The notes under the pieces were generated by a model, which had not been told where the DNA came from, searched no databases, and saw only the letters and a list, made by a program, of their open reading frames with translations. A DNA stretch of 64,000 nt from Pseudochryseolinea flava (GTDB taxonomy: Bacteria; Bacteroidota; Bacteroidia; Cytophagales; Cyclobacteriaceae), in assembly GCF_003286915.1 (NCBI RefSeq), contig NZ_QMFY01000001.1, positions 248,001 to 312,000 on the forward strand. The letters run 5' to 3'. Made by a program: the position numbers and the translations under genes. Each line of letters begins with the position of its first letter. The first letter of the stretch is position 1. Below, in pieces: positions 1-64,000 of this stretch.

Positions 1-11
1 ATTCTTACAAA

Positions 12-269
12 TTAAGCTTCTGCTACAACAGAAACGTAAGATTTGTCAGCTTTACCTTTTTTGAAAGTAACGATACCGTTAGTCAAAGCGAATAACGTGT
101 GATCTTTACCGATACCAACGCCAGCGCCGGGGTGGTGTTTAGTACCACGTTGACGAACGATGATATTACCAGCGATAGCTTTTTGGCCACCGTAGATTTT
201 AATGCCGAGGCGTTTGCTTTCCGATTCGCGGCCGTTCTTTACTTTACCTTCACCTTTTTTGTGTGCCAT
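12..269 (-). CDS. rpmA: 50S ribosomal protein L27
   Basis: The 85-residue product is a complete bacterial L27, a large-subunit protein whose basic N-terminal arm reaches the peptidyl-transferase centre. The start [16 protein letters not shown] and the conserved core [18 protein letters not shown] are diagnostic of the family. There is no cleavable Firmicutes-type N-terminal extension, because the protein begins directly with MAHKK. It lies 43 nt downstream of rplU on the same strand, the almost universal rplU-rpmA pair, and is expected to be co-transcribed from the rplU promoter. The stop lies 11 nt from the window edge, so downstream genes cannot be seen. Confidence 0.98.
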
Positions 270-312
270 GGTATTGTGTCGTTAAGTCGTTAATGATAAT
301 GGAGGCTGCGGA

Positions 313-621
313 TTATCCGATGCTCTCGATCTGTACTTTTGTGAATTGCTGACGGTGACCGTTTCTCACGGCATAACCTTTTCTGCGTTTCTTTTTGAAG
401 ACAATAACTTTATTGCCTTTTACATGTTCCAGTATTTTACCAGAAACTGCGAAGCCACTAACAGTAGGGGCGCCAATAGTGATCGAACCACCATCATCAA
501 CGAGAAGAACTTTGTCGAACTTTACAGTTGCGCCAGCTTCTCCATCCATTTTGGGGGCATAGATATATTGATCTTTAGCCACTTTGAACTGTTTGCCTGC
601 GATGTCTACGATTGCGTACAT
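313..621 (-). CDS. rplU: 50S ribosomal protein L21
   Basis: The 102-residue product matches full-length bacterial L21, which binds 23S rRNA. It begins MYAIVDIAGKQFKVAKDQ and has the conserved C-terminal RKGYAVRNGHRQQFTKV segment, with a basic KKKRRKGY stretch before it. It is the first gene of the rplU-rpmA operon and is divergent from nrdB. A good Bacteroidota -7 box lies 23 nt upstream of the ATG. Confidence 0.98.
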   Translation of the reverse strand: MYAIVDIAGKQFKVAKDQYIYAPKMDGEAGATVKFDKVLLVDDGGSITIGAPTVSGFAVSGKILEHVKGNKVIVFKKKRRKGYAVRNGHRQQFTKVQIESIG

Positions 622-643
622 AGCTTTTTGAAAAATTGGACTG

Positions 644-651
644 CAAAGGTA
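644..651 (-). promoter_or_regulatory. -7 promoter element of rplU-rpmA
   Basis: Read on the minus strand this is TACCTTTG, an exact match to the Bacteroidota consensus TAnnTTTG, followed by GCAGTCC. It predicts a short leader of about 15 nt before the rplU ATG at 621. No clear -33 TTTG is seen at the usual distance. Confidence 0.6.
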
Positions 652-808
652 GCAAAAGAAACCAGATACACCTTATAGGGTTGAAATATTTTAGCAATCC
701 TAAGGGGGAAAAATCCGTGAAAAAAAAGTTTAAAAATTTTAACCCGATATTTCAGGGATTTTAGGTGGTAACCGAGATGATTTAAGCAGCTATTTTACAG
801 GAACTTAT

Positions 809-839
809 CTATCCACAAACCATCAACAAGTTATCCACA
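809..839 (+). promoter_or_regulatory. Two DnaA-box-like sites upstream of nrdBA
   Basis: Positions 831-839 read TTATCCACA, the perfect high-affinity DnaA box. Positions 809-817 read CTATCCACA, one mismatch from it. They are in the same orientation with starts 22 bp apart, about two helical turns. They sit 205-235 bp upstream of nrdB. DnaA control of nrdAB is established in E. coli. Control here is inferred from position and sequence only. Confidence 0.5.
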
Positions 840-1043
840 ATCGTTGAAATCAAATCAAAAATGCAGTTTTGCATAATTAGCGGCGATCCCTTTCATTTGT
901 ACACTTGTCGCTGAGCAGGGCGATTTTCTAACTGCTCAACCAAGCAATCAAAGATTTTATTAAGAACTAAATACGGGTGTTGGCCTGCCTAACGTCCGAA
1001 TTGATATTTTATTGGTTAGTACCCTTAAAAACCCATTTGTCGC

Positions 1044-2027
1044 ATGAGCCAACTTGAAGAACCTATCCTCAAAGAGAACAAAGATCGCTTCGTTCTCTTT
1101 CCTATCCGACAACATGAAATCTGGAAGTTCTACAAGCAGGCGGAAGCAAGCTTTTGGACTGCCGAAGAAATCGACTTAAGTCAGGACCTCACGGATTGGG
1201 CTAACCTCAATGATGGCGAAAGACATTTCATCACACACGTGCTCGCTTTCTTTGCTGCAAGCGACGGTATTGTAAACGAAAACCTCGCCGAGCATTTTGT
1301 TTCAGAAGTACAGTATACAGAAGCGAAGTTCTTCTATGGTTTTCAGATTGCAATCGAAAACATTCACTCAGAAACCTATTCGCTCCTCATCGACACTTAC
1401 GTTAAGGATCCAAAAGAAAAAGATAAGTTGTTCCACGGTATCGATACCATGGAATGCGTACGCAAAAAAGCAGATTGGGCACTCCGTTGGATCAGCCAGG
1501 GATCATTCCAAGAAAGACTTATCGCTTTCGCGGCCGTTGAAGGAATTTTCTTCTCAGGATCTTTCTGTTCGATCTTTTGGTTGAAGAAACGCGGACTCAT
1601 GCCGGGTCTCACTTTCTCAAACGAGTTGATCTCTCGTGACGAAGGACTTCATTGTGATTTCGCTTGTCACCTTTACACTTCGCACGTAGTGAACAAGTTG
1701 CCAGAACAGACCGTTATCGACATCATTAAAGATGCCGTTGAAATCGAAAAAGAATTTGTTACCGACGCGTTGCCTGTTAACCTCATTGGTATGAATGCAG
1801 CACAAATGCGTCAATACATTGAATTCGTTGCTGATCGTTTATTGAATGAACTCATTGGCAAGAAAGTTTACAACGCTACTAATCCATTCGACTTTATGGA
1901 CATGATTTCTTTGAGAGGTAAAACCAACTTCTTCGAGAAACGTGTAGCGGAATATCAGAAGGCAGGTATCATGAACAGTACAGAAAAAGATTCTGCACCT
2001 AAGTTTTCCCTGAACGAAGATTTTTAA
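1044..2027 (+). CDS. nrdB: Ribonucleoside-diphosphate reductase, beta (R2) subunit
   Basis: This is the 327-residue class I ribonucleotide reductase small subunit, which stores the tyrosyl radical on a di-iron site and passes it to NrdA. Visible motifs include [12 protein letters not shown] (first carboxylate ligand), ENIHSETYS (Glu and His ligands followed by the radical Tyr), and the later Glu/His helices. The segment [14 protein letters not shown] and the following DPKEKDKLF are strikingly close to eukaryotic R2, as is usual in Bacteroidota, and less like E. coli NrdB. It is followed 56 nt later by nrdA, so the order is B then A. ATG 1044 gives the family-typical N-terminus. Confidence 0.97.
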
Positions 2028-2083
2028 TTACATTCAGTCACTTTTTAATCTATCCTCCCACAACAACCACACTATTTTCAGAG

Positions 2084-4543
2084 ATGCTTGTACTAAAACG
2101 CGACGGACACAGAGAATCAGTTAAGTTCGACAAAATCACCGCTCGTATTGAAAAACTCTGCTACGGATTAGATCCGAAGTTCGTCAACCCAGTTGAAGTG
2201 GCCATGAAGGTGATCAATGGCCTGTATGACGGTGTTTCAACTCAGGAGTTAGACAACCTTGCTGCCGAAATCGCAGCAACGATGACTACCAAACATCCTG
2301 ACTTTGCAAAGCTTGCTGCGCGTATTGGTGTTTCAAACCTGCACAAGACTACAAGCAAGTCCTTCTCGAATACGATGAAGAGACTGTACACGTACGTTGA
2401 TCCGAAGACTGGCCAAAATGCGCCGCTCATCTCGAAGGAAACGTGGAAGACTATTAAAGATCACGCGCAAACGTTAGATGACGCTATCATCTATGACCGT
2501 GATTTCAGCTACGACTATTTCGGATTCAAAACCCTGGAGCGTTCTTACCTCATTCGCATCGATGGCAAAGTGGTAGAACGTCCACAGCACCTGCTCATGC
2601 GTGTAGCTGTTGGTATCCACGGAGAAGATATTAATGCGGCGATCGAAACTTACAATCTCCTTTCAGAGAAATGGTTCACGCACGCAACGCCTACATTGTT
2701 CAATGCGGGCACTCCGAAGCCACAGTTATCATCTTGCTTCCTCCTCACGATGCAGGACGACAGCATCGACGGTATCTATGACACATTGAAGCAGTGCGCT
2801 AAAATTTCTCAGTCTGCGGGCGGTATCGGACTCAGCATCCATAACGTTCGCGCGAAAGGTTCATACATCAAAGGAACAGGTGGTACTTCAAATGGTATCG
2901 TTCCAATGTTGAGAAACTTCGACATGACTGCTCGTTACGTTGACCAGGGAGGCGGTAAGCGTAAGGGAAGTTTTGCGATCTATCTCGAACCATGGCACGC
3001 CGATATTTTTGATTTCCTTGACCTGAAGAAAAATCACGGTAAAGAAGAAATGCGTGCACGTGACCTTTTCTATGCACTTTGGATCTCTGACCTTTTCATG
3101 AAACGTGTTGAGAACAACGAAATGTGGTCGTTGTTCTGTCCGAATGAAGCGCCAGGTCTTGCGGATGTTTACGGAGAGGAGTTCGAAAAATTATACGAGA
3201 AATACGAGAAAGAAGGAAGATACCGTCGTCAAGTGAAAGCACAGGATCTTTGGTTCGAAGTGCTTGAATCACAAATCGAAACTGGTACGCCATACATTCT
3301 CTATAAAGACGCAGCAAACAAGAAGTCGAATCAGAAGAACCTCGGTACGATCAAGTCAAGTAACCTTTGCACAGAGATCATCGAGTACACTTCAGCAGAC
3401 GAAGTAGCGGTTTGTAACCTTGCTTCTCTTGCCTTACCTAAGTTCGTAGACGAAAACGGTAAATTCGATCACCAGAAATTATATGAGATCACTAAAGTTG
3501 CTACCCGTAACTTGAACAAAGTGATCGACATCAACTACTATCCAGTAATTGAAGCTAAAAATTCTAACATGCGCCACAGACCAATCGGTTTGGGTGTTCA
3601 AGGATTAGCCGATGTATTCATTATGTTGCGTATGCCATTCGATTCAGAAGAAGCACGCCGCCTCAATGAAGACATTTTCGAAACCATCTACTTCGGTGCG
3701 ATGGAAGCTTCAATGGAACTTTCAAAAGTTCAAGGTCCTTACGAAACCTTCAAAGGTTCACCTGTATCGAAAGGTATTTTCCAATTCGATATGTGGGGTG
3801 TTAATCCAAAGAGCGGTCGTTGGAACTGGGAGCAATTGAAACAAGATGTTAAGAAACACGGCGTACGCAACTCATTATTGGTTGCGCCGATGCCTACAGC
3901 TTCAACATCGCAGATTCTTGGAAACAACGAGTGCTTTGAACCATACACTTCAAACATCTACACACGCCGTACGTTATCTGGTGAGTTCATTATCGTGAAC
4001 AAGCATCTCATGAGAGATTTGATGGCTGCTGGTTTGTGGAGTGAAACAATGCGTCAGAAATTGATTGCAGGTAACGGTTCAATTCAGGGCATTCCTGAAA
4101 TTCCTCAGAACATTAAAGACATTTATAAAACTGTTTGGGAAATTTCTCAGAAAGCAATTATTGATATGTCAGCAGATCGCGGTGCTTACATCTGCCAATC
4201 ACAGAGCTTGAACATTCACTTGACGAATCCAAACTTCGGTAAGTTGACGTCAATGCACTTCTATGCTTGGAAGAAAGGTTTGAAAACAGGTATGTACTAC
4301 CTCCGCACGAACGCTGCTGCTGATGCGATCAAGTTTACACTTGACAAAGCTGCTATCGCGCAACCAGCCGCTGTTGAAGCAACTGTTGCCGCAGAAGGTG
4401 AAGTTGTAACAGTAGCAGAGCCAGTAGTTGTAGACGCATCACAACAGACATTACAATATGGCGGAATCAGCTACGAGCAGAAATTGTCAGATATGGCATG
4501 CTCGCTGGATAATCCAGATGCTTGTGAGGCTTGTGGAAGCTGA
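2084..4543 (+). CDS. nrdA: Ribonucleoside-diphosphate reductase, alpha (R1) subunit
   Basis: This 819-residue catalytic subunit reduces NDPs to dNDPs. The N-terminal 90 residues form an ATP-cone beginning [20 protein letters not shown], very like eukaryotic RRM1. The catalytic barrel shows SSCFLL (first active Cys), SNLCTEI (active Cys and Glu region), and [19 protein letters not shown]. The C-terminus ends CEACGS, the CxxC swinging arm that is re-reduced by thioredoxin. An Ala/Val/Glu-rich segment of about 45 residues (around 760-800) precedes that arm and looks like a flexible linker longer than in E. coli. It is in an operon with nrdB and has a strong terminator downstream. Confidence 0.97.
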
Positions 4544-4545
4544 TT

Positions 4546-4580
4546 AGAAGAAGTAAGAAATAAGTAGTAAGAATTAAGAA
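4546..4580. repeat. Degenerate short-period purine-rich repeat
   Basis: Immediately after nrdA the sequence is an imperfect run of units like AAGTAAG, AAATAAG, TAGTAAG and AATTAAG with a period near 7 nt. It precedes the terminator hairpin. Similar short-period intergenic tracts occur at 8271-8323, 50615-50664 and 60910-60945. Function is unknown. Confidence 0.4.
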
Positions 4581-4606
4581 GCCTGGTCGAGAGACCGGGC
4601 TTTTTG
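4581..4606 (+). terminator. Rho-independent terminator of nrdBA
   Basis: The stem is GCCTGGTC, the loop GAGA and the second arm GACCGGGC, with one wobble pair, followed by TTTTTG. It begins 38 nt after the nrdA stop. Confidence 0.85.
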
Positions 4607-4734
4607 TTTATCGCTGCGCTCAGCGCATTCGCGTTTTTGTGGTGAAAGAAGTTATCAACCATCTTGTTCGTAATTTCAATAAATGAAACGCTTTTTCACC
4701 GCGGACGAACAGGGGCGCAAAGATTTCGCAGAAA

Positions 4735-4764
4735 TAAAAAAAGCCGCCTCTTACGAGACGGCTT
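4735..4764 (-). terminator. Rho-independent terminator of the lipoprotein gene
   Basis: On the minus strand AAGCCGTCTC-GTAA-GAGGCGGCTT is followed by a run of seven T. It lies 20 nt beyond the stop of the minus-strand lipoprotein gene at 4784. Confidence 0.8.
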
Positions 4765-4783
4765 CTTCATGAACAAATATCAT

Positions 4784-6121
4784 CTAGTGGATCTCACAAA
4801 AGCGCTTGCGTTTTGACTTGCTGGCTGACCTTCCATTCGGACTCGTATACTTGTAAGTAATCTCTGTATACACGGTACCTGGACTGTTGAAGGCATTGAT
4901 ACCCGCCTCCTTTTTGCCGACGAAGTCGAGAAAATCATTGTATGAATCGATCGATTCGTGTTCATTTATTGTGTACTCTAACGGTGCATCAAATTCAGGA
5001 AAATATTCTTTTAATGCTTCTGGAATTTCGAATGCTGGTACTGATCTGCTTGTTGAGCTCTTTGGCAATAAATAATACCAATAAGCCTTGTCGCCGTCAT
5101 TGTCATATCTGAACCCAGTGGTCAGAAAATCGAACTCACCGGTTGCAGCGTAAGTCAGTTTACCATTGCTAAAATCCATCGTCACATCAGATGTAATCTC
5201 CGGAAAACCAAGCGTTGCTGTCAGACGCGCGCCGTTGGAATATTCTATCGTTTCATTCTCCATGAACGTTTCGACATAATACTCCTGAAAAGCATTTCCT
5301 GGAAATAATATTTTATAACTCGGATCTTCCGGACCATTGCGGTAATAATCACCTATTCGATAAGGGTTACTATAATCCTTTTCATTTGGAAAGGCTGTCA
5401 ATTCAGAATTCATGTAAGACATTCCGTCTGGCACCTGAACGGTTACAAACATATGCTCTTTACTTACATCGTTAAGATTGATCGTATTATTTCCCACAAC
5501 GACATTGGAGAACACATTGTATCTAATCGTACCTTCGCTATTTCTTGTGAGATACAGCAAGCTTGGCGATTTTATCAGTCTTGCCGACGGAGTTCCTTCC
5601 CCATTGTAATCAACTTCATCTCCATTTGTCGTACCGTAATAGTAGCTGTCTTCGGCGTAGTTGGTAAACGTAAATTTTGCATCACCGACATACTCTGGGT
5701 CCTGTGCTGATTTCTCATAGAAAACAGACCAATCCTGGCCGCGTTGAAAATCAGCGTATGTCCATGCATTCACCTGAGTTTCGTCTATGCCATCGCCATT
5801 TACGTCACCGTCATAATAAACTACTTGTGTTAGGTAAAATTTATCACCTTTAAATTCCGAAGACGTTAAGGTAACGTTCTCGCCGTTCTTGTATTCTTTA
5901 GAAGTAATCAGTTTTCCATTTTCATCTGATAAGAAAACGAAACCGCGTTCTTTCATTTCCTCGCCATCCCAAAGTGCATCGTTAGGCACAGTAAAAGTTA
6001 AGAGTGCGTTTTCTTCAACGGAGGGTTCATTTTCATCATCGCTGCAGGATTGAAATCCGATTGCAACGGTAGACATGAGGATAAACGCAGCAAGCTGCTT
6101 TAGAGGATTCTGTAAAAGCAT
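4784..6121 (-). CDS. Predicted outer-membrane or periplasmic lipoprotein, unknown function
   Basis: The 445-residue protein starts with a lipoprotein signal peptide. Hydrophobic residues 8-22 are followed by IGFQSC with the lipid-acceptor Cys at about position 26, then an acidic SDDENEPSVEE stretch. The acidic start is compatible with a Bacteroidota lipoprotein export signal, but that is inference. The rest is rich in Tyr, Asp and Gly, looks like beta-rich secreted sequence (for example DGDVNGDGIDETQ), and matches no family I can name. The C-terminus is unusually basic (SKSKRKRF). It is a single gene with its own promoter and terminator. Confidence 0.75.
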   Translation of the reverse strand: MLLQNPLKQLAAFILMSTVAIGFQSCSDDENEPSVEENALLTFTVPNDALWDGEEMKERGFVFLSDENGKLITSKEYKNGENVTLTSSEFKGDKFYLTQVVYYDGDVNGDGIDETQVNAWTYADFQRGQDWSVFYEKSAQDPEYVGDAKFTFTNYAEDSYYYGTTNGDEVDYNGEGTPSARLIKSPSLLYLTRNSEGTIRYNVFSNVVVGNNTINLNDVSKEHMFVTVQVPDGMSYMNSELTAFPNEKDYSNPYRIGDYYRNGPEDPSYKILFPGNAFQEYYVETFMENETIEYSNGARLTATLGFPEITSDVTMDFSNGKLTYAATGEFDFLTTGFRYDNDGDKAYWYYLLPKSSTSRSVPAFEIPEALKEYFPEFDAPLEYTINEHESIDSYNDFLDFVGKKEAGINAFNSPGTVYTEITYKYTSPNGRSASKSKRKRFCEIH

Positions 6122-6146
6122 AATAACGGTTTTAAATTCTAAACGA

Positions 6147-6154
6147 CAAAACTA
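6147..6154 (-). promoter_or_regulatory. -7 promoter element of the lipoprotein gene
   Basis: The minus strand reads TAGTTTTG, an exact TAnnTTTG match, 25 nt upstream of the ATG at 6121. A T-rich stretch lies in the -33 area, but there is no exact TTTG. Confidence 0.55.
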
Positions 6155-6251
6155 TCGCAAGGGGTTAGAGAAAAAACAGAATACATCCGAAAATAGTACA
6201 TGCGTCGACCACGATGCCAACATCAAAGGAATGAAGCCACCGAGATAATTG

Positions 6252-8195
6252 TTATAACTCAAGAAAGATAAACTCAACACGCCTATTCAACAGTTTTCCT
6301 TCAGGGGTTTTGTTTGATGCAACAGGCTTCGTATTTCCATAGCCACGCGACGCAATACGATGACGAGCAACACCTTTTGAAGCGATGTAGTTAGCAATCT
6401 CTTGCGCAACTTTCAATGTTGAAGTTTTCACACCACTCTCCACGTGCGCACCAAGTTCTATTCTAATTTTCGGGTGAGCTGTTAAAAACTTCGCGAGACT
6501 ATCAAGTTCGGGATATGACTTGGTAATATCCACCTTGGTACCAACATCAATCGTATTCAATCGAACAACTTGCCCGCGCTCAATAGGAGTTGCTGTGAGA
6601 TCTTTTGCAATCACAACTTCGGAAGTCTCCTTGCTCACATCGATGATTTCATTTACCGGATAATATCCTTCAGCAGTAATTCTGATAATATGCTTTTCTT
6701 TTAACGGAAGTCGAATTTCATAATTTCCTGTGAGTGAATCGATCGCTGCTGTCAATGACTCAACACCTTCGACTTCCACTTTCAGCTTCAGTGAAGAAGA
6801 CAACGGCTGTCCCGTTTTCCGATCGCGCAGTGCACCTGAAATGATCGCCATCTTCTCTGCATCGGCCTGGAGGTCGAGTTCGATTACTTCATAGCCATCA
6901 ATATCCTTCAAATCCAATATCGCGGGAAGCGATTCAAATCGTTTGGCTACTACTTGTACATAGTAGTGCGTTCCATGATTCAACTTTAATTCATACTCTC
7001 CGTTCGACTTTATGATCGCTGAGTCTACTTCCATTCCGTCAACAACAATTTGTGGTTCTGCTTGGATAGGAATTGGTCGATCCATATTTTTTATGAGCGT
7101 TTTGCCTTTCAAAAGCACATATGGCGTTGGTATTTCTTCGAGGTCAAGTTTCATCGTTGTGTATTCTCGATATGCCGTCGCATCGACGGTAAATGACACA
7201 GGCTTGTAATGATCAATCGCGGCTACGACTGCATACTTTTTACCAAAAGGCAATTGCACCTGATATGTTCCCGAGTCTTTGTTTACCTCGAAATTCTTCG
7301 CGATGGTTCCATCGATCATAATTTGAACATCCTTCTTGCGAACAGATCGTTTGCTGACGTTGTTCAGTATTCTTCCAGAGACCAATACATACGGATGATC
7401 TTCGTACAACTTCACAACAAAAATATCTGACTTGCCCGTGGCCGTAACGGATGCATAATATCCCCAAGCTCCGTTGGGTGTTGTGTGCAACGCAGACTCA
7501 GATGCTACGGTGTTTATTGTATCACTTAAGAATACAGGCGTTTCCCAGTTGTTCCAATCTGTTCCGATACGTTTCGACTTGCAAAGATCAAGTGATTTGG
7601 TTTTTCTCGTCACCGAAAAAAACAAAGTACCATCGTCGAGTAGTACGGGTGATGTTATTTTTCCAATTGTAAACGTGTGGATCAATCTCGGAGCAGACCA
7701 TGTCGCATCATCAAGGCGTTCTGTGAGATAAAGCTTATTCGACTTACTGAAAACTATTTGCTTTCCGTCGCCCGTCATGGATGCGTCGTGTGTGGCCTTT
7801 ATCTTTAGTGGGCTGATGATTTTTTTATCAGCATCGTATAGCGACAATCCTTTATCATTGAACAACAAGATTTGTTTGCTATCATTTGTAATCGAAAGCA
7901 CTTGATTATGTTTTCCTTCATTCAAGTGAGGCGCAAGCGATGCCGCAGACCAGATTCCTTTTTCGTCGCGTTGGGAGATCCAAATCGCAGAAGATTTTTT
8001 CGAAGCAATGTTATTCTCAGGATGATTGACTCGTGTGAAATACAAGGTTGATCCATCGGGAGAAATGAGCGGATGTGTTTCGTCAAAAGGTGTGTTAATG
8101 GCGAGCCCGAGATTCTTAGGAATAAATGACGACTGCGCGCTAGCAAACGAAACCCCAGACACAAAAAATGCAGAAAGTAAAAGTATTCTTATCAT
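6252..8195 (-). CDS. OmpA-family protein with PD40-type propeller and carboxypeptidase-regulatory-like domains
   Basis: The 647-residue envelope protein has a Sec signal peptide (cleavage probably after FASA, before QSSF). Residues about 25-270 carry TolB/PD40-like repeats (SPDGSTLYFTRVN, MTGDGKQIVFSKS, DDGTLFFSVTR). Residues about 270-530 hold several Ig-like regulatory repeats (VSGRI.., LKGKTLI.., ISGALRDRKTGQPLSS). The last 110 residues form an OmpA C-terminal peptidoglycan-binding domain (RIELGAHVESG, RIASRGYGNTKP, NRRVEFIFLEL). The architecture is common among Bacteroidota envelope proteins and suggests a peptidoglycan-tethered scaffold. There is no PorP/SprF partner next to it, so a type IX secretion role is not supported. 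Confidence 0.88.
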   Translation of the reverse strand: MIRILLLSAFFVSGVSFASAQSSFIPKNLGLAINTPFDETHPLISPDGSTLYFTRVNHPENNIASKKSSAIWISQRDEKGIWSAASLAPHLNEGKHNQVLSITNDSKQILLFNDKGLSLYDADKKIISPLKIKATHDASMTGDGKQIVFSKSNKLYLTERLDDATWSAPRLIHTFTIGKITSPVLLDDGTLFFSVTRKTKSLDLCKSKRIGTDWNNWETPVFLSDTINTVASESALHTTPNGAWGYYASVTATGKSDIFVVKLYEDHPYVLVSGRILNNVSKRSVRKKDVQIMIDGTIAKNFEVNKDSGTYQVQLPFGKKYAVVAAIDHYKPVSFTVDATAYREYTTMKLDLEEIPTPYVLLKGKTLIKNMDRPIPIQAEPQIVVDGMEVDSAIIKSNGEYELKLNHGTHYYVQVVAKRFESLPAILDLKDIDGYEVIELDLQADAEKMAIISGALRDRKTGQPLSSSLKLKVEVEGVESLTAAIDSLTGNYEIRLPLKEKHIIRITAEGYYPVNEIIDVSKETSEVVIAKDLTATPIERGQVVRLNTIDVGTKVDITKSYPELDSLAKFLTAHPKIRIELGAHVESGVKTSTLKVAQEIANYIASKGVARHRIASRGYGNTKPVASNKTPEGKLLNRRVEFIFLEL

Positions 8196-8222
8196 CGAAA
8201 AAGCCTTGTTAACTCGAGGTGC

Positions 8223-8230
8223 CTAAATTA
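8223..8230 (-). promoter_or_regulatory. Probable -7 element of the OmpA-family gene
   Basis: The minus strand reads TAATTTAG, one mismatch from TAnnTTTG, 27 nt upstream of the start codon at 8195. Confidence 0.35.
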
Positions 8231-8270
8231 GGATGTAGTCTTGGCTGGCGGAATAGGATGTAATAAAATA

Positions 8271-8323
8271 GAGGAAGTCGGAGAATCAGGAGACAAGAGT
8301 CAGGAGTCAGAAGCCAGAATTTT
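8271..8323. repeat. Degenerate short-period repeat (GGAGTCAG-like units)
   Basis: The tract contains GAAGTCGGAG, AATCAGGAG, AAGAGTCAGGAGTCAG and AAGCCAG, an imperfect 7-8 nt period. It lies between the divergent-side promoter of the OmpA-family gene and the 3' end of the MuiA-like gene. No coding potential is apparent. Confidence 0.45.
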
Positions 8324-8356
8324 AAGGAATTTCAGATGAAAAATTTTACGACGGAA

Positions 8357-8383
8357 GCACAGGACACGAAAAGTGCCCTGCGC
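8357..8383 (-). terminator. Possible terminator hairpin of the MuiA-like gene
   Basis: On the minus strand an 11-bp stem with two G-U pairs (GCGCAGGGCAC / GTGTCCTGTGC) has a 5-nt loop. It lies 35 nt downstream of the stop of the MuiA-like gene. The T-rich tract is not immediately adjacent, so intrinsic termination is uncertain. On the plus strand the wobble positions become A-C mismatches, which favours minus-strand function. Confidence 0.4.
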
Positions 8384-8417
8384 CTGGTTGTAAAAAATGT
8401 ATCTATACGCACGTTTT

Positions 8418-10310
8418 TTACTCCAGAACCATCTGGTTTTGCTTTGGATAGCGAATGGCATATTTGAATTTCAGCAATTCAGATTTTCCAGGCTCAACTT
8501 CTTTCTTCCATTTCAAGATGCCGGTTTGTTCATTGTGCTCCGCCTTAGAGTCTTCAATTTTATCGACCGTGATCTCTTTGGTGTTCGGAATTGGCAGTTG
8601 GTCTTCGACAACGATTGTGATCGGAAAATTCTTTTTGTTTCGAACGGTAATGTCGTAAGCGAAAACAGACTTCTGGTTGGCGCCAATGAATTGCTTTGAA
8701 GAAAGATCCTTTACTTTCTCGCGCGTTACCACAACGTTTGCATCTCTGCCTAGCGACAGCGTAAGCGTATCGCCGGTGTTGTGCGCATCCATAATCGACT
8801 TGCCAATGTACTTTCCTTCAAAGAAGAGACTTGCTTCACCATCCAGAAAATTATACTCTTCCCAACCCAATACTTTCGCAACAAGAAATGCATCGTTATC
8901 CATCTTGGGCACGCAATAGTATTCATACAGTGCATCAAGATCGTATTCAACCATGTCAGTGATTCTGAATTCTCCATCGGAAGCGATTGTAAATTTATCT
9001 TCCAAAGTAAATTCAACTGTTGTCTGACGTACAACCGGCGTCGCGGTGATTATTCTTTTTTGTTTGAGTTCTTCTGCTTTTACGGTAGCGACCGCACCTG
9101 TCATCATACTTTTTTTCTGTGTACCATATCCCATCACCACAACTTCGCTCAACATTGATTGATCAGCGATCATTGAAACATTTACAACTTCGCGATTTCC
9201 AATGGGTTGCTCAATAGCCTGATAGCCGATAAAAGAGAACACTAATGTTTGTGCATCACGCGTGAGCATCAGCGAATAGTATCCTTCACTATCTGTAACA
9301 GCACCTACCGTTGTTCCTTTGATCATGACATTGACGCCAGGCAATGGTTGTCCTGCGTCGTCTGTTAAACGGCCGCGTACCATTCCCAAGGTAGCGTGTG
9401 ATCCATCGGAGTTTGCAAGTGAACTGATCGCGCTTTTACTTACCTGATTATTGAATCCCAGAAGCCAGGGTTTGATCTCGGGCTTTGTTCCCGCCTGTGT
9501 TGGATTGCCCGAGGATATGGTAAGTTTAACGTTGTCCCAATCTTCTCCCGACTGTTGTGATATATTTGCTTTATAGGTAATGGCGACGGGCGATTTGATA
9601 TCTTTTGCACGGATGTCGTAAGAAGGAAACCACTTTGCGTTTTGTACAAGATAACTCAGTGTCAGAGTTGTTTGCACGGCGCTCTTGGCCGATAATTTCA
9701 CAAATATTTCACCGACTGATTTCAACTGTGCTTCACCACTAAGTTCCTTGATCTGCGCTTCGATTTTTCCAAGAGCTTCATTATGTTGTCGTATATTTCT
9801 ATCAATCTGCAGTTCTTTTTGTTTGATCTCCGAGAATCTTATCCTGAAATAATCAGCAGCGGCTTTCAACTCATCTACTGCTACACCTTTTTGTCCACCC
9901 AATGATCGGTTGGCTTTCAGAACAGCTTCTTCCTCTGCATATACTTCGCGTTGTGACTTCTCTTCCGCAATCCTTTCCATTAATTTTCTTCGCTCTGATT
10001 CGAGAAGGGTCAATCGTTCTGGCTTTGTCGTTCCCTGAAGATAGTTCACCTGAAAAGATACTGACAAGATCTTTACCGCATCATTCGACGATTCCGCCCG
10101 TAAACTTTGCTCGATAATGACTGGCGCGATTTCCGATAGCTTGACAACCGAAACGCCTGCTTTCAATGTAAGTGGTGCCTGGCGCGTAATCTGCGCACCT
10201 TGCAGAAAAACGGTGACCTGTCCGATCCGGGACTTTGCATCAACCGTAATTTCCTGTGCATTAACTGCCGACATGATGATGCAGCACAACGCGGTAAGCA
10301 TTCGTTTCAT
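8418..10310 (-). CDS. MuiA-family DUF4139 protein with an embedded CarboxypepD_reg/SusC-like segment
   Basis: The protein of about 630 residues has a signal peptide (MKRMLTALCCIIMSAVNAQ). An alternative ATG two codons upstream at 10316 is possible. Residues about 20-110 are the DUF4140 N-terminal domain (VTVFLQGAQITRQA). A coiled-coil-like helical segment follows at about 110-200, then DUF4139 (LSYLVQNAKWFPSYDIRA and, at the C-terminus, EDQLPIPNTKEI). Between the DUF4139 halves, at about 310-420, sits a CarboxypepD_reg-like domain (VRGRLTDDAGQPLPGVNVMI, GTTVGAVTDSEGYYSL) followed by EVVVMGYGTQKKSMMTGAV, the start of a SusC/RagA TonB plug. No beta-barrel follows, so it is not a transporter. 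Molecular function of MuiA proteins is unknown. Confidence 0.85.
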   Translation of the reverse strand: MKRMLTALCCIIMSAVNAQEITVDAKSRIGQVTVFLQGAQITRQAPLTLKAGVSVVKLSEIAPVIIEQSLRAESSNDAVKILSVSFQVNYLQGTTKPERLTLLESERRKLMERIAEEKSQREVYAEEEAVLKANRSLGGQKGVAVDELKAAADYFRIRFSEIKQKELQIDRNIRQHNEALGKIEAQIKELSGEAQLKSVGEIFVKLSAKSAVQTTLTLSYLVQNAKWFPSYDIRAKDIKSPVAITYKANISQQSGEDWDNVKLTISSGNPTQAGTKPEIKPWLLGFNNQVSKSAISSLANSDGSHATLGMVRGRLTDDAGQPLPGVNVMIKGTTVGAVTDSEGYYSLMLTRDAQTLVFSFIGYQAIEQPIGNREVVNVSMIADQSMLSEVVVMGYGTQKKSMMTGAVATVKAEELKQKRIITATPVVRQTTVEFTLEDKFTIASDGEFRITDMVEYDLDALYEYYCVPKMDNDAFLVAKVLGWEEYNFLDGEASLFFEGKYIGKSIMDAHNTGDTLTLSLGRDANVVVTREKVKDLSSKQFIGANQKSVFAYDITVRNKKNFPITIVVEDQLPIPNTKEITVDKIEDSKAEHNEQTGILKWKKEVEPGKSELLKFKYAIRYPKQNQMVLE

Positions 10311-10393
10311 AAGCATTTGAGTTTAGTTCTAATGCCATGATGCCGCTTCTGCCGTTATTCCATAAAAATTAAAAGAAAATTTACGGCTGTATC

Positions 10394-10428
10394 CATAAAA
10401 AAACAGCATCACCGAAGCAATGCTGTTT
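10394..10428 (-). terminator. Rho-independent terminator of acs
   Basis: Arms AAACAGCAT (10401-10409) and ATGCTGTTT (10420-10428) are perfectly complementary. Read on the minus strand the hairpin runs into TTTTTTTA. It starts 22 nt after the acs stop and separates acs from the MuiA-like gene. Confidence 0.85.
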
Positions 10429-10450
10429 CCATAAATTTCCTGTTTCTAAC

Positions 10451-12343
10451 TTAAAGCGCTCCGGCTTTAATCTCATCCACAACATTGGGGTCCAGTAATG
10501 TTGTTGTGTCGCCGAGATTTGATGTATCACCTTCCGCTACCTTACGCAGAATGCGTCGCATAATTTTTCCAGAACGTGTTTTCGGAAGGCCACTTACAAA
10601 TTGGATTTTATCCGGCTTTGCAATCGGACCGATGATCTTCGAAACCTTCTCTTTTATTTCCGAACGAAGTTTTTCTTCCTCTCTTGGCTTGTCGTAACAA
10701 ATCACAAACGCATAAATGCCTTGGCCTTTGATATCGTGCGGGAACCCTACTACAGCGGTTTCACATACTGCCGTGTGTTCATCGATAGCACTTTCAATTT
10801 CAGCAGTACCGAGATTATGACCAGATACGATGATGATGTCATCGACGCGGCCGGTAATGCGATAGTATCCTTCATCGTCGCGCTTACAGCCATCGCCAGT
10901 GAAATATTTCCCTGGGAACGTCGAGAAATACGTATCCTTAAAGCGCTGATGATCGCCGTAAATTGTACGCGCCATCGATGGCCATGGGAATTTAATCGCA
11001 AGGCGTCCTTCAATATTGTTGCCTTGAATTTCCAGACCGCTTTCATTCATAACGGCGGGTTGAACTCCCGGTAGGGGTAACGTTGCAAGCGCAGGTTTCA
11101 ACTTTGTTACGTTCGCGATTGGCGCAATCATGAATCCACCGGTTTCAGTTTGCCACCATGTATCGATGATAGGACATTTTCCTTTGCCTATATTTTCATC
11201 GTACCAGTGCCATGCTTCTTCATTGATTGGCTCGCCTACGCTTCCCAAAACTTTCAATGACGAAAGATCGTGTCGTTTAACAAACTCGGGCGGTGCTTGC
11301 TGCAAAGAACGAATGGCAGTGGGTGCTGTGTAGAATATATTTACTTTATGTCTTTCAATCGCTTGCCAAAATCTTCCCCAATCTGGCCATGATGGCACGC
11401 CCTCGAACATTACCGTTGTTGCACCGGCCGAGAGTGGTCCATAAAGAATGTATGAGTGTCCTGTAATCCATCCGATGTCGGCGGTACACCAGTAAACTTG
11501 TCCTTCTTGATATTGAAATGTTGTGCGAAATGTATAGTTCGTGTAAACCATGTAGCCGCCGCAAGTATGAACCATTCCTTTTGGTCTACCGGTTGAACCC
11601 GAGGTGTACAAAATGAAGAGCATGTCTTCAGCATCCATTTCTTCCGCATCGCATTGTGCTGAAGCCTTTTGAATTTCATCGTCCCACAGCACATCACGAC
11701 CTTCCTTAATGGCAGCTCCTTTACCGATGTACTCCTTCACAATCACGCGCGAAACATCAGGACAACTTTCGAGTGCGGTATCAATGATACCTTTTAAGTT
11801 GATCGTTTTATCACCGCGATAAGATCCATCCGATGTGATGACGATTTTACATCCTGCGTCATTCACGCGATCACTTACCGATTTTGCTGAAAAACCTGCG
11901 AATACTACGGAGTGAACAGCACCGATGCGCGCACAGGCCAATATCACATAAGCGAGTTCGGGAATCATGGGTAAGTAGATGCAAACGCGATCACCTTTTT
12001 TCACGCCATTTGCTTTTAACATGTTGGCCGTTCTGTTTACCTCTTCGAACAACTGTTTATAGGTAATGTGTTTTGCTTCGTGCGCGGGATTGTTAGGTTC
12101 CCAAATGATCGCTGTTTGATTTGCTCTGGTTGCCAGATGTCGGTCGAGGCAATTTTCCGTGATGTTTAACTTGCCGTTGATAAACCATTTTACATCGGCA
12201 TTGTTGAAATCCCAGGCTAATACCTTGTCCCACTTTTTTCTCCACGTGAATTCGTTGGCTATCTCACTCCAGAAAGCTTCGGGCTGGTCGATACTTTTTT
12301 TATACTGATCGTGATAATCTTGAAGGCTTGCAATACTGTGCAT
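10451..12343 (-). CDS. acs: Acetyl-CoA synthetase (acetate--CoA ligase)
   Basis: The 630-residue AMP-forming ligase converts acetate, ATP and CoA to acetyl-CoA in the cytoplasm. The P-loop-like motif FILYTSGSTGRPKGM (A3), the hinge region ITGRVDDIIIVSGHNLGTAE, and the C-terminal catalytic lysine segment TRSGKIMRRILRK are all present. That lysine is the usual acetylation site in Acs. Length and the N-terminal ACAS_N domain (SIDQPEAFWSEIA, FINGKLNITENCLDRHL) match bona fide Acs. It is monocistronic, with a strong terminator and an inverted repeat upstream. Confidence 0.96.
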   Translation of the reverse strand: MHSIASLQDYHDQYKKSIDQPEAFWSEIANEFTWRKKWDKVLAWDFNNADVKWFINGKLNITENCLDRHLATRANQTAIIWEPNNPAHEAKHITYKQLFEEVNRTANMLKANGVKKGDRVCIYLPMIPELAYVILACARIGAVHSVVFAGFSAKSVSDRVNDAGCKIVITSDGSYRGDKTINLKGIIDTALESCPDVSRVIVKEYIGKGAAIKEGRDVLWDDEIQKASAQCDAEEMDAEDMLFILYTSGSTGRPKGMVHTCGGYMVYTNYTFRTTFQYQEGQVYWCTADIGWITGHSYILYGPLSAGATTVMFEGVPSWPDWGRFWQAIERHKVNIFYTAPTAIRSLQQAPPEFVKRHDLSSLKVLGSVGEPINEEAWHWYDENIGKGKCPIIDTWWQTETGGFMIAPIANVTKLKPALATLPLPGVQPAVMNESGLEIQGNNIEGRLAIKFPWPSMARTIYGDHQRFKDTYFSTFPGKYFTGDGCKRDDEGYYRITGRVDDIIIVSGHNLGTAEIESAIDEHTAVCETAVVGFPHDIKGQGIYAFVICYDKPREEEKLRSEIKEKVSKIIGPIAKPDKIQFVSGLPKTRSGKIMRRILRKVAEGDTSNLGDTTTLLDPNVVDEIKAGAL

Positions 12344-12386
12344 AGGGTCGGTTGTCGTTGTTTCTTAAAGTTTTTCTGATTGTTCC

Positions 12387-12403
12387 GTCACAGTTTTAGT
12401 GAC
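12387..12403. promoter_or_regulatory. Inverted repeat upstream of acs (possible operator)
   Basis: The sequence GTCAC-N7-GTGAC lies 44-60 bp upstream of the acs start, between acs and the divergent cluster gene. It loosely resembles CRP/FNR-type half-sites, and acs genes are often controlled by such regulators. No experimental support can be seen from sequence. Confidence 0.3.
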
Positions 12404-12488
12404 ACACTTTCCGGATAAAATTCTACTCTTTTTCCGGAAATTCAAATATTGTTACGACGTGTGTCTTCAACACATGATAGAATTTTCG

Positions 12489-12496
12489 TAATTTTC
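12489..12496 (+). promoter_or_regulatory. Probable -7 element of the 12.5-19.1 kb operon
   Basis: TAATTTTC is one mismatch from TAnnTTTG. It would start transcription near 12503, about 12 nt before the TTG codon at 12515, which supports that codon as the start of the nucleotidyltransferase gene. It would also exclude the longer TTG-initiated frame from 12449. Confidence 0.35.
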
Positions 12497-12514
12497 ATTT
12501 TACCCTATAACACA

Positions 12515-13462
12515 TTGAAAGAAGTTGAACACGATATTGAAACCAATGTGCTTCAAATACACATTATCAAGGCGCTTCTTTATTACGATATCTTCAATTA
12601 TCCGCTAACGGCCTCCGAAATCATGCGTTTCCTAGGCACGCAACAAAAAGACCTTGCATCACTGCGGCATGAACTCGCCGTACTCACCGCATCCAAGCAG
12701 ATATTTCAGTTCGATGAGTTCTACTCCATACAGAACTCACGTGCCAACATCGAGCGGAGGTTGCGGGGCAACGGAGAGGCTGCACGCTTCTTACCCATGG
12801 CAAAAACTAAAGCCAAATTTATCGCCCGCTTTCCATTTGTCCGTGCGGTGTTTGCTTCTGGTTCTTTATCAAAGGGTTATATGGATGAAAATGCAGACCT
12901 CGACTTTTTCATCATTACCAAACCCGGACGACTCTGGATTGCACGTACACTCTTGGTGATGTATAAAAGAATTTTCCTCTTCAATTCTTACAAGTATTTC
13001 TGCGTGAACTATTTCGTCGACTTTGATCATCTTGAGATCGAAGAAAAAAATCTGTTCACGGCAACGGAGCTTGCCACCGTGATACCATTGTACGGCGCTG
13101 AGTACTATCATCGCTTGCACAACAGCAACACGTGGCTCGGCTCGTATTTTCCCAACTATTCGAAACGGCCAACACAAGATGTGCCATCATCCGCGACGAA
13201 TTGGTTTACACGTACGGTGGAAAATTTAATGAACGTATTGGGAGGAAATAAACTTGAAGAATACTTCATGAAAATCACCATGAACAGATGGCAGCGCGTA
13301 CATGGCGATTCATATGGCAGTGATGATTTTAAGATCGCATTTAAATCGAAGAAGTACGCTTCAAAAAATCACCCGAGACATTATCAAAAGAAAATTATCA
13401 GCCTATATGCTGAAAAGCTTCAAGCGTATAACGACAAATTCAATCTCACGATGAAATTATGA
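12515..13462 (+). CDS. Nucleotidyltransferase-fold protein, first gene of the accessory cluster
   Basis: The product has about 315 residues. The frame is open from a TTG at 12449, but TTG 12515 fits the predicted promoter better, and no ATG lies near. The N-terminal 70 residues look like a winged-helix region (IIKALLYYDIFNYPLTASEIMRFLG is split helices and loop). Residues near 115-130 carry the pol-beta nucleotidyltransferase signature, GSLSKGYMDENADLDFFI, a GS followed by DxD. The second half is helical with no family I can name. Such enzymes transfer a nucleotide to an unknown acceptor, and the substrate here is unknown. The stop overlaps the next start (ATGA at 13459), implying translational coupling to the B12 radical SAM gene. 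Confidence 0.7.
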   Translation: MKEVEHDIETNVLQIHIIKALLYYDIFNYPLTASEIMRFLGTQQKDLASLRHELAVLTASKQIFQFDEFYSIQNSRANIERRLRGNGEAARFLPMAKTKAKFIARFPFVRAVFASGSLSKGYMDENADLDFFIITKPGRLWIARTLLVMYKRIFLFNSYKYFCVNYFVDFDHLEIEEKNLFTATELATVIPLYGAEYYHRLHNSNTWLGSYFPNYSKRPTQDVPSSATNWFTRTVENLMNVLGGNKLEEYFMKITMNRWQRVHGDSYGSDDFKIAFKSKKYASKNHPRHYQKKIISLYAEKLQAYNDKFNLTMKL

Positions 13463-14922
13463 AGGGCTCTGTTCTTTTTACGCATTCTTATTTTTACAAG
13501 TTAGACCCGAAGCAATGGCGATTCAAACAGCCTTATGCACCGCTTGCTACCCTACTGGCTGCTGCTGTTATTCGTGACGCTGGGTTTAATGTATCCATGT
13601 TTGACACCGGCTTAAAAGATTCGCCTTCAGAAATTATACCATCGATTCGTTCTCACAAGCCGGAATATTTGGTGATCTACGACGATGGATTTAACTACCT
13701 CACGAAAATGTGCCTCACCAATATGCGTGAAGCCGCTTTCATGATGACAAAAATCGGGAAGCGTTTTGGCTGTACCGTAATTGTATCGAGTTCCGATTCT
13801 TCAGATCACTACGAAAAATATTTACAAAACGGCGCTGACTATGTCGTTCGTGGTGAAGGTGAGGAAACACTGAAAGAATTGCTTTTAGCTTTGAAAGCGC
13901 GAAAGACTACGAGCGAACTAGCAGGCATCGCCTACTTACGTGGATTAGAAACCGTAGTTAATCCTGCGCGCCCCGTCATGCGCGAGCTCGACCATCTTCC
14001 GCTCCCCGCATGGGATCTTGTCGACCTTGATCCATATCGAAAGATATGGATAAAGCATCATGGCTACTTCTCGGTAAATCTCGCAACCACACGCGGTTGC
14101 CCTTACAAGTGTAATTGGTGCGCCAAGCCGATTTATGGCAACCGCTACAACTCGCGATCGCCGCAGCACGTGATTCGCGAAATTGAAATGTTATTATCGC
14201 AGTACAAGCCAGATCATTTTTGGATGAGCGACGACATCTTTGGATTAAAACCGGGATGGGTACAGGAATTCAACAAACTTGTTAACGCGAAAAAACTTTC
14301 CTTTAAATATAAAATTCAATCGCGTGTAGATTTGTTATTAGAGGAAGATAATCTTGCCGCGCTCGCTGAATCTGGTGCGGAAACGATTTGGGTGGGCGCT
14401 GAATCCGGCTCGCAGGCGATTCTTGATGCGATGGACAAAGGAACCAAGGTTGAACAAATTTATACCGCAGCTCGATTGATGAAGGAGAAAAACATTCGTG
14501 TCGCATTCTTCCTTCAATTTGGCTACCTCGGAGAAACAAAAGATGATATTGATGCAACCATTCGAATGGTGCTCGATTTAATGCCCGACGAAATTGGAAT
14601 TTCCGTTTCATACCCGTTGCCTGGAACGAAATTTTACGAAAAAGTAAAAGGACAACTGAAGGATAAACAGAACTGGAGTGATTCTGACGATTTAGCATTG
14701 ATGTTCTCGAGTACATTTAACAACCAGTACTATAAAGAGCTTCACCGTTATGTGCACAGCGTCTACCGAAAACATAAAGGTTATGATAGTTTGGGGAAAC
14801 TGTTTGCCAATCCATTGCGTCTAACGTATAAAGATGTACGTGCTGGCCTCGCTACTTTGTATTATCTGCCAGCAAGTTTGATGCGCGAGAAAAAATTAAA
14901 AAAGCTGCAGACTGCTGAATAA
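13459..14922 (+). CDS. B12-binding-domain radical SAM enzyme (cluster copy 1)
   Basis: This is a 487-residue cobalamin-type radical SAM protein. Residues about 1-150 form the B12-binding Rossmann domain (PLATLLAAAVIRDAGFNVSM, ADYVVRGEGEETLKELL). No DxHxxG base-off motif is visible, which is common in this class. The radical SAM core has the [4Fe-4S] motif CPYKCNWC with Cys 214, 218 and 221, then the WMSDDIFG and ETIWVGAESGSQ segments of the barrel. Relatives act as methyltransferases or ring-forming enzymes in lipid, pigment and antibiotic pathways, so the exact reaction is undetermined. It overlaps both neighbours (ATGA upstream, TAATG downstream), placing it inside a tightly coupled operon. 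Confidence 0.85.
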   Translation: MKGSVLFTHSYFYKLDPKQWRFKQPYAPLATLLAAAVIRDAGFNVSMFDTGLKDSPSEIIPSIRSHKPEYLVIYDDGFNYLTKMCLTNMREAAFMMTKIGKRFGCTVIVSSSDSSDHYEKYLQNGADYVVRGEGEETLKELLLALKARKTTSELAGIAYLRGLETVVNPARPVMRELDHLPLPAWDLVDLDPYRKIWIKHHGYFSVNLATTRGCPYKCNWCAKPIYGNRYNSRSPQHVIREIEMLLSQYKPDHFWMSDDIFGLKPGWVQEFNKLVNAKKLSFKYKIQSRVDLLLEEDNLAALAESGAETIWVGAESGSQAILDAMDKGTKVEQIYTAARLMKEKNIRVAFFLQFGYLGETKDDIDATIRMVLDLMPDEIGISVSYPLPGTKFYEKVKGQLKDKQNWSDSDDLALMFSSTFNNQYYKELHRYVHSVYRKHKGYDSLGKLFANPLRLTYKDVRAGLATLYYLPASLMREKKLKKLQTAE

Positions 14923-15719
14923 TGGCATTGCCCTTCGACCATATTGACGTAAAAAACGACACGCTCCTGACGCCTTACGCGGTTGGTCAATTTCAGCGTA
15001 AAATCGTGTGGGACTACCTTAGCCAACTCGCTATTACATTAGACGGTTTCGAGATTTTAGAGTTGAATGTGGGCAGCGGCGACGACGCACTTCTCTTCAG
15101 CGAAAAAGATTTTAACATCGTTGCAACAGACATTTCTGAAGCAACACAGCAAGTTACTACACAACGAAACACCACGCTCACATTTCAGAGAAACATCAGC
15201 TCTCAATATCTTGATCTTGAGGGTATCAATGAGACTGTGTTTCATAAAAAATTTGATTTGATATTTTCAAACTTCGGCGGCATCAACAGCATGAGTCCGG
15301 AAGTAGCGCAGAAACTATTTCAACGTATTCCTGCTATCCTAAAACCTGGAGGCCGCATTGTAGCGTTGGCGATGTCGCGATTTTGCCTTTGGGAGTCGCT
15401 GTATTTTTTACACCGATTTCAATTTAAAAAAGCATTTCGGCGTTGGACAAACACTGATGTAAAGGGATACTTGAACAATCAACAGTGCAAAACTTGGTTC
15501 TATTCTCCGGGACAAATCGGTGCTTGGTCGAAAGAACGTTTCAAGGTAAAGCGAATTATTCCTGTTGGAATTGCGCTACCTCCATTAAGTCTTGAGGGAC
15601 TGTTTACGTCGCGAAAAAAATTACTACTGAGATTGAGTTCCATCGAACAACGTTTCAAAAACATATCTTTATGTTCGCGCATGTCGGACAATTTTTTAAT
15701 CGATCTACAGCTCATTTGA
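14922..15719 (+). CDS. Class I SAM-dependent methyltransferase (paralogue A)
   Basis: The 265-residue methyltransferase has motif I ILELNVGSGDDALLF and motif II region NIVATDIS. The later FDLIFSNFGGIN replaces the usual motif IV, followed by RFCLWESL. It is clearly paralogous to the next gene, sharing the LELNxGxGxDAL and SNFGGxN signatures. The SAM-binding site looks intact. The acceptor may be a sugar or lipid precursor of the cluster product, but this is inference. Its ATG overlaps the stop of the radical SAM gene. Confidence 0.8.
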   Translation: MALPFDHIDVKNDTLLTPYAVGQFQRKIVWDYLSQLAITLDGFEILELNVGSGDDALLFSEKDFNIVATDISEATQQVTTQRNTTLTFQRNISSQYLDLEGINETVFHKKFDLIFSNFGGINSMSPEVAQKLFQRIPAILKPGGRIVALAMSRFCLWESLYFLHRFQFKKAFRRWTNTDVKGYLNNQQCKTWFYSPGQIGAWSKERFKVKRIIPVGIALPPLSLEGLFTSRKKLLLRLSSIEQRFKNISLCSRMSDNFLIDLQLI

Positions 15720-15734
15720 AGTTCTTAATTGCAG

Positions 15735-16538
15735 ATGATGTCTTCTGAAAATTTTGATGCAGTTAATAAAGCATTTAGTAAGCAATCGGGTACATTCGAT
15801 GCCGACGATCGCGCAAACATTATCCTCACCGATATGCGCGAACAGGTTTATGCACACGTCAATACGTTCATAAAACCAAAAAGTGTAGTGCTTGAATTGA
15901 ATGCAGGTACCGGCATAGATGCGTTGCATTTCGCTAGTCAAGGACACAGCGTTCACGCCACCGATCTTTCTGATGGAATGATCGAACAATTGAACGAGAA
16001 AATAAAAAAACACTCATCCCTATCCATCTCAAGTCAACAGCTCTCTTACGATTCGCTTGACGTTTTACATAAAAAAAAATTTGACTATGTGTTTTCAAAC
16101 TTTGGCGGATTGAATTGTATTGATGATCTGAGAAAAGTAACGAAACATTTGCCGGGGTTACTTCATGCTGGAGCTTACGTAACATGGGTGATCATGCCGC
16201 CGGTTTGCCCTTGGGAACTCGCTGGTATTTTCAAAGGAAGATTTCGCGGTGCACTTCGACGTTTTCACCGCGACGGTGTGATGGCACATCTCGAAGGCGA
16301 ATATTTCAAGACATACTATTTTTCGCTTCAGCAGATCAAGGAGGCTTTCGGAAATGATTTTGTTTTCATAAAATCAGAAGGACTCGGCGCTATCATCCCG
16401 CAGCCTCATCGACCTGATTTTCCGGTGAAGCATCCATCGCTTTACAAAGTGTTGCGTGCAGTTGATAAGGGGGTGAGGAACAATATGCCATTTAACCGCT
16501 GGGCTGATCACATTATTGTTACCTTTCAACGCAAATAG
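15735..16538 (+). CDS. Class I SAM-dependent methyltransferase (paralogue B)
   Basis: The product has about 267 residues starting MMSSENFDAVNKAFSKQS. The ATG at 15735 is preferred to an upstream TTG at 15729. SAM-binding motif I reads VLELNAGTGIDALHFA, then HATDLSDGM and FDYVFSNFGGLN, and a CPWEL segment aligned with the CLWES of the preceding paralogue. The C-terminal third differs most between the two, suggesting different acceptors. It lies 15 nt after paralogue A and 8 nt before the third methyltransferase. Confidence 0.8.
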   Translation: MMSSENFDAVNKAFSKQSGTFDADDRANIILTDMREQVYAHVNTFIKPKSVVLELNAGTGIDALHFASQGHSVHATDLSDGMIEQLNEKIKKHSSLSISSQQLSYDSLDVLHKKKFDYVFSNFGGLNCIDDLRKVTKHLPGLLHAGAYVTWVIMPPVCPWELAGIFKGRFRGALRRFHRDGVMAHLEGEYFKTYYFSLQQIKEAFGNDFVFIKSEGLGAIIPQPHRPDFPVKHPSLYKVLRAVDKGVRNNMPFNRWADHIIVTFQRK

Positions 16539-16546
16539 TTTTATCG

Positions 16547-17332
16547 ATGTCAATTCAATCCTTTCTTGCAAATCATCCTGATTTCTATCGCGAGGGTTTG
16601 TTATTCTTCCAGCGACGTCTTGCAAGAGAATCGGATTTCGAAAAAGCCTACATTACGTTACGTGAAAAAGAAGGCCGTGTATATTCGGATGATGTAGTGA
16701 AAGCTCTGCCCGTTTATCGAGGTGGCGCAATGCTTGAAAAGGAATGGAAGATTCGAAAACGCTCTGCCGATAAACTGATTGGATATCTGAAGAAGAAGCC
16801 ATTCAATTCTATTCTTGAGGTCGGTTGCGGGAATGGATGGCTTTTAAACTATATCAACCAATCGATGAAGATTGGCTTACTGGGCATTGATATTAACGAA
16901 ACAGAACTTCGACAGGCTGCAAGCTTATTTTCTCCTAACATCTCATTTGCTTGTGCCGATGTGGATAGCGATCTACCGTCTAGCTTACGTGCTGATGTAA
17001 TCTTATTGCCCAGTGCTCTGCAGTATTTTGAAAACCCTATAAAACTAATTACAACGTTGATAACTAAACTAAACCCGAATGGAGAGTTGCACGTCTTCGA
17101 TTCACCACTGTACAATGCCAACGAAGTCGACGCTGCCCAATCGCGATCAAAAGAATATTTTACGAAACAGCGCGTCGAACCGATGAAGGGCATGTACTAT
17201 CATCATGCCTGGAATATTTTAGAATGCTTCGAGCACGTAATCATGCACGATCCGCGTTCTATTCGTAACCGAGTTTTTGCGAAGGTGGGAACTGTGTCGC
17301 CATTCCCTTGGATAAAAATCAAGGCTAAGTAG
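16547..17332 (+). CDS. Class I SAM-dependent methyltransferase (third in operon)
   Basis: The 261-residue protein has an N-terminal extension of about 90 residues (including the YRGGAMLEKEWKIRKRSADKL segment, cut by loops) before motif I, ILEVGCGNGWLLNYI, and LLGIDINETEL. The post-motif segment DVILLPSALQYFENP is typical of Methyltransf_11/12. It is only distantly related to the two preceding paralogues. Substrate is unknown. The SAM site is intact, and the C-terminal segment GMYYHHAWNILE recalls methyltransferases acting on sugar or lipid intermediates, a weak hint only. Confidence 0.78.
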   Translation: MSIQSFLANHPDFYREGLLFFQRRLARESDFEKAYITLREKEGRVYSDDVVKALPVYRGGAMLEKEWKIRKRSADKLIGYLKKKPFNSILEVGCGNGWLLNYINQSMKIGLLGIDINETELRQAASLFSPNISFACADVDSDLPSSLRADVILLPSALQYFENPIKLITTLITKLNPNGELHVFDSPLYNANEVDAAQSRSKEYFTKQRVEPMKGMYYHHAWNILECFEHVIMHDPRSIRNRVFAKVGTVSPFPWIKIKAK

Positions 17333-17381
17333 TATTTATCGAATTATATGGCGAATATCAAACTCAAAACATCAACATTTT

Positions 17382-19115
17382 ATGCTCAGGCATACGATCA
17401 GGGATGCGTTCAGATTGATTCGTCCTACGCAACGCACTAAGGGTGGACTGATCCTCTCGTTATTAATGATCCAATCCCTTCTTGACTTTTTGGGGTTACT
17501 ATCATTTTTGCCGCTTTTTGGACTCATCATAAACCCGGATTTGCAAGATAGAATAGGGAATTATGGGAATGTATTCCCAGCTCTCAGCCAGCAAACATTG
17601 CTGATCGCCCTAACTCTTGCTGTTCTCCTTTTCGTTTTGATAAAAAATTGGCTAGGGCTGTTGATTGCAAAAACAAAAGCAAAATTTATTTATAATGTAG
17701 CCAAAGATTTATCTGCCCGTGCGATTGAAGCCTATACACGTCGGAATTATAATTCATTCTCGAAGACCGACTTCAGCAGAGAAGTGAACATCATTGCAAA
17801 CTACCCATTCGTTTTTGCAACAAACATTATAACGCCGATAGCAACGTTGATATCAGAGACATTGGTAGCAACATTAATTCTCATAGGCCTGATCATCCTT
17901 GATTTTAGAATACCGATTTTACTGTTGCTGCTGGCCGCACCGCTATTCTTGCTGTATCGATCGCGAAAGAAAAAACTCGCTGCCGTCCGAGATACGTTGA
18001 AAGAACAGTACCCGTTACTTTTGAAAAACTCGCTTCAGCTTATAGAAGGGCTGATGGAAATTAAATCTTCAGCAAAGGAGCATTACTTCATAGATAAGCA
18101 GTCTGGGCCAAGTGCAAAACTGTCAGAAGCCTATGTGCGTGATCATGTAACGCAAACCGGGACAACAAGAATTACCGAAATCGTTGCAACCTTTATCATC
18201 TGCGGATTGATTCTTTACACCACGCTTGCTACAACGCACTATCAGGATACCATTTTTATGCTCAGCATCTACGCCAGTGCTAGTTTCAGAATCATTCCGT
18301 CTATCAATAGAATTTTATTAAGCATATTACAGTTTAGGACGCATGATCATGTGATCGCAATTTTGGGTGAGGCGACTAAGGCAGACGACACCATCAAGTC
18401 CTCCCCTGCCGAAAGCGTCCCATTATTTAATCGTCAAATTAGGCTTCAAAACATTAGTGCGAGATATGCAGGCGGCCCTTGGATTTTAAGAAATGCGAAT
18501 ATCACGTTGAACAAAGGGGATCGCATAGCGCTTACAGGTAAATCTGGTGAAGGCAAATCTACTTTGCTACTAGTTCTTCTCGGGCTTCTCGAAACAGAAG
18601 AGGGAGAATTTTTTATCGACGATGTGGCTGTAGGTGCATCATCGCTCAGGGATCTCATCGCTTACGTTCCACAAAACCCTTACATTCTTGACGCGTCTCT
18701 TATAGAGAATATTGCGCTGGGAATTCCTGAACAACAAATCGATCGTTTGAAGATCACAAAGATCATTCACGAGTTAAGACTCAATGACTTAGTTGCCCTG
18801 CTTCCTGAAGGAATGGATCAGGGCATCGGAGAAAGAGGTGTAAAGCTTTCCGGTGGTCAACAACAACGTTTGGCGATTGCGCGAGCGCTCTATTGCGACA
18901 AGGAAATCCTACTTTTTGATGAAAGTATGAATCAAATTCATGAATCGCTGGAAAAGGAAATTCTAGACCTTGTTTCTGGCTTGTCGTTAAAAGGAAAGAC
19001 TGTTTTGATGATTACGCACAAAACGCATAACGCGAGTTTCTTCGACACTGTCTACACACTTGACAAAGGTAGTTTTACTAAAGTTAATGATACCGTCACT
19101 TTTTCCGACCGCTAA
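17382..19115 (+). CDS. ABC transporter, fused permease-ATPase, PglK/flippase-like
   Basis: This 577-residue half-transporter has six predicted membrane segments in about 1-320. Its N-terminus (GLILSLLMIQSLLDFLGLLS and LPLFGLIINPD) resembles PglK-type lipid-linked oligosaccharide flippases. The nucleotide-binding domain has Walker A GKSGEGKST (about 386), signature LSGGQQQRLAIARAL, Walker B ILLFDES, and H-loop MITHK. The D-loop, normally SALD, reads NQIH here, an unusual change next to an intact catalytic Glu. It probably moves the cluster product or its lipid-linked precursor across the inner membrane. The gene is 49 nt after the third methyltransferase, and its last 20 bp overlap the convergent glycosyltransferase gene. 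Confidence 0.85.
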   Translation: MLRHTIRDAFRLIRPTQRTKGGLILSLLMIQSLLDFLGLLSFLPLFGLIINPDLQDRIGNYGNVFPALSQQTLLIALTLAVLLFVLIKNWLGLLIAKTKAKFIYNVAKDLSARAIEAYTRRNYNSFSKTDFSREVNIIANYPFVFATNIITPIATLISETLVATLILIGLIILDFRIPILLLLLAAPLFLLYRSRKKKLAAVRDTLKEQYPLLLKNSLQLIEGLMEIKSSAKEHYFIDKQSGPSAKLSEAYVRDHVTQTGTTRITEIVATFIICGLILYTTLATTHYQDTIFMLSIYASASFRIIPSINRILLSILQFRTHDHVIAILGEATKADDTIKSSPAESVPLFNRQIRLQNISARYAGGPWILRNANITLNKGDRIALTGKSGEGKSTLLLVLLGLLETEEGEFFIDDVAVGASSLRDLIAYVPQNPYILDASLIENIALGIPEQQIDRLKITKIIHELRLNDLVALLPEGMDQGIGERGVKLSGGQQQRLAIARALYCDKEILLFDESMNQIHESLEKEILDLVSGLSLKGKTVLMITHKTHNASFFDTVYTLDKGSFTKVNDTVTFSDR

Positions 19116-20229
19116 TCCCATCCAAAAAATTCAGATAATTAAGGTAAGCATACCGGGCATCATGTTGTTTGATCCAATCACGGGCTGTGCGTGTGATCGA
19201 ATCGTAACGGTGCTGATCGTGCACGAGCCGCAAAATTTCAGCAGCCAATTCATCTGTCGATTGGGGTTCAACGATGTTCGCATACTGATTTCCAAGATCG
19301 GCTAATATTCCAACATTCGTTCCACAAACGGCAACGCCACTAGCCATAGCTTCTTGAATTACTGCACAGCCGGTCTCGAATCGTGCTGTATGTAAAAGTA
19401 TATGTGCGCGATCGTAGTATTCATGTAACTTCGCACGCGGAACAAACCCCACCCGCGTAACTTTATTTTCAACACCTAGTTCCGTTAACATCGCATTCAC
19501 TTTCACATTATCGAAGCCGTAGCCGACCACAGTGAGATGACAATCTATTTGTGTAGCAACTTTGGCGAACGCTTTAAACATCGTATCCTGATCTTTCACG
19601 ATACCATAAAACCCAACCTGAATAAAATGAACAGGGTATTCAATTTTTCGTTTACGGTAAACAAAATCATTGACGTTAATACGTAACGGTAACACGTCTA
19701 TATGACGTGTGGTCGGGAGACTGGTTACAGCTAGCGTGCGCTGATAATCGGCAACGGTGATTAGCCTATCTGCGTGTTTACAGACAAATTTTGTAATAAA
19801 TCGCCGCCACGGAATCACGAGTTGCACACTAACATCTTTAATCCGCGTCGCTTCTGAGGCGATCAATTGTACGAGCACTGGTCGATTTATAAGCTTACCC
19901 AAGACCAATGAAAAAAGTCCAGAAGGATACACCGAAACCGAGAACAGCAGAGTAAACCGATTTTGGATATGATCCGCTAGGGCATGAAAAAAAAGAATTA
20001 GATATTTTAAGCGCCAAGGAAATTTCATCGCGATGATTTGGCGCACGACAATATTCGTAGGAATATTGTCCTTCCTCACACGCGTAAAAGAATAGTAAAC
20101 AATATCATATTGCTCAGACAGCCGTGAAAACAAATCAGCGATCACAGGAATTCCTTCGCCGGACTGATCTCCCCCAAGTGAGCCCACTCCAAAAAGAGCG
20201 ATCCGAGGTTTATTGTTAGCATTGCTCAT
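19096..20229 (-). CDS. Glycosyltransferase, GT4-like (third of trio)
   Basis: The 377-residue GT-B fold enzyme has an N-terminal glycine-rich turn (ALFGVGSLGGDQSGEG) and a C-terminal donor-binding half with PRAKLHEYYDRAHILLH and FETGCAVIQEAMASGVAVCG. The latter is the E-x7-E-type motif of retaining GT4 enzymes. It overlaps the upstream glycosyltransferase by 4 nt (ATGA), and its 3' end overlaps the ABC transporter gene by 20 bp on the opposite strand. Donor and acceptor cannot be predicted. Confidence 0.85.
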   Translation of the reverse strand: MSNANNKPRIALFGVGSLGGDQSGEGIPVIADLFSRLSEQYDIVYYSFTRVRKDNIPTNIVVRQIIAMKFPWRLKYLILFFHALADHIQNRFTLLFSVSVYPSGLFSLVLGKLINRPVLVQLIASEATRIKDVSVQLVIPWRRFITKFVCKHADRLITVADYQRTLAVTSLPTTRHIDVLPLRINVNDFVYRKRKIEYPVHFIQVGFYGIVKDQDTMFKAFAKVATQIDCHLTVVGYGFDNVKVNAMLTELGVENKVTRVGFVPRAKLHEYYDRAHILLHTARFETGCAVIQEAMASGVAVCGTNVGILADLGNQYANIVEPQSTDELAAEILRLVHDQHRYDSITRTARDWIKQHDARYAYLNYLNFLDGISGRKK

Positions 20230-21344
20230 AGCGCCCGATAGATTTGTCTTGTTCGATCAATCGTCCAGTGAATGTCCTGTTGTGTTGCCCACCGACGAGC
20301 GTACATCAGACAATCATCGATCGCTTGATGATTCTTTAGTATTTCTAAAACCAATGTTGCAAGATGTTTATGATCCCCTACATCAGCGGTGAGGCATCCT
20401 TCACGCACATCAAACATTACGCCTACTCGGGTCCCACACACCAATAGTCCACTGCTCATCGCTTCTGTGACTACCTCACTTTGCCCTTCCGATAAAGATG
20501 TATGCAACAACACATCAGCAGCATCGTAATATGCTGGCAATGATTCGTAAGCCAACGGTTTCAATAACGTGACATCGTTCTTGAGTTCAAGTTCATTGAC
20601 CAAATTAATAACTTTATTGTAGTCTGTTCCTTCTCCGATCATGGTGAGATGACCATCAACGTTATCCCGAATGATCCTAAACGCCCTAAGCAAAGTAGTT
20701 TGATCTTTCACGGGTGTTAAGTTGCCAATATGCAGGAACTTTACTGGTGCCGATATCTGTCTTGTCTTGAATGAGAACAAGGAGGTGTCTATTCCCCAGG
20801 GAACAACGACGATCTTTCTTTTCAATCCATGGCGTGTGAGGTTATCGACAAGATATTGCGTGAGTGCCATAGGGTGAGTTGCGTTGGTCAGTGTCCATAA
20901 GACCAATTTCCTAGTAAGCGGCTTTCGCAGCAGTCCATAGTTTATTTCCGGTACGGAAGCACCATCTCCACCTAAAACGCTTACAACACTTCGAATACCA
21001 AAAAGTTTTCCAATGAACACAGCGAGAAACCCTGAAGGCAAAGCCCAGAATCCATGAATGGCAACAAATTTATTTTGACGATGGAGTTTTCTGAATGCGT
21101 GCAGAAGTGCGACGCTTTTTCTAAATGTACTGCGAAAGGGAATACTGATTACCTGAAACCCATCAGGAATATAATCGGCATTCACCGGAAATAAGGAGAA
21201 GACCGTGATATCAAAATCCTTTGCCAGCATTCGAACTTGTCGCTCCAGTACGGGCACGCCAATGTTGTTTGCACCGGTGCCAATCCCACCGGGAACAATA
21301 ATGGCTATGCGCAGTCTTTGTCGTTCATCCATCCGCACCGTCAT
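20226..21344 (-). CDS. Glycosyltransferase, GT4-like (second of trio)
   Basis: The 372-residue GT4 enzyme begins AIIVPGGIGTGANNIGVP after a short lead. It has the donor-site segments KFLHIGNLTPVKDQTTLL and LLHTSLSEGQSEVVTEAMSS with GLLVCGTRVG. It is paralogous to the third gene, with the same YYDAADVLLHTS / YYDRAHILLHTA arrangement. Both may act in sequence on one acceptor. It overlaps the first glycosyltransferase by 20 bp and the third by 4 bp, so the trio is one operon. Confidence 0.85.
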   Translation of the reverse strand: MTVRMDERQRLRIAIIVPGGIGTGANNIGVPVLERQVRMLAKDFDITVFSLFPVNADYIPDGFQVISIPFRSTFRKSVALLHAFRKLHRQNKFVAIHGFWALPSGFLAVFIGKLFGIRSVVSVLGGDGASVPEINYGLLRKPLTRKLVLWTLTNATHPMALTQYLVDNLTRHGLKRKIVVVPWGIDTSLFSFKTRQISAPVKFLHIGNLTPVKDQTTLLRAFRIIRDNVDGHLTMIGEGTDYNKVINLVNELELKNDVTLLKPLAYESLPAYYDAADVLLHTSLSEGQSEVVTEAMSSGLLVCGTRVGVMFDVREGCLTADVGDHKHLATLVLEILKNHQAIDDCLMYARRWATQQDIHWTIDRTRQIYRAL

Positions 21345-22407
21345 TAATTACTGACAACATTTTGTTAGCAATCGCATCATGTGAAAGATGTTTCGAAAAT
21401 TGCTGGAGAACTTGTTCGCGATATTTTTCGACATCAATGAATGAGCTCTTTTCTAACGCGTTGGCTAATGCTTGCGCGTTGCCGCGTTCAAATAAGAAAC
21501 CAACTTTACCACGGCCCGTCATAAAAATAAAAGAAGGAATCTCTGACAGTACGGGAATGCATCCGCACGACATCGCCTCACAAACAGCAGTACCGCTTCC
21601 TTCGTAGTGCGAAGTGGCGATTACAAAGCTACTCTGATTATAATGATGTTCTAGTTCAATGTGCGGAACATCTTCAATCAAGATCACGGAACCTGAGAGT
21701 CGTTCCTCTTTTATTATTGCTTCAACTTCGCTTCTAAGTGTTCCGCCACGAAAAATAATTGTCAGAACGCAATGTGGATTTTTTTTCAAGAAAATTGAAA
21801 ACCCATTTAACAATGTAAGCGGATCTTTATTGTGATCCAATCGTCCAACCCAAAGGTATCGTTTCTTATCCCGATCAACATTCGTGCATTGAAAGGAAGA
21901 TGACACCTCCATTACTTCATGAACTTTTTCGTTACGTTTGATTTGCTGAGCATCTATCCACGGGCGAGCAAGTCCCGCTTCGGTAAAAAAATATCCCTCA
22001 ATGCGTTGGTCTGCATAACGCTGAAAAAAAGCTTTATGAAATCGAAGCGGTTTCTCTGCGTGATGCTGCACAAAAATCCTTGAAGATTTACGTAACGTGT
22101 TCTGGAGCTGAATCAGCTGCCAAGGAAATATTAATCCATGAACGATAACAACATCAGCATCGAGTTTTGAAACATATTTATGTAGGCGCAATGGGAAAAC
22201 GATTCCCAATTTTAATAGGCGTAAGAAATGATAAGTAACGTCATGCTGTTCAAGGGTACCCTCGTAATCGATACAATGCACGCTTTCAACTTTTACTTTT
22301 CGTGCCATGGCCTCAGCAATTCCAGTATAAAAAATTATTTTTTGAAGCCATGTTTTTGGATCTGACTGATTCATGACGCGCGCGTAAGAGAGAAACACCA
22401 CCTTCAT
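21325..22407 (-). CDS. Glycosyltransferase, GT4-like (first of trio)
   Basis: The 360-residue glycosyltransferase starts MKVVFLSYARVMNQSDPKTW. The acceptor half contains ADVVIVHGLIFPWQL and FVQHHAEKPLRFHK. The donor half has YLWVGRLDHNKDPLTLLNGF and the GT4 signature SHYEGSGTAVCEAMSCG. It is less similar to the other two than they are to each other. It is the promoter-proximal gene of the minus-strand trio, divergent from the second B12 radical SAM gene across 248 bp. Confidence 0.85.
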   Translation of the reverse strand: MKVVFLSYARVMNQSDPKTWLQKIIFYTGIAEAMARKVKVESVHCIDYEGTLEQHDVTYHFLRLLKLGIVFPLRLHKYVSKLDADVVIVHGLIFPWQLIQLQNTLRKSSRIFVQHHAEKPLRFHKAFFQRYADQRIEGYFFTEAGLARPWIDAQQIKRNEKVHEVMEVSSSFQCTNVDRDKKRYLWVGRLDHNKDPLTLLNGFSIFLKKNPHCVLTIIFRGGTLRSEVEAIIKEERLSGSVILIEDVPHIELEHHYNQSSFVIATSHYEGSGTAVCEAMSCGCIPVLSEIPSFIFMTGRGKVGFLFERGNAQALANALEKSSFIDVEKYREQVLQQFSKHLSHDAIANKMLSVINDGADG

Positions 22408-22623
22408 AAATTCATTAACATAGTGAGGAGAGTAGATATCCCACGCGTGAGGGTATTGGCCATAAACCGCACTGATACTTCTGCAGAACAGAGTGACCGT
22501 TAAGCAATTTCCGCAGCCGGTTCTTGAGCATTAAAATATGACGATTGTTTTGAGTAAAAATAAGACATCGTCATTTGGAATCAAAAGCTACGTTGTGATG
22601 TATTAAGTGTCATTAAATAATTG

Positions 22624-22651
22624 TTGGCGCCAATTAGGTTGCTTACTTTAG
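22624..22651 (+). promoter_or_regulatory. Promoter with embedded palindrome upstream of the second B12 radical SAM gene
   Basis: TTGGCGCCAA (22624-22633) is a perfect 10-bp palindrome. Its TTG also serves as a possible -33 element. TACTTTAG (22644-22651), one mismatch from TAnnTTTG, is the -7 candidate, 4 nt before the ATG at 22656. A palindrome between -33 and -7 is a classic operator position. No matching regulator gene is seen in the cluster. Confidence 0.4.
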
Positions 22652-22655
22652 AGAG

Positions 22656-24170
22656 ATGAATAAGGTTATACTATTCAATCCGAAGAGCGCGCGATCCAAA
22701 CATCGCATACCGAATTCTATTTTGCAGGTGGCGGCATCCATCCACGGTAAATTCGAATATGTGATTGTAGACGGAAACATGGAAAAAGATCCATGGATTA
22801 AGATCAAACATTATCTCGACACAGGCGACTTCCGGTTCTTTGGTTGCACGGCGATGCCCGGACCACAATTGCGACAGGCCATTCCTTATACAAAACAAAT
22901 CAGGCAATTATATCCAAAGGTGATTAACATCTGGGGTGGATACTTTTCTTCGAATCAACACCCGTCGGTATTGAATTCAGGCTACGTTGATTTCGTGATT
23001 AACGGCCCTGGCGATGAGGTTTTTCCACGACTCCTTGAAGCGCTTATTGAGGGGAAGCCGCATCATGAGTTTGAAAACCTGATTTATAAAGACAGCAACA
23101 ACAAAATAATTAAGACAAGACAATCTGCCCTACAAGATCAGGATACGTTGCCGCAGCTACCCTATGATTATCTGAATCAATTTTATCCTGTCAGGAATTA
23201 TCTTGGTAAGACTTTCCTTGGAAAACGGACCGCTGCGTATCATTCCAGTATGGGTTGTCCCTTCACCTGTTCATTCTGTGCTGTGGTTCCATTGTACAAT
23301 GCGCGATGGAAGGGAAAATCTGCCAAGTTGATTTACGAAGATGTGAAGTATCTCAAAGATGTTCATGGTGCTGATGCGATTGAATTCCATGACAACAATT
23401 TCTTCGTGAGTGAAAAGCGTACAGTGGAATTCGCAAAGCTCGTCCGCCACGAAAATATCAGCTGGTGGGGCGAAGGACGAATTGACACCATTGACAAATA
23501 TTCCGATGACTCACTCGCCATCATGCGCGATGCCGGGTGCCGCATGATCTTCTTCGGTGCTGAGACAAGCAATGATGAGCTTCTGAAAAAAATGGACAAA
23601 GGCGGCACACAGACAACTGCGCAAATGAAAAAGTTTGCTGCACGCATGATGAAGTTCGATATTATTCCAGAGTATTCATTTGTACTGGGTTTCCCTGGCG
23701 AAACACCAGAAAAAGTAATGGAACAAATCGATCGCGATATTGCCTACATCAAAGAAATTAAAGCGATCAATCCGAAGACAGAGATCATCATTTATGTATA
23801 CAGTCCTGTGCCTGTTGAGGGTTCGGAGATGTATGAGATGGTGAAGAAGTCGGGATTCAAATTTCCCGAAGTGCTTGAAGACTGGCTTGGCGCAGAATGG
23901 CAAAACTTCGATTTGCGAAAAAATCCCCTGACGCCCTGGCTGACACCAAAGATGGTAAACAAAATACTTGGATTTGAAACGGTGCTCAACGCGCAATATC
24001 CGACGGTTTCTGATTTTAAAGTGACAAACCTCCAAAAAAAGGTGATGCATCATCTTTCCTCCTTTCGTTATCGATTCAATGTATTTGCATTCCCTTATGA
24101 ATTAAAAGCGCTACAAAAGTTTTGGCTGCGCTATCGTCAGCCGGAGATTGAGGGATTTTATCAGGAATAG
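22656..24170 (+). CDS. B12-binding-domain radical SAM enzyme (cluster copy 2)
   Basis: The 504-residue protein has an N-terminal B12-type Rossmann domain (VINIWGGYFSSNQHPSVLNS, YVDFVINGPGDEVFPRLLEAL). The radical SAM core has CPFTCSFC with Cys 201, 205 and 208, then DAIEFHDNNFFV and GCRMIFFGAETSN. The C-terminal region of about 120 residues (GAEWQNFDLRKNPLTPWL and onwards) is typical of this B12 radical SAM class. The product is unknown; methyl transfer to an unactivated carbon is one possibility. It is 3 nt upstream of a methyltransferase, repeating the radical SAM + methyltransferase order of genes 13459/14922. Confidence 0.85.
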   Translation: MNKVILFNPKSARSKHRIPNSILQVAASIHGKFEYVIVDGNMEKDPWIKIKHYLDTGDFRFFGCTAMPGPQLRQAIPYTKQIRQLYPKVINIWGGYFSSNQHPSVLNSGYVDFVINGPGDEVFPRLLEALIEGKPHHEFENLIYKDSNNKIIKTRQSALQDQDTLPQLPYDYLNQFYPVRNYLGKTFLGKRTAAYHSSMGCPFTCSFCAVVPLYNARWKGKSAKLIYEDVKYLKDVHGADAIEFHDNNFFVSEKRTVEFAKLVRHENISWWGEGRIDTIDKYSDDSLAIMRDAGCRMIFFGAETSNDELLKKMDKGGTQTTAQMKKFAARMMKFDIIPEYSFVLGFPGETPEKVMEQIDRDIAYIKEIKAINPKTEIIIYVYSPVPVEGSEMYEMVKKSGFKFPEVLEDWLGAEWQNFDLRKNPLTPWLTPKMVNKILGFETVLNAQYPTVSDFKVTNLQKKVMHHLSSFRYRFNVFAFPYELKALQKFWLRYRQPEIEGFYQE

Positions 24171-24173
24171 TGG

Positions 24174-24860
24174 ATGAGAAAATTCTTTACAACCCTCGTC
24201 GGATTTCCGTTGCGTGTAGCCACACAGTGGTATCTTTCCAAAACCAGAATCTTTCGTTATGACGCGTTACGAATTCGAGTCTCTTCCGGGGTATTCCATC
24301 CAGGTTTTTTCTTTAGCACGCGTTACCTTCTTTCGTTTCTAAAGACGCAACAACTTACGGGTAAAAAATTTCTGGAGCTCGGGTGTGGCAGTGGTGTAAT
24401 CTCCGTTTTTGCCGCAAAGAAAGGCGCAAGGGTCACGGCTTGCGACATCAATGAAAAAGCCGTTGCTGATGCAACCGAAAATGGCCTATTTAACAAAGTC
24501 CCATTAACCGTTGTGCATTCAGATCTGTTCAGCAACTTGACAGAATCATTCGACTGGATTGTTATCAATCCTCCTTACTATCCTGCCGATCCAAAAGACG
24601 AAGCACAACATGCGTGGTACTGCGGTGAGCATCATCAATATTTCGAAAGATTATTTTCTGATGTAGGAAAGTATACAACCCAAGATGGTAAAGTACTGAT
24701 GATACTTTCTGAAGTATGCGATCTTCAAACGATATTCAATATTGCGGCGAAACACAAATTTGCATTTGAGACGATCAGCGAACGCAACGTATGGGCCGAT
24801 GGAAAGAACTACCTCTATTGGATTGTCCCGTCAAAGCATCTGTCGAAGTCCGAGGTGTAG
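24174..24860 (+). CDS. SAM-dependent methyltransferase with NPPYY motif
   Basis: This 228-residue enzyme has motif I FLELGCGSGVISVFAAKKGA, the acidic ACDINEKAV loop, and motif IV VINPPYY. The NPPY motif is shared with PrmC/HemK and other N-methyltransferases that act on amide or amine nitrogens, and is unlike the other three methyltransferases here. The N-terminal 60 residues (TRIFRYDALRIRVSSGVFHP) precede the SAM domain and may bind substrate. The true housekeeping prmC is elsewhere in the window, so this is a specialised paralogue. Its 3' end overlaps the convergent SPASM radical SAM gene by 30 bp. Confidence 0.8.
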   Translation: MRKFFTTLVGFPLRVATQWYLSKTRIFRYDALRIRVSSGVFHPGFFFSTRYLLSFLKTQQLTGKKFLELGCGSGVISVFAAKKGARVTACDINEKAVADATENGLFNKVPLTVVHSDLFSNLTESFDWIVINPPYYPADPKDEAQHAWYCGEHHQYFERLFSDVGKYTTQDGKVLMILSEVCDLQTIFNIAAKHKFAFETISERNVWADGKNYLYWIVPSKHLSKSEV

Positions 24861-25853
24861 AGAACACACACATTTTTGACATGTGGCGTTTTCACGCATA
24901 TTAAGATTCTTTCGATAAGCAATCGCTTGTTGTGAATTGACTATCTCAGAAAAGGAGTGTTTGTAAATATTCCCGTAAGCAGGAAGAAAGAAGCATGGCT
25001 TAACCTCGCCATCAGTTTCAATCACCGCGGATACCCAGGGCGCATTGCATTTTTTTGCAGGAAAATCAATCAGCCCTAATGAGGCACGATAGTATTGCAC
25101 GATATCTAGCATCTTTTTCTTGGATTCCGCGACGAAACGTTGCTCATACAATTCCGCATAGTCCAGGAATGATTTCTCAATGATATCTTGAAGTTCATCT
25201 GTTTCATTTTTATCAAGACCAACCTCCACAACTTTGTCTTGCGTCCACGGATTTTCGCGATTGAAAGCGGTTGATGAAAGATCGGCGGGCAGGAAAGATA
25301 TCTGATCTACCGCTAAAGATTTTGCTGCTTCCAGGATGTGTGGGAAGTCACGGTAGTTTAATTTCTGGATAACGGTGCGGGCGGTAATTCTAAAATTTGT
25401 CTTGATTATTTTTATAGCCGCGATTCCTTCCTGCAATTTCTCATATGCTCTTGGAAGGTTTCTGATTTGATTGTGAACATCATGCGATCCATCGAGGGAG
25501 ACCGTTACCTCATCGCACCAATGTACGACTTCCTTTGCGTGATTTTTCAGCGTTATCCCAGTGGACAGCAAGGTGATTTTGACTCCAATAGTTTTGAGTT
25601 GTTCACACAGCTTCCAGAGATTATCATGCATCAACGCTTCACCACCGGAAAAAGCTACATGCTTCACCCCGAGTTTTCTAAAAGAATCAATGTGCAGCGC
25701 GAGTGTATCTGAATTTATCTCTTGTTTGTTATGATTTGCTTTCCAGATGTCACACATCACACAACGGCAATTGCAACGGCTATGCGGCATCAGCACCAGT
25801 ACGGGTAGTGCAGAAATTCTGTTCGTCGCTAATGTCAGCAATCGATTAAGCAT
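24831..25853 (-). CDS. Radical SAM/SPASM-type enzyme
   Basis: The 340-residue radical SAM protein has the core motif CNCRCVMC. The cluster-binding CxxxCxxC uses Cys 27, 31 and 34, and Cys 29 is an extra. It then has HVAFSGGEALMHDNLW and EVTVSLDGSHDVHNQIRN. The C-terminal part KKCNAPWVSAVIETDGEVKP plus CQKCVCSLHLG is a SPASM-like auxiliary iron-sulfur domain. Relatives modify peptides or small metabolites or act in cofactor assembly. No precursor-peptide ORF is obvious next to it. Convergent overlap with the NPPYY methyltransferase suggests it belongs to the cluster, though it has its own transcription unit. Confidence 0.82.
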   Translation of the reverse strand: MLNRLLTLATNRISALPVLVLMPHSRCNCRCVMCDIWKANHNKQEINSDTLALHIDSFRKLGVKHVAFSGGEALMHDNLWKLCEQLKTIGVKITLLSTGITLKNHAKEVVHWCDEVTVSLDGSHDVHNQIRNLPRAYEKLQEGIAAIKIIKTNFRITARTVIQKLNYRDFPHILEAAKSLAVDQISFLPADLSSTAFNRENPWTQDKVVEVGLDKNETDELQDIIEKSFLDYAELYEQRFVAESKKKMLDIVQYYRASLGLIDFPAKKCNAPWVSAVIETDGEVKPCFFLPAYGNIYKHSFSEIVNSQQAIAYRKNLNMRENATCQKCVCSLHLGLRQML

Positions 25854-25959
25854 TCGGACAAGTTACGCAAGGAGATTAGTTCACAAAAGGTATGATGTCA
25901 CTAAATAGTATCCGATCACGTGCCCACGTGGCGTACCTCTTTCGCGTTAGCGTTATTGG

Positions 25960-26754
25960 CTAATGCATCATCTGCTCCACCACCACAGCAAGCAATGCGC
26001 CCACAACGGCCACGGCCATCTTCTTTGCATTAAACCTATGCTCGGGACTGCTTTCAAAAACGATCGTTGTGGAGATATGCAAGAAATTACCACTCACCAA
26101 TGCATTCAGTGCGATCATTCCTGAGGCCGTTAAAATCTCTTCGTTGGCGAGGTAGGTGCTGAGTAAAAGTCCGGCTGGGGCTGCAATTGAAAATACCAAT
26201 AAATGCGGAAGGGCTTTTTTACGGGACTTCAACTGAAATGCAAGAACCGTCATCAAAGCAAAGGCTGCAGGAGCACGGTGTAACGCAATGCCCAAAAGAA
26301 TTGCATTCTGATCGTTGTGCGTTCCGCCGAATGTCATTTGAGGTTGCGCTAACATTCCGCCTTCTAAAAATGCGTGAACGCAAAGGGCAATGAGCAATAC
26401 GATAGCCGATACGGATTGCTGGGTTTGATCGAAATGATGATGGTGATGATGATCGTGGTTATGGCTGTGATCGTGGCCGTGGGAATGTAAATGGCCGTGC
26501 TCAATACCCGAGGTGAAGTATTCCAATAGCTGTTGCAGAAAAAATCCGCCCAACACAAACAAACCAATCCACTCGTATGATCCACTTTGGCGATAAAGCT
26601 CAGGAAGGATGTGGATGATGGTAATTCCAAATAAATAAGCGCCGGCAAAAACGAGTAAAAGCTTAAAGCTTGAATTCTTTCCCTTTGGAACAAAAAAAAT
26701 AGAAAGTCCTGATAGTAACGGTGTTAAGAAGAGGACGGCGAGTTTGATTAACAT
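25960..26754 (-). CDS. ZIP-family divalent metal transporter
   Basis: The 264-residue inner-membrane transporter has about eight membrane segments. A cytoplasmic-loop-like His-rich region (around residues 93-115, alternating His with Asp, Ser, Gly and Asn, and including a run of six His) lies between TM3 and TM4. The ZIP metal-site motifs are visible as HAFLEGGMLA (TM4) and ALHRAPAAFALM (TM5). Import of zinc or a similar metal is expected. An inverted repeat sits 9-23 bp upstream of the start, a reasonable place for a metalloregulator operator. Confidence 0.87.
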   Translation of the reverse strand: MLIKLAVLFLTPLLSGLSIFFVPKGKNSSFKLLLVFAGAYLFGITIIHILPELYRQSGSYEWIGLFVLGGFFLQQLLEYFTSGIEHGHLHSHGHDHSHNHDHHHHHHFDQTQQSVSAIVLLIALCVHAFLEGGMLAQPQMTFGGTHNDQNAILLGIALHRAPAAFALMTVLAFQLKSRKKALPHLLVFSIAAPAGLLLSTYLANEEILTASGMIALNALVSGNFLHISTTIVFESSPEHRFNAKKMAVAVVGALLAVVVEQMMH

Positions 26755-26762
26755 CTCCTATA

Positions 26763-26777
26763 TGCAATATTGTTGCA
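26763..26777. promoter_or_regulatory. Inverted repeat upstream of the ZIP gene
   Basis: TGCAA-N5-TTGCA is a perfect 5+5 inverted repeat located 9-23 bp before the ZIP start codon. The minus strand also has TAAATTGC at 26775-26782 as a degenerate -7 candidate, so the repeat overlaps the transcription start area. Binding by a Zur/Fur-type repressor is a hypothesis. Confidence 0.35.
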
Positions 26778-26843
26778 ATTTAGCCCCTTTGACTTATTCT
26801 GCATACTCCATTAAGATTTTTGTTTTGCGGGCCGAAACAATCG

Positions 26844-26851
26844 TACTTTTG
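26844..26851 (+). promoter_or_regulatory. -7 promoter element of ruvB
   Basis: TACTTTTG is an exact TAnnTTTG match, 17 nt before the ATG. TTTG at 26819-26822 is a -33 element at 21-nt spacing. The box is embedded in TACTTTTGGGAAACT, a 15-mer that recurs at 29645. Confidence 0.7.
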
Positions 26852-26868
26852 GGAAACTTTTTACGAGC

Positions 26869-27903
26869 ATGCGCGAAGACTATTTAAAAGGAGAGAACGA
26901 AGGGTTAAGTGCCGGTGAAAAAGAATTTGAGAAAGCACTTCGTCCACTGTCTTTTGACGACTTCACAGGTCAGCAGAAAGTTGTTGACAACATCAAAGTA
27001 TTTGTATTGGCGGCAAAACAACGTGGCGAAGCCTTAGATCACGTTCTACTCCATGGCCCTCCGGGTCTCGGCAAGACAACATTGTCGAATATCATCGCGA
27101 ATGAACTTCAGTCGAATATAAAAATCACGTCCGGTCCTGTACTCGACAAGCCCAGTGATTTGGCTGGATTGCTTACGAATCTTGAACCTCATGATGTGTT
27201 GTTTATCGACGAGATCCATCGCCTAAATCCTATCGTAGAAGAGTATTTATATTCGGCAATGGAGGATTTTCGTATCGACATCATGTTGGATGCCGGTCCG
27301 AATGCTCGCTCTGTGCAAATCGGGTTGAACCCATTTACCTTGATTGGTGCCACAACACGCGCAGGACTCCTTACCTCTCCGCTTCGCGCACGATTTGGCA
27401 TCAACGCACGGTTGGAATATTATGATTCGACATTGCTGACACAAATCGTAAAACGCTCGGCGACGATACTGCAAGCTCCGTTTGAGGATGACGCTGCGTT
27501 TGAAATTGCTAGGAGAAGTCGTGGCACACCACGTATTGCAAATAATTTACTGAGAAGAACGCGTGACTTCGCGCAGATTAAAGGTGATGGTGTCATTACA
27601 AAAGCGATTGCAGAGATGGCCTTGAAGGCACTTGATGTTGACCAAAACGGACTTGACGATATGGACAACAGGATCTTGCAAACCATTATCGAAAAATTCA
27701 AAGGTGGGCCTGTTGGCTTAAGTACCATTGCCACGGCTGTTGGCGAAGAGAGCGAAACGATCGAAGAAGTTTATGAACCCTTTCTAATTCAAGAGGGCTA
27801 CATCAAAAGGACATCACGCGGAAGAGAAGCAACAGAGCTTGCGTACAAGCATCTTAAAATTGTGACGCCGCTCAATCGTAGCAAAGGTCTCTTCGACGCC
27901 TAA
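26869..27903 (+). CDS. ruvB: Holliday junction branch migration DNA helicase RuvB
   Basis: The 344-residue AAA+ motor drives branch migration with RuvA. It begins with the family DNA-repair signature [20 protein letters not shown]. Walker A is [10 protein letters not shown], Walker B is [11 protein letters not shown], and sensor 1 is [16 protein letters not shown] with the arginine-finger region LRARFGI. The C-terminal winged helix ([17 protein letters not shown], then [10 protein letters not shown]) binds DNA. Length and domain order are normal. ruvA and ruvC are not next to it, as in most Bacteroidota. It has its own promoter. Confidence 0.98.
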
Positions 27904-27931
27904 CCCACATGTTTTTTCACGCCAATTATCG

Positions 27932-27950
27932 CTCATTGACATTCAATGAG
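27932..27950. promoter_or_regulatory. Perfect inverted repeat upstream of the GltB-like gene
   Basis: CTCATTGA-CAT-TCAATGAG has 8-bp perfect arms and a 3-nt centre. It lies 15 bp upstream of the -7 box of the next gene, covering roughly -46 to -28, an activator or repressor position. It is also downstream of ruvB, but no T-tract follows, so a terminator is unlikely. Confidence 0.5.
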
Positions 27951-27964
27951 TTCTAACAGAATTG

Positions 27965-27972
27965 TATATTTG
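27965..27972 (+). promoter_or_regulatory. -7 promoter element of the GltB-like gene
   Basis: TATATTTG is an exact TAnnTTTG match 19 nt before the ATG at 27992. Confidence 0.6.
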
Positions 27973-27991
27973 ATTCTATAGCCTCACCTCT

Positions 27992-29572
27992 ATGAGAAAA
28001 CTTTTCATTCTTACCAGTGTCATCCTTTCCGCATTATTGATGCTGTGGGCGATCTTCTGGCTTCCAGCACTTTTCGGATTTGCCATTGTTTTGCCGCTCA
28101 TCATCATGGGCGTGCGCGATATGAATCAGACCAAGCAGTCTATTCGCAGGAACTTCCCCGTGCTTGGAAGATTGCGTTATGTTTTTGAAGATATGCGTCC
28201 AAAAATTCAGCAATACTTTGTTGAATCTGATACTGATGGTGTTCCGATCAATCGGAACGATCGCTCTGTCATTTATCAACGTGCGAAAAAACAAGTAGAC
28301 ACAACACCTTTCGGAACACAACTCGACGTCTATGCGGAAGGCTATGAATGGATGGGGCATTCTATCGTGCCGGTTGATTTTCACAAAGTAGATCATCATC
28401 CGCGCGTGTTGATCGGCAATAAAGATTGTAAGCAACCGTATAATGCCAGCGTGCTTAATGTTTCGGCGATGAGTTTTGGATCGCTCAGCGGAAATGCCAT
28501 CGAAGCGTTAAATGCCGGTGCAAAATTAGGTGCGTTTGCGCACAACACGGGTGAAGGCGGAATCAGTCCACATCACTTAAAGAATGGTGGCGACATCATC
28601 TGGCAAATTGGTACGGGCTACTTCGGTGCGCGCGATGACAATGGAAATTTCTCGGCCGAAGCATTTAGCAAGAATGCTACGCGACCTGAGGTGAAAATGA
28701 TTGAGTTAAAAATTTCACAAGGTGCTAAACCAGGCCATGGTGGAATATTGCCTGCAAAAAAGAATACACCTGAGATCGCAGCCATACGCGGCGTGAAAGC
28801 CGGTACGACCGTATTTTCACCGCCGTTTCATAGTGCCTTTAATTCACCACGAACGATGGTGTTGTTCCTAAAGAACCTGCGAGACCTTTCTGGTGGAAAG
28901 CCAGTAGGCTTCAAGTTGTGCATCGGTCGAAAAACAGAGTTTATTTCTATTTGTAAAGCGATGGTCGAGCTCGACATCTATCCGGACTTCATCACCGTTG
29001 ATGGAGGCGAAGGTGGTACCGGTGCTGCGCCGCCAGAGTTCTCGAATTTCGTGGGCATGCCGCTTCTTGATGGTCTGGCATTCGTGGAGAACATGCTGAA
29101 AGGCTTCAATATTCGTCAGCACATCAAGATCATTGCCTCAGGAAAAATTCTCACCGGCTTTCAAATGATCCGTGCTATCGCGTTGGGTGCCGACATGTGT
29201 AACAGCGCGCGTGCCATGATGATGGCGCTGGGATGTATTCAAGCATTGGAATGTAACAAGAACTCCTGCCCTACTGGCGTTGCGACGCAAGATCCGGAAT
29301 TGGTTAAGGGACTTGTGATTGACGACAAGAAGATACGGGTAGCCAATTACCACAAGCATACCGTTGAAAGCTTTGTAGAATTGCTGGCAGCCTCGGGGCT
29401 AGATAACCCGCGCAAATTGAATCGCCATCAAATCAGTCGCCGGGTATTTATGAACGAAGTCAAGACGCTCGAAGAGATTTATCCATCGGTGGAAGCAGGC
29501 GCGATGGTGAATGGAAATGTTCCGGAACGATACAAAATGTCGTACGAGCACTCCAGCGCGGATGAATTCTAA
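27992..29572 (+). CDS. FMN-binding glutamate synthase family protein, membrane-anchored
   Basis: The 526-residue protein has two N-terminal hydrophobic segments (residues about 5-45), then the FMN/[3Fe-4S] synthase domain of glutamate synthase. Visible motifs are MSFGSLSGNAIEALN, AHNTGEGGISPHH, KISQGAKPGHGGILPA, and GGEGGTGAAPPEFSN. The cluster motif CIQALECNKNSC matches the C-x5-C-x4-C spacing of GltB. There is no glutaminase domain and no gltD partner nearby. It is therefore a stand-alone GltB-like oxidoreductase of uncertain substrate, common in Bacteroidota, and should not be called gltB. Confidence 0.88.
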   Translation: MRKLFILTSVILSALLMLWAIFWLPALFGFAIVLPLIIMGVRDMNQTKQSIRRNFPVLGRLRYVFEDMRPKIQQYFVESDTDGVPINRNDRSVIYQRAKKQVDTTPFGTQLDVYAEGYEWMGHSIVPVDFHKVDHHPRVLIGNKDCKQPYNASVLNVSAMSFGSLSGNAIEALNAGAKLGAFAHNTGEGGISPHHLKNGGDIIWQIGTGYFGARDDNGNFSAEAFSKNATRPEVKMIELKISQGAKPGHGGILPAKKNTPEIAAIRGVKAGTTVFSPPFHSAFNSPRTMVLFLKNLRDLSGGKPVGFKLCIGRKTEFISICKAMVELDIYPDFITVDGGEGGTGAAPPEFSNFVGMPLLDGLAFVENMLKGFNIRQHIKIIASGKILTGFQMIRAIALGADMCNSARAMMMALGCIQALECNKNSCPTGVATQDPELVKGLVIDDKKIRVANYHKHTVESFVELLAASGLDNPRKLNRHQISRRVFMNEVKTLEEIYPSVEAGAMVNGNVPERYKMSYEHSSADEF

Positions 29573-29644
29573 AAAATCTGAAAAAAGATTCCCAAAAATT
29601 TAGGGAAGAGACATCTTTACTTCAGTCTGTAAAAGGTTTTTTAC

Positions 29645-29652
29645 TACTTTTG
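29645..29652 (+). promoter_or_regulatory. -7 promoter element of the 168-residue hypothetical gene
   Basis: TACTTTTG is an exact TAnnTTTG match inside TACTTTTGGGAAACT, the same 15-mer as at ruvB. The GTG start at 29670 lies 17 nt downstream, the same distance as at ruvB. This spacing supports GTG as the true start. Confidence 0.6.
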
Positions 29653-29669
29653 GGAAACTCTTAAAACCT

Positions 29670-30176
29670 GTGCTTCGAAAGTTTTTCCCCCGCGACAAAA
29701 ACTACATTCTTGAACAAGCACAATTGTCTCTTGAAAGCAGCCTATTGCAGCACCTGGTTGACTTTGTAAAAGTTGAGTACCTGCTCAATTATAACCCACT
29801 GGGTATTTCCGACGCTGCTTCTGATAGAATTCAACACCATACCGGCACAGAGTACATCCAACTCCACGAGTTTTACCTGAACCTTGCTGGTGTATTCCGG
29901 TATAAGTACTACGGCGACAATCAGCTCGAATTTATTTTCGACGGTCGTGATCCTTTTGAGCGCTACACAGACGAATGGCAGACCGTTTTCAAACAATGGA
30001 TTAAAGAATTTTGCAAGCACGAAAACTTCATCAAGGCCGTTCTTGAATTAACAGTTTTCTACCCAGAAGATTATACGCCACAGATGGCCGGCTTGCGCCT
30101 CAGCAACTTCATCACCAAGTTTTTCGACCTGAAGATTGATGGTCAAAAGGGTATCGTTAAGCACAAAGTAGCTTAG
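29670..30176 (+). CDS. Hypothetical protein, 168 residues
   Basis: I do not recognise the family. The gene starts with GTG. The product is soluble, mostly helical, rich in Phe, Tyr and Leu, with no signal peptide or membrane segment. Segments such as QLSLESSLLQHLVDFVKVEY and WQTVFKQWIKEFCKHENF suggest amphipathic helices. Codon phase, a good promoter and normal base composition support a real gene. Its last 20 bp overlap the convergent SRPBCC gene. It may be a lineage-specific Cytophagales protein. Confidence 0.7.
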   Translation: MLRKFFPRDKNYILEQAQLSLESSLLQHLVDFVKVEYLLNYNPLGISDAASDRIQHHTGTEYIQLHEFYLNLAGVFRYKYYGDNQLEFIFDGRDPFERYTDEWQTVFKQWIKEFCKHENFIKAVLELTVFYPEDYTPQMAGLRLSNFITKFFDLKIDGQKGIVKHKVA

Positions 30177-30693
30177 CCTGCTGCTCTGCCTTCACTTTTA
30201 TTGCACGCAACATTTCTTTTCGAATCAAGCCGCTGAAAGGTCTGATAAAAAACCAGTATCGCGAAAATGATTTCTTGATCGCCTCATCGTTGCACGCAAT
30301 TCTAGTTTCGGTAATTAATCGATTTCTTTCACCTTCTTTGACTAATGCAAAATTCCAAGTCGCTTTCGCATACGGGCCATGAAATGATTGAAATTCATGA
30401 GGCTCGAAACTTTGGAGTTCGCCAGTCGGTTTCCAGAACTGTCCAATCAACCCGATCAGTATTTCTTTATATTGAAGTTCTTCGAGGAGATTAAATTTCT
30501 GATCGCCCAAAACTTTGATGGTCACACCTTTTGCGGGTAATCCACGGAGAAAAAATAATGTCCTGATAATCCACGACCCACTGAAATCTTGATTCCGTAT
30601 GATTGGGTAAATAATTTCCGACGATGCGTTTATTGTGGTTTCATGTACTTCATGAAAGTCATAAGCCGGAAGATATTTATCGTGCAGGCTCAT
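30157..30693 (-). CDS. SRPBCC-like lipid/ligand-binding-fold protein
   Basis: The product has about 178 residues from the ATG at 30693 (MSLHDKYLPAYDFHEVHE). An upstream TTG at 30699 adds two residues and would overlap the kinase stop. The pattern HETTINASSEIIYPIIR, then WNFALVKEGERNRLITETRI, and the C-terminal helix KEMLRAIKVKAEQQAK fits an SRPBCC/START-like helix-grip fold, but similarity is weak. It starts 2 nt after the sensor kinase stop, so it is the last gene of the DUF3667-hemB-kinase operon. No function can be assigned. Confidence 0.6.
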   Translation of the reverse strand: MSLHDKYLPAYDFHEVHETTINASSEIIYPIIRNQDFSGSWIIRTLFFLRGLPAKGVTIKVLGDQKFNLLEELQYKEILIGLIGQFWKPTGELQSFEPHEFQSFHGPYAKATWNFALVKEGERNRLITETRIACNDEAIKKSFSRYWFFIRPFSGLIRKEMLRAIKVKAEQQAKLLCA

Positions 30694-30695
30694 CG

Positions 30696-32723
30696 TCAAC
30701 CGTGTGAAGCCGTTGAAGGTATCGGCGCAGAGACTGGTGTATCGGGGAGCTCACAAGTAGCTTCTTTTGGCAGCGAGAAAAAGAATGTTGTGCCTTTGCC
30801 TTCTTCAGAATCGAACCAAATCTTACCGCCATTCTTTTCAATGAATTCATGGCAGAGCATAAGTCCAAGGCCAGTTCCTTTTTCAAGCTTCGTTCCTTGT
30901 GTGGTGATGCTTTCGATTGTGAAAAGTGTGTTCCTGTTCGCCAACGGAATGCCTACGCCTGTATCCGCCACGGAGATGATTACTTGCTGATCATTCATCC
31001 AACAGTTCAGGGCGATGGTACCACGCGCGCCCGTAAATTTCACAGCGTTCGTCATCAAATTACGCAGCACAGAACGAACCATGTTAGGGTCAGCAAATGC
31101 CGGAAAGTTTTGGGAAACATTATTCCGAATGGTGATTTCTTTCTTGCGAATATCTAATTCAAGAAGCCCTACTGTTTCATTAACAATCTCTGAAAGATCG
31201 ATCGTCGTCGGCTCGAATATTTCACCTTTCAATTGGAGCGTTGCCCACTGCAGAAGGTTCTCGACAAATTCAGTTGTCTGTCCAAATCGCGTTTCGAGTG
31301 CAGAGGTCAGATGTTGAAATTCTTCAGGACTCACTTGACCGGTTTTCATCATCGTCAGGGCTAAGCGCAACGACCCGAGTGGCCCTTTGATATCGTGCGA
31401 CACCAGAGAAAACAACTTATCTTTTACGCGATTCACTTCTTCGAGTCGCTCGCTCTTGGTTTGAATTTCTTCCGTCCGAACTTTTACCTCGTGTTCCAGT
31501 TTAACTTTCTCTTGCTCGCGGAGTTTAAGTTCAAGTTCTTTAGCCCGTTCCGTTTCACGCAAAAGTTGATTCCACCGATCGCCAAGCGCGAATGAGATGA
31601 AAAGCATCTGCAAAATACAGCCGATCATCAAACCGCTATAGTTTGTACTGAGGTATCCTGGTACAAAACCGAGATTACTCATGGTGAAAATAACAGTTGC
31701 TAACAAAACGCTCACCCACGCCAGCAAGTAGTATCGCGCTGGTTTATAATCGCGGTAGAAGCAGTATCCAGCCGCTGCTAAAACCAAGGTACAATGGATC
31801 AATACAAAGTAGTGATGATAACGATAAGAGATTTGGTTGTCAGAAAAATACATGGCAATACCGGCAACAACGTCGATTGTCATGTTGGCCAGCAACACCT
31901 TATCGAGAACGCCGCTGAAATATTTCAGGCTCAAGAATTCTCTGGTCAGCAGCGTTGAGAACAATAAGAAAATTGGTCCGGCAAACATCGCCATCACATC
32001 GTTGTAACTTGGTGTAGCCGGATAGACATACCAAAACGAATATCCTTGAAACATTGCGACTACGTTCGTCATCGACAATAACGCCATGACATAAAAGAAG
32101 GTAATCTTATCGCGGATAGAAAAGAACAAGAAAAGTTGATACAATGCCATCAACAACATGGCGCCGTAGAAAAGACCATTGATGATCTGTACATGAAATG
32201 AGGCCTCTACAAATTTATCGGGTACCCATAACGTAAGCGGAAACTGTATGGAAGAGTTACTGTTCACTTTAAAATAAACAGTCTTCGTTTCACCTTTTGC
32301 AACCGCCACTGGAAATACCGGGTGACGATAATCAATCTCGCGCTGCCTGATGGGAATGTGATCACCAGAAGACTTCACAATCCACTTACCCGTTGAGTCA
32401 GACTCATAGAAATCTACACGATCGAGCGGTGCAAAAGGCACTTCAAGAAGCCAATCTTCTTTTTGTGTTTTATTTTTTATCTCAAGCCGAAACCAATACG
32501 TCGCTTTGTCGAATCCGAAGTTAGGCGCTTCGGAGTGTCGGAGTGTTTTCATTTCCTGCCCTACTACCTCTTGAATTGTAGCAGTGCCTTTTGAATCTCG
32601 CCAATAAAATAAATCGTCGTGTACATCCATTCTGGCGCTGTCGCCAACAATGAATGCTTGCGCCGACGCTTGGAACGAGAAGGCAATAAAGAGAATGAAC
32701 AATGAGAGGGTCCTGCAGATCAC
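30696..32723 (-). CDS. 7TMR-DISM sensor histidine kinase
   Basis: The 675-residue hybrid membrane sensor has a signal peptide (to about SAQA) and a periplasmic 7TMR-DISMED2 domain (FGFDKATYWFRLEIKN, PFAPLDRVDFYES). Seven membrane helices (about 185-385) are followed by a coiled coil of Glu/Lys-rich repeats (about 390-430). A HisKA domain has phospho-acceptor LVSHDIKGPLGSLR, and the HATPase_c domain has N-box NLMTNAVKFT, G1 DTGVGI and G2 KGTGLGLML. It uses a GTG start at 32723, 5 nt after the hemB stop; an ATG two nt earlier is out of frame and followed at once by TGA. The periplasmic domain usually senses carbohydrates or small ligands. No response regulator is adjacent. Confidence 0.88.
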   Translation of the reverse strand: MICRTLSLFILFIAFSFQASAQAFIVGDSARMDVHDDLFYWRDSKGTATIQEVVGQEMKTLRHSEAPNFGFDKATYWFRLEIKNKTQKEDWLLEVPFAPLDRVDFYESDSTGKWIVKSSGDHIPIRQREIDYRHPVFPVAVAKGETKTVYFKVNSNSSIQFPLTLWVPDKFVEASFHVQIINGLFYGAMLLMALYQLFLFFSIRDKITFFYVMALLSMTNVVAMFQGYSFWYVYPATPSYNDVMAMFAGPIFLLFSTLLTREFLSLKYFSGVLDKVLLANMTIDVVAGIAMYFSDNQISYRYHHYFVLIHCTLVLAAAGYCFYRDYKPARYYLLAWVSVLLATVIFTMSNLGFVPGYLSTNYSGLMIGCILQMLFISFALGDRWNQLLRETERAKELELKLREQEKVKLEHEVKVRTEEIQTKSERLEEVNRVKDKLFSLVSHDIKGPLGSLRLALTMMKTGQVSPEEFQHLTSALETRFGQTTEFVENLLQWATLQLKGEIFEPTTIDLSEIVNETVGLLELDIRKKEITIRNNVSQNFPAFADPNMVRSVLRNLMTNAVKFTGARGTIALNCWMNDQQVIISVADTGVGIPLANRNTLFTIESITTQGTKLEKGTGLGLMLCHEFIEKNGGKIWFDSEEGKGTTFFFSLPKEATCELPDTPVSAPIPSTASHG

Positions 32724-32728
32724 ATTTT

Positions 32729-33706
32729 TTACGTTTTATTTAAGGCTGCAAATTCTTTTGCGAAGTAGGTGAGAATAACATCGGCTCCTGCGCGTTTGAT
32801 GCTTAACAGCGATTCTTTCATGACACGCTCACCATCGAGCCATCCTTTTTGTGCCGCTGCTTTAATCATCGAATATTCACCACTCACATTGTATGCTGCG
32901 ATGGGAAGGTTCGAATTATCTTTCAATAACCTGATGATGTCCAAATAGGCAAGCGCAGGTTTCACCATCAGAAAGTCTGCACCTTCTGCTGTGTCGAGCT
33001 CCGCTTCTATCAACGCTTCTGTTCTATTCGCTGGATTCATCTGATATGTTTTCTTGTCTCCAAATTTTGGTGCCGAATCAAGCGCATCACGAAAAGGATT
33101 ATAAAATCCACTCGCATACTTTGCCGTGTAGCTCATAATGGAAACTTCCGTGAACCCATTCTGATCGAGAACTTGTCGCAGATAACCCACGCGACCATCC
33201 ATCATATCAGAAGGCCCAAGTATATCTATTCCAGTTTCCGCCTGCGCAAGTGCCATCTTACCGAGAATCTCCAACGTCTCATCGTTCACGATCTTGCCGT
33301 CTTTCACCAAGCCATCGTGTCCGTCGGAGCTGTACGGATCCATCGCCACATCGGTGATGATACAAGCTTCCGGAAACCGTTGTTTAATTTCTTTCAACGT
33401 CTTTAAGTAAAAGAAATTACTATCGTAGCTCTTCGTGGCGTGTACATCTTTAAACTGATCTTCTACAGCTGGAAAAATATCGAAGGCTCTGATGCCCAAA
33501 CGAAGGCATTCTTCAACCTCCTTTAACATGAGATCCGACGACAAGCGAAAGATGCCAGGCATCGATGCTACTTCTACTTTTTTATTTTTGCCATCAATCA
33601 GAAATAAAGGAAAGATCAAATCGTCGGTGGTGACTTTTGTCTCTTCGACCATTGCTCTAACGGCTTCACTTTTTCTGTTTCTTCTTGGTCTTCTAATATT
33701 CAACAT
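32729..33706 (-). CDS. hemB: Delta-aminolevulinic acid dehydratase (porphobilinogen synthase)
   Basis: The 325-residue enzyme condenses two 5-aminolevulinate molecules to porphobilinogen in heme synthesis. The start MLNIRRPRRNRKSEAVRAM is the family start at 33706. The open frame extends further upstream, but that extension has no similarity and overlaps the upstream gene. Active-site lysine segments are MSYTAKYASGFYNPFRDAL and ADFLMVKPALAYLDIIR. Substrate loop FPLFLIDG and DVAMDPYSSDGHDGL (metal region) are present, with no Cys triad, suggesting a Mg/K-type enzyme. It lies 20 nt after the DUF3667 gene and 5 nt before a sensor kinase. Confidence 0.96.
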   Translation of the reverse strand: MLNIRRPRRNRKSEAVRAMVEETKVTTDDLIFPLFLIDGKNKKVEVASMPGIFRLSSDLMLKEVEECLRLGIRAFDIFPAVEDQFKDVHATKSYDSNFFYLKTLKEIKQRFPEACIITDVAMDPYSSDGHDGLVKDGKIVNDETLEILGKMALAQAETGIDILGPSDMMDGRVGYLRQVLDQNGFTEVSIMSYTAKYASGFYNPFRDALDSAPKFGDKKTYQMNPANRTEALIEAELDTAEGADFLMVKPALAYLDIIRLLKDNSNLPIAAYNVSGEYSMIKAAAQKGWLDGERVMKESLLSIKRAGADVILTYFAKEFAALNKT

Positions 33707-33726
33707 GTAAAAAATAACATAAGGTT

Positions 33727-34620
33727 TTAAGATACATTCAAGAGGGCAATCACCATGTAGGCGACAAATACAAGGCCCAACCCAAGCAGGATCAACACGG
33801 TGGCAATCAATGACTTTAAAATCGTTTTCCACCACGATTGTTGATATAAATATCGTAAGGATATTGTTGTATAAACCATAATTAATCCATAACTGCTCCA
33901 TTTAAGCGGCGAGTCGAGTATGGGAATTAAGAAAGCGAGGAGGGTAAAGACCAATTCACTCAGGAATGCAAACGACTGCAGGTGCATCGCGTAGATCAAA
34001 TGATCTACATAGAACGATTTTCGACGGATATATAATATCTTGAAAATGAGCGCATAAAGAGGAAGTAGTCCGAACAGAATGAACTTCAGGTGACCGATGA
34101 ACCGATCAAGGCCAATTGAAATTTGCTCCCGAGCATCACCACCCTTTTGCGCTTTTAAGGCATCAACATCAGTTACCGTGGAATCCGGAATATCTCTGGT
34201 CCAGGAGATAGATGCGCCGCTATCTTCGCCAATTTGCACCTTGGTTGTGTCATTGTCGGTAACGGTCGTCTTAATTATCCGGTCTTTGATATCATTCTTA
34301 TAGTGCTCGAAAAATATCCCGCCCATCAGCACACCGATGACGACGATAAAAAAATACAAACGCAACGGATGGATATACGCCACGCGTCTACCGTCCCAAT
34401 ATTGCTTTGTTAAAAATCCAGGTCGAAAAAAAAGAAGCTTCATGCTCCTTAAGAACTTTGAATCGTAATGAAAATAGTCGGCCACAAAATGGCCAACCAA
34501 GTGAAAAAAGCTATCGTGTACTTCGATATTCTCTTGTCCACACGCGGAGCAAAATTTGCCTGTTACCTCGGCACCACAGTTTAGGCAGTCGGTTTCAGTA
34601 CGATACTTGTTGTGGCTCAT
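33727..34620 (-). CDS. DUF3667 membrane protein with zinc ribbon
   Basis: The 297-residue protein begins with a zinc-ribbon, CLNCGAEVTGKFCSACGQ (C-x2-C-x8-C-x2-C). The DUF3667 signature follows: HLVGHFVADYFHYDSKFL and FFRPGFLTKQYWDGRR. Four or five membrane helices are spread over residues 90-295, with a Thr/Asp-rich extra-cytoplasmic loop between the first two. Function of the family is unknown. It is the first gene of the operon with hemB, and a near-match promoter box lies upstream. Confidence 0.85.
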   Translation of the reverse strand: MSHNKYRTETDCLNCGAEVTGKFCSACGQENIEVHDSFFHLVGHFVADYFHYDSKFLRSMKLLFFRPGFLTKQYWDGRRVAYIHPLRLYFFIVVIGVLMGGIFFEHYKNDIKDRIIKTTVTDNDTTKVQIGEDSGASISWTRDIPDSTVTDVDALKAQKGGDAREQISIGLDRFIGHLKFILFGLLPLYALIFKILYIRRKSFYVDHLIYAMHLQSFAFLSELVFTLLAFLIPILDSPLKWSSYGLIMVYTTISLRYLYQQSWWKTILKSLIATVLILLGLGLVFVAYMVIALLNVS

Positions 34621-34644
34621 TGCGTAGGCGTTTTTTAGGGAGGT

Positions 34645-34652
34645 TAAAGGTA
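34645..34652 (-). promoter_or_regulatory. Probable -7 element of the DUF3667-hemB operon
   Basis: The minus strand reads TACCTTTA, one mismatch from TAnnTTTG, 24 nt upstream of the ATG at 34620. Confidence 0.4.
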
Positions 34653-34713
34653 CATCATCCGATAGATCAAAAAAAACCTGAATAGCATGACCTCCGTTTG
34701 ATAACCATCCCCA

Positions 34714-35664
34714 ATGAGCATGAAGAAATTATTGAAGAAACTCGCACTACTCATCGCAGCCGTATTTATTTTGATGAATGTTGTCGCCTACATCCACGCT
34801 TATCGTTTCACCCATTTTTCTACTACTGCGACAGCCCGAACGAAAGATCCTACTGAATTAACGATACTCGATAAATTGAAAGTGCTTTTTACTGGGATCG
34901 CCAATCCCCGGCCACTGCATCAAACAATCCCGAGCAATGCTTACGAGACGTTTTCAATCGCCAGTTCCGAAAAACTAGAATGCTGGCGTGCGCAAGTGCG
35001 TCACGCAAAGGGAACGGTTATTATGTTTCATGGCTATGCTGGTGAGAAATCATCGCTGCTGGAGCGTGCTGAAATTTTTCAATCCATGGGATTCAACACG
35101 ATACTCGTGGACTTTGGTGGCTCCGGTGGTTCCGCAGGAAATAGTACAACGATAGGCTTTGATGAAGCACAGCAAGTAAAAGATTGTTATGATTTTATCG
35201 CACAACAGTCGGAGCCGATAATTTTGTTCGGCACTTCGATGGGCGCAGCAGCGATTCTAAAAGCGATTGACGATTACAAGCTCAATGCAAACGCCGTCAT
35301 CCTGGAATGCCCTTTCGGATCTTTAGCAAAAACTGTTAGCGCACGTTTTACGATGATGAATGTTCCGCCATTTCCCATGTCTACGCTTCTTACTTTTTGG
35401 GGTGGCGTTCAGCATGGCTATTGGGCTTTTGGACACAATCCAATATCATATGCGAAGTCGGTCTCTATCCCTACTTTAATTCTCTATGGCGAACAAGACG
35501 AACGGGTAACACTCGAAGAATCGCAGGAGATCTATAAAAACTTAAACGGCCCTAAACGATTGGTCACCTATCCTCATGCAGGGCACAACGTGTTCTTGGT
35601 TGACAATCAAACTCGGTGGAAAAAAGATGTTACTGATTTCCTTCACCAATACAGTTCGCGTTAA
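34714..35664 (+). CDS. Alpha/beta hydrolase with N-terminal membrane anchor
   Basis: The 316-residue protein has one hydrophobic segment (residues about 8-27, LALLIAAVFILMNVVAYIHA). The hydrolase fold shows oxyanion region MFHGYAGEKSS, nucleophile elbow FGTSMGAAAI (Ser), acid region YGEQDERVT (Asp) and the catalytic His in YPHAGHNVFL. Homologues are hydrolases of unknown substrate (BAAT/Hydrolase_4-like). The catalytic domain is likely periplasmic or membrane-facing. It stands alone, convergent with the DUF2520 gene. Confidence 0.85.
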   Translation: MSMKKLLKKLALLIAAVFILMNVVAYIHAYRFTHFSTTATARTKDPTELTILDKLKVLFTGIANPRPLHQTIPSNAYETFSIASSEKLECWRAQVRHAKGTVIMFHGYAGEKSSLLERAEIFQSMGFNTILVDFGGSGGSAGNSTTIGFDEAQQVKDCYDFIAQQSEPIILFGTSMGAAAILKAIDDYKLNANAVILECPFGSLAKTVSARFTMMNVPPFPMSTLLTFWGGVQHGYWAFGHNPISYAKSVSIPTLILYGEQDERVTLEESQEIYKNLNGPKRLVTYPHAGHNVFLVDNQTRWKKDVTDFLHQYSSR

Positions 35665-35679
35665 CGCATAGCCAGTCCG

Positions 35680-36465
35680 TTATTGATGATAGGTATTCAC
35701 GATATGCTGACTTACCACTTTATATATGTCCGAAACCTCCTCGTCTTCATTTAAGAATTCCATATGACGATCTAAAATCTCCAGGTCACCTCTTCGGGCC
35801 GGGCCTGTCTGCGCTTTTTGAGGTCCTATTTCCAACCCCTTGTTTAATGTCTCGGCAATGAGCGGTTTGAGAAGATCAAAACTAAGGCGATGATGTTCCA
35901 TTATATTTTCCGCTATGGTGAACATATGGTTCGTAAAATTGGAAGCAAACACCGCAGCAACATGGAGCGCCTTTCGATCATCGGAAGATATTTTCAATAC
36001 CTTCTTACTTATCGCTTTGCCCATCGCAAGCAATATTTTTTCAGTATCAACATCTTCGCTTTCTACAAAAAATGGCACGTGCTGAAAATCGATCAGTTTA
36101 CCTTTGGTAAAGGTCTGCAAGGGATAGAATACGCCGACCTTCGTTGTTGGCGCATAACCCAAAGCACTCAGCGGTTGGCTACCTGATGTATGTACCAAAA
36201 TTGCGTCGTGAGGTAACTTCAAATCGCGCACTACGTCTTGAATAGCATCGTCAGCAACGGCAATGATAAAAATCTTAGACGTGCTCTCAGAAAAATCAAG
36301 CGTGGGATTGACTTCAGCTTCATATAATTTATCGACAATAGCAGCAGCATGTTTTTCATTTCTGCTGTAAACTTCACGGACGGCAAACTCTGTGTTGTCA
36401 AGCGCGGGTGCTAAATGCCATGCTACATTTCCTGCACCAATAAAAGATACTGTCGTCGATTTCAT
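35680..36465 (-). CDS. Rossmann-like and DUF2520 domain protein
   Basis: The product has about 261 residues from the ATG at 36465 (MKSTTVSFIGAGNVAWHLAP); the longer open frame upstream is not supported. The N-terminus is a NAD(P)-type Rossmann fold (GAGNVAWHL), followed by VHTSGSQPLSALGY and the C-terminal DUF2520 helical domain (ALHVAAVFASNFTNHMF). It belongs to the 6-phosphogluconate-dehydrogenase-like fold, probably an oxidoreductase of unknown substrate. A near-match promoter TACTTTTA lies at 36473-36480 on the minus strand. prmC is upstream on the same strand, 73 nt away. Confidence 0.88.
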   Translation of the reverse strand: MKSTTVSFIGAGNVAWHLAPALDNTEFAVREVYSRNEKHAAAIVDKLYEAEVNPTLDFSESTSKIFIIAVADDAIQDVVRDLKLPHDAILVHTSGSQPLSALGYAPTTKVGVFYPLQTFTKGKLIDFQHVPFFVESEDVDTEKILLAMGKAISKKVLKISSDDRKALHVAAVFASNFTNHMFTIAENIMEHHRLSFDLLKPLIAETLNKGLEIGPQKAQTGPARRGDLEILDRHMEFLNEDEEVSDIYKVVSQHIVNTYHQ

Positions 36466-36538
36466 AGTGCGGTAAAAGTATATAGAAATGCTGAACCGTT
36501 TTTTAATTCTTTGATTCAAATCGGCAACACCGTCGGAA

Positions 36539-37405
36539 TCACTGTTGAGGGTCGATGAACAGCCCGGACACAAATCGATCCTTACCGCTGGCATCCTTGT
36601 GGATGTTTACGTCGACGAATCCCGCTCGCTGCATGCATTGTGCCACTTCTTTCCCAAAACGTTCGTTGATTTCAAACCATAGACTTCCGTTAGTTTTCAG
36701 CATCAACTTCGATTTGTCAGTAATGACATCGTAAAAGAGCAGCGGGTTCTTATCGTCAACAAACAAAGCCAAATGCGGTTCATGATCGACTACATTCGAA
36801 TGCATTGCTGATTTTTCTTCATACGCTATGTACGGTGGATTACTGACTACGATATCAAGGTCGCTGAGTACAGGTTGCTCGTGAAGAATATCACATTGCA
36901 TAAAGTTCACAACAGCGTTTAACCACTCTGCATTTCGTCTCGCGGTAGCCAGTGCTTGGTCGCTAATATCAATTGCTGAAACCTTTGCGTGTTTATGCTC
37001 AAGGTTCAGCGTTATGGGAATACAACCGCTCCCTGTTCCAATGTCTAAAATGTTAAGTTGGCGTTCGTCTTTGGCATGGGTCGATAAAATCAAATGAACA
37101 AGTTCTTCCGTTTCGGGTCTCGGAATAAGCACTGATGGATTGACGAAAAAGTATCGGCCGTAGAACAAGCTTTTCCCAAGGATGTACTGCACAGGCTCAT
37201 GGTCATTGATCCGTTGTGCGATCTGTGACAGTTTACTCGTTGTGAACGCGTCTGCAGGAATAGACTTTCCCAGCAAGATATCTGTTCGTGAGAGATCAAA
37301 TTGCGCTTCGAACACCAAGTATGCCAACGCTGTTATTTCATCACGGCTTTCCGGAAGTGTTATTTCTTTTATGAAATCATCAAACAGTATTTTGGAATTC
37401 TTCAT
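36539..37405 (-). CDS. prmC: Peptide chain release factor N5-glutamine methyltransferase
   Basis: This is a 288-residue PrmC/HemK, which methylates the GGQ glutamine of release factors RF1 and RF2. The N-terminal helical domain (residues 1-85) is followed by SAM motif I ILDIGTGSGCIPITLNL and the catalytic motif VSNPPYI. The start MKNSKILFDDFIKEI at 37405 is chosen; a frame start ten codons upstream lacks family similarity and would overlap ribD. It is divergent from ribD with 29 nt between. Confidence 0.95.
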   Translation of the reverse strand: MKNSKILFDDFIKEITLPESRDEITALAYLVFEAQFDLSRTDILLGKSIPADAFTTSKLSQIAQRINDHEPVQYILGKSLFYGRYFFVNPSVLIPRPETEELVHLILSTHAKDERQLNILDIGTGSGCIPITLNLEHKHAKVSAIDISDQALATARRNAEWLNAVVNFMQCDILHEQPVLSDLDIVVSNPPYIAYEEKSAMHSNVVDHEPHLALFVDDKNPLLFYDVITDKSKLMLKTNGSLWFEINERFGKEVAQCMQRAGFVDVNIHKDASGKDRFVSGLFIDPQQ

Positions 37406-37434
37406 GGGTTGGCAATCTTTGCAATAATACGCCA

Positions 37435-38472
37435 ATGAAGAAAGACAATCATCGCGAACACGAAATTTTCATGCGCCGCGCCTTAGAACTTGCCGGTCGT
37501 GGACGCGGTAAGGTGAGCCCTAATCCATTGGTTGGTTGTGTGATCGTTCACGATGGGCGAATTATTGGCGAAGGATGGCACCAGCAATACGGCGGACCTC
37601 ATGCCGAAGTCAATGCTATCGCATCGGTTCAAGAAAAAGCGTTGTTAACAACCAGTACAGCGTACGTAACATTGGAACCTTGTTCGCATTTTGGGAAAAC
37701 ACCACCTTGCGCCGATTTACTTATCCGCGAGAAAATTCAAAAAGTAGTGATTGCCAACGTTGATATCAATCCACTTGTTTCTGGTGCAGGTATTCGAAAA
37801 CTACGTGCCGCTGGAATTGAAGTCATCACGGGCATTTTAGATCACGAAGCAAAAGAATTAAATAAGCGCTTCTTTACTGCTATTTCAAAAAATCGTCCGT
37901 ACATCATTTTAAAGTGGGCACAAACAACAGACGGTTTCGTAGCGCGAGAAAATTACGACTCAAAATGGATTAGTAATGAATATTCGAGGCAACTCGTACA
38001 CCGATGGCGGACGGAAGAGGATGCCATTCTGGTCGGCATGAAAACCGCGCAACACGACAACCCCCAATTAAACGTACGCGATTGGACAGGTCGGAACCCA
38101 ACACGTGTTGTCATTGATCGGTTTTTAAAATTAAGTCTGAAGCTCAATCTTTTTGACGGCACTCAGAAGACCATCTGCTACAACGTATTGCTGCATGAGG
38201 AGCGTGACAACAACTTGCGCATTCGTATTGCTGAAGAGAATTTTCTACCTGAGATGTTACAGGATCTTCATAAGCGAAAACTTCACTCATTAATTGTCGA
38301 AGGTGGATCACAAACACTATCGGCATTCATTGCATTGAATCTGTGGGATGAAGCACGCGTTTTTGTTTCTCCGCAGCGTTTTCAAAAGGGAATTGCTGCG
38401 CCAATAATCAAAGGAGAAACGCATTTTCAACAAATTGCAACAGATGTATTGCAAGTGATTTACAATCGCTAG
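37435..38472 (+). CDS. ribD: Bifunctional riboflavin biosynthesis deaminase/reductase
   Basis: The 345-residue enzyme performs the deaminase and reductase steps of riboflavin synthesis. The deaminase domain (1-145) has zinc-site HAEVNAI and PCSHFGKTPPCADLLI. The reductase domain starts near 150 (ILKWAQTTDGFVA, GMKTAQHDNPQLN). Length is normal for RibD. A candidate -7 box AATCTTTG (one mismatch) lies at 37414-37421, giving a very short leader. It abuts the convergent amidotransferase gene without spacing. Confidence 0.96.
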   Translation: MKKDNHREHEIFMRRALELAGRGRGKVSPNPLVGCVIVHDGRIIGEGWHQQYGGPHAEVNAIASVQEKALLTTSTAYVTLEPCSHFGKTPPCADLLIREKIQKVVIANVDINPLVSGAGIRKLRAAGIEVITGILDHEAKELNKRFFTAISKNRPYIILKWAQTTDGFVARENYDSKWISNEYSRQLVHRWRTEEDAILVGMKTAQHDNPQLNVRDWTGRNPTRVVIDRFLKLSLKLNLFDGTQKTICYNVLLHEERDNNLRIRIAEENFLPEMLQDLHKRKLHSLIVEGGSQTLSAFIALNLWDEARVFVSPQRFQKGIAAPIIKGETHFQQIATDVLQVIYNR

Positions 38473-39177
38473 TTACGCGTCAAAAGAACATTCATGAAGA
38501 AAGTCTAATACCAACGGATTGGGTTGTTCGAACGACGATACCAACGGTGGCTGAAACAATGTGCCGCGATAAAAACGATGCGCCTTTAATTCGAAAGCGC
38601 GAGCTTCTCCTGTAGGTGAAAACGCTGTGAACACAAATGGATATTGATTGATCATGCGTTGGTGAACAGGATTCACACCGTAATTGCAGTTAAAGTGCCC
38701 GGTGATCTTATTGGTTTGTAAGATCTTGTAAAGCCAAGAATCGAGATCGGTGATATGAACTTCCTCTTGTTGTCCCTTCAGCGAACAGCTTAATTTAGAT
38801 ACGATAAGTTGCTCTGCATTTGGATCACTTTCTTCATGAGCGGCATTTTTAATACCGATTACATGCTGAGCATATTCGATCACCATGTATTGAAACCCAC
38901 CACATGTTCCCATGGCAGGAAAGTTATTTTCTCTACTCCAACGAATGGCCTCGTACACGCCATCATCGTTGAGGTAGGGCGAACCTGGGGTGAACCAAAA
39001 TCCTTTATAAGGATTGTCGGCAAGAAAAAAACTATTTACCTCCTTTGTTGGAACCCACTCCGCTACTAATTCAAAATGTAGTTTCTTTCGGCAATGTTCA
39101 ATACAATCATTTAGCGCGACGTGTGTATGTTTATTCGCGCTGAAATCGCCAATCAGTCCGACATGAATTCGTTTCAT
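38473..39177 (-). CDS. CTP synthase glutaminase-domain-like protein with altered triad
   Basis: The 234-residue protein aligns along its length to the C-terminal class I amidotransferase domain of CTP synthase: GLIGDFSANK at the start, FPAMGTCGGFQYMVIEYAQH around the nucleophile (Cys92), and AFELKAHRFYRGTLFQPPL at the end. In active CTP synthase the last segment holds FHPE with catalytic His and Glu; here it reads FQPP (residues 208-211). It has no synthetase domain. It corresponds to the family annotated as CTP synthase C-terminal region-related (seleno)protein, in which the Cys can be selenocysteine. Here the codon is Cys. Function is unknown, and glutaminase activity is doubtful. Confidence 0.8.
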   Translation of the reverse strand: MKRIHVGLIGDFSANKHTHVALNDCIEHCRKKLHFELVAEWVPTKEVNSFFLADNPYKGFWFTPGSPYLNDDGVYEAIRWSRENNFPAMGTCGGFQYMVIEYAQHVIGIKNAAHEESDPNAEQLIVSKLSCSLKGQQEEVHITDLDSWLYKILQTNKITGHFNCNYGVNPVHQRMINQYPFVFTAFSPTGEARAFELKAHRFYRGTLFQPPLVSSFEQPNPLVLDFLHECSFDA

Positions 39178-39224
39178 TGTTTATTTTTAATGGAAATTAC
39201 GGTTTCAAATTATTTAAAAAGCCT

Positions 39225-39590
39225 ATGACACCGAAAAAAGTTATCATCGCCGACAAAATGAATCAGTTCAGTGATCACTGGAACCCTCGTGTGATTGGTG
39301 AACTTAACGGCCAGCAAGTCAGAGCTGTAAAGCTGAAGGGGGAATTTGTATGGCATGACCACGACCACGAAGATGAACTTTTTCTCGTGATCAAGGGTAT
39401 ACTTAAGATGGAGTTCCGTGACCGAACTGAAACAATCTATCCAGGAGAATTCATTATTGTGCCACGCAAAACAGAACATCGACCTGTGGCCGACGAAGAA
39501 GTAGAGCTGTTACTCTTTGAACCCGCATCGACAGTAAACACTGGAAATGTTGTCGATGAAAGAACAAGAACTACCTTGCAGAAGATTTAA
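39225..39590 (+). CDS. Cupin-domain protein
   Basis: The product has about 121 residues from the ATG at 39225 (MTPKKVIIADKMNQFSDHW). The open frame upstream is not supported. The cupin motif 1 reads WHDHDHEDELFLVIKG with three His and one Glu as metal ligands. Motif 2, YPGEFIIVPRKTEHRP, gives the last His. It is a small single-domain metal-binding cupin of unknown substrate. It lies 11 nt upstream of the GAF-domain gene, so the two are co-transcribed. Confidence 0.85.
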   Translation: MTPKKVIIADKMNQFSDHWNPRVIGELNGQQVRAVKLKGEFVWHDHDHEDELFLVIKGILKMEFRDRTETIYPGEFIIVPRKTEHRPVADEEVELLLFEPASTVNTGNVVDERTRTTLQKI

Positions 39591-39601
39591 CGAATTGATT
39601 T

Positions 39602-40087
39602 ATGGCTGAAGAACTTATTGTGTCGACAACGGCAGACAAAGAAACGAAATACAACACGCTACTTCCACAGATAGAAGCCTTGGTAGCTGAAGAACCTGAT
39701 ATGGTTGCCAATCTTTCGAACATCGCGGCTGCGCTCAAACAAACGATGAATTTTTTCTGGGTAGGTTTTTACCTCGTCAAAAACGACCAACTTGTGCTGG
39801 GTCCATTCCAAGGGCCTATTGCTTGCACAAGAATCAATTTTGGGAAAGGCGTATGCGGTACTTCTTGGAAAGAAAAGAAGACGATTCTTGTGCCTGATGT
39901 TGAACTCTTTCCTGGACATATTGCATGTAATTCCGCATCAAAGTCTGAAATCGTATTGCCTGCCTTTAAGAATAATGAGGTTGCCCTTGTTCTCGATGTC
40001 GATAGCGACGCCTTAAATGATTTTGACCAGGTCGACCAAGTCGCGTTGGAAAAATTAATGCGGATCATTGAAAGATTTGTCCTCTAA
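39602..40087 (+). CDS. msrC: Free methionine-(R)-sulfoxide reductase, GAF fold
   Basis: This 161-residue GAF-domain enzyme reduces free methionine-R-sulfoxide. Three conserved cysteines fit the fRMsr family: Cys75 (GPIACTRI), Cys85 (GKGVCGTSW) and Cys109 (GHIACNSASKSEIVLP). The length and the FFWVGFYLV start of the GAF fold match the family. It follows a cupin gene by 11 nt. The role is oxidative-damage repair in the cytoplasm. Confidence 0.9.
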   Translation: MAEELIVSTTADKETKYNTLLPQIEALVAEEPDMVANLSNIAAALKQTMNFFWVGFYLVKNDQLVLGPFQGPIACTRINFGKGVCGTSWKEKKTILVPDVELFPGHIACNSASKSEIVLPAFKNNEVALVLDVDSDALNDFDQVDQVALEKLMRIIERFVL

Positions 40088-40152
40088 CCATTTCCTTAAT
40101 GTTGTAATGGAAGCGTCGTTAGAGCGACTCATACCATATTCACTTGTCCGTC

Positions 40153-41940
40153 ATGAATTCAAAAGACCTTCACGCGTTTTACACAGAAAGGGAAGAACGC
40201 TTTTCGCTCTCGCTCAAAGACATCACCAGCAAGATCAATGTTGTTTCTAACATCAGGTTGACGACGGCAGTATTATTTCTGGGATGCATATACCTTGCGC
40301 TCACCAAAAGCACTTCGTTCTTTTACCTTTTGCCAGTACTCCTCATTGCGTTTGTATGGATGATCTTCAAGCACGCACAACTTTTTAAACAAAAGGTTCA
40401 TCTTGAAAATCTTGTCGCGATCAATGCGCGCGAACTAAAACTTCTTGAAAATCAGTATGAGAAAATATATTCAGGCGCTGAGTTCAATGACCCAACTCAT
40501 CCGTATGCGCATGATTTGGATTTGTTTGGTGAAGGTTCATTTTTCCAAGCCGTTAATCGATGCAATACAATTCAAGGCAAGCATAAATTTGCGCATGGAT
40601 TAAAGACACCGCTTCAGCACAAGCAAGCCATCATCGCGCGTCAGGCGGCTATCAAGGAACTAAGCCACCGCGTAGACTTTCGTCAGCATGTTGCTGCTGC
40701 AGGAAATGAAACTGAAGAAGAACGTGGCGACTACGATGAACTGTTGGCTTGGCTCAAGCAACAGCCTTTCGTTTATTCAAAGAAAGGATTTAAATTTTTA
40801 CTCGTCATCATCCCCGCGATTACGACCGTGGCCGTGGCTGGAGCATTCTTCAATCCGTGGGTGAAGACGCTGGCAATTCTGTTGGCGATTTTTCAATGGG
40901 GCTTTTTAGGAATCTACATCAAACGTGTCAATGCCTTTCATGAGAGTATTGGAAGAAAACGCGGCATCCTCGAAAAGTACGCGCATGTACTTCACTTCTT
41001 GCAGCGGGAAAAATTTGAGTCGCCCGTTCTCACTGGGCTCACAAACAACGCACAACAGGCGGATCAAAAACTAAAACACCTTGCAAACTTAGTAGGATCA
41101 TTCAACGCCAGATCAAATGCGCTAACAAGCATCTTCGTCAACAGTATTTTGATGTATGATCTGCAATACGTCTACCGGCTAGAACGTTGGCGTTCAGAAA
41201 ACGAAAATAATCTTCGGCGATGGTTAGAAGCAGTAAGCGACATCGAAGTGCTAAATACATGGGCAACATATGCTTTTAATCATCAGCAATTTGTTTATGC
41301 CGACATCAGCGAAAACCTCGCGTTAAGCGCACATGAACTGGGACATCCGTTAATTGAACCGACGTCGTGCGTAACAAACAATGTCCAACTTGGTGAAGGA
41401 GAAAGTATTTTGATTATTACCGGCGCAAACATGGCGGGAAAAAGTACATTCTTGCGAACTGTCGGAATCAACATTGTGATTGCGCTGAATGGTGCGCCTG
41501 TATTTGCAACAAAGTTTAACTGTCCGTTGATACTTCTGCAGACCGGCATGCGCACAGCGGATTCGTTGAAAGATCATCAGTCGTACTTCTATGCAGAATT
41601 AAACCGGCTTAAATCAATTGTCGACCAACTTCGTAGCAAATTACCATTGCTTATTTTATTGGATGAAATCTTGAAAGGCACAAACTCCACCGATAAACAA
41701 GCCGGATCGATAGCGCTGGTGAAGCAATTGATACCACACCATTGCTTGGCGATGATTGCCACACACGATCTTGCATTGGGCGAGCTCGAAATTGAATTCC
41801 CCGATCATGTTAAAAATTTTCATTTCGAACCCAACATCGAAAACGATCAACTATCATTCGACTACAAGTTGAAACGCGGTATTGCCGAAAAAATGAACGC
41901 TACTTTCTTGATGAAAAAAATGGGTATCATCCCTAATTAA
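40153..41940 (+). CDS. Membrane-associated MutS-like ATPase
   Basis: The protein of about 595 residues starts MNSKDLHAFYTEREER at the ATG 40153. Two pairs of hydrophobic segments are predicted (about 35-75 and 215-265). The C-terminal third is a MutS ATPase: Walker A GANMAGKSTFLRTVGI, Walker B LLILLDEILKGTNSTDK, and ATHDLALGELE. It lacks the mismatch-recognition domain, so it is not MutS1, and it lacks a Smr domain, so it is not MutS2. This membrane-anchored MutS-like family is frequent in Bacteroidota and its role is not known. It follows msrC by 65 nt. Confidence 0.85.
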   Translation: MNSKDLHAFYTEREERFSLSLKDITSKINVVSNIRLTTAVLFLGCIYLALTKSTSFFYLLPVLLIAFVWMIFKHAQLFKQKVHLENLVAINARELKLLENQYEKIYSGAEFNDPTHPYAHDLDLFGEGSFFQAVNRCNTIQGKHKFAHGLKTPLQHKQAIIARQAAIKELSHRVDFRQHVAAAGNETEEERGDYDELLAWLKQQPFVYSKKGFKFLLVIIPAITTVAVAGAFFNPWVKTLAILLAIFQWGFLGIYIKRVNAFHESIGRKRGILEKYAHVLHFLQREKFESPVLTGLTNNAQQADQKLKHLANLVGSFNARSNALTSIFVNSILMYDLQYVYRLERWRSENENNLRRWLEAVSDIEVLNTWATYAFNHQQFVYADISENLALSAHELGHPLIEPTSCVTNNVQLGEGESILIITGANMAGKSTFLRTVGINIVIALNGAPVFATKFNCPLILLQTGMRTADSLKDHQSYFYAELNRLKSIVDQLRSKLPLLILLDEILKGTNSTDKQAGSIALVKQLIPHHCLAMIATHDLALGELEIEFPDHVKNFHFEPNIENDQLSFDYKLKRGIAEKMNATFLMKKMGIIPN

Positions 41941-41968
41941 AAGGTCGTATGTTCATTATAGCTTAGAA

Positions 41969-41992
41969 AAAAGAAATCACCCGAAAACGGGT
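41969..41992 (-). terminator. Rho-independent terminator, minus strand
   Basis: ATCACCCG-4 nt-CGGGTGAT is a perfect 8-bp stem. Read on the minus strand it is followed by TTCTTTTTT. It lies about 70 nt beyond the stop of the lipoprotein gene at 42063, which it most likely terminates. On the plus strand it could also block readthrough from the MutS-like gene, but no T-tract follows. Confidence 0.75.
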
Positions 41993-42062
41993 GATCCTAT
42001 GATTGTGATTGATGGTAGAGCTTACGTTACTTATTATCAAAAAGCGCCATGGTGATGAGTGA

Positions 42063-42998
42063 CTACTGATTATCGAAACGCAGAACAATGTGGTAAGACT
42101 CTACGCCTGTTAGTACCACCTCTACATCTCCTGTGCCATCAATATTTGCGCGCTTAATAACTTTGTTTGTTGGTTCTGTCCAATAAATTTTTCCTGAACC
42201 CAGGTCTACTGCAATACCAGCAGGGCGTGTAATATTGTCTTCGTCATCATAAATCATTTGATACGCCAATGACTGACCGTTGCCCACTGCCAACGTATTG
42301 AGTGTTTCGTCTGCCCAATAAACATTTTGGGAACGATCGTCAAAGAAAATCTGTGATGGATTTCTAAGCAAATAACTTTGCGCGAATAATCTGGACGGGC
42401 GTGTTGTTGTCATATTTCCAAGCGGGTTGACATAATATACACCTGCATATTGGCCAAAATCAGAAAAGAAAAAACCTTTAGTCTCATTATTCCAGGCCAT
42501 CCCATAACTGTAGGTCAACACTTCTGCAGAGTCGTACATCTCATTCACGCTTGCAGATCCATCTTGGCTTCCTTTACTCAGTCGGCCTGTACCAGAGTTC
42601 GCCCAATACAAATCATTTGTTTCCGGATCGAACGTAACGGCAGTAGGCTCGTATACTGAGCTGTCACCGTTAGACAATTCATACAACACGTCGAGTGCGC
42701 CTGAACCATCGAGATTGAAGCGAACAATTCTATGCTTCAATTCTTCGGCTGCATACACTTTACCATTCACAAAATCGATAGCGATTCCAGCAACCGTATC
42801 CAATCCATCGGTTTCATCCATGATGGTTGTTGCCGTGTTCAAATTATTTAAATCAACAACGCCAACTTTCTTTCCACCAAAATCAGAAAAATATAAAGAC
42901 GTAGCCTTCGGATAGGGTTGTTCGCCATCGTCGTTACTACATGATGTAAATACCACAACGACAGCAAGAAGACAGATAATGGACCAGCTAAATTTCAT
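42063..42998 (-). CDS. YWTD-type beta-propeller lipoprotein
   Basis: The 311-residue secreted lipoprotein has a signal peptide with lipobox VFTSC (Cys20), then acidic NDDGEQ. Repeats such as YFSDFGGKKVGVVDLNN, YWANSGTGRLSK, YWADETLNTLAV and IYWTEPTNKVIKRANIDG are the LDL-receptor class B (YWTD) type and form a six-blade propeller. This suggests an extracellular binding or scaffolding role. It follows the cysteine desulfurase gene on the same strand by 27 nt and shares its transcript. The function is not otherwise indicated. Confidence 0.85.
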   Translation of the reverse strand: MKFSWSIICLLAVVVVFTSCSNDDGEQPYPKATSLYFSDFGGKKVGVVDLNNLNTATTIMDETDGLDTVAGIAIDFVNGKVYAAEELKHRIVRFNLDGSGALDVLYELSNGDSSVYEPTAVTFDPETNDLYWANSGTGRLSKGSQDGSASVNEMYDSAEVLTYSYGMAWNNETKGFFFSDFGQYAGVYYVNPLGNMTTTRPSRLFAQSYLLRNPSQIFFDDRSQNVYWADETLNTLAVGNGQSLAYQMIYDDEDNITRPAGIAVDLGSGKIYWTEPTNKVIKRANIDGTGDVEVVLTGVESYHIVLRFDNQ

Positions 42999-43025
42999 GA
43001 TATGGATACGAATTGATTAATAGTG

Positions 43026-44165
43026 TTATGCAGGAATTTTACAGAGATCTGCAAGTGCCTTAACGGCAACGTCGACCTCCTCAGGTTTGTTGTATTTGCT
43101 AAATGAAAATCTTACCGCGCCGCGTTTTGAATCCGGATACAATGTTCCCAACACGTGCGATCCTTGTGTTGCGCCACTAGAGCAAGCACTACCACCCGAC
43201 GCAGAGATACCTTGAAGATCAAGATTAAAAAGGATCATATCGTTTTCTTCCGATTCTGGTAAACATACGTTCAGCACGGTATACAAACTGCGCTCAATAT
43301 TGTCAGAGTCTCCATGGAAACTAACACCTGGTATAGTGGCCTTTAGTTTATGGACCATTCTGATTTTTAATTCTTCAATATGTTTTTTATGATCAGCCAT
43401 CTCGCGATAAGCAATCTCCAAAGCTTTTGCTAAGCCGATGATACCGTACACATTTTCCGTTCCGCCGCGCATATTACGCTCTTGCGCTCCACCATACACA
43501 AAGGGCGCAATCTTTTTGTCCTTTCTGATGAACATAAAACCCGCGCCTTTCGGACCATGAAACTTGTGCGCCGCAGCAGTGATACCATGTACATTGATCT
43601 TACTCAAGTCATGCACATAGTGTCCTACTGTTTGCACCGTATCTGAATGAAAATAGGCTTGGTAGTTTTTGCACATCGCACCAACACGTTCGATATCAAG
43701 CACATTTCCGATCTCATTGTTCGCATGCATCAATGATACCAGCGACTGTGGATTTTCTTTCAAAAGGGATTCAAGGTGATTAAGATCAACGTGCCCCTTT
43801 TCATCGAGATTCACCCACTTAATATTCACGAGTCCGCGCTTAGCAAGTGTTTCCACCGTATTTTCTACCGCATGATGCTCGATATGTGAGGAAATCACCG
43901 TTTTCAGACCATACGATTGAATACTGCTGGTAATAATCGCGTTATCTGCCTCGGTACCGCCTGAGGTAAAGATGATCTCACCCGCCGTACAGTTGAGTAA
44001 TTCCGCAATTTTTTTTCGCGCCGATTCAATCGCAGCCCGTACTTTACGGCCGTGGCTGTGCGTTGACGACGGATTCCCAAAATCCTCCAACATAAAAGGC
44101 TTCATAGCCTCAAATACTTCAGGATCAAGGGGGGTAGTAGCCGCGTTATCCAAATAAACTCGCAT
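43026..44165 (-). CDS. Cysteine desulfurase (NifS/IscS-like)
   Basis: The 379-residue PLP enzyme removes sulfur from cysteine for iron-sulfur or tRNA thiolation pathways. It shows YLDNAATTPLDPEVFEAM, FTSGGTEADNAII, the PLP lysine in AAHKFHGPKGAGF (about 205), and the catalytic Cys loop GSACSSGATQGSHVL (about 325). The group I NifS/IscS length fits. No isc or suf scaffold genes are adjacent, so the exact pathway (IscS versus NifS) is open. It has a perfect -7 box upstream and leads an operon with the YWTD lipoprotein. Confidence 0.93.
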   Translation of the reverse strand: MRVYLDNAATTPLDPEVFEAMKPFMLEDFGNPSSTHSHGRKVRAAIESARKKIAELLNCTAGEIIFTSGGTEADNAIITSSIQSYGLKTVISSHIEHHAVENTVETLAKRGLVNIKWVNLDEKGHVDLNHLESLLKENPQSLVSLMHANNEIGNVLDIERVGAMCKNYQAYFHSDTVQTVGHYVHDLSKINVHGITAAAHKFHGPKGAGFMFIRKDKKIAPFVYGGAQERNMRGGTENVYGIIGLAKALEIAYREMADHKKHIEELKIRMVHKLKATIPGVSFHGDSDNIERSLYTVLNVCLPESEENDMILFNLDLQGISASGGSACSSGATQGSHVLGTLYPDSKRGAVRFSFSKYNKPEEVDVAVKALADLCKIPA

Positions 44166-44187
44166 GGTCTCTCTGCTTTTCGGGGTG

Positions 44188-44195
44188 CAAAGTTA
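44188..44195 (-). promoter_or_regulatory. -7 promoter element of the cysteine desulfurase operon
   Basis: The minus strand reads TAACTTTG, an exact TAnnTTTG match, followed by CACCCC, 22 nt before the ATG at 44165. Confidence 0.65.
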
Positions 44196-44230
44196 ATGGT
44201 AAAAGCTATTGGCTGTTAGCTCTAACCACC

Positions 44231-45634
44231 CTACGTAAGCGATTTTTCAGAAATGATTTCTTTGATATCCGAGATGATCTTCTTGGCGAGATTATCGGCT
44301 TTTATCTCCATGTCCGACTCGGCATAGATTCGAATGATCGGTTCTGTATTCGATTTGCGCAAATGAACCCACTCTTTATCAAATTCGATCTTCACACCAT
44401 CGATCAAATTGATGGGCTGCTTCTGGTATTTCGCCTTTACCGCTTCCAATACCTGATCGACATTAATATCTGGTGTAAGCTCTATTTTGTTTTTGGAAAT
44501 AATGTAGTTCGGATAAGATGCTCTCAAACGCGAAACGGATATGTTTCGCTTCGCCAACAGAGAAAGAAACAATGCGATTCCCACGAGTGCATCGCGTCCG
44601 TAGTGTAGCTCAGGATAAATCACGCCTCCGTTACCTTCTCCACCAATCACGGCATTGCTTTCCTTCATCATCGTCACCACGTTAACTTCTCCTACCGCCG
44701 CCGCAAAATATTCGCCGCCAGCTTTTTCAGTCACGTCACGTAGCGCCCGCGTTGACGACAAGTTCGAAACAGTATTTCCTTTTTTCTTCTTGCCTGCATT
44801 TAACACGTAGTCAGCAACGGCAACGAGTGTATACTCTTCGCCGAATGGCGTACCATCTTCATTGATCAACGCAAGGCGATCAACATCTGGATCGACAACA
44901 ATTCCGAAATCGTATTTACCTTTCTTTATCTCACGACTGATGTCCGTGAGATTCTCCGGGAGTGGCTCTGGGTTGTGTGGGAAATGGCCTGTCGGTTCAC
45001 AATAAAGTTCCTTTACTGAAACCCCTAATGCTTTCAACAGCATGGGCACTGCAATACCCCCAGATGAATTCACTGCATCGACTACCACTTTAAAACCCCT
45101 TGCGCGAATCGCTTCTACATCTACTAGTGGAAGGGCTAAAATCTGGTCAACGTGTTTTTGTAGATATGTATCGTTCTTCTCGTATTTACCGAGTTTTGTT
45201 ACTGGCGCGAAATCAAATTCTTCTTGTTCGGCAATTCGCAGTACTTCTTCGCCGTCTTTGCCAGAAATAAATTCTCCTTTATCGTTAAGCAATTTTAGCG
45301 CATTCCACTGTGCCGGGTTATGACTCGCTGTCAGAATAATACCACCGGCCGCTTTTTCTATTGGCACAGCAATCTCAACGGTAGGGGTAGTGGACAAACC
45401 AAGATCGACTACATCAATGCCCAAACCTTGCAGAGTTGAAACGACTAATGCGTTTACCATTTCGCCAGAAAGTCTAGCATCTCTACCAATCACCACCTTC
45501 GTAGTACCTTTTTTCTTTTTCAACCACGTACCAAATGCGGCTGAAAATTTCACAACATCAACAGGCGTAAGATTGTCGCCCGCTTTTCCTCCAATAGTTC
45601 CCCGGATACCCGAGATCGATTTGATTAACGTCAC
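44231..45634 (-). CDS. glmM: Phosphoglucosamine mutase-type phosphohexomutase
   Basis: The 467-residue alpha-D-phosphohexomutase starts LIKSISGIRGTIGG after MT. The active serine loop is ILTASHNPAQWNALK (about residue 100), and metal ligands are in VVDPDVDRLALI. Sugar-binding GGEGNGGVIYP and phosphate-binding RKSNTEPIIRIYAES are both present. The single hexomutase of this type in Bacteroidota is usually GlmM, which supplies peptidoglycan precursors, but a phosphoglucomutase/phosphomannomutase role cannot be excluded. It has its own promoter. Confidence 0.85.
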   Translation of the reverse strand: MTLIKSISGIRGTIGGKAGDNLTPVDVVKFSAAFGTWLKKKKGTTKVVIGRDARLSGEMVNALVVSTLQGLGIDVVDLGLSTTPTVEIAVPIEKAAGGIILTASHNPAQWNALKLLNDKGEFISGKDGEEVLRIAEQEEFDFAPVTKLGKYEKNDTYLQKHVDQILALPLVDVEAIRARGFKVVVDAVNSSGGIAVPMLLKALGVSVKELYCEPTGHFPHNPEPLPENLTDISREIKKGKYDFGIVVDPDVDRLALINEDGTPFGEEYTLVAVADYVLNAGKKKKGNTVSNLSSTRALRDVTEKAGGEYFAAAVGEVNVVTMMKESNAVIGGEGNGGVIYPELHYGRDALVGIALFLSLLAKRNISVSRLRASYPNYIISKNKIELTPDINVDQVLEAVKAKYQKQPINLIDGVKIEFDKEWVHLRKSNTEPIIRIYAESDMEIKADNLAKKIISDIKEIISEKSLT

Positions 45635-45657
45635 TGAGATTTTTTTTAATTAGGTGG

Positions 45658-45665
45658 CAAATATA
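45658..45665 (-). promoter_or_regulatory. -7 promoter element of glmM
   Basis: The minus strand reads TATATTTG, an exact TAnnTTTG match, 23 nt before the ATG at 45634. Confidence 0.6.
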
Positions 45666-45779
45666 CAAATGTTCATGGTTTACGGGACACAGGATGTATT
45701 CGTACGCATTCAAGTTTGTGTCATCATTTCATGGCAACGATCATTAACGTGTTAACTTTTTCACGACTTTTGTAGCTGT

Positions 45780-45791
45780 GTTTCCGGAAAC
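45780..45791. promoter_or_regulatory. Perfect palindrome GTTTCCGGAAAC upstream of mazG
   Basis: The 12-bp palindrome is in the glmM/mazG divergent region, about 75 bp before the mazG start. The core TTTCCGGAAA also occurs at 12431-12440 upstream of the accessory cluster. TTCCGGAA also occurs inside coding sequence at 29519-29528 and near 37365, so a regulatory role is uncertain. Confidence 0.25.
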
Positions 45792-45866
45792 ATCGAACAT
45801 AATTTGTGCTTCGCGTAAATTCAGCGTACTTGTTCACGCCAAACTGCCAACACGTCAACTAATCTT

Positions 45867-46682
45867 ATGAAAAAAAATCTTTCCGCGCCTGATCCAAATC
45901 GTCAACAGAAACTTCAGGCCTTTGATCGTTTGCTCACCATCATGGATGAATTGCGGGAGAACTGTCCATGGGATAAAAAACAAACACTGGAAAGCTTACG
46001 ACATCTCACCATCGAAGAAACATACGAACTATCGGATGCCATTTTAGAAGGCGACTTGCAGGAGATCAAAAAAGAGCTTGGCGACCTCATGCTTCACATG
46101 GTGTTTTACGCGCGCATTGCTTCTGAAAAAAAATCTTTCGATGTTGCCGACGTACTGCATTCCATTTGTGATAAACTCGTTGAGCGTCATCCGCACATTT
46201 ATAGCGACGTCGTGGCAAATGATGAAGAAACCGTGAAAGCAAATTGGGAGAAGATCAAACTCAAATCTGGCAACAAATCTGTTCTTGAAGGTGTGCCTAC
46301 ATCACTTCCCGCCCTTGTAAAAGCAGTACGCGTACAAGACAAAGCACGCGGCGTTGGTTTTGATTGGGAAAAGAAAGAACAGGTGTGGGAAAAAGTCGAA
46401 GAGGAGATGCAAGAGTTCAAAAATGAATTCAACGTTAGCGACGATAAACCCATCGATCAAGAAAAAGCCGTAGCTGAATTTGGCGACCTATTATTTTCAT
46501 TAGTGAACTATGCTCGCTTTATTAATATAGATCCTGAAGAAGCGCTGGAACGTACCAATAAAAAGTTCATCAAGCGTTTTCAATATCTCGAAACAGAATC
46601 GGCACGCGACGGAAAAAAAATGGGAGAAATGACGCTGGCAGAAATGGATGCCTACTGGGAACGTGCAAAATCAATTCGATAA
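45867..46682 (+). CDS. mazG: Nucleoside triphosphate pyrophosphohydrolase
   Basis: The 271-residue house-cleaning enzyme hydrolyses non-canonical NTPs to NMPs. Two MazG domains are present. The first has CPWDKKQTLESLRHLTIEE with EIKKELGDLMLHMVFYARI (the E-x2-E and E-x2-D metal motif), and the second has KVEEEMQEFKN and AEFGDLLFSLVNYARF. Its length is that of full-length E. coli MazG-type proteins, not the short phage type. It is monocistronic, 112 nt before the antiporter gene. Confidence 0.94.
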   Translation: MKKNLSAPDPNRQQKLQAFDRLLTIMDELRENCPWDKKQTLESLRHLTIEETYELSDAILEGDLQEIKKELGDLMLHMVFYARIASEKKSFDVADVLHSICDKLVERHPHIYSDVVANDEETVKANWEKIKLKSGNKSVLEGVPTSLPALVKAVRVQDKARGVGFDWEKKEQVWEKVEEEMQEFKNEFNVSDDKPIDQEKAVAEFGDLLFSLVNYARFINIDPEEALERTNKKFIKRFQYLETESARDGKKMGEMTLAEMDAYWERAKSIR

Positions 46683-46757
46683 AATAACCCTTCATCGCTA
46701 ACAACAACGACTGGTGGAAACCTATCGTAGTTGTCTGGCAGTTTTTTGCGAAATCTT

Positions 46758-46765
46758 TATTTTTG
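46758..46765 (+). promoter_or_regulatory. -7 promoter element of the CPA2 antiporter gene
   Basis: TATTTTTG is an exact TAnnTTTG match 29 nt before the ATG at 46794. A second near match, TATTTTAG, lies at 46777-46784. Confidence 0.45.
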
Positions 46766-46793
46766 ACGGTTCGAAATATTTTAGCGAAGGCTC

Positions 46794-48974
46794 ATGACGA
46801 AAAAACTTCTATTCTATCTTATTCTCATAGGGGTCTTCGGTGGACTGATTTATTGGGTAACCATCCAGGGAAGTCTGTTGGAAAGTCAGAAAGCTGTGAG
46901 TGACGCAACGCAAATAAAGGGCGACTACACACCCTTTGAAATGTTTCAGGATACTTTCCATCACAATCTCGTTCATCCGCTAGCAAGGTTAATTCTTCAG
47001 ATTATTTCGATCATCTTGATTTCACGGATATTCGGTTTCATTTTTAACAAAATTGGTCAGCCAACGGTCATCGGAGAAATCATCGCGGGTATTGTGCTCG
47101 GGCCTTCTGTGCTTGGTATGTTCTTTCCAGAATTCTCATTGTTTCTGTTTCCTCAAGAATCACTCGGCAACCTGCAGTTTCTAAGTCAAGTCGGATTGAT
47201 TTTGTTTATGTTCGTGATTGGGCTTGAACTCGATCTTAAAATCTTGCGCGGCAAAGCTAACGATGCTGTCGTGATCAGTCATGCGAGTATTATTATTCCC
47301 TATTTTTTAGGTATGCTACTCGCCTACTTCTTGTACGAAGAATTCGCGCCGGCTAACATTTCTTACATTTCTTTTTCTTTGTTCATGGGAATCGCGATGA
47401 GCATTACGGCATTCCCTGTACTCGCGCGGGTTATTCAAGAGCGTGACTTGACGAAAACGCGTCTTGGCATTATCGCCATCACCTGTGCCGCTGCCGACGA
47501 TGTAACAGCGTGGTGCATTCTCGCCGCCGTAATCGCCATTGTGAAAGCTGGTACTTTTGTTAGCGCGCTGTACACCATAGCGCTCGCGTTGGGTTATGTT
47601 CTATTCATGCTCTTTGTTATTCAACCATTCCTAAAAAGAATTGGTACGATATACTCCGATCGCGAAACCATTAGCAAAACAATTGTCGCAGTTGCGTTTC
47701 TTGTACTACTCATTTCTTCTTATCTGGCTGAAATTATCGGCATCCATGCGTTGTTCGGTGCATTCTTAGCCGGGGTGATTATGCCACCGAGTTTTAGCTT
47801 CCGAAAAATTTTAACAGAGAAAATTGAAGACGTGAGCCTTGTGTTGTTGCTTCCGCTCTTTTTTGTGTTTACCGGATTACGAACGCAAATCGGTTTACTC
47901 AATGAATCTCATCTCTGGATCACGTGTGGTTGGATTATCCTTACAGCCGTAGTCGGAAAATTCGGAGGAAGTACATTGGCGGCACGTGTCGTTGGCACAA
48001 GCTGGCGCGAAAGTTTGGCGATCGGGGCATTGATGAATACGCGTGGATTGATGGAGCTTATCGTATTGAACATCGGCTTCGACCTCGGTGTGTTGTCGCC
48101 ACCTGTGTTTGCCATGTTAGTATTGATGGCGCTCGTAACCACTTTTATGACAGGGCCTGCGCTGGACCTCATCAATTACTTTTATCCAGAACGCGATGGT
48201 GAAACATCGTCGGCAGCAAAGCTTTATAAAATACTCATCTCGTTTGGGCCACCTTTAAAAGGAAAAATACTATTGCGTCTAGCGGATCAAATCACGCACA
48301 AGAAAAAAGAAGAAGCTGCCATTACAGCTTTTCACCTCACACCAAGTGCAGATATCAACCCGAAAGAAGCACGCGAATATGAATTAGAAAGTTTCAAACT
48401 TGTGAAACAAGAAGCTGACCAACTGAAGATAGACATCACAACGCTTTACCGCGCAACAAATGATATCAGTAAGGAAATCACCACACAAGCCAATCGGGGC
48501 AAATACGATCTGTTGTTGGTGGGTGGATCTAAGTCGCTATTCTCCGCCGACGTTTTGGGCGGAAAAGTCAAGGACTACTTAGAAGATGTACATTGTCAAA
48601 TAGGTGTTTTTGTTGACAAAGATTTCGATGTCGCTGATAAGATTCTGGTGCCGCTACAAGACAACACCGATTTATATCTAATTTCTTTCGCCGAAAGGTT
48701 CATTCAAAATAACAATGCCAAAGTCGTGTTGTATGACCGGAACCGACTATTGAAAACGAACATGATCTTCAGCATGGCTGTCGAAAAAATAAATACGGAG
48801 TATGCCGATAGCATTTCAGTTTTAGAAAGTCATCAAATCTCTGGCGATTATCTCAAGGCTTTTAATTTGGTGATGATGAGCTATGGACAATGGAAAGATT
48901 TTTCCCGCCAAAAAACTTCATGGATAAATTATACGCCGTCTGTGCTCATCTTGAAATCTCAAGAGAATACGTAG
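46794..48974 (+). CDS. CPA2-family cation:proton antiporter with C-terminal Usp-like domain
   Basis: The 726-residue membrane protein has an N-terminal signal-anchor helix and a spacer, then the Na+/H+ or K+/H+ exchanger domain (about 60-460, 12-13 helices). Motifs include GQPTVIGEIIAGIVLGPSVLG, VGLILFMFVIGLELDLKILR and GIHALFGAFLAGVIMPPSFSF. The region from about 475 is cytoplasmic, with two UspA-like nucleotide-binding folds (YDLLLVGGSKSLF, DKILVPLQDNTDLYL). It resembles KefB-type proteins but lacks the TrkA-N domain. The ion is not predictable. Confidence 0.88.
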   Translation: MTKKLLFYLILIGVFGGLIYWVTIQGSLLESQKAVSDATQIKGDYTPFEMFQDTFHHNLVHPLARLILQIISIILISRIFGFIFNKIGQPTVIGEIIAGIVLGPSVLGMFFPEFSLFLFPQESLGNLQFLSQVGLILFMFVIGLELDLKILRGKANDAVVISHASIIIPYFLGMLLAYFLYEEFAPANISYISFSLFMGIAMSITAFPVLARVIQERDLTKTRLGIIAITCAAADDVTAWCILAAVIAIVKAGTFVSALYTIALALGYVLFMLFVIQPFLKRIGTIYSDRETISKTIVAVAFLVLLISSYLAEIIGIHALFGAFLAGVIMPPSFSFRKILTEKIEDVSLVLLLPLFFVFTGLRTQIGLLNESHLWITCGWIILTAVVGKFGGSTLAARVVGTSWRESLAIGALMNTRGLMELIVLNIGFDLGVLSPPVFAMLVLMALVTTFMTGPALDLINYFYPERDGETSSAAKLYKILISFGPPLKGKILLRLADQITHKKKEEAAITAFHLTPSADINPKEAREYELESFKLVKQEADQLKIDITTLYRATNDISKEITTQANRGKYDLLLVGGSKSLFSADVLGGKVKDYLEDVHCQIGVFVDKDFDVADKILVPLQDNTDLYLISFAERFIQNNNAKVVLYDRNRLLKTNMIFSMAVEKINTEYADSISVLESHQISGDYLKAFNLVMMSYGQWKDFSRQKTSWINYTPSVLILKSQENT

Positions 48975-49303
48975 CCCATTCGTAAATCAGTTTTAAAGTT
49001 GCTGATTCCAACATTTTGGCACATTGTAGAGACTGAGCGCGATTCAGTATGGTTAGGTAAAATATTATTTGCCGTGTGCTCGTGCGGTCCAGAATAAAAA
49101 TTCAATTGCCTGAATATCAAGGACTGAATTTTTGCAAGCCGATCGATAAAACGTAATTCGGGATTTTTGAAAAATGTCCGTCACACCCGAATATTCCGGC
49201 AAAACCTTATAAATCTTTTTGCTTTCGCCGGAAAAACTTGCACACCTGCCCTTCCGGTGTCAATGAAAAAGTCTGAGGCTGATGTTCGCCATAATTTTGT
49301 AGT
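48975..49303. other. Intergenic region rich in inverted repeats
   Basis: This 329 bp region has no ORF with coding character. It contains AAAAATTCA (49096-49104) / TGAATTTTT (49125-49133), a perfect 9-bp inverted repeat. It also has ACTGA/TCAGT (49032-49048), TTCCGGC (49194-49200) / GCCGGAA (49227-49233), and ACACC/GGTGT (49242-49260). The -7 box of the downstream kinase is at 49292-49299. The first hairpin could end antiporter transcription; the others could be operators. An undetected small RNA is possible. Confidence 0.45.
49292..49299 (+). promoter_or_regulatory. -7 promoter element of the first tandem kinase
   Basis: TAATTTTG is an exact TAnnTTTG match ending 4 nt before the GTG at 49304. 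Transcription would begin at or next to the GTG, so the mRNA is probably leaderless. Confidence 0.5.
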
Positions 49304-50611
49304 GTGAATAAGCCGACAGAAATAAAATTATCACCGTTCAGGAAGTGGGTTAGGAATCTGATCATCGGGCCGGATACCTATATTGAGTCTTACGGCGAAT
49401 TTAAACAGGTCATTCTCTCTGGACAGTTTGCGCTCATTGGCATCGTGCTCTGCCTCATGTACGCAACGGTTGGCGCTTGCCTCGGTAGCTACGTAGGCTT
49501 ACCAATATTCATCACAACCATTTTTTTTCTCGGTCTTTCCATCTTCATTCATCGTCAAGGAGATCATTGCCTTGCCAATTATTTTCTGCTTCCTACCATA
49601 AACATCGCAGTATATCTTTTCGCCGCGAGTGAATCCGCAGGTAGCGGCGCTTTCTTGTTTTTTATCGTCAATACACTTGCCGCTTTTTGTGTATTCAATT
49701 ACAAGCAGCGCCTGCTATCAATACTATTTGCTGTCTTCACGTATTTTCTTTTTGCACTCGCCTATTTTGTTGACTTCAGCATATTGCCATACCGTCACTA
49801 TTCAGATGAAATTATGCTCTTCAAACTCGTGCTTAATTTCTCTGTTGCGCTTCCTTGTGTTACCATGGGGGTGTATCTTTTGATCAGCCTGAACCACTAC
49901 AACGCTTTACAGTTAGTGCAGAGTAATGCCGAACTCGTCAAGACAAACACGGAGCTTGATCGCTTTGTATACAGTACATCACACGACCTTCGTGCACCAT
50001 TATCGTCTGTACTCGGACTCATCGATATCGCCCATCGAAGCAACAGCGAACGTGAGGTGAAGCAGTATCTGGGAATGATGAAAGACCGTATCCATTCACT
50101 GGATAAATTCATCAAAGACATTACCGACTACTCGCGTAACAATCGACTTGAGATTATCCGCGAGCGAATCAATCTCCATGAACTCGCCAGCGAAGTGTGG
50201 GATAGTCTGAGATTTTCTCCAGAAGCCGAGCATATTAAATGTGAGATCGATATTCAAGAAGATCTTTACATTGAAACGGACAAAAATCGCTTGCGCGTAA
50301 TCCTTGCAAACTTGATATCAAATGCCATCCGATATCACGACGTTCGGAAGAACAATAAGTTTATCCGTCTGCATTACCAACTCAATGGACGTGTTTTCTT
50401 TCTAAAAGTAGAAGACAACGGACAGGGTATTGCCCCTGAATATCACAACCGCATATTTGACATGTTTTATCGCGGCAATGAGCAATCGAAAGGATCGGGG
50501 CTTGGTTTGTACATCGTTAAAGAGGCGCTTGTCAAATTGTCGGGATCAATCCGTTTAGAGTCCGCACCCGGTGTCGGTTCTACCTTCATCGTGAAGTTGC
50601 CGCAGAAATAG
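49304..50611 (+). CDS. Membrane sensor histidine kinase (tandem copy 1)
   Basis: The 435-residue kinase has a GTG start. Five or six membrane helices span about 35-205, with no large extracellular loop, so it probably senses something in or at the membrane. The HisKA domain has DRFVYSTSHDLRAPLSSVLG (phospho-His), and the HATPase domain has NLISNAIRYHD, DNGQGI and KGSGLGLYIVKEA. The C-terminal catalytic core is very similar to the next gene. No response regulator is adjacent. Confidence 0.88.
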   Translation: MNKPTEIKLSPFRKWVRNLIIGPDTYIESYGEFKQVILSGQFALIGIVLCLMYATVGACLGSYVGLPIFITTIFFLGLSIFIHRQGDHCLANYFLLPTINIAVYLFAASESAGSGAFLFFIVNTLAAFCVFNYKQRLLSILFAVFTYFLFALAYFVDFSILPYRHYSDEIMLFKLVLNFSVALPCVTMGVYLLISLNHYNALQLVQSNAELVKTNTELDRFVYSTSHDLRAPLSSVLGLIDIAHRSNSEREVKQYLGMMKDRIHSLDKFIKDITDYSRNNRLEIIRERINLHELASEVWDSLRFSPEAEHIKCEIDIQEDLYIETDKNRLRVILANLISNAIRYHDVRKNNKFIRLHYQLNGRVFFLKVEDNGQGIAPEYHNRIFDMFYRGNEQSKGSGLGLYIVKEALVKLSGSIRLESAPGVGSTFIVKLPQK

Positions 50612-50614
50612 CCT

Positions 50615-50664
50615 GTAGTTCACGGCTTTTCCGTTCACAGTTTACCGCATTCAGCTTACTGTCA
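50615..50664. repeat. Degenerate short-period repeat between tandem kinases
   Basis: Units resembling GTTCACGG, GTTCACAG, GTTTACCG and ATTCAGCTTAC recur with an 8-10 nt period. The tract starts right after the first kinase stop. It belongs to the same class of imperfect intergenic repeats seen at 4546, 8271 and 60910. Confidence 0.4.
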
Positions 50665-50756
50665 CTAATCCGTGATCAGGTTCTCGGTTTTATTGTATAG
50701 ATTGTCTGTAATGTAAAACCGTATGCCGTAAACGGCACCTAAAGACACACCCCTCC

Positions 50757-52046
50757 ATGAAATTCAAAATGCGGGATATCCTGCTTCGCAAAGACCTTTT
50801 CATTGCGTCGCAAAACAATTTTAAGCGTGCTATCCTTACCGGCTATCTCGCCTTGTTATCTACCCTCGTCGGTGTGTTTTACACAATCTATCACACCGCT
50901 TATCTTATCGACGACGCCTACTTTGGTTACTATATCCTGATGACAGGCGGCATCAGTTCACTTATCTTAAATCGTAATGGCTATCATACTATTGCCAAAT
51001 CTATAGTGTTGGCTATTGGCACATTTGTAATTTTTCTATTCACGACAAAGTCTGATTTTGTAACCGACGCCCATTTCTACTATCTCATTCTCGCGATGAG
51101 TTCATTTGCCATCTTTGGGTATGAGAACCGCGGTTTCGCCATTGGGTATTGCTTCATTGTTGTCATTTTATTTTGGGTAAGCTTTGTAAGCGGATTTTCC
51201 ATGTTGCCCAAAGCTGGCTACCCCGAGGCGTATGTAAAGTCAAATCAACTAATCAATTTTAGCATCGGCCTCCTCACGTCGGCAATGGTACTTTACTTTA
51301 TGGTTCGTTTGAACTTCAAATCAGAAGCGATCCTCAATAGAAAGCAGGAGGAGATTAGTAGGCAAAACCAAGCGCTTACAAAAGCGAATGCAGAACTCGA
51401 TCGATTTGTTTACAGCGCCTCTCACGATATGCGTGCACCGTTAACGTCAATGCTCGGCCTCATACACATCGCTCGAAAAACGGAAGACCCACGAGAGGTC
51501 GACCAATGTCTTCAAATGTTGGAATCACGGATCCATCGCTTGGACGAATTTATTCACGAGATCATTGATATATCTCGAAACGCACGAATCGATGTAATCA
51601 AACAACCCATCCACTTAAAGGGATTATTGAACGAGGTGCTCGAAAATTTACGGTACGCAAAAGATTCGTCGTTGCAGGTGAATGTCGAAATACCGGCTGA
51701 CTTTAATTTCGATACAGATCCCGCGCGCATCAAAATCATCTTGAGTAACCTCATTGGCAATGCCTTCAAATATCAGGATCGACGTAAAGACACACCGACC
51801 GTATCGATACAAGCGCTTGCCGACTCACGCGGAATGACCTTGGTGGTTGAAGACAATGGTATTGGAATTTCGCCCGATCACCACGCCAAATTATTCTCCA
51901 TGTTTTACAGGGCTAGCGATCAGGCCGAAGGGTCGGGGCTCGGCCTTTACATTACCAAAGAGGCTGTTGAAAAACTCTCCGGCACCATAAAATTCCAGTC
52001 GACACTTGGCCAAGGTTCTACTTTTACGGTTTGGCTCCCACGCTAA
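50757..52046 (+). CDS. Membrane sensor histidine kinase (tandem copy 2)
   Basis: This 429-residue paralogue of the preceding gene has six membrane helices in about 25-185, then a short coiled coil (residues about 187-215). HisKA has DRFVYSASHDMRAPLTSMLG, and HATPase has NLIGNAFKYQD, DNGIGI and EGSGLGLYITKEA. The sensor halves have diverged more than the kinase halves, suggesting a duplication followed by change of signal. It starts at ATG 50757, 145 nt after copy 1. Confidence 0.88.
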   Translation: MKFKMRDILLRKDLFIASQNNFKRAILTGYLALLSTLVGVFYTIYHTAYLIDDAYFGYYILMTGGISSLILNRNGYHTIAKSIVLAIGTFVIFLFTTKSDFVTDAHFYYLILAMSSFAIFGYENRGFAIGYCFIVVILFWVSFVSGFSMLPKAGYPEAYVKSNQLINFSIGLLTSAMVLYFMVRLNFKSEAILNRKQEEISRQNQALTKANAELDRFVYSASHDMRAPLTSMLGLIHIARKTEDPREVDQCLQMLESRIHRLDEFIHEIIDISRNARIDVIKQPIHLKGLLNEVLENLRYAKDSSLQVNVEIPADFNFDTDPARIKIILSNLIGNAFKYQDRRKDTPTVSIQALADSRGMTLVVEDNGIGISPDHHAKLFSMFYRASDQAEGSGLGLYITKEAVEKLSGTIKFQSTLGQGSTFTVWLPR

Positions 52047-52104
52047 CAGGCGTTAAGCCCCGCATTTTTTTTTACCTGGCTCACCGTCAACTGATCCCTA
52101 ATAT

Positions 52105-52112
52105 TATCTTTG
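52105..52112 (+). promoter_or_regulatory. -7 promoter element of glyS
   Basis: TATCTTTG is an exact TAnnTTTG match inside TTATCTTTGCC, an 11-mer also present at ileS (60949-60959). It ends 6 nt before the ATG at 52119, so the leader is nearly absent. Confidence 0.6.
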
Positions 52113-52118
52113 CCCCTT

Positions 52119-53660
52119 ATGGCAAATCAAGAAGACAACCTTTTTAAGAATGTAATCGCCCATGCGAAAGAGTATGGCTTTATCTTCCCTTCCAGCGAAA
52201 TATACGATGGCTTAAGCGCGGTGTATGACTACGGTCAGAACGGGGCCGAGCTCAAAAATAATATCAAAGAGTACTGGTGGAAGTTCATGACGCTTCTCCA
52301 CGATAACATTGTGGGTATCGACGCGGCTATTTTCATGCACCCCACGACTTGGAAAGCATCAGGTCACGTTGACGCGTTTAACGACCCGATGATTGACAAC
52401 AAGGATTCTAAAAAACGCTATCGTGCCGATCAGCTTATCGAAGGATACATCGAGAAGCTTGAAGAAAAGATTGAAAAAGAAGTTGAAAAGGCTGCGAAAC
52501 GTTTTGAGAATTTCGACCGCGACATGTTCATCGCTACGAATGGTCGCGTTGTAGAATACAAAAAGAAGATCGATGAGGTAAACGAGCGCATGAAAAATGC
52601 GATGGGTAGTGGCGATATGGTAGAGATGAAAAAGATCATCGACGACCTTGAAATTGCCGATCCTATTTCCGGTACACGTAACTGGACAGAAGTCCGTCAG
52701 TTCAACTTGATGTTCTCTACCGAGATCGGTTCATTGGCAGACGATGCGAATAAAATTTATCTCCGCCCTGAAACTGCGCAAGGTATTTTTGTAAACTTCC
52801 TCAACGTACAAAAAACCGGTAGGATGAAAATCCCATTCGGTATTGCACAAATCGGTAAGGCATTCCGTAACGAGATCGTTGCACGCCAATTCATTTTCCG
52901 GATGCGTGAATTTGAACAAATGGAAATGCAGTTCTTCGTTAAACCAGGCGAAGAAGGAAAATGGTACGAGTACTGGAAAGAGAAAAGAATGCGCTGGCAC
53001 CAGACCCTTGGTTTGGGTGCAGCGAATTATCGCTTCCACGATCACTTGAACTTGGCGCACTACGCGAAGGCAGCTTGCGATATCCAATTCAATTTTCCGA
53101 TGGGCTTCCGTGAACTGGAAGGAATTCACTCACGGTCCGATTTTGATTTGAAGAGCCACGAAAAATTCTCCGGCAAGAAATTACAATACTTCGATTCAGA
53201 AGACAACCAGTCTTACGTGCCCTATGTCGTTGAAACTTCTGTTGGCCTTGACCGCATGTTCCTTTCGGTGCTTGCGAATTCATACAAAGAAGAAAAACTT
53301 GAAGATGGCAGCGATCGCGTGGTATTAAGAATTCCTGCACCCCTTGCACCACATAAAGTCGCTATACTTCCATTGATGAAAAAGGACGGCCTACCTGAAA
53401 AGGCAGCTGAAATCATGAATGACTTGAAGTACGACTTGCGTTGTTTCTACGAAGAGAAGGATGCGATCGGGAAACGCTACAGAAGACAAGATGCCATTGG
53501 TACTCCTTACTGTATCACGATCGATCATCAAACACTCGAAGACAACACGGTAACCATTCGCGATCGTGACACGATGAAACAAGAGCGTGTTCACGTGAAA
53601 GATTTGAGAAGCAAACTCATCGATGCTTGTTCAATTAACAATCTTTTGAGAAAGATTTAA
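52119..53660 (+). CDS. glyS: Glycine--tRNA ligase, dimeric alpha2 type
   Basis: The class II synthetase has about 513 residues and begins MANQEDNLFKNVIAHAKEYG. It is the single-chain alpha2 type. Class II motifs include RPETAQGIFVNFLNV (motif 1 region), FRNEIVARQFIFRMREFEQM (motif 2), and a C-terminal anticodon-binding domain starting near 415 (LAPHKVAILPLMKKDGLPE). The TTG-initiated frame nine nt upstream overlaps the promoter and is rejected. The MtfA-like gene starts 4 nt after its stop. Confidence 0.96.
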   Translation: MANQEDNLFKNVIAHAKEYGFIFPSSEIYDGLSAVYDYGQNGAELKNNIKEYWWKFMTLLHDNIVGIDAAIFMHPTTWKASGHVDAFNDPMIDNKDSKKRYRADQLIEGYIEKLEEKIEKEVEKAAKRFENFDRDMFIATNGRVVEYKKKIDEVNERMKNAMGSGDMVEMKKIIDDLEIADPISGTRNWTEVRQFNLMFSTEIGSLADDANKIYLRPETAQGIFVNFLNVQKTGRMKIPFGIAQIGKAFRNEIVARQFIFRMREFEQMEMQFFVKPGEEGKWYEYWKEKRMRWHQTLGLGAANYRFHDHLNLAHYAKAACDIQFNFPMGFRELEGIHSRSDFDLKSHEKFSGKKLQYFDSEDNQSYVPYVVETSVGLDRMFLSVLANSYKEEKLEDGSDRVVLRIPAPLAPHKVAILPLMKKDGLPEKAAEIMNDLKYDLRCFYEEKDAIGKRYRRQDAIGTPYCITIDHQTLEDNTVTIRDRDTMKQERVHVKDLRSKLIDACSINNLLRKI

Positions 53661-53664
53661 TCCA

Positions 53665-54462
53665 ATGGAAAGCGTAGTGATCGTATTGATCATTGTTGTG
53701 TTAGCCATGATGCGATACGCACAACATATCAAGCACGGTTACCAATATGTCGATCGGCAAGCGGCACCTGTGAAAGCAAAAGTTCTTCCGGTGCCGCAAG
53801 CTTATCGCGACATCCTTCAAAAATACTTTAAGTACTACCAGGCGTTATCACCTTCTGCAAAACTTACTTTCGAACGCAAGGTGACTTTGTTTGTGTACAG
53901 CAAACAATTTATACCACGCATGATCGACAGCATTACGCTCGAAGCAAAAGTGCTTATCGCAGCCTCGGCGGTGCAACTTACTTTTGGACTTCCCGATCAT
54001 CCGTTACAGCATTTTAATAAGATCTTAGTCTATCCCAACGATTATTACTCCGGCATCACAAAGCGTTATCACAAGGGAGAAGTCAACCCACGGTTCGGCA
54101 TCATCGTGCTATCGTGGCAAAGTTTTATCGACGGCTACATCAATCCTAACGATGCATTTAATGTGGGCCTTCATGAAATGGCACATGCCCTTCGATTAGA
54201 GTCGATGATGCGTGAAGAATCGCAAGTATTCGATGAAAATCTTTTTGATACATTCGATGATTATGCCGATCACATTTGTTTACAAATGGAAATTATCCCG
54301 AACAAAATCATTCGGCCTTATGCTTGCACGAATCGTCATGAGTTTTTCAGTGTAGCGGTAGAAAACTTCTTCGAAAGGCCTGCACAATTCAAGGCAGAAC
54401 TACCTGAAGTGTATGGCATTCTTGGAAAGCTTTTACGACAAGACCCCTTAAATCTTAAATAA
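53665..54462 (+). CDS. MtfA-like zinc metallopeptidase
   Basis: The 265-residue protein has an N-terminal membrane helix (residues about 2-17). The catalytic zinc motif is H170-E171-x2-H174 in VGLHEMAHALRLES, with a downstream Glu probably completing the site. It is related to E. coli MtfA (peptidase that binds the Mlc repressor), but an added membrane anchor and no Mlc in view argue against that exact role. It is 4 nt after glyS and 12 nt before the LURP-one-like gene, so the three likely share a transcript. Confidence 0.85.
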   Translation: MESVVIVLIIVVLAMMRYAQHIKHGYQYVDRQAAPVKAKVLPVPQAYRDILQKYFKYYQALSPSAKLTFERKVTLFVYSKQFIPRMIDSITLEAKVLIAASAVQLTFGLPDHPLQHFNKILVYPNDYYSGITKRYHKGEVNPRFGIIVLSWQSFIDGYINPNDAFNVGLHEMAHALRLESMMREESQVFDENLFDTFDDYADHICLQMEIIPNKIIRPYACTNRHEFFSVAVENFFERPAQFKAELPEVYGILGKLLRQDPLNLK

Positions 54463-54474
54463 CAAAACGTTTAT

Positions 54475-55065
54475 ATGAACCCCATCTTACAAAAGAACAT
54501 CTTCTTTGTTAAAGAACATGTTGGCTTATTCAAAGCGTCAAGTAACTTCGATATCTACGATCCAACGTCGCAGCAAATGATCATGACCTGCCGCGAAGAA
54601 AATCTTGGTTTCTTCACCAAGCTCTTCCGTTTTACCGATTACAAGCGCATGACACCTTTTGACATCACGATCAAAACTGCCGAAGGTGCAAAAGTGATTG
54701 CAGTACGTCGCGGTGTGTCTTTATTCCTCTCCACTGTTGAAGTGCTCGATGAGAATGACATGGTTATTGGAAAGTTCAAACAGAAATTCTTTTCTATCGG
54801 CGGAAAATTCGAAGTACTTGATGCACAGGAACGCTCCCTATGTATGCTAAAAGGACATTGGGCAAGCTGGGATTTCAAATTCGTTTCGAGCGATAACCGC
54901 GAGTTTGCCAGCGTATCCAAAAAATGGTCAGGATTCGGTAAGGAGTTCTTCACGTCTGCTGACAATTATGTTCTGCAAATCAGCCCCGATGTACCTGAAA
55001 ACAGTCCACTGCGCCAACTTATTCTCGCGGCCGTGATGTGTATCGATTTTGTTCTAAAAGAGTAA
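54475..55065 (+). CDS. LURP-one-related/scramblase-like protein
   Basis: The 196-residue protein has a Tubby C-terminal-like fold pattern: repeated strands such as NFDIYDPTSQQMIMTCREEN, FFSIGGKFEVLDAQERSLCM, and WASWDFKFVS, ending with a hydrophobic helix (LILAAVMCIDFVLKE). This matches LURP-one-related and phospholipid-scramblase-like proteins. The molecular role in bacteria is unknown, and membrane or lipid association is inferred. It is downstream of the MtfA-like peptidase gene by 12 nt. Confidence 0.75.
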   Translation: MNPILQKNIFFVKEHVGLFKASSNFDIYDPTSQQMIMTCREENLGFFTKLFRFTDYKRMTPFDITIKTAEGAKVIAVRRGVSLFLSTVEVLDENDMVIGKFKQKFFSIGGKFEVLDAQERSLCMLKGHWASWDFKFVSSDNREFASVSKKWSGFGKEFFTSADNYVLQISPDVPENSPLRQLILAAVMCIDFVLKE

Positions 55066-55080
55066 TCGGTGACCGCTAAT

Positions 55081-55143
55081 TTTTTACAGTTCGCGAGAGA
55101 TCATGCAACGCGACATATTGCGCTATTACGCGAACTGTAAAAA
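55081..55143. repeat. Perfect 15-bp inverted repeat between the LURP-one-like gene and dgt
   Basis: TTTTTACAGTTCGCG at 55081-55095 is exactly complementary to CGCGAACTGTAAAAA at 55129-55143, with a 33-nt spacer. No ORF covers it. It can form a long hairpin, but the run after either arm does not give a T-tract, so it is not a standard terminator. It could be an operator pair, a structured RNA or a small non-autonomous element. It ends about 20 bp before the dgt promoter. Confidence 0.6.
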
Positions 55144-55164
55144 TTGTTAACGATGAACTTTCGC

Positions 55165-55172
55165 TACCTTGC
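55165..55172 (+). promoter_or_regulatory. Probable -7 element of dgt
   Basis: TACCTTGC is close to TAnnTTTG and is followed by ACACC, resembling the rplU and cysteine-desulfurase boxes. It supports a start codon downstream, at GTG 55190. Confidence 0.35.
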
Positions 55173-55189
55173 ACACCAAATTGAAATCT

Positions 55190-56512
55190 GTGAATTGGAA
55201 GTCCTTACTCTCTGCACAACGCTCCGAACGCACACCTGCATATTCAGAACCATCGCGGAGTGCCTTCGAACAAGATTATGATCGTATCATTTTCTCACAT
55301 CCTTTCAGACGACTGCAAGACAAAACACAGGTGCATCCGCTACCAGAACATGATTTCGTACACACGCGCCTTACCCACAGCTTAGAGGTATCGAGTGTTG
55401 GAAGAAGTCTAGGTAAGAAAGTTGGTTCCGTTATCCTGGACAGAAACCCATCGCTAAAAACTGACTTTACGTTATACGATTTCGGTGCTATTGTGGCGGC
55501 GGCTTCTTTAGCACATGATTTGGGTAACCCGCCTTTCGGTCATGCAGGCGAAGATGCGATCTCAGATTTTTTTAACCTTCATCCGATCGGAAAATCTTTT
55601 CAAGACAAACTTTCGGTAGAAGAATGGTCCGACCTAACACATTTCGAAGGTAACGCTCAGGGATTTCGTATCGTGAATAAAAATCAATATGGTTTAAAAC
55701 TCACGTACGCTACGCTTGGCGCTTTTACAAAGTACCCATGTACCTCCCATTTTCCTAATCGAGACAAGTCTAAACGGAGTCAAAAGAAATTCGGTTTTTT
55801 CGAGAGCGAGAAGAAGATATTTCAATCCATTGCCAGTGCGCTTCAACTCAAACAGCAAGATGAAAATAGCTGGCACCGCCACCCCCTCACGTATTTAGTA
55901 GAAGCCGCTGATGATATTTGCTACAGCATTATCGACCTGGAAGATGGTTGTAGCCTGGGACTGGTTCGCTACGAAGACGCGCGTGAATTATTCATGGGGG
56001 TGATCTCGAAGAATAAAGACAAACTGGCAAAGCTCGATCAACTATCAAGTCAGCAAGAAAGAATTGGCTACCTCCGCGCGTTGGCGATTGGTGATCTGAT
56101 GGAAGAATGTAGTACACTCTTCCTTGATCATGAGCGAGAAATCTTGGATGGAAGCTTTGACCAAGCGTTGGCTGACCTTTGCTTTTCCCGTCATGCGTTA
56201 AAAGATATCATTGATGTTTCTGTAGACAAGATTTATCGCGCACGAAAGGTTGTAGAAATAGAAGCTGCAGGGCATCAGGTGATCCCGGGACTGCTAGAAG
56301 AGTTTACAACAGCGGGTGTACACTACATGGAGAAGTCCAAAAATCGAAAGTATAGTAATCTGCAGAAGCTTCTTCCAGCGGAGTTTGAACCTGCGATGGC
56401 CATTCATCCGAGCGATTACTATCGCATGCTAAGGCTCATTGTTGATTTTGTCTCGGGACTAACTGACAAGCACGCAATTTCGCTTTACCAACGTATCAAA
56501 GGTATGGCGTAG
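55190..56512 (+). CDS. dgt: Deoxyguanosinetriphosphate triphosphohydrolase-like protein
   Basis: The HD-domain dNTP triphosphohydrolase has about 440 residues. The GTG start gives MNWKSLLSAQRSER, the common N-terminus of the family in Bacteroidota. The frame is open upstream to a TTG at 55169, which overlaps the promoter. The metal site is FVHTRLTHSLEV, then SLAHDLGNPPFGHAGE (HD pair), and later ADDICYSIIDLEDG. It converts dNTPs to deoxynucleosides plus triphosphate. With nrdAB in the window it belongs to dNTP homeostasis, although the two loci are 50 kb apart. Confidence 0.93.
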   Translation: MNWKSLLSAQRSERTPAYSEPSRSAFEQDYDRIIFSHPFRRLQDKTQVHPLPEHDFVHTRLTHSLEVSSVGRSLGKKVGSVILDRNPSLKTDFTLYDFGAIVAAASLAHDLGNPPFGHAGEDAISDFFNLHPIGKSFQDKLSVEEWSDLTHFEGNAQGFRIVNKNQYGLKLTYATLGAFTKYPCTSHFPNRDKSKRSQKKFGFFESEKKIFQSIASALQLKQQDENSWHRHPLTYLVEAADDICYSIIDLEDGCSLGLVRYEDARELFMGVISKNKDKLAKLDQLSSQQERIGYLRALAIGDLMEECSTLFLDHEREILDGSFDQALADLCFSRHALKDIIDVSVDKIYRARKVVEIEAAGHQVIPGLLEEFTTAGVHYMEKSKNRKYSNLQKLLPAEFEPAMAIHPSDYYRMLRLIVDFVSGLTDKHAISLYQRIKGMA

Positions 56513-56671
56513 ATGATGATTATGTGTGGAACTTTTGCCTTAGCTACTCCCTTTCTGCTGAGTTTGCGCAAACATATTTTGGCGAGGTGCATGTGCTTGC
56601 AAATAAATCCGCTCGCTTCCTTCGCGTCTTCATTGTTTCATCCTAACTTAAATCAATGATCGTGTGCGTCA

Positions 56672-58288
56672 ATGACCGATCGAGGCATGACAAATCTGCG
56701 TGAGAAAAATTTTATTTATGTGGTGGTGGCGATCATTAACCTGCTCTTGCTCGCCGACATCCTGCTGACGTACTATAACAATACGATCATTGAAAAAAAT
56801 CGTGCGCTCCAAAACGAGGCCGAGACGATCAAGCTCTTCACCGAACAAATTGGAAAGTCAACCATCCATGGTATCGACATCGGTATTCGTGGTTATGCCA
56901 TCATTCGCGAAGAGAGATTCTTTTCACCTGTCGACAGTGCATTACTCCGAAAGGATTCTATTCTCAACAATATCGAAACGCGCCTTGTAAAACAGGGATA
57001 CGATAAACTGGGTGAATTTCACGCCTTGCGCGATTCGCTGCAAAGTTACGTTAAGTTCTGCCTCGAGATGCGAAACCTACTCGCACAAAATCGCGACGAT
57101 GATTTCAAAAAATTATTCACCTCCGACAGAGGCCTCTACTTATGGCTACAATATCTTCAATGCCAGAAAAATATTGCAACCTTCGAAGATCGCATCAATG
57201 CCGAAGCACAATCGCAATACGAATCGGCCTTAAAGCGAAATCATATTCTTCAAATCGTTCTCTTCTTAATCTGTTTACCGACATTACTCTACACTGCCTA
57301 CCACACGCGTAAAACTTTCAAATTATCAACACTGTTGCACGAGTCAGAAGCCGACAAGAACAAACTGCTGACCGAGCAAAATCAGCAACTTGAAACCAAT
57401 GTATCGGAACGCACCAAAGAGATACAACAGCAAAGCGATGCTTTACAACTTCAGTCAGAAGAAATTGCTGCACAGCGTGACGCCCTTGCTGAGCAAAACA
57501 AAAAGCTCCAGCACGCGCACAACATCATTGAGCGCCACAACGAGGTGTTAGAGGCAGAAGTAGACCTACGAACACAGCAGCTTAAACAAGCCAATCAAGA
57601 GTTGATTGAACAGAACAATCAGCTCGAACAATTCGCTTTCATTTCAGCCCATAACCTTCGCGCACCGCTTGCTCGAATATTAGGTCTTGCCCACGTGATG
57701 GAGCTCTCAGATTCACCACAGGAAAAAAATTCGGTGATGCAAAAGCTCGTCAGTTCAACAAAGGATCTTGACAATGTCATCCGCGACTTGAACACGATCT
57801 TGGACATCAAAAAACACACGAGTAATTTCATCGAGGTTGATCTTCAGGCTTCCCTTGACCGTGTGAGTAAAATATTAGAGCGCGAGTGTGAAGAAACAAA
57901 TGCGCGGTTGAGCAGCAATTTTACTGAAATGCGAAAAGTTTACGCCGTTGGTCCTTACGTCGATAGCATTCTGTACAACCTGATCAGCAATTCGATCAAG
58001 TATCGTCATCCCGACCGTGTACCGGAAATTCAAATACAAACCCAACTCGAACACGAGTATGTTAAGCTGTCCGTTGTCGATAATGGATTGGGTATCGATC
58101 TCACCAAGTACGGCAACAGCATGTTTAATCTTTACAAGCGCTTTCACCTTCACATGGAGGGCCGCGGATTGGGATTGTATCTTATCAAAACCCAGATGGC
58201 AGCTTTAGGGGGAAAGATCCACGTAGAAAGCGAGCCGGAAGTGGGCACCACCTTCTCCGTTTATTTTAAGAAGGAAGCACTGGTGTAA
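56672..58288 (+). CDS. CHASE3-type sensor histidine kinase
   Basis: The 538-residue kinase has an N-terminal membrane helix, then a CHASE3-like extracytoplasmic helical domain (about 45-190, with GIDIGIRGYAIIREERFF), and a second membrane helix at about 192-210. A long coiled coil follows (about 220-310, rich in Gln, Glu and Lys), then HisKA with FISAHNLRAPLARILG and HATPase with NLISNSIKYRH, DNGLGI and GRGLGLYLI. The starts at 56672 (ATG) and 56687 are both possible. It is isolated from any response regulator. Confidence 0.88.
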   Translation: MTDRGMTNLREKNFIYVVVAIINLLLLADILLTYYNNTIIEKNRALQNEAETIKLFTEQIGKSTIHGIDIGIRGYAIIREERFFSPVDSALLRKDSILNNIETRLVKQGYDKLGEFHALRDSLQSYVKFCLEMRNLLAQNRDDDFKKLFTSDRGLYLWLQYLQCQKNIATFEDRINAEAQSQYESALKRNHILQIVLFLICLPTLLYTAYHTRKTFKLSTLLHESEADKNKLLTEQNQQLETNVSERTKEIQQQSDALQLQSEEIAAQRDALAEQNKKLQHAHNIIERHNEVLEAEVDLRTQQLKQANQELIEQNNQLEQFAFISAHNLRAPLARILGLAHVMELSDSPQEKNSVMQKLVSSTKDLDNVIRDLNTILDIKKHTSNFIEVDLQASLDRVSKILERECEETNARLSSNFTEMRKVYAVGPYVDSILYNLISNSIKYRHPDRVPEIQIQTQLEHEYVKLSVVDNGLGIDLTKYGNSMFNLYKRFHLHMEGRGLGLYLIKTQMAALGGKIHVESEPEVGTTFSVYFKKEALV

Positions 58289-58325
58289 AAAGCCCAGAAA
58301 AATGAGGGTCCAAACCAAAATTCGT

Positions 58326-58333
58326 TAGTTTTG
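58326..58333 (+). promoter_or_regulatory. -7 promoter element of the RND/MMPL gene
   Basis: TAGTTTTG is an exact TAnnTTTG match 63 nt before the ATG. A second candidate, TATTTTGC, lies at 58340-58347. Confidence 0.45.
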
Positions 58334-58396
58334 GGACGGTATTTTGCGCTGTCGTCCAGACTACCGACCACAACCAAACTTTAAAGCGAAAAGAAC

Positions 58397-60829
58397 ATGT
58401 GGAATCGTCTTTCACAATGGATTATTGACTATCGATTAACCTCAATTTTGGTCATCATCGCCATTACCGGTGTAATGGGATACTATGCTACCAAAGTTGA
58501 AATGAGTTATGACTTTGCGCGCACCGTGCCCCTCGACGATCCTGACATGGTGTATCTTCAAAAATTTAAGGCGCAGTTTGGCGAAGATGGCAATATCATC
58601 GCCGTTGGCGTAAAGGACAGCGCACTCTACAAACTCGATAACTTCAACGCATTTCGTCAACTCACCAAAGAAATACGAACCATTGCCGGCGTAAATGAAG
58701 TCGTTTCATTGCCTGTTATAAAAGCAATCCAAAAAGATACTGCCAACACCAAGTTTTTCTTGGAACCGATCTTTCCAGAAACAATCGACTCCCAGCAAAA
58801 ACTGGACACCGCTTTGGCTTTCGCACGCGGACAAAAAGTGTACATGGACCGCATCGTGAACACAGGAAACGGTGCAACGATGATGCTCATTTCCGTTCAA
58901 AAGGAAGTAATGAATTCATCAAAGCGTGAAGCATTGACAGAATCACTTCTGGCCGCAGGAAAAAGATTTGAAGACAAAACAAAAATCACACTCCGTTACG
59001 CAGGCCTACCTTTCATTCGCACGATTGTAGCCAACAAAGTAAAACGCGAGATGAATATTTTCCTCTATGCGTCAGCCATCATCACGGGCGTAATCATGTT
59101 CCTGTTTTTCCGTTCGTTCCGCGCCGTGATTTTTTCGATGATCATCATTGGCATCGTGGTGATTTGGACAATGGGCACACTCGGCATATTCGGTTACAAG
59201 ATCACGCTTCTCACAGGTTTAATACCGCCCGTGATTGTTACGATCGGAATTACAAACGCCATTTATCTTCTCAACAAATACCACCTCGAATACGCGAAAT
59301 CAAAAAACAAGCTTGAGGCTATTCGGGTCGTGGTGATGAAAATGGGATTGGCAACATTTCTCACCAACCTCACGGTGGCCATCGGCTTTTTAACATTACT
59401 CGCAACAGACATTATCATTCTTCGTGAGTTTGGTATCGTGGCCGGGATCAACATCATGTCGCTCTTCTTTGTAAGCCTCGTCATGATTCCAGGAATCTTC
59501 TCGTGGCTTCCTACACCATCCGAGAAACATTTGCGCCATCTCAACTTCAAAGTCATGGGTGGCTTCTTGCAATGGGTAGATGGAATGGTTCATCGTCACC
59601 GCGTCGCGATCTATGTTACGTCGATTGTATTTGGATTACTCTCCGTGTATGGCATTACCAAGCTGCATTCTGTGTCGTATATGGTTGATGACATTCCGGA
59701 AGAAAGTCAGATCAAAAAAGATCTCAAATTTCTTGAAGAAAACTTCAGTGGTGTAATGCCATTAGAAATTGTTGTGGAGGTTAAAACGAAGAAGAAGCGT
59801 CCCCTTATCGATTTAAAGACCATGACGAAAGTAGAAGAACTCGAAACGTTTCTTGACTCACTTCCTCATGTATCAAAACCCCTTTCAGTTCTCAGCTTAG
59901 TGAAAGCTTCACGACAAGGATTTTACAATAACAACCCTGCACGGTACGCTCTTCCAGACAAAGGTGATAGAAACTATGTCTTGAATTACATGAAGGGACA
60001 GAAAGACAACAGTGGTCTCTTCAAATCATTTGTCGATTCATCATTTACAAAGATGCGTATCTCCTGCCAGATCGCAGACATTGGTTCGGTAAAGCTAGAT
60101 TCATTGGTTCACAACACCATCGAGCCGCGCATGGAGCAGATTTTCAAACCAACAGGTAAGGACACCATTCGCGCAACCGTAACGGGGTCTACGAAAATCT
60201 TTATCAAGGGAAACAAATTCTTGATCGACAACCTGAAAGAAAGTCTGCTCCTAGCATTTTTACTCATCACCCTCTCGATGGCAATCCTTTTTGCTAACGT
60301 AAGAATGATTGTTATATCGCTCGTTCCAAACCTTCTCGCGTTGATGATCACCGCAGGCTTGATGGGCTTTTTCGACATCCCGCTGAAAGCAAGTACGGCA
60401 CTTATCTTCAGCATTACGTTCGGAATTTCCGTTGACAACTCTATTCGCTTTCTCGCGAAGTATCGTCAGGAAATTTTGTCGAATAATTTCTTCATACCAA
60501 AAGCTGTTAGCGACAGCATTCTTGAAACCGGTAAGAGCATCATGTACACTTCGATCGTGTTGTTTGCAGGCTTTATCATTTTTGCATTCTCCGATTTTGG
60601 AGGAACAATAGCCCTCGGGTTATTGACCTCCACGACGTTGGTGATTTCAATGTTTACAAACTTGATTTTACTACCAGCGTTGATCATGACGTTCGATAAA
60701 CCGAAGCGAAAAAAAGGTGAGCACTTGCTTATCGACGAGTTTGACTCGGACTTCTATGGCGAATCTGAGGACGAAGAAATTGATCTCGACAAGATCAAAA
60801 TTCACAATAGACATTCGGCAGCAGAGTAA
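58397..60829 (+). CDS. RND-superfamily transporter, MMPL/Patched type
   Basis: The 810-residue polytopic protein has the repeated 1 + 5 membrane-helix organisation of RND transporters. A helix near residue 15, a large periplasmic domain (about 40-210), and five helices around 220-390 with TLLTGLIPPVIVTIGITNAI are followed by a second half of the same design (IFSITFGISVDNSIRFLAKY). The signature of the MMPL/Patched group and the absence of MFP or TolC genes nearby suggest export of lipids or hydrophobic compounds, but not of a known substrate. The C-terminal 40 residues are highly acidic (EFDSDFYGESEDEEIDLDK). Confidence 0.88.
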   Translation: MWNRLSQWIIDYRLTSILVIIAITGVMGYYATKVEMSYDFARTVPLDDPDMVYLQKFKAQFGEDGNIIAVGVKDSALYKLDNFNAFRQLTKEIRTIAGVNEVVSLPVIKAIQKDTANTKFFLEPIFPETIDSQQKLDTALAFARGQKVYMDRIVNTGNGATMMLISVQKEVMNSSKREALTESLLAAGKRFEDKTKITLRYAGLPFIRTIVANKVKREMNIFLYASAIITGVIMFLFFRSFRAVIFSMIIIGIVVIWTMGTLGIFGYKITLLTGLIPPVIVTIGITNAIYLLNKYHLEYAKSKNKLEAIRVVVMKMGLATFLTNLTVAIGFLTLLATDIIILREFGIVAGINIMSLFFVSLVMIPGIFSWLPTPSEKHLRHLNFKVMGGFLQWVDGMVHRHRVAIYVTSIVFGLLSVYGITKLHSVSYMVDDIPEESQIKKDLKFLEENFSGVMPLEIVVEVKTKKKRPLIDLKTMTKVEELETFLDSLPHVSKPLSVLSLVKASRQGFYNNNPARYALPDKGDRNYVLNYMKGQKDNSGLFKSFVDSSFTKMRISCQIADIGSVKLDSLVHNTIEPRMEQIFKPTGKDTIRATVTGSTKIFIKGNKFLIDNLKESLLLAFLLITLSMAILFANVRMIVISLVPNLLALMITAGLMGFFDIPLKASTALIFSITFGISVDNSIRFLAKYRQEILSNNFFIPKAVSDSILETGKSIMYTSIVLFAGFIIFAFSDFGGTIALGLLTSTTLVISMFTNLILLPALIMTFDKPKRKKGEHLLIDEFDSDFYGESEDEEIDLDKIKIHNRHSAAE

Positions 60830-60909
60830 ACCGATTTCACTTATGAGGTTGTGACATCCTCATGAAACTCCCTGTCCCTTTGTGAAATAGCGTCTAAACT
60901 GGATGCATT

Positions 60910-60945
60910 TCTTTCCCACTTCCGGACCTCGGACTTTCGGACTCT
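60910..60945. repeat. Degenerate short-period repeat upstream of ileS
   Basis: CTTCCGGACCTCGGACTTTCGGACTC is present as units CGGACCT, CGGACTTT and CGGACTC after CCCACTT, with a period of about 8 nt. It is followed at once by the ileS promoter. Confidence 0.4.
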
Positions 60946-60949
60946 TTGT

Positions 60950-60957
60950 TATCTTTG
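60950..60957 (+). promoter_or_regulatory. -7 promoter element of ileS
   Basis: TATCTTTG is an exact TAnnTTTG match in the same TTATCTTTGCC context as glyS. The predicted leader is about 30 nt. Confidence 0.65.
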
Positions 60958-60993
60958 CCGTCTTATCAAAGAACCGAAGTCTAGTTAGTAATC

Positions 60994-63900
60994 ATGGCGG
61001 GTAAGTACCAGGAGTTTAAAGAGTTAAATTTTGCAAAAATTGCGTCCGAAATCCTCGATTTCTGGAAAGCAAAGCAGGTTTTCGAAAAGTCAGTGTCAAA
61101 CCGGGAGGGCGCCCAGACGTTCACGTTTTACGAAGGTCCTCCTTCTGCGAACGGTACGCCGGGTATTCACCACGTGATGGCCAGGACTGTAAAAGACATC
61201 TTCTGCCGCTATAAAACATTGCAAGGCTTTCAAGTGAAACGCAAAGGCGGATGGGACACCCACGGTCTTCCCGTTGAATTGCAAGTCGAAAAGCAACTCG
61301 GTATCACCAAAGACGACATCGGCAAAAAAATTTCCATCGAGGAGTACAATCAAAAATGCCGTGAAACGGTAATGATGTACAAAGATCAGTGGGACGACCT
61401 GACCATGAAAATGGGCTATTGGGTTGATCTTGAAAATCCTTACATCACTTACGAGAAGGAATACATCGAATCGCTCTGGTGGATTCTGAAACAATTCTAC
61501 AACAAAGGATTGCTGTACAAAGGCTACACCATTCAGCCATATTCGCCGTCGGATGGAACGGGCTTAAGCTCACACGAACTCAATCAACCGGGTTGTTACA
61601 AAGAGGTAAAAGACACATCGATCGTTGCCCAGTTCAAAGTGAAACGCGATGCAAAGTCTGAATTCCTTTTCAGCGCACCGAAAGGAGATGTATTCGTTCT
61701 CGCTTGGACAACCACACCTTGGACACTCCCTTCGAACACGGCCCTTGCTGTTGGTGAGAAAATCACTTACGTTCAAGTCAATACGTATAACGCCTACACT
61801 CATCTTCCGATCAGCGTGGTGATGGCAAAAGACCTTGTTGGAAAATATTTCTCCGAGAAAAATAAAGACCTGAAGCTTGAAGACTACAAGAAGGGCGACA
61901 AAGCTGTTCCTTTCCAAGTCGTGCAAGAATTTACCGGCAAACAGCTTGTTGGCATTGCGTACGAACAATTGATGCCATACCTACTACCCGCATACGACGC
62001 CGATAAAGCTTTCCGTGTGATCGCTGGTGATTTCGTGACAACAGAAGACGGTACGGGTGTAGTACATACTTCACCAACCTTCGGTGCTGACGACTTCAGG
62101 GTAGCGAAACAAAATGGTATCCCTGGACTCACCGTAAAAGATGACGCAGGCAACGAGATGCCTACGGTTGATAAAAAAGGAAAATTCATCAACGTGATTG
62201 GTGAGAAGTTGAAAGAAGGTGTCGCCAAATTCAACATCAAAACACATAAGCCACTCAACGCCGATGATTTCTATGTGAAGAACTATACCGACGAAGATGA
62301 AAACCATCCCGACTACAAAACGACGGACGTTATCATCTCGATCATCTTAAAAGAAGAAAACAAAGCATTCGACGTTCGCAAGTACGAACACACCTATCCA
62401 CATTCGTGGAGAACAGATAAGCCAGTGTTGTATTATCCGCTTGATGCATGGTTCATCAAAACCACGGCAGTAAAAGACAAGATGGTGAAGTTGAACAAAG
62501 ATGAAATCAATTGGAAACCCGAATCAACCGGAACAGGTCGTTTTGGTAATTGGTTGGAGAATCTTGTTGACTGGAACTTATCGCGTTCACGCTATTGGGG
62601 TACACCACTTCCGATCTGGCGTTCGAAAGATGGTCAAGAAGAAATCTGTATCGGCTCCATTGCTGAATTGAATACAGAAGTGGCAAAAGCAGTAAAGGCC
62701 GGTTTGATGAAAACTGAACTCGCCAAAGATTTCGATTTGCACAGGCCATACGTTGACGACATTGTTCTTGTGTCGTCTACAGGACAAGCCATGTACCGTG
62801 AACCAGACTTGATCGACGTTTGGTTCGACTCCGGTGCAATGCCCTACGCACAATGGCACTACCCATTCGAGAACAAAGATATTTTCGCAAAGAGTTACCC
62901 AGCAGATTTTATTGCCGAAGGTGTGGACCAAACACGTGGATGGTTCTTTACACTCCACGCGATTGCGGCCATGCTAAGCGAAAGCAGCGACGAAATCAAA
63001 GCCGTAAACAAACAAGTTGGCAACGGTGGTGTTGCGTTTAAAAACGTAATATCCAATGGACTTGTACTCGACAAGAACGGCGAGAAGATGTCGAAGCGAA
63101 AAGGGAACGTCGTGAATCCTTTTGAAGCACTTCCTAAATACGGTGCAGATATCGTGCGCTGGTACATGATCGAAAACGCGCCACCGTGGGATAATTTGAA
63201 ATTCGACATGGACGGCATCACAGAAGTTCAGCGTCGTTTCTTTGGAACGTTAATGAATACCTACTCTTTCTTCGCACTCTACGCCAATGTGGATGGATTC
63301 GTGAAGGATGAAATGAACAACGTTCCGCACAATAATCTCACACACTTAGATCGTTGGATCATTTCTAAATTGCAGTCACTCGTTATTGAAACGACAAAAG
63401 CATACGAAGAGTACGAACCGACACGTGCCGCACGGGCAATCCAAGATTTCGTCAATGATCATTTGTCCAACTGGTATGTACGTTTAAATCGTAAACGTTT
63501 CTGGAAGGGTGAGATGTCGGAAGATAAGAAAGCAGCGTACGAAACCTTGTACACTTGTTTATTGGTCGCTGATCAATTGATGTCACCGATTGCACCGTTC
63601 TATGCAGAATGGTTGTATAAAAATCTTACTGACAACATTCGTGATCGCGCGGTTGCAAACAAAACGCCGCTTCGCCACGAATCCGTTCACTTGACAGATC
63701 TAGTAAAGCCTGAGACTCAGTTGATCGATGTGGAATTGGAAAAATCAATGGAGTATGCACAACGCATTTGCTCTTTGGTTCACTCCATCCGCAAGAATGC
63801 TAAGGTAAAAGTAAGAACACCTTTGCAGCGCATCCTGCTTCCTGTGTTGGACAATGCATTCGCGAATAGAATTAAATCGGTAGAAGAAATTATTCTCGCC

Positions 63901-64000
63901 GAAGTAAACGTGAAACACATTGAATACATCGACGACACGTCTGGTATCGTCGTGAAAAAAGTAAAACCGAATCTTCCAAAACTTGGCAAACAATATGGCC
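60994..64000 (+). CDS. ileS: Isoleucine--tRNA ligase, type 2, partial at right edge
   Basis: The first 1002 codons of an IleRS are present and run off the window; the last ~100 or more residues are missing. It charges tRNA-Ile. The Rossmann core has FYEGPPSANGTPGIHHVMA, GWDTHGLPVEL, the WFFTLHA segment after GVDQTRG, and EKMSKRKGNVVNP (residues 697-709). The editing domain has WTTTPWTLPSNTALAV and DGTGVVHTSPTFGADD. KMSKRKGN and the core are of the eukaryote-like type 2 (mupirocin-insensitive group). The HIGH-type motif is GIHH (57-60), not HxGH. Confidence 0.96.
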   Translation, partial: MAGKYQEFKELNFAKIASEILDFWKAKQVFEKSVSNREGAQTFTFYEGPPSANGTPGIHHVMARTVKDIFCRYKTLQGFQVKRKGGWDTHGLPVELQVEKQLGITKDDIGKKISIEEYNQKCRETVMMYKDQWDDLTMKMGYWVDLENPYITYEKEYIESLWWILKQFYNKGLLYKGYTIQPYSPSDGTGLSSHELNQPGCYKEVKDTSIVAQFKVKRDAKSEFLFSAPKGDVFVLAWTTTPWTLPSNTALAVGEKITYVQVNTYNAYTHLPISVVMAKDLVGKYFSEKNKDLKLEDYKKGDKAVPFQVVQEFTGKQLVGIAYEQLMPYLLPAYDADKAFRVIAGDFVTTEDGTGVVHTSPTFGADDFRVAKQNGIPGLTVKDDAGNEMPTVDKKGKFINVIGEKLKEGVAKFNIKTHKPLNADDFYVKNYTDEDENHPDYKTTDVIISIILKEENKAFDVRKYEHTYPHSWRTDKPVLYYPLDAWFIKTTAVKDKMVKLNKDEINWKPESTGTGRFGNWLENLVDWNLSRSRYWGTPLPIWRSKDGQEEICIGSIAELNTEVAKAVKAGLMKTELAKDFDLHRPYVDDIVLVSSTGQAMYREPDLIDVWFDSGAMPYAQWHYPFENKDIFAKSYPADFIAEGVDQTRGWFFTLHAIAAMLSESSDEIKAVNKQVGNGGVAFKNVISNGLVLDKNGEKMSKRKGNVVNPFEALPKYGADIVRWYMIENAPPWDNLKFDMDGITEVQRRFFGTLMNTYSFFALYANVDGFVKDEMNNVPHNNLTHLDRWIISKLQSLVIETTKAYEEYEPTRAARAIQDFVNDHLSNWYVRLNRKRFWKGEMSEDKKAAYETLYTCLLVADQLMSPIAPFYAEWLYKNLTDNIRDRAVANKTPLRHESVHLTDLVKPETQLIDVELEKSMEYAQRICSLVHSIRKNAKVKVRTPLQRILLPVLDNAFANRIKSVEEIILAEVNVKHIEYIDDTSGIVVKKVKPNLPKLGKQYG

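Follow-up and report, generated by a model that had tools for sequence, protein, structure and literature searches.

The DNA analysed here, a window of 64,000 nucleotides from Pseudochryseolinea flava, holds a cluster of 12 open reading frames at 12449-25853, and the comparison with related genomes showed that it is not peculiar to this strain: a conserved core is embedded in a locus of changing content. We suggest, with a probability of about 0.5, that this is a variable surface-glycan or glycolipid locus, whose nearly obligate core of nucleotidyltransferase, B12-type radical SAM enzyme and methyltransferase produces or modifies a single unusual building block. This reading draws on the strict linkage of the nucleotidyltransferase (A) with a B12-type radical SAM enzyme (B), on the occurrence of a second such enzyme (J) within the genomes carrying A and B, on the same genomic slot being filled with different content, on the glycan-type neighbours found in relatives and on the structural matches of A and B. 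As far as the sequence can tell, the product of the cluster is probably an unusual modified sugar or glycolipid.

Gene content and layout of the cluster

The ORF map bore out the 12 genes, the four transcription units and the overlaps of 1-30 bp described in the original prediction. The features of the slot are the following:

10451..12343, minus strand: left slot edge, acs, AMP-binding, acetyl-CoA synthetase-like; outside the system
12449..13462, plus strand: A, Pol-beta/MNT-type nucleotidyltransferase, its N-terminal part putatively winged-helix-like (Pfam, model, alignment)
13459..14922, plus strand: B, B12-type radical SAM enzyme, core gene (Pfam, NCBIfam, model, Foldseek)
14922..15719, plus strand: C, class-I SAM methyltransferase, core gene; the C or D type stands beside B in most loci
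15729..16538, plus strand: D, a further methyltransferase, grouping with C in one sequence community; start probably at 15735
16547..17332, plus strand: E, class-I methyltransferase, recurrent but not universal
17382..19115, plus strand: F, ABC exporter/flippase-like; best NCBIfam match PglK
19096..20229, minus strand: G, GT4-type glycosyltransferase
20226..21344, minus strand: H, GT4-type glycosyltransferase
21325..22407, minus strand: I, GT4-type glycosyltransferase
22656..24170, plus strand: J, second B12-type radical SAM enzyme
24174..24860, plus strand: K, methyltransferase (Pfam MTS), directly after J
24831..25853, minus strand: L, radical SAM + SPASM protein
25960..26754, minus strand: right slot edge, ZIP transporter; outside the system

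The first unit comprises A-F on the plus strand (from 12449 or 12515 to 19115), the second I-H-G on the minus strand (22407-19096), the third J-K on the plus strand (22656-24860) and the fourth L alone on the minus strand (25853-24831). Six of the 11 adjacent gene pairs overlap, namely A/B by 4 bp, B/C by 1 bp, G/H by 4 bp and H/I by 20 bp, together with the convergent pairs F/G (20 bp) and K/L (30 bp), and three of the four gaps contain short ORFs of 22-38 codons, as listed within the window. The whole cluster occupies one slot, bordered by acs on one side and by zip/ruvB on the other; ruvB, at 26869 beyond the ZIP transporter, is also outside the system. A scan of the window with Rfam at the gathering score matched no family, and hence no known cobalamin riboswitch is present there.

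By Pfam, the 12 genes encode one weak nucleotidyltransferase, two proteins with B12-binding and Radical_SAM domains, one with Radical_SAM and SPASM, four class-I methyltransferases, one ABC ATPase (in F, ABC_tran was the sole domain recognised) and three GT4-type glycosyltransferases. This agrees with the gene kinds originally proposed, a nucleotidyltransferase, three radical SAM enzymes, four methyltransferases, a flippase and three glycosyltransferases, with A and the B12-binding domain of J scoring below their cut-offs (for J, 29.6 bits against 32.1). The same domain of B reached 35.2 bits, above 32.1, in agreement with the fold match. The catalytic motifs had been predicted to be intact, and CxxxCxxC was indeed found in all three radical SAM proteins, at B 214, J 201 and L 27. 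Among the 12 genes no initiating sugar-phosphate transferase, polymerase or ligase was recognised; the genome has three Wzy_C matches outside the cluster.

The assignment of A rests on several observations. Against the Pfam nucleotidyltransferase model it scored 20.2 bits, under the cut-off of 21, and PF01909 was matched by all nine aligned A members (best E 2.1e-4). In an alignment of 43 sequences G138, D150 and D152 were invariant, S139 was present in 39, and position 199 was E or D in all 43; A carries the G-S and DxD signature of the Pol-beta/MNT superfamily together with a candidate third carboxylate, which would be E199. The structure model of A is confident; its predicted secondary structure suggests a winged-helix-like front, and as the model shows no secondary structure over residues 1-19 of the longest frame, the true start is probably at 12515 or later. 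The top structural matches by Foldseek were MNT, AadA and ANT enzymes, but these were weak (best E 1.1e-2, TM to the query about 0.2-0.26, none at E up to 0.001) and therefore do not distinguish AMP transfer to a sugar from protein AMPylation or another nucleotidyl reaction.

Linkage of A, B and J among relatives

A lack of co-occurrence in relatives would have refuted the original prediction; this refutation clearly failed, as A, B and J proved strongly linked. In a sample of 296 genomes across the phylum, A was present in 24 genomes of 13 families and B in the identical 24, with none carrying only one of the two, and the gap between them was 0-4344 bp in all 24 (in G344 the A match is split between two contigs, and the distance was taken from the piece next to B). 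In a nearer set of 59 genomes, including the own one, full-strength A and B were found in the same nine. J was present in 15 of the 296 genomes, every one among the 24 A/B carriers; in 13 of the 15 it lies on the contig of B within 16.6 kb, in G344 it is on the other contig, which holds a piece of A, and in G310 it is weak and elsewhere. The chance figures for these co-occurrences, 8e-36 for A/B and 2e-19 for J, ignore the relatedness of the genomes and are not probabilities of any biological claim. At E up to 1e-60, J was missing from nine of the 24 genomes with the core, as well as from G004, which indicates that the J-K pair is not essential to the core.

Similar results were obtained at the level of loci. 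Among 61 named loci with at least 3 kb on each side, 56 have A and 60 have a C/D methyltransferase within 5 kb of B. Seven of 80 loci had no A within 5 kb; six of these seven genomes contain A somewhere, and that of L144 has B without A. The cultured strains Ohtaekwangia koreensis DSM 25262 (L080) and Fulvivirga imtechensis AK7 (L104) are among the carriers. Within the genus, the genomes holding the genes showed identities of 55-56% for A, 72-74% for B and 79-80% for J, and these values, with the genes being kept together, suggest that the cluster is conserved more than chance would give. The distances of A and B over 75 loci were correlated (Pearson 0.83, Spearman 0.59), a figure computed without species-tree control and not taken as evidence. 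A search for spread outside the phylum, started from a locus titled Thermoanaerobaculia (L105), gave matches identical in place and score to the own-phylum set (e.g., G456 as G156); its genome seems to belong to the same phylum, and the result bears on no other phylum.

A variable slot with surface-glycan surroundings

Among six same-genus genomes, the slot between acs and zip/ruvB contains related clusters with partly different glycosyltransferases in four and just a single methyltransferase in two. These four carriers have another B12-type radical SAM enzyme (B2) about where D and E sit here. On a tree of B with 58 rows, the B2 label changed 10 times against a shuffled mean of 19.4, so that B2 is clustered, yet gained or lost often; the rows required just 2 kb on the left and 5 kb on the right, and some cases without B2 may reflect missing sequence. 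A, B and a C/D-type methyltransferase are near-constant, whereas the glycosyltransferases and E, F, J, K and L differ among relatives, even within the genus.

The exchange of glycosyltransferases at a fixed slot, as found here, is a trait of surface-glycan loci. Moreover, many genes next to the core in relatives are of surface-glycan type, with GT2, GT9, GT87, Wzy_C and polysaccharide deacetylase families and a WaaS/CpsH glycosyltransferase above the cut-off, in a set of families that was chosen by hand and may include genes of other systems. The earlier idea of one product pathway, perhaps for a surface glycan or glycolipid, therefore stood in part: the glycan-type neighbours favour it, but the 12 genes are not one fixed pathway. 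The locus may make one glycosylated, multiply methylated product, as had been proposed.

The same surroundings bear on a different explanation, which we regard as unlikely, namely that the product is a small glycosylated natural product, tailored by the methyltransferases and radical SAM enzymes and secreted through F. Many tailoring enzymes are indeed packed together, A resembles ANT/AadA nucleotidyltransferases, and the nearest folds of B include TsrM, OxsB, TokK and AprD4, which serve antibiotic or similar pathways. On the other hand, Pfam found no PKS or NRPS domain among the 12 genes, as the original prediction had stated, the swapped glycosyltransferases and the Wzy_C, GT9, GT87 and WaaS/CpsH neighbours point to envelope glycans, and 13 families of the sample are a wide distribution for a specialised metabolite.

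It is rather improbable that the substrate of the radical SAM enzymes, and of L in particular, is a peptide or protein (in a RiPP-like or glycoprotein system), with glycosylation and export to follow. L has a SPASM domain, enzymes of this kind often have peptide substrates, peptide maturases are among the sub-threshold NCBIfam matches of B, J and L, and the short ORFs lie in the gaps; however, no precursor candidate was recognised, the NCBIfam scores shown for the window proteins were under the cut-offs, and of the 45 loci with flanks of at least 8 kb, 11 contained L, which was in none of the slots of same-genus carriers.

The named families scoring best for both B and J were HpnJ (TIGR03471) and BchE (TIGR02026), which raised the case of a pathway for hopanoids or other lipid head groups (HpnH/HpnJ kind), or for ladderane-like lipids. 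HpnJ ranked first for J (118.7 bits) and second for B (124.6), BchE scored 162 for B and 104.7 for J and was first, with HpnJ third, for the B2 proteins of relatives, L matched HpnH at 52.3 bits and B matched the ladderane radical SAM model at 102.8. All these values are far from the cut-offs (577.6 for the HpnJ equivalog, 481.35 for BchE, 225.05 for HpnH and 360 for the ladderane model), and the squalene-hopene cyclase N-terminal domain (PF13249) had no match in the own genome (99.27% complete), while among 14 control genomes it was matched in B. subtilis only. The hopanoid pathway was set aside on these two grounds, and we consider this whole explanation very improbable.

Least probable of all is a cell-defence or regulatory module in which the MNT-like A would AMPylate and control partner enzymes, as in MntA-HEPN pairs: the best structural matches of A are MNT antitoxins, A and B form a strict pair and weak PADLOC matches exist (L to pVip, 57.5 bits), but Pfam found no HEPN domain in the cluster or near flanks, the surroundings in relatives are glycan genes, and the PADLOC scores for nine of the 12 proteins (A-F and J-L) were at most 71.7 bits, generic and apparently superfamily-level (methyltransferases to mad2, ABC to mad3), with no specific model matched, so that an anti-phage system was rejected.

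Proposed scheme and comparison with known systems

For the surface-glycan or glycolipid locus, the scheme that we infer, in its substrate, order of steps, AMP as tag, use of cobalamin, product and place of the product, would be as follows. A would attach a nucleotide, with AMP as the most likely one, to a small acceptor resembling a sugar or polyol; B with C, and here also D, would then modify the intermediate, tagged or lipid-bound, through C-methylation, dehydration of a diol or ring rearrangement; the J-K pair and the SPASM enzyme L might introduce further alterations; the GT4 enzymes G-I would join the unusual unit to sugars on a lipid carrier, and F would move the lipid-carried product across the inner membrane. 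A bolder and tentative proposal is that A and B perform an undescribed step found across the phylum, in which A, as a Pol-beta-type enzyme, tags a sugar or polyol with a nucleotide to allow its C-methylation, dehydration or ring rearrangement by cobalamin radical SAM chemistry, giving a monosaccharide-like unit without known precedent in surface glycans, with B2 or J-K-L as alternative follow-on modules.

Either way, A and B are a strictly linked enzyme pair without a named function, found in many environmental and marine Bacteroidota at loci that look devoted to surface sugars. If the reading is true, these organisms have a sugar or glycolipid whose synthesis involves B12 radical chemistry. 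A adjoining B is also a clear annotation signature to replace 'hypothetical protein' and 'radical SAM protein'. The combination had not been recognised as a named pathway, and the searches agree with this: none of the ten proteins scanned with NCBIfam (A-G and J-L) reached a cut-off, for B, F, K and L among the best 25 matches each, and among the papers listed in a literature search of titles and abstract openings, with subscription papers mostly outside its scope, none describes this cluster.

The overall fold of B is that of the class-1 cobalamin radical SAM enzymes and their kin, with TsrM, MgmA, AprD4, OxsB, TokK and CysS as Foldseek matches (E 1.1e-18 to 7e-12, TM normalised by B 0.56-0.64); like these, B combines a B12-binding-like front with a radical SAM core that carries CxxxCxxC, the three cluster cysteines being present in 75 of 75 sequences. 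It differs from them in its low identity (16-20%), in scoring under every NCBIfam cut-off and in a helical tail (residues 422-485), and to our knowledge the partner genes differ from those of their pathways. AprD4, one of the enzymes close to B in fold, is not known to use cobalamin. In OxsB the loop after strand 3 holds the lower-face residue (PMC13331322). This loop is near-invariant in B, part of it (YDDGFNY) having served as search pattern, which is at most suggestive of cobalamin use.

A shares with the MNT, ANT and AadA enzymes the G-S...DxD signature and a weak structural match, but it is larger than MNT, with the winged-helix-like N-terminal part and a helical tail, and Pfam showed no HEPN domain next to it in the window. 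F matched the PglK-type lipid-linked-oligosaccharide flippase best, across residues 67-563, with 217 bits against an equivalog cut-off of 1000, other ABC exporters following at 162-181 bits. Finally, the core, in which a nucleotidyltransferase is combined with two or three radical SAM enzymes and which had no match in the titles and abstract openings searched, sets this locus apart from the variable O-antigen and capsule loci, with which it shares the fixed flanks, the swapped glycosyltransferases and, in relatives, the Wzy_C, GT9 and WaaS/CpsH neighbours.

Gene content and predicted structure of A

All twelve genes of the cluster, named A to L in window order, are present, as the original prediction had it:

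12449-13462 (+): A, nucleotidyltransferase
13459-14922 (+): B, B12-binding-type radical SAM protein
C, D, E and K: methyltransferases
F: ABC exporter
G-I: GT4-type glycosyltransferases
22656-24170 (+): J, B12-binding-type radical SAM protein
24831-25853 (-): L, radical SAM-SPASM protein

The coordinates bear out the division into four units as well as the described overlaps of between 1 and 30 bp, which affect 6 of the 11 neighbouring pairs, and the radical SAM motifs are indeed intact, the cysteines being unbroken in B, J and L. The reading frame of A begins at 12449; since its residues 1-19 have no predicted structure in the model, the start at 12515 proposed earlier is plausible.

The predicted structure of A (pLDDT 91.3) gave no Foldseek match at E up to 0.001, the best being MNT antitoxins, AadA and ANT enzymes (E 1e-2 to 1e-1), and a profile search against PDB sequences reached only E 0.75. 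The front of the protein appears winged-helix-like in the model, a reading that isolated Pfam hits to HTH_DeoR and TrmB support weakly.

Linkage of A, B and J

A, B and J show the co-occurrence anticipated for the cluster. Among 59 near genomes, own one counted, the same 9 carry A and a full-strength match to B (E of 3e-139 or better); in 296 genomes sampled phylum-wide (A at E up to 1e-20, B and J at E up to 1e-60), the two were found in an identical set of 24, which belong to 13 families, with no genome carrying one alone. The two lie 0-4344 bp apart in 24/24; in one of these genomes, G344, the match to A is divided between two contigs, and its piece adjoining B was used for the count. J occurs in 15 of the 296, all inside the A/B set, but was not found (E up to 1e-60) in 9 of the 24. 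It lies on the contig of B within 16.6 kb in 13/15; in G344 it is on the contig carrying the other A piece, and in G310 a weak match (227 bits) stands elsewhere in the genome.

A scan of a species-genome collection (84,980 species) gave at least 534 stretches encoding B relatives, of which the best 80 were used; loci were selected by the motifs YDDGFNY or [YF]KCNWCA, so that the counts concern close relatives of B only, include near-copies (e.g. L120 and L138) and reflect a view reaching 10 kb. By titles and lineages, these best 80 include Cytophagales, Chitinophagales, Saprospiraceae, Sphingobacteriaceae, Ignavibacteria and Flavobacteriaceae (Kordia, Aquimarina, Winogradskyella). A contig titled Thermoanaerobaculia (L105) has B and C; a phylum search from its genome gave the window's own phylum set, and therefore its title or binning is probably mistaken.

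Among the best 80 of at least 534, 61 loci have flanks of 3 kb or more on both sides. In 56 of these, A lies no further than 5 kb from B, and in 46 it is the adjacent upstream gene in the same orientation; a C/D-type methyltransferase lies no further than 5 kb away in 60 and is adjacent downstream in 57, and both genes are this close in 55. A is missing within 5 kb in 7 of the 80; it is elsewhere in the genome for six, and was not found in the genome of the seventh (L144), where B is present. In the 45 loci of the same best 80 with flanks of at least 8 kb, B2 (an extra B12-type radical SAM enzyme) occurs in 24, J in 20, E in 20, the ABC gene in 17, L in 11 and K in 9; B2 is never together with L (0/45) and accompanies J in 6. 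The window belongs to the type that lacks B2 and carries D, E, J, K and L, and the nearest gene order, among the matches listed, is that of L085.

Variable surroundings of the core

In its own genome (6.5 Mb, 48 contigs) the cluster lies between acs and zip/ruvB. Of six same-genus genomes, G001, G004, G005 and G006 hold in this slot A-B-C-B2, an ABC transporter and partly different glycosyltransferases; J-K is present in G001, G005 and G006 (the locus of the last being split over contigs) and absent from G004. In G002 and G003 the slot contains a single relative of C, with 47-50% identity to C of the four carriers and 41% to the window's C. This is a variable-island pattern.

The lone methyltransferase (L168:13432-14337 and L169:13368-14174) has an altered glycine-rich SAM motif, HQGSDED vs NVGSGDD in the window's C, and is perhaps a decaying remnant; it may also be ancestral. 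G006 (L072, L073, L079) apparently has two downstream-cassette versions in one assembly, one G001-like (B2, ABC, J-K, zip, ruvB) and one G004-like (B2, ABC, other GTs, partial zip), both with the B2 gene at a contig end, which may stem from a repeat, from mixed strains or from two loci.

Louvain grouping of the neighbouring proteins in relatives gave 114 communities; 22 were hand-picked from the 60 best-spread, and 20 were Pfam-scanned. These matched GT2 (four), GT9, GT87 and Wzy_C (two each), and PMT_2, GT4, polysaccharide deacetylase, amidohydrolase and methyltransferase (one each); five had no match, among them one that NCBIfam assigns to the WaaS/CpsH glycosyltransferases (161.8 bits, cut-off 60). 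By these matches, the scanned content is one of envelope-glycan genes, some of which may belong to adjoining systems. Four recurrent proteins of related loci (327-510 aa) had no family in Pfam and NCBIfam at E up to 0.001:

L073:9657-10811
L093:18627-19607
L111:13627-14817
L147:13611-15140

Proposed chemistry and comparison with known enzymes

A would tag a small substrate, as its fold suggests, and F, whose best match is PglK-like, would act as a flippase. Fom3 and PhpK methylate nucleotidylated phosphonates, in parallel to such a tag. A further parallel is OxsB, whose substrates are adenine nucleotides (PMC13331322).

A recurrent amidohydrolase of 9 loci (e.g. L123:6689-7849) is similar to aminofutalosine deaminases (46 bits) and less so to 5'-deoxyadenosine deaminase (18.8 bits); its substrate might be the radical SAM by-product 5'-deoxyadenosine or a nucleotide tag.

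The NCBIfam ranking was BchE then HpnJ for B and the reverse for J, all far under cut-off. The predicted structure of B (pLDDT 83.0; lowest in the cysteine loop 211-230, also at 77-83 and 320-326) ends in two long predicted helices (residues 422-485), which could contact the membrane or a partner protein. Foldseek matched it to TsrM (E 1.1e-18), MgmA (1.6e-17), OxsB (7.1e-15) and AprD4 (1.2e-14). Its reaction type cannot be read from the fold, because the nearest folds span methylation (TsrM, MgmA, TokK, CysS), diol dehydration (AprD4) and ring contraction (OxsB). The conserved core of A, B and a C/D-type methyltransferase, of which no description was found in the literature searched, is real and stands inside a familiar kind of locus; its chemistry could be more novel than this type of locus suggests.
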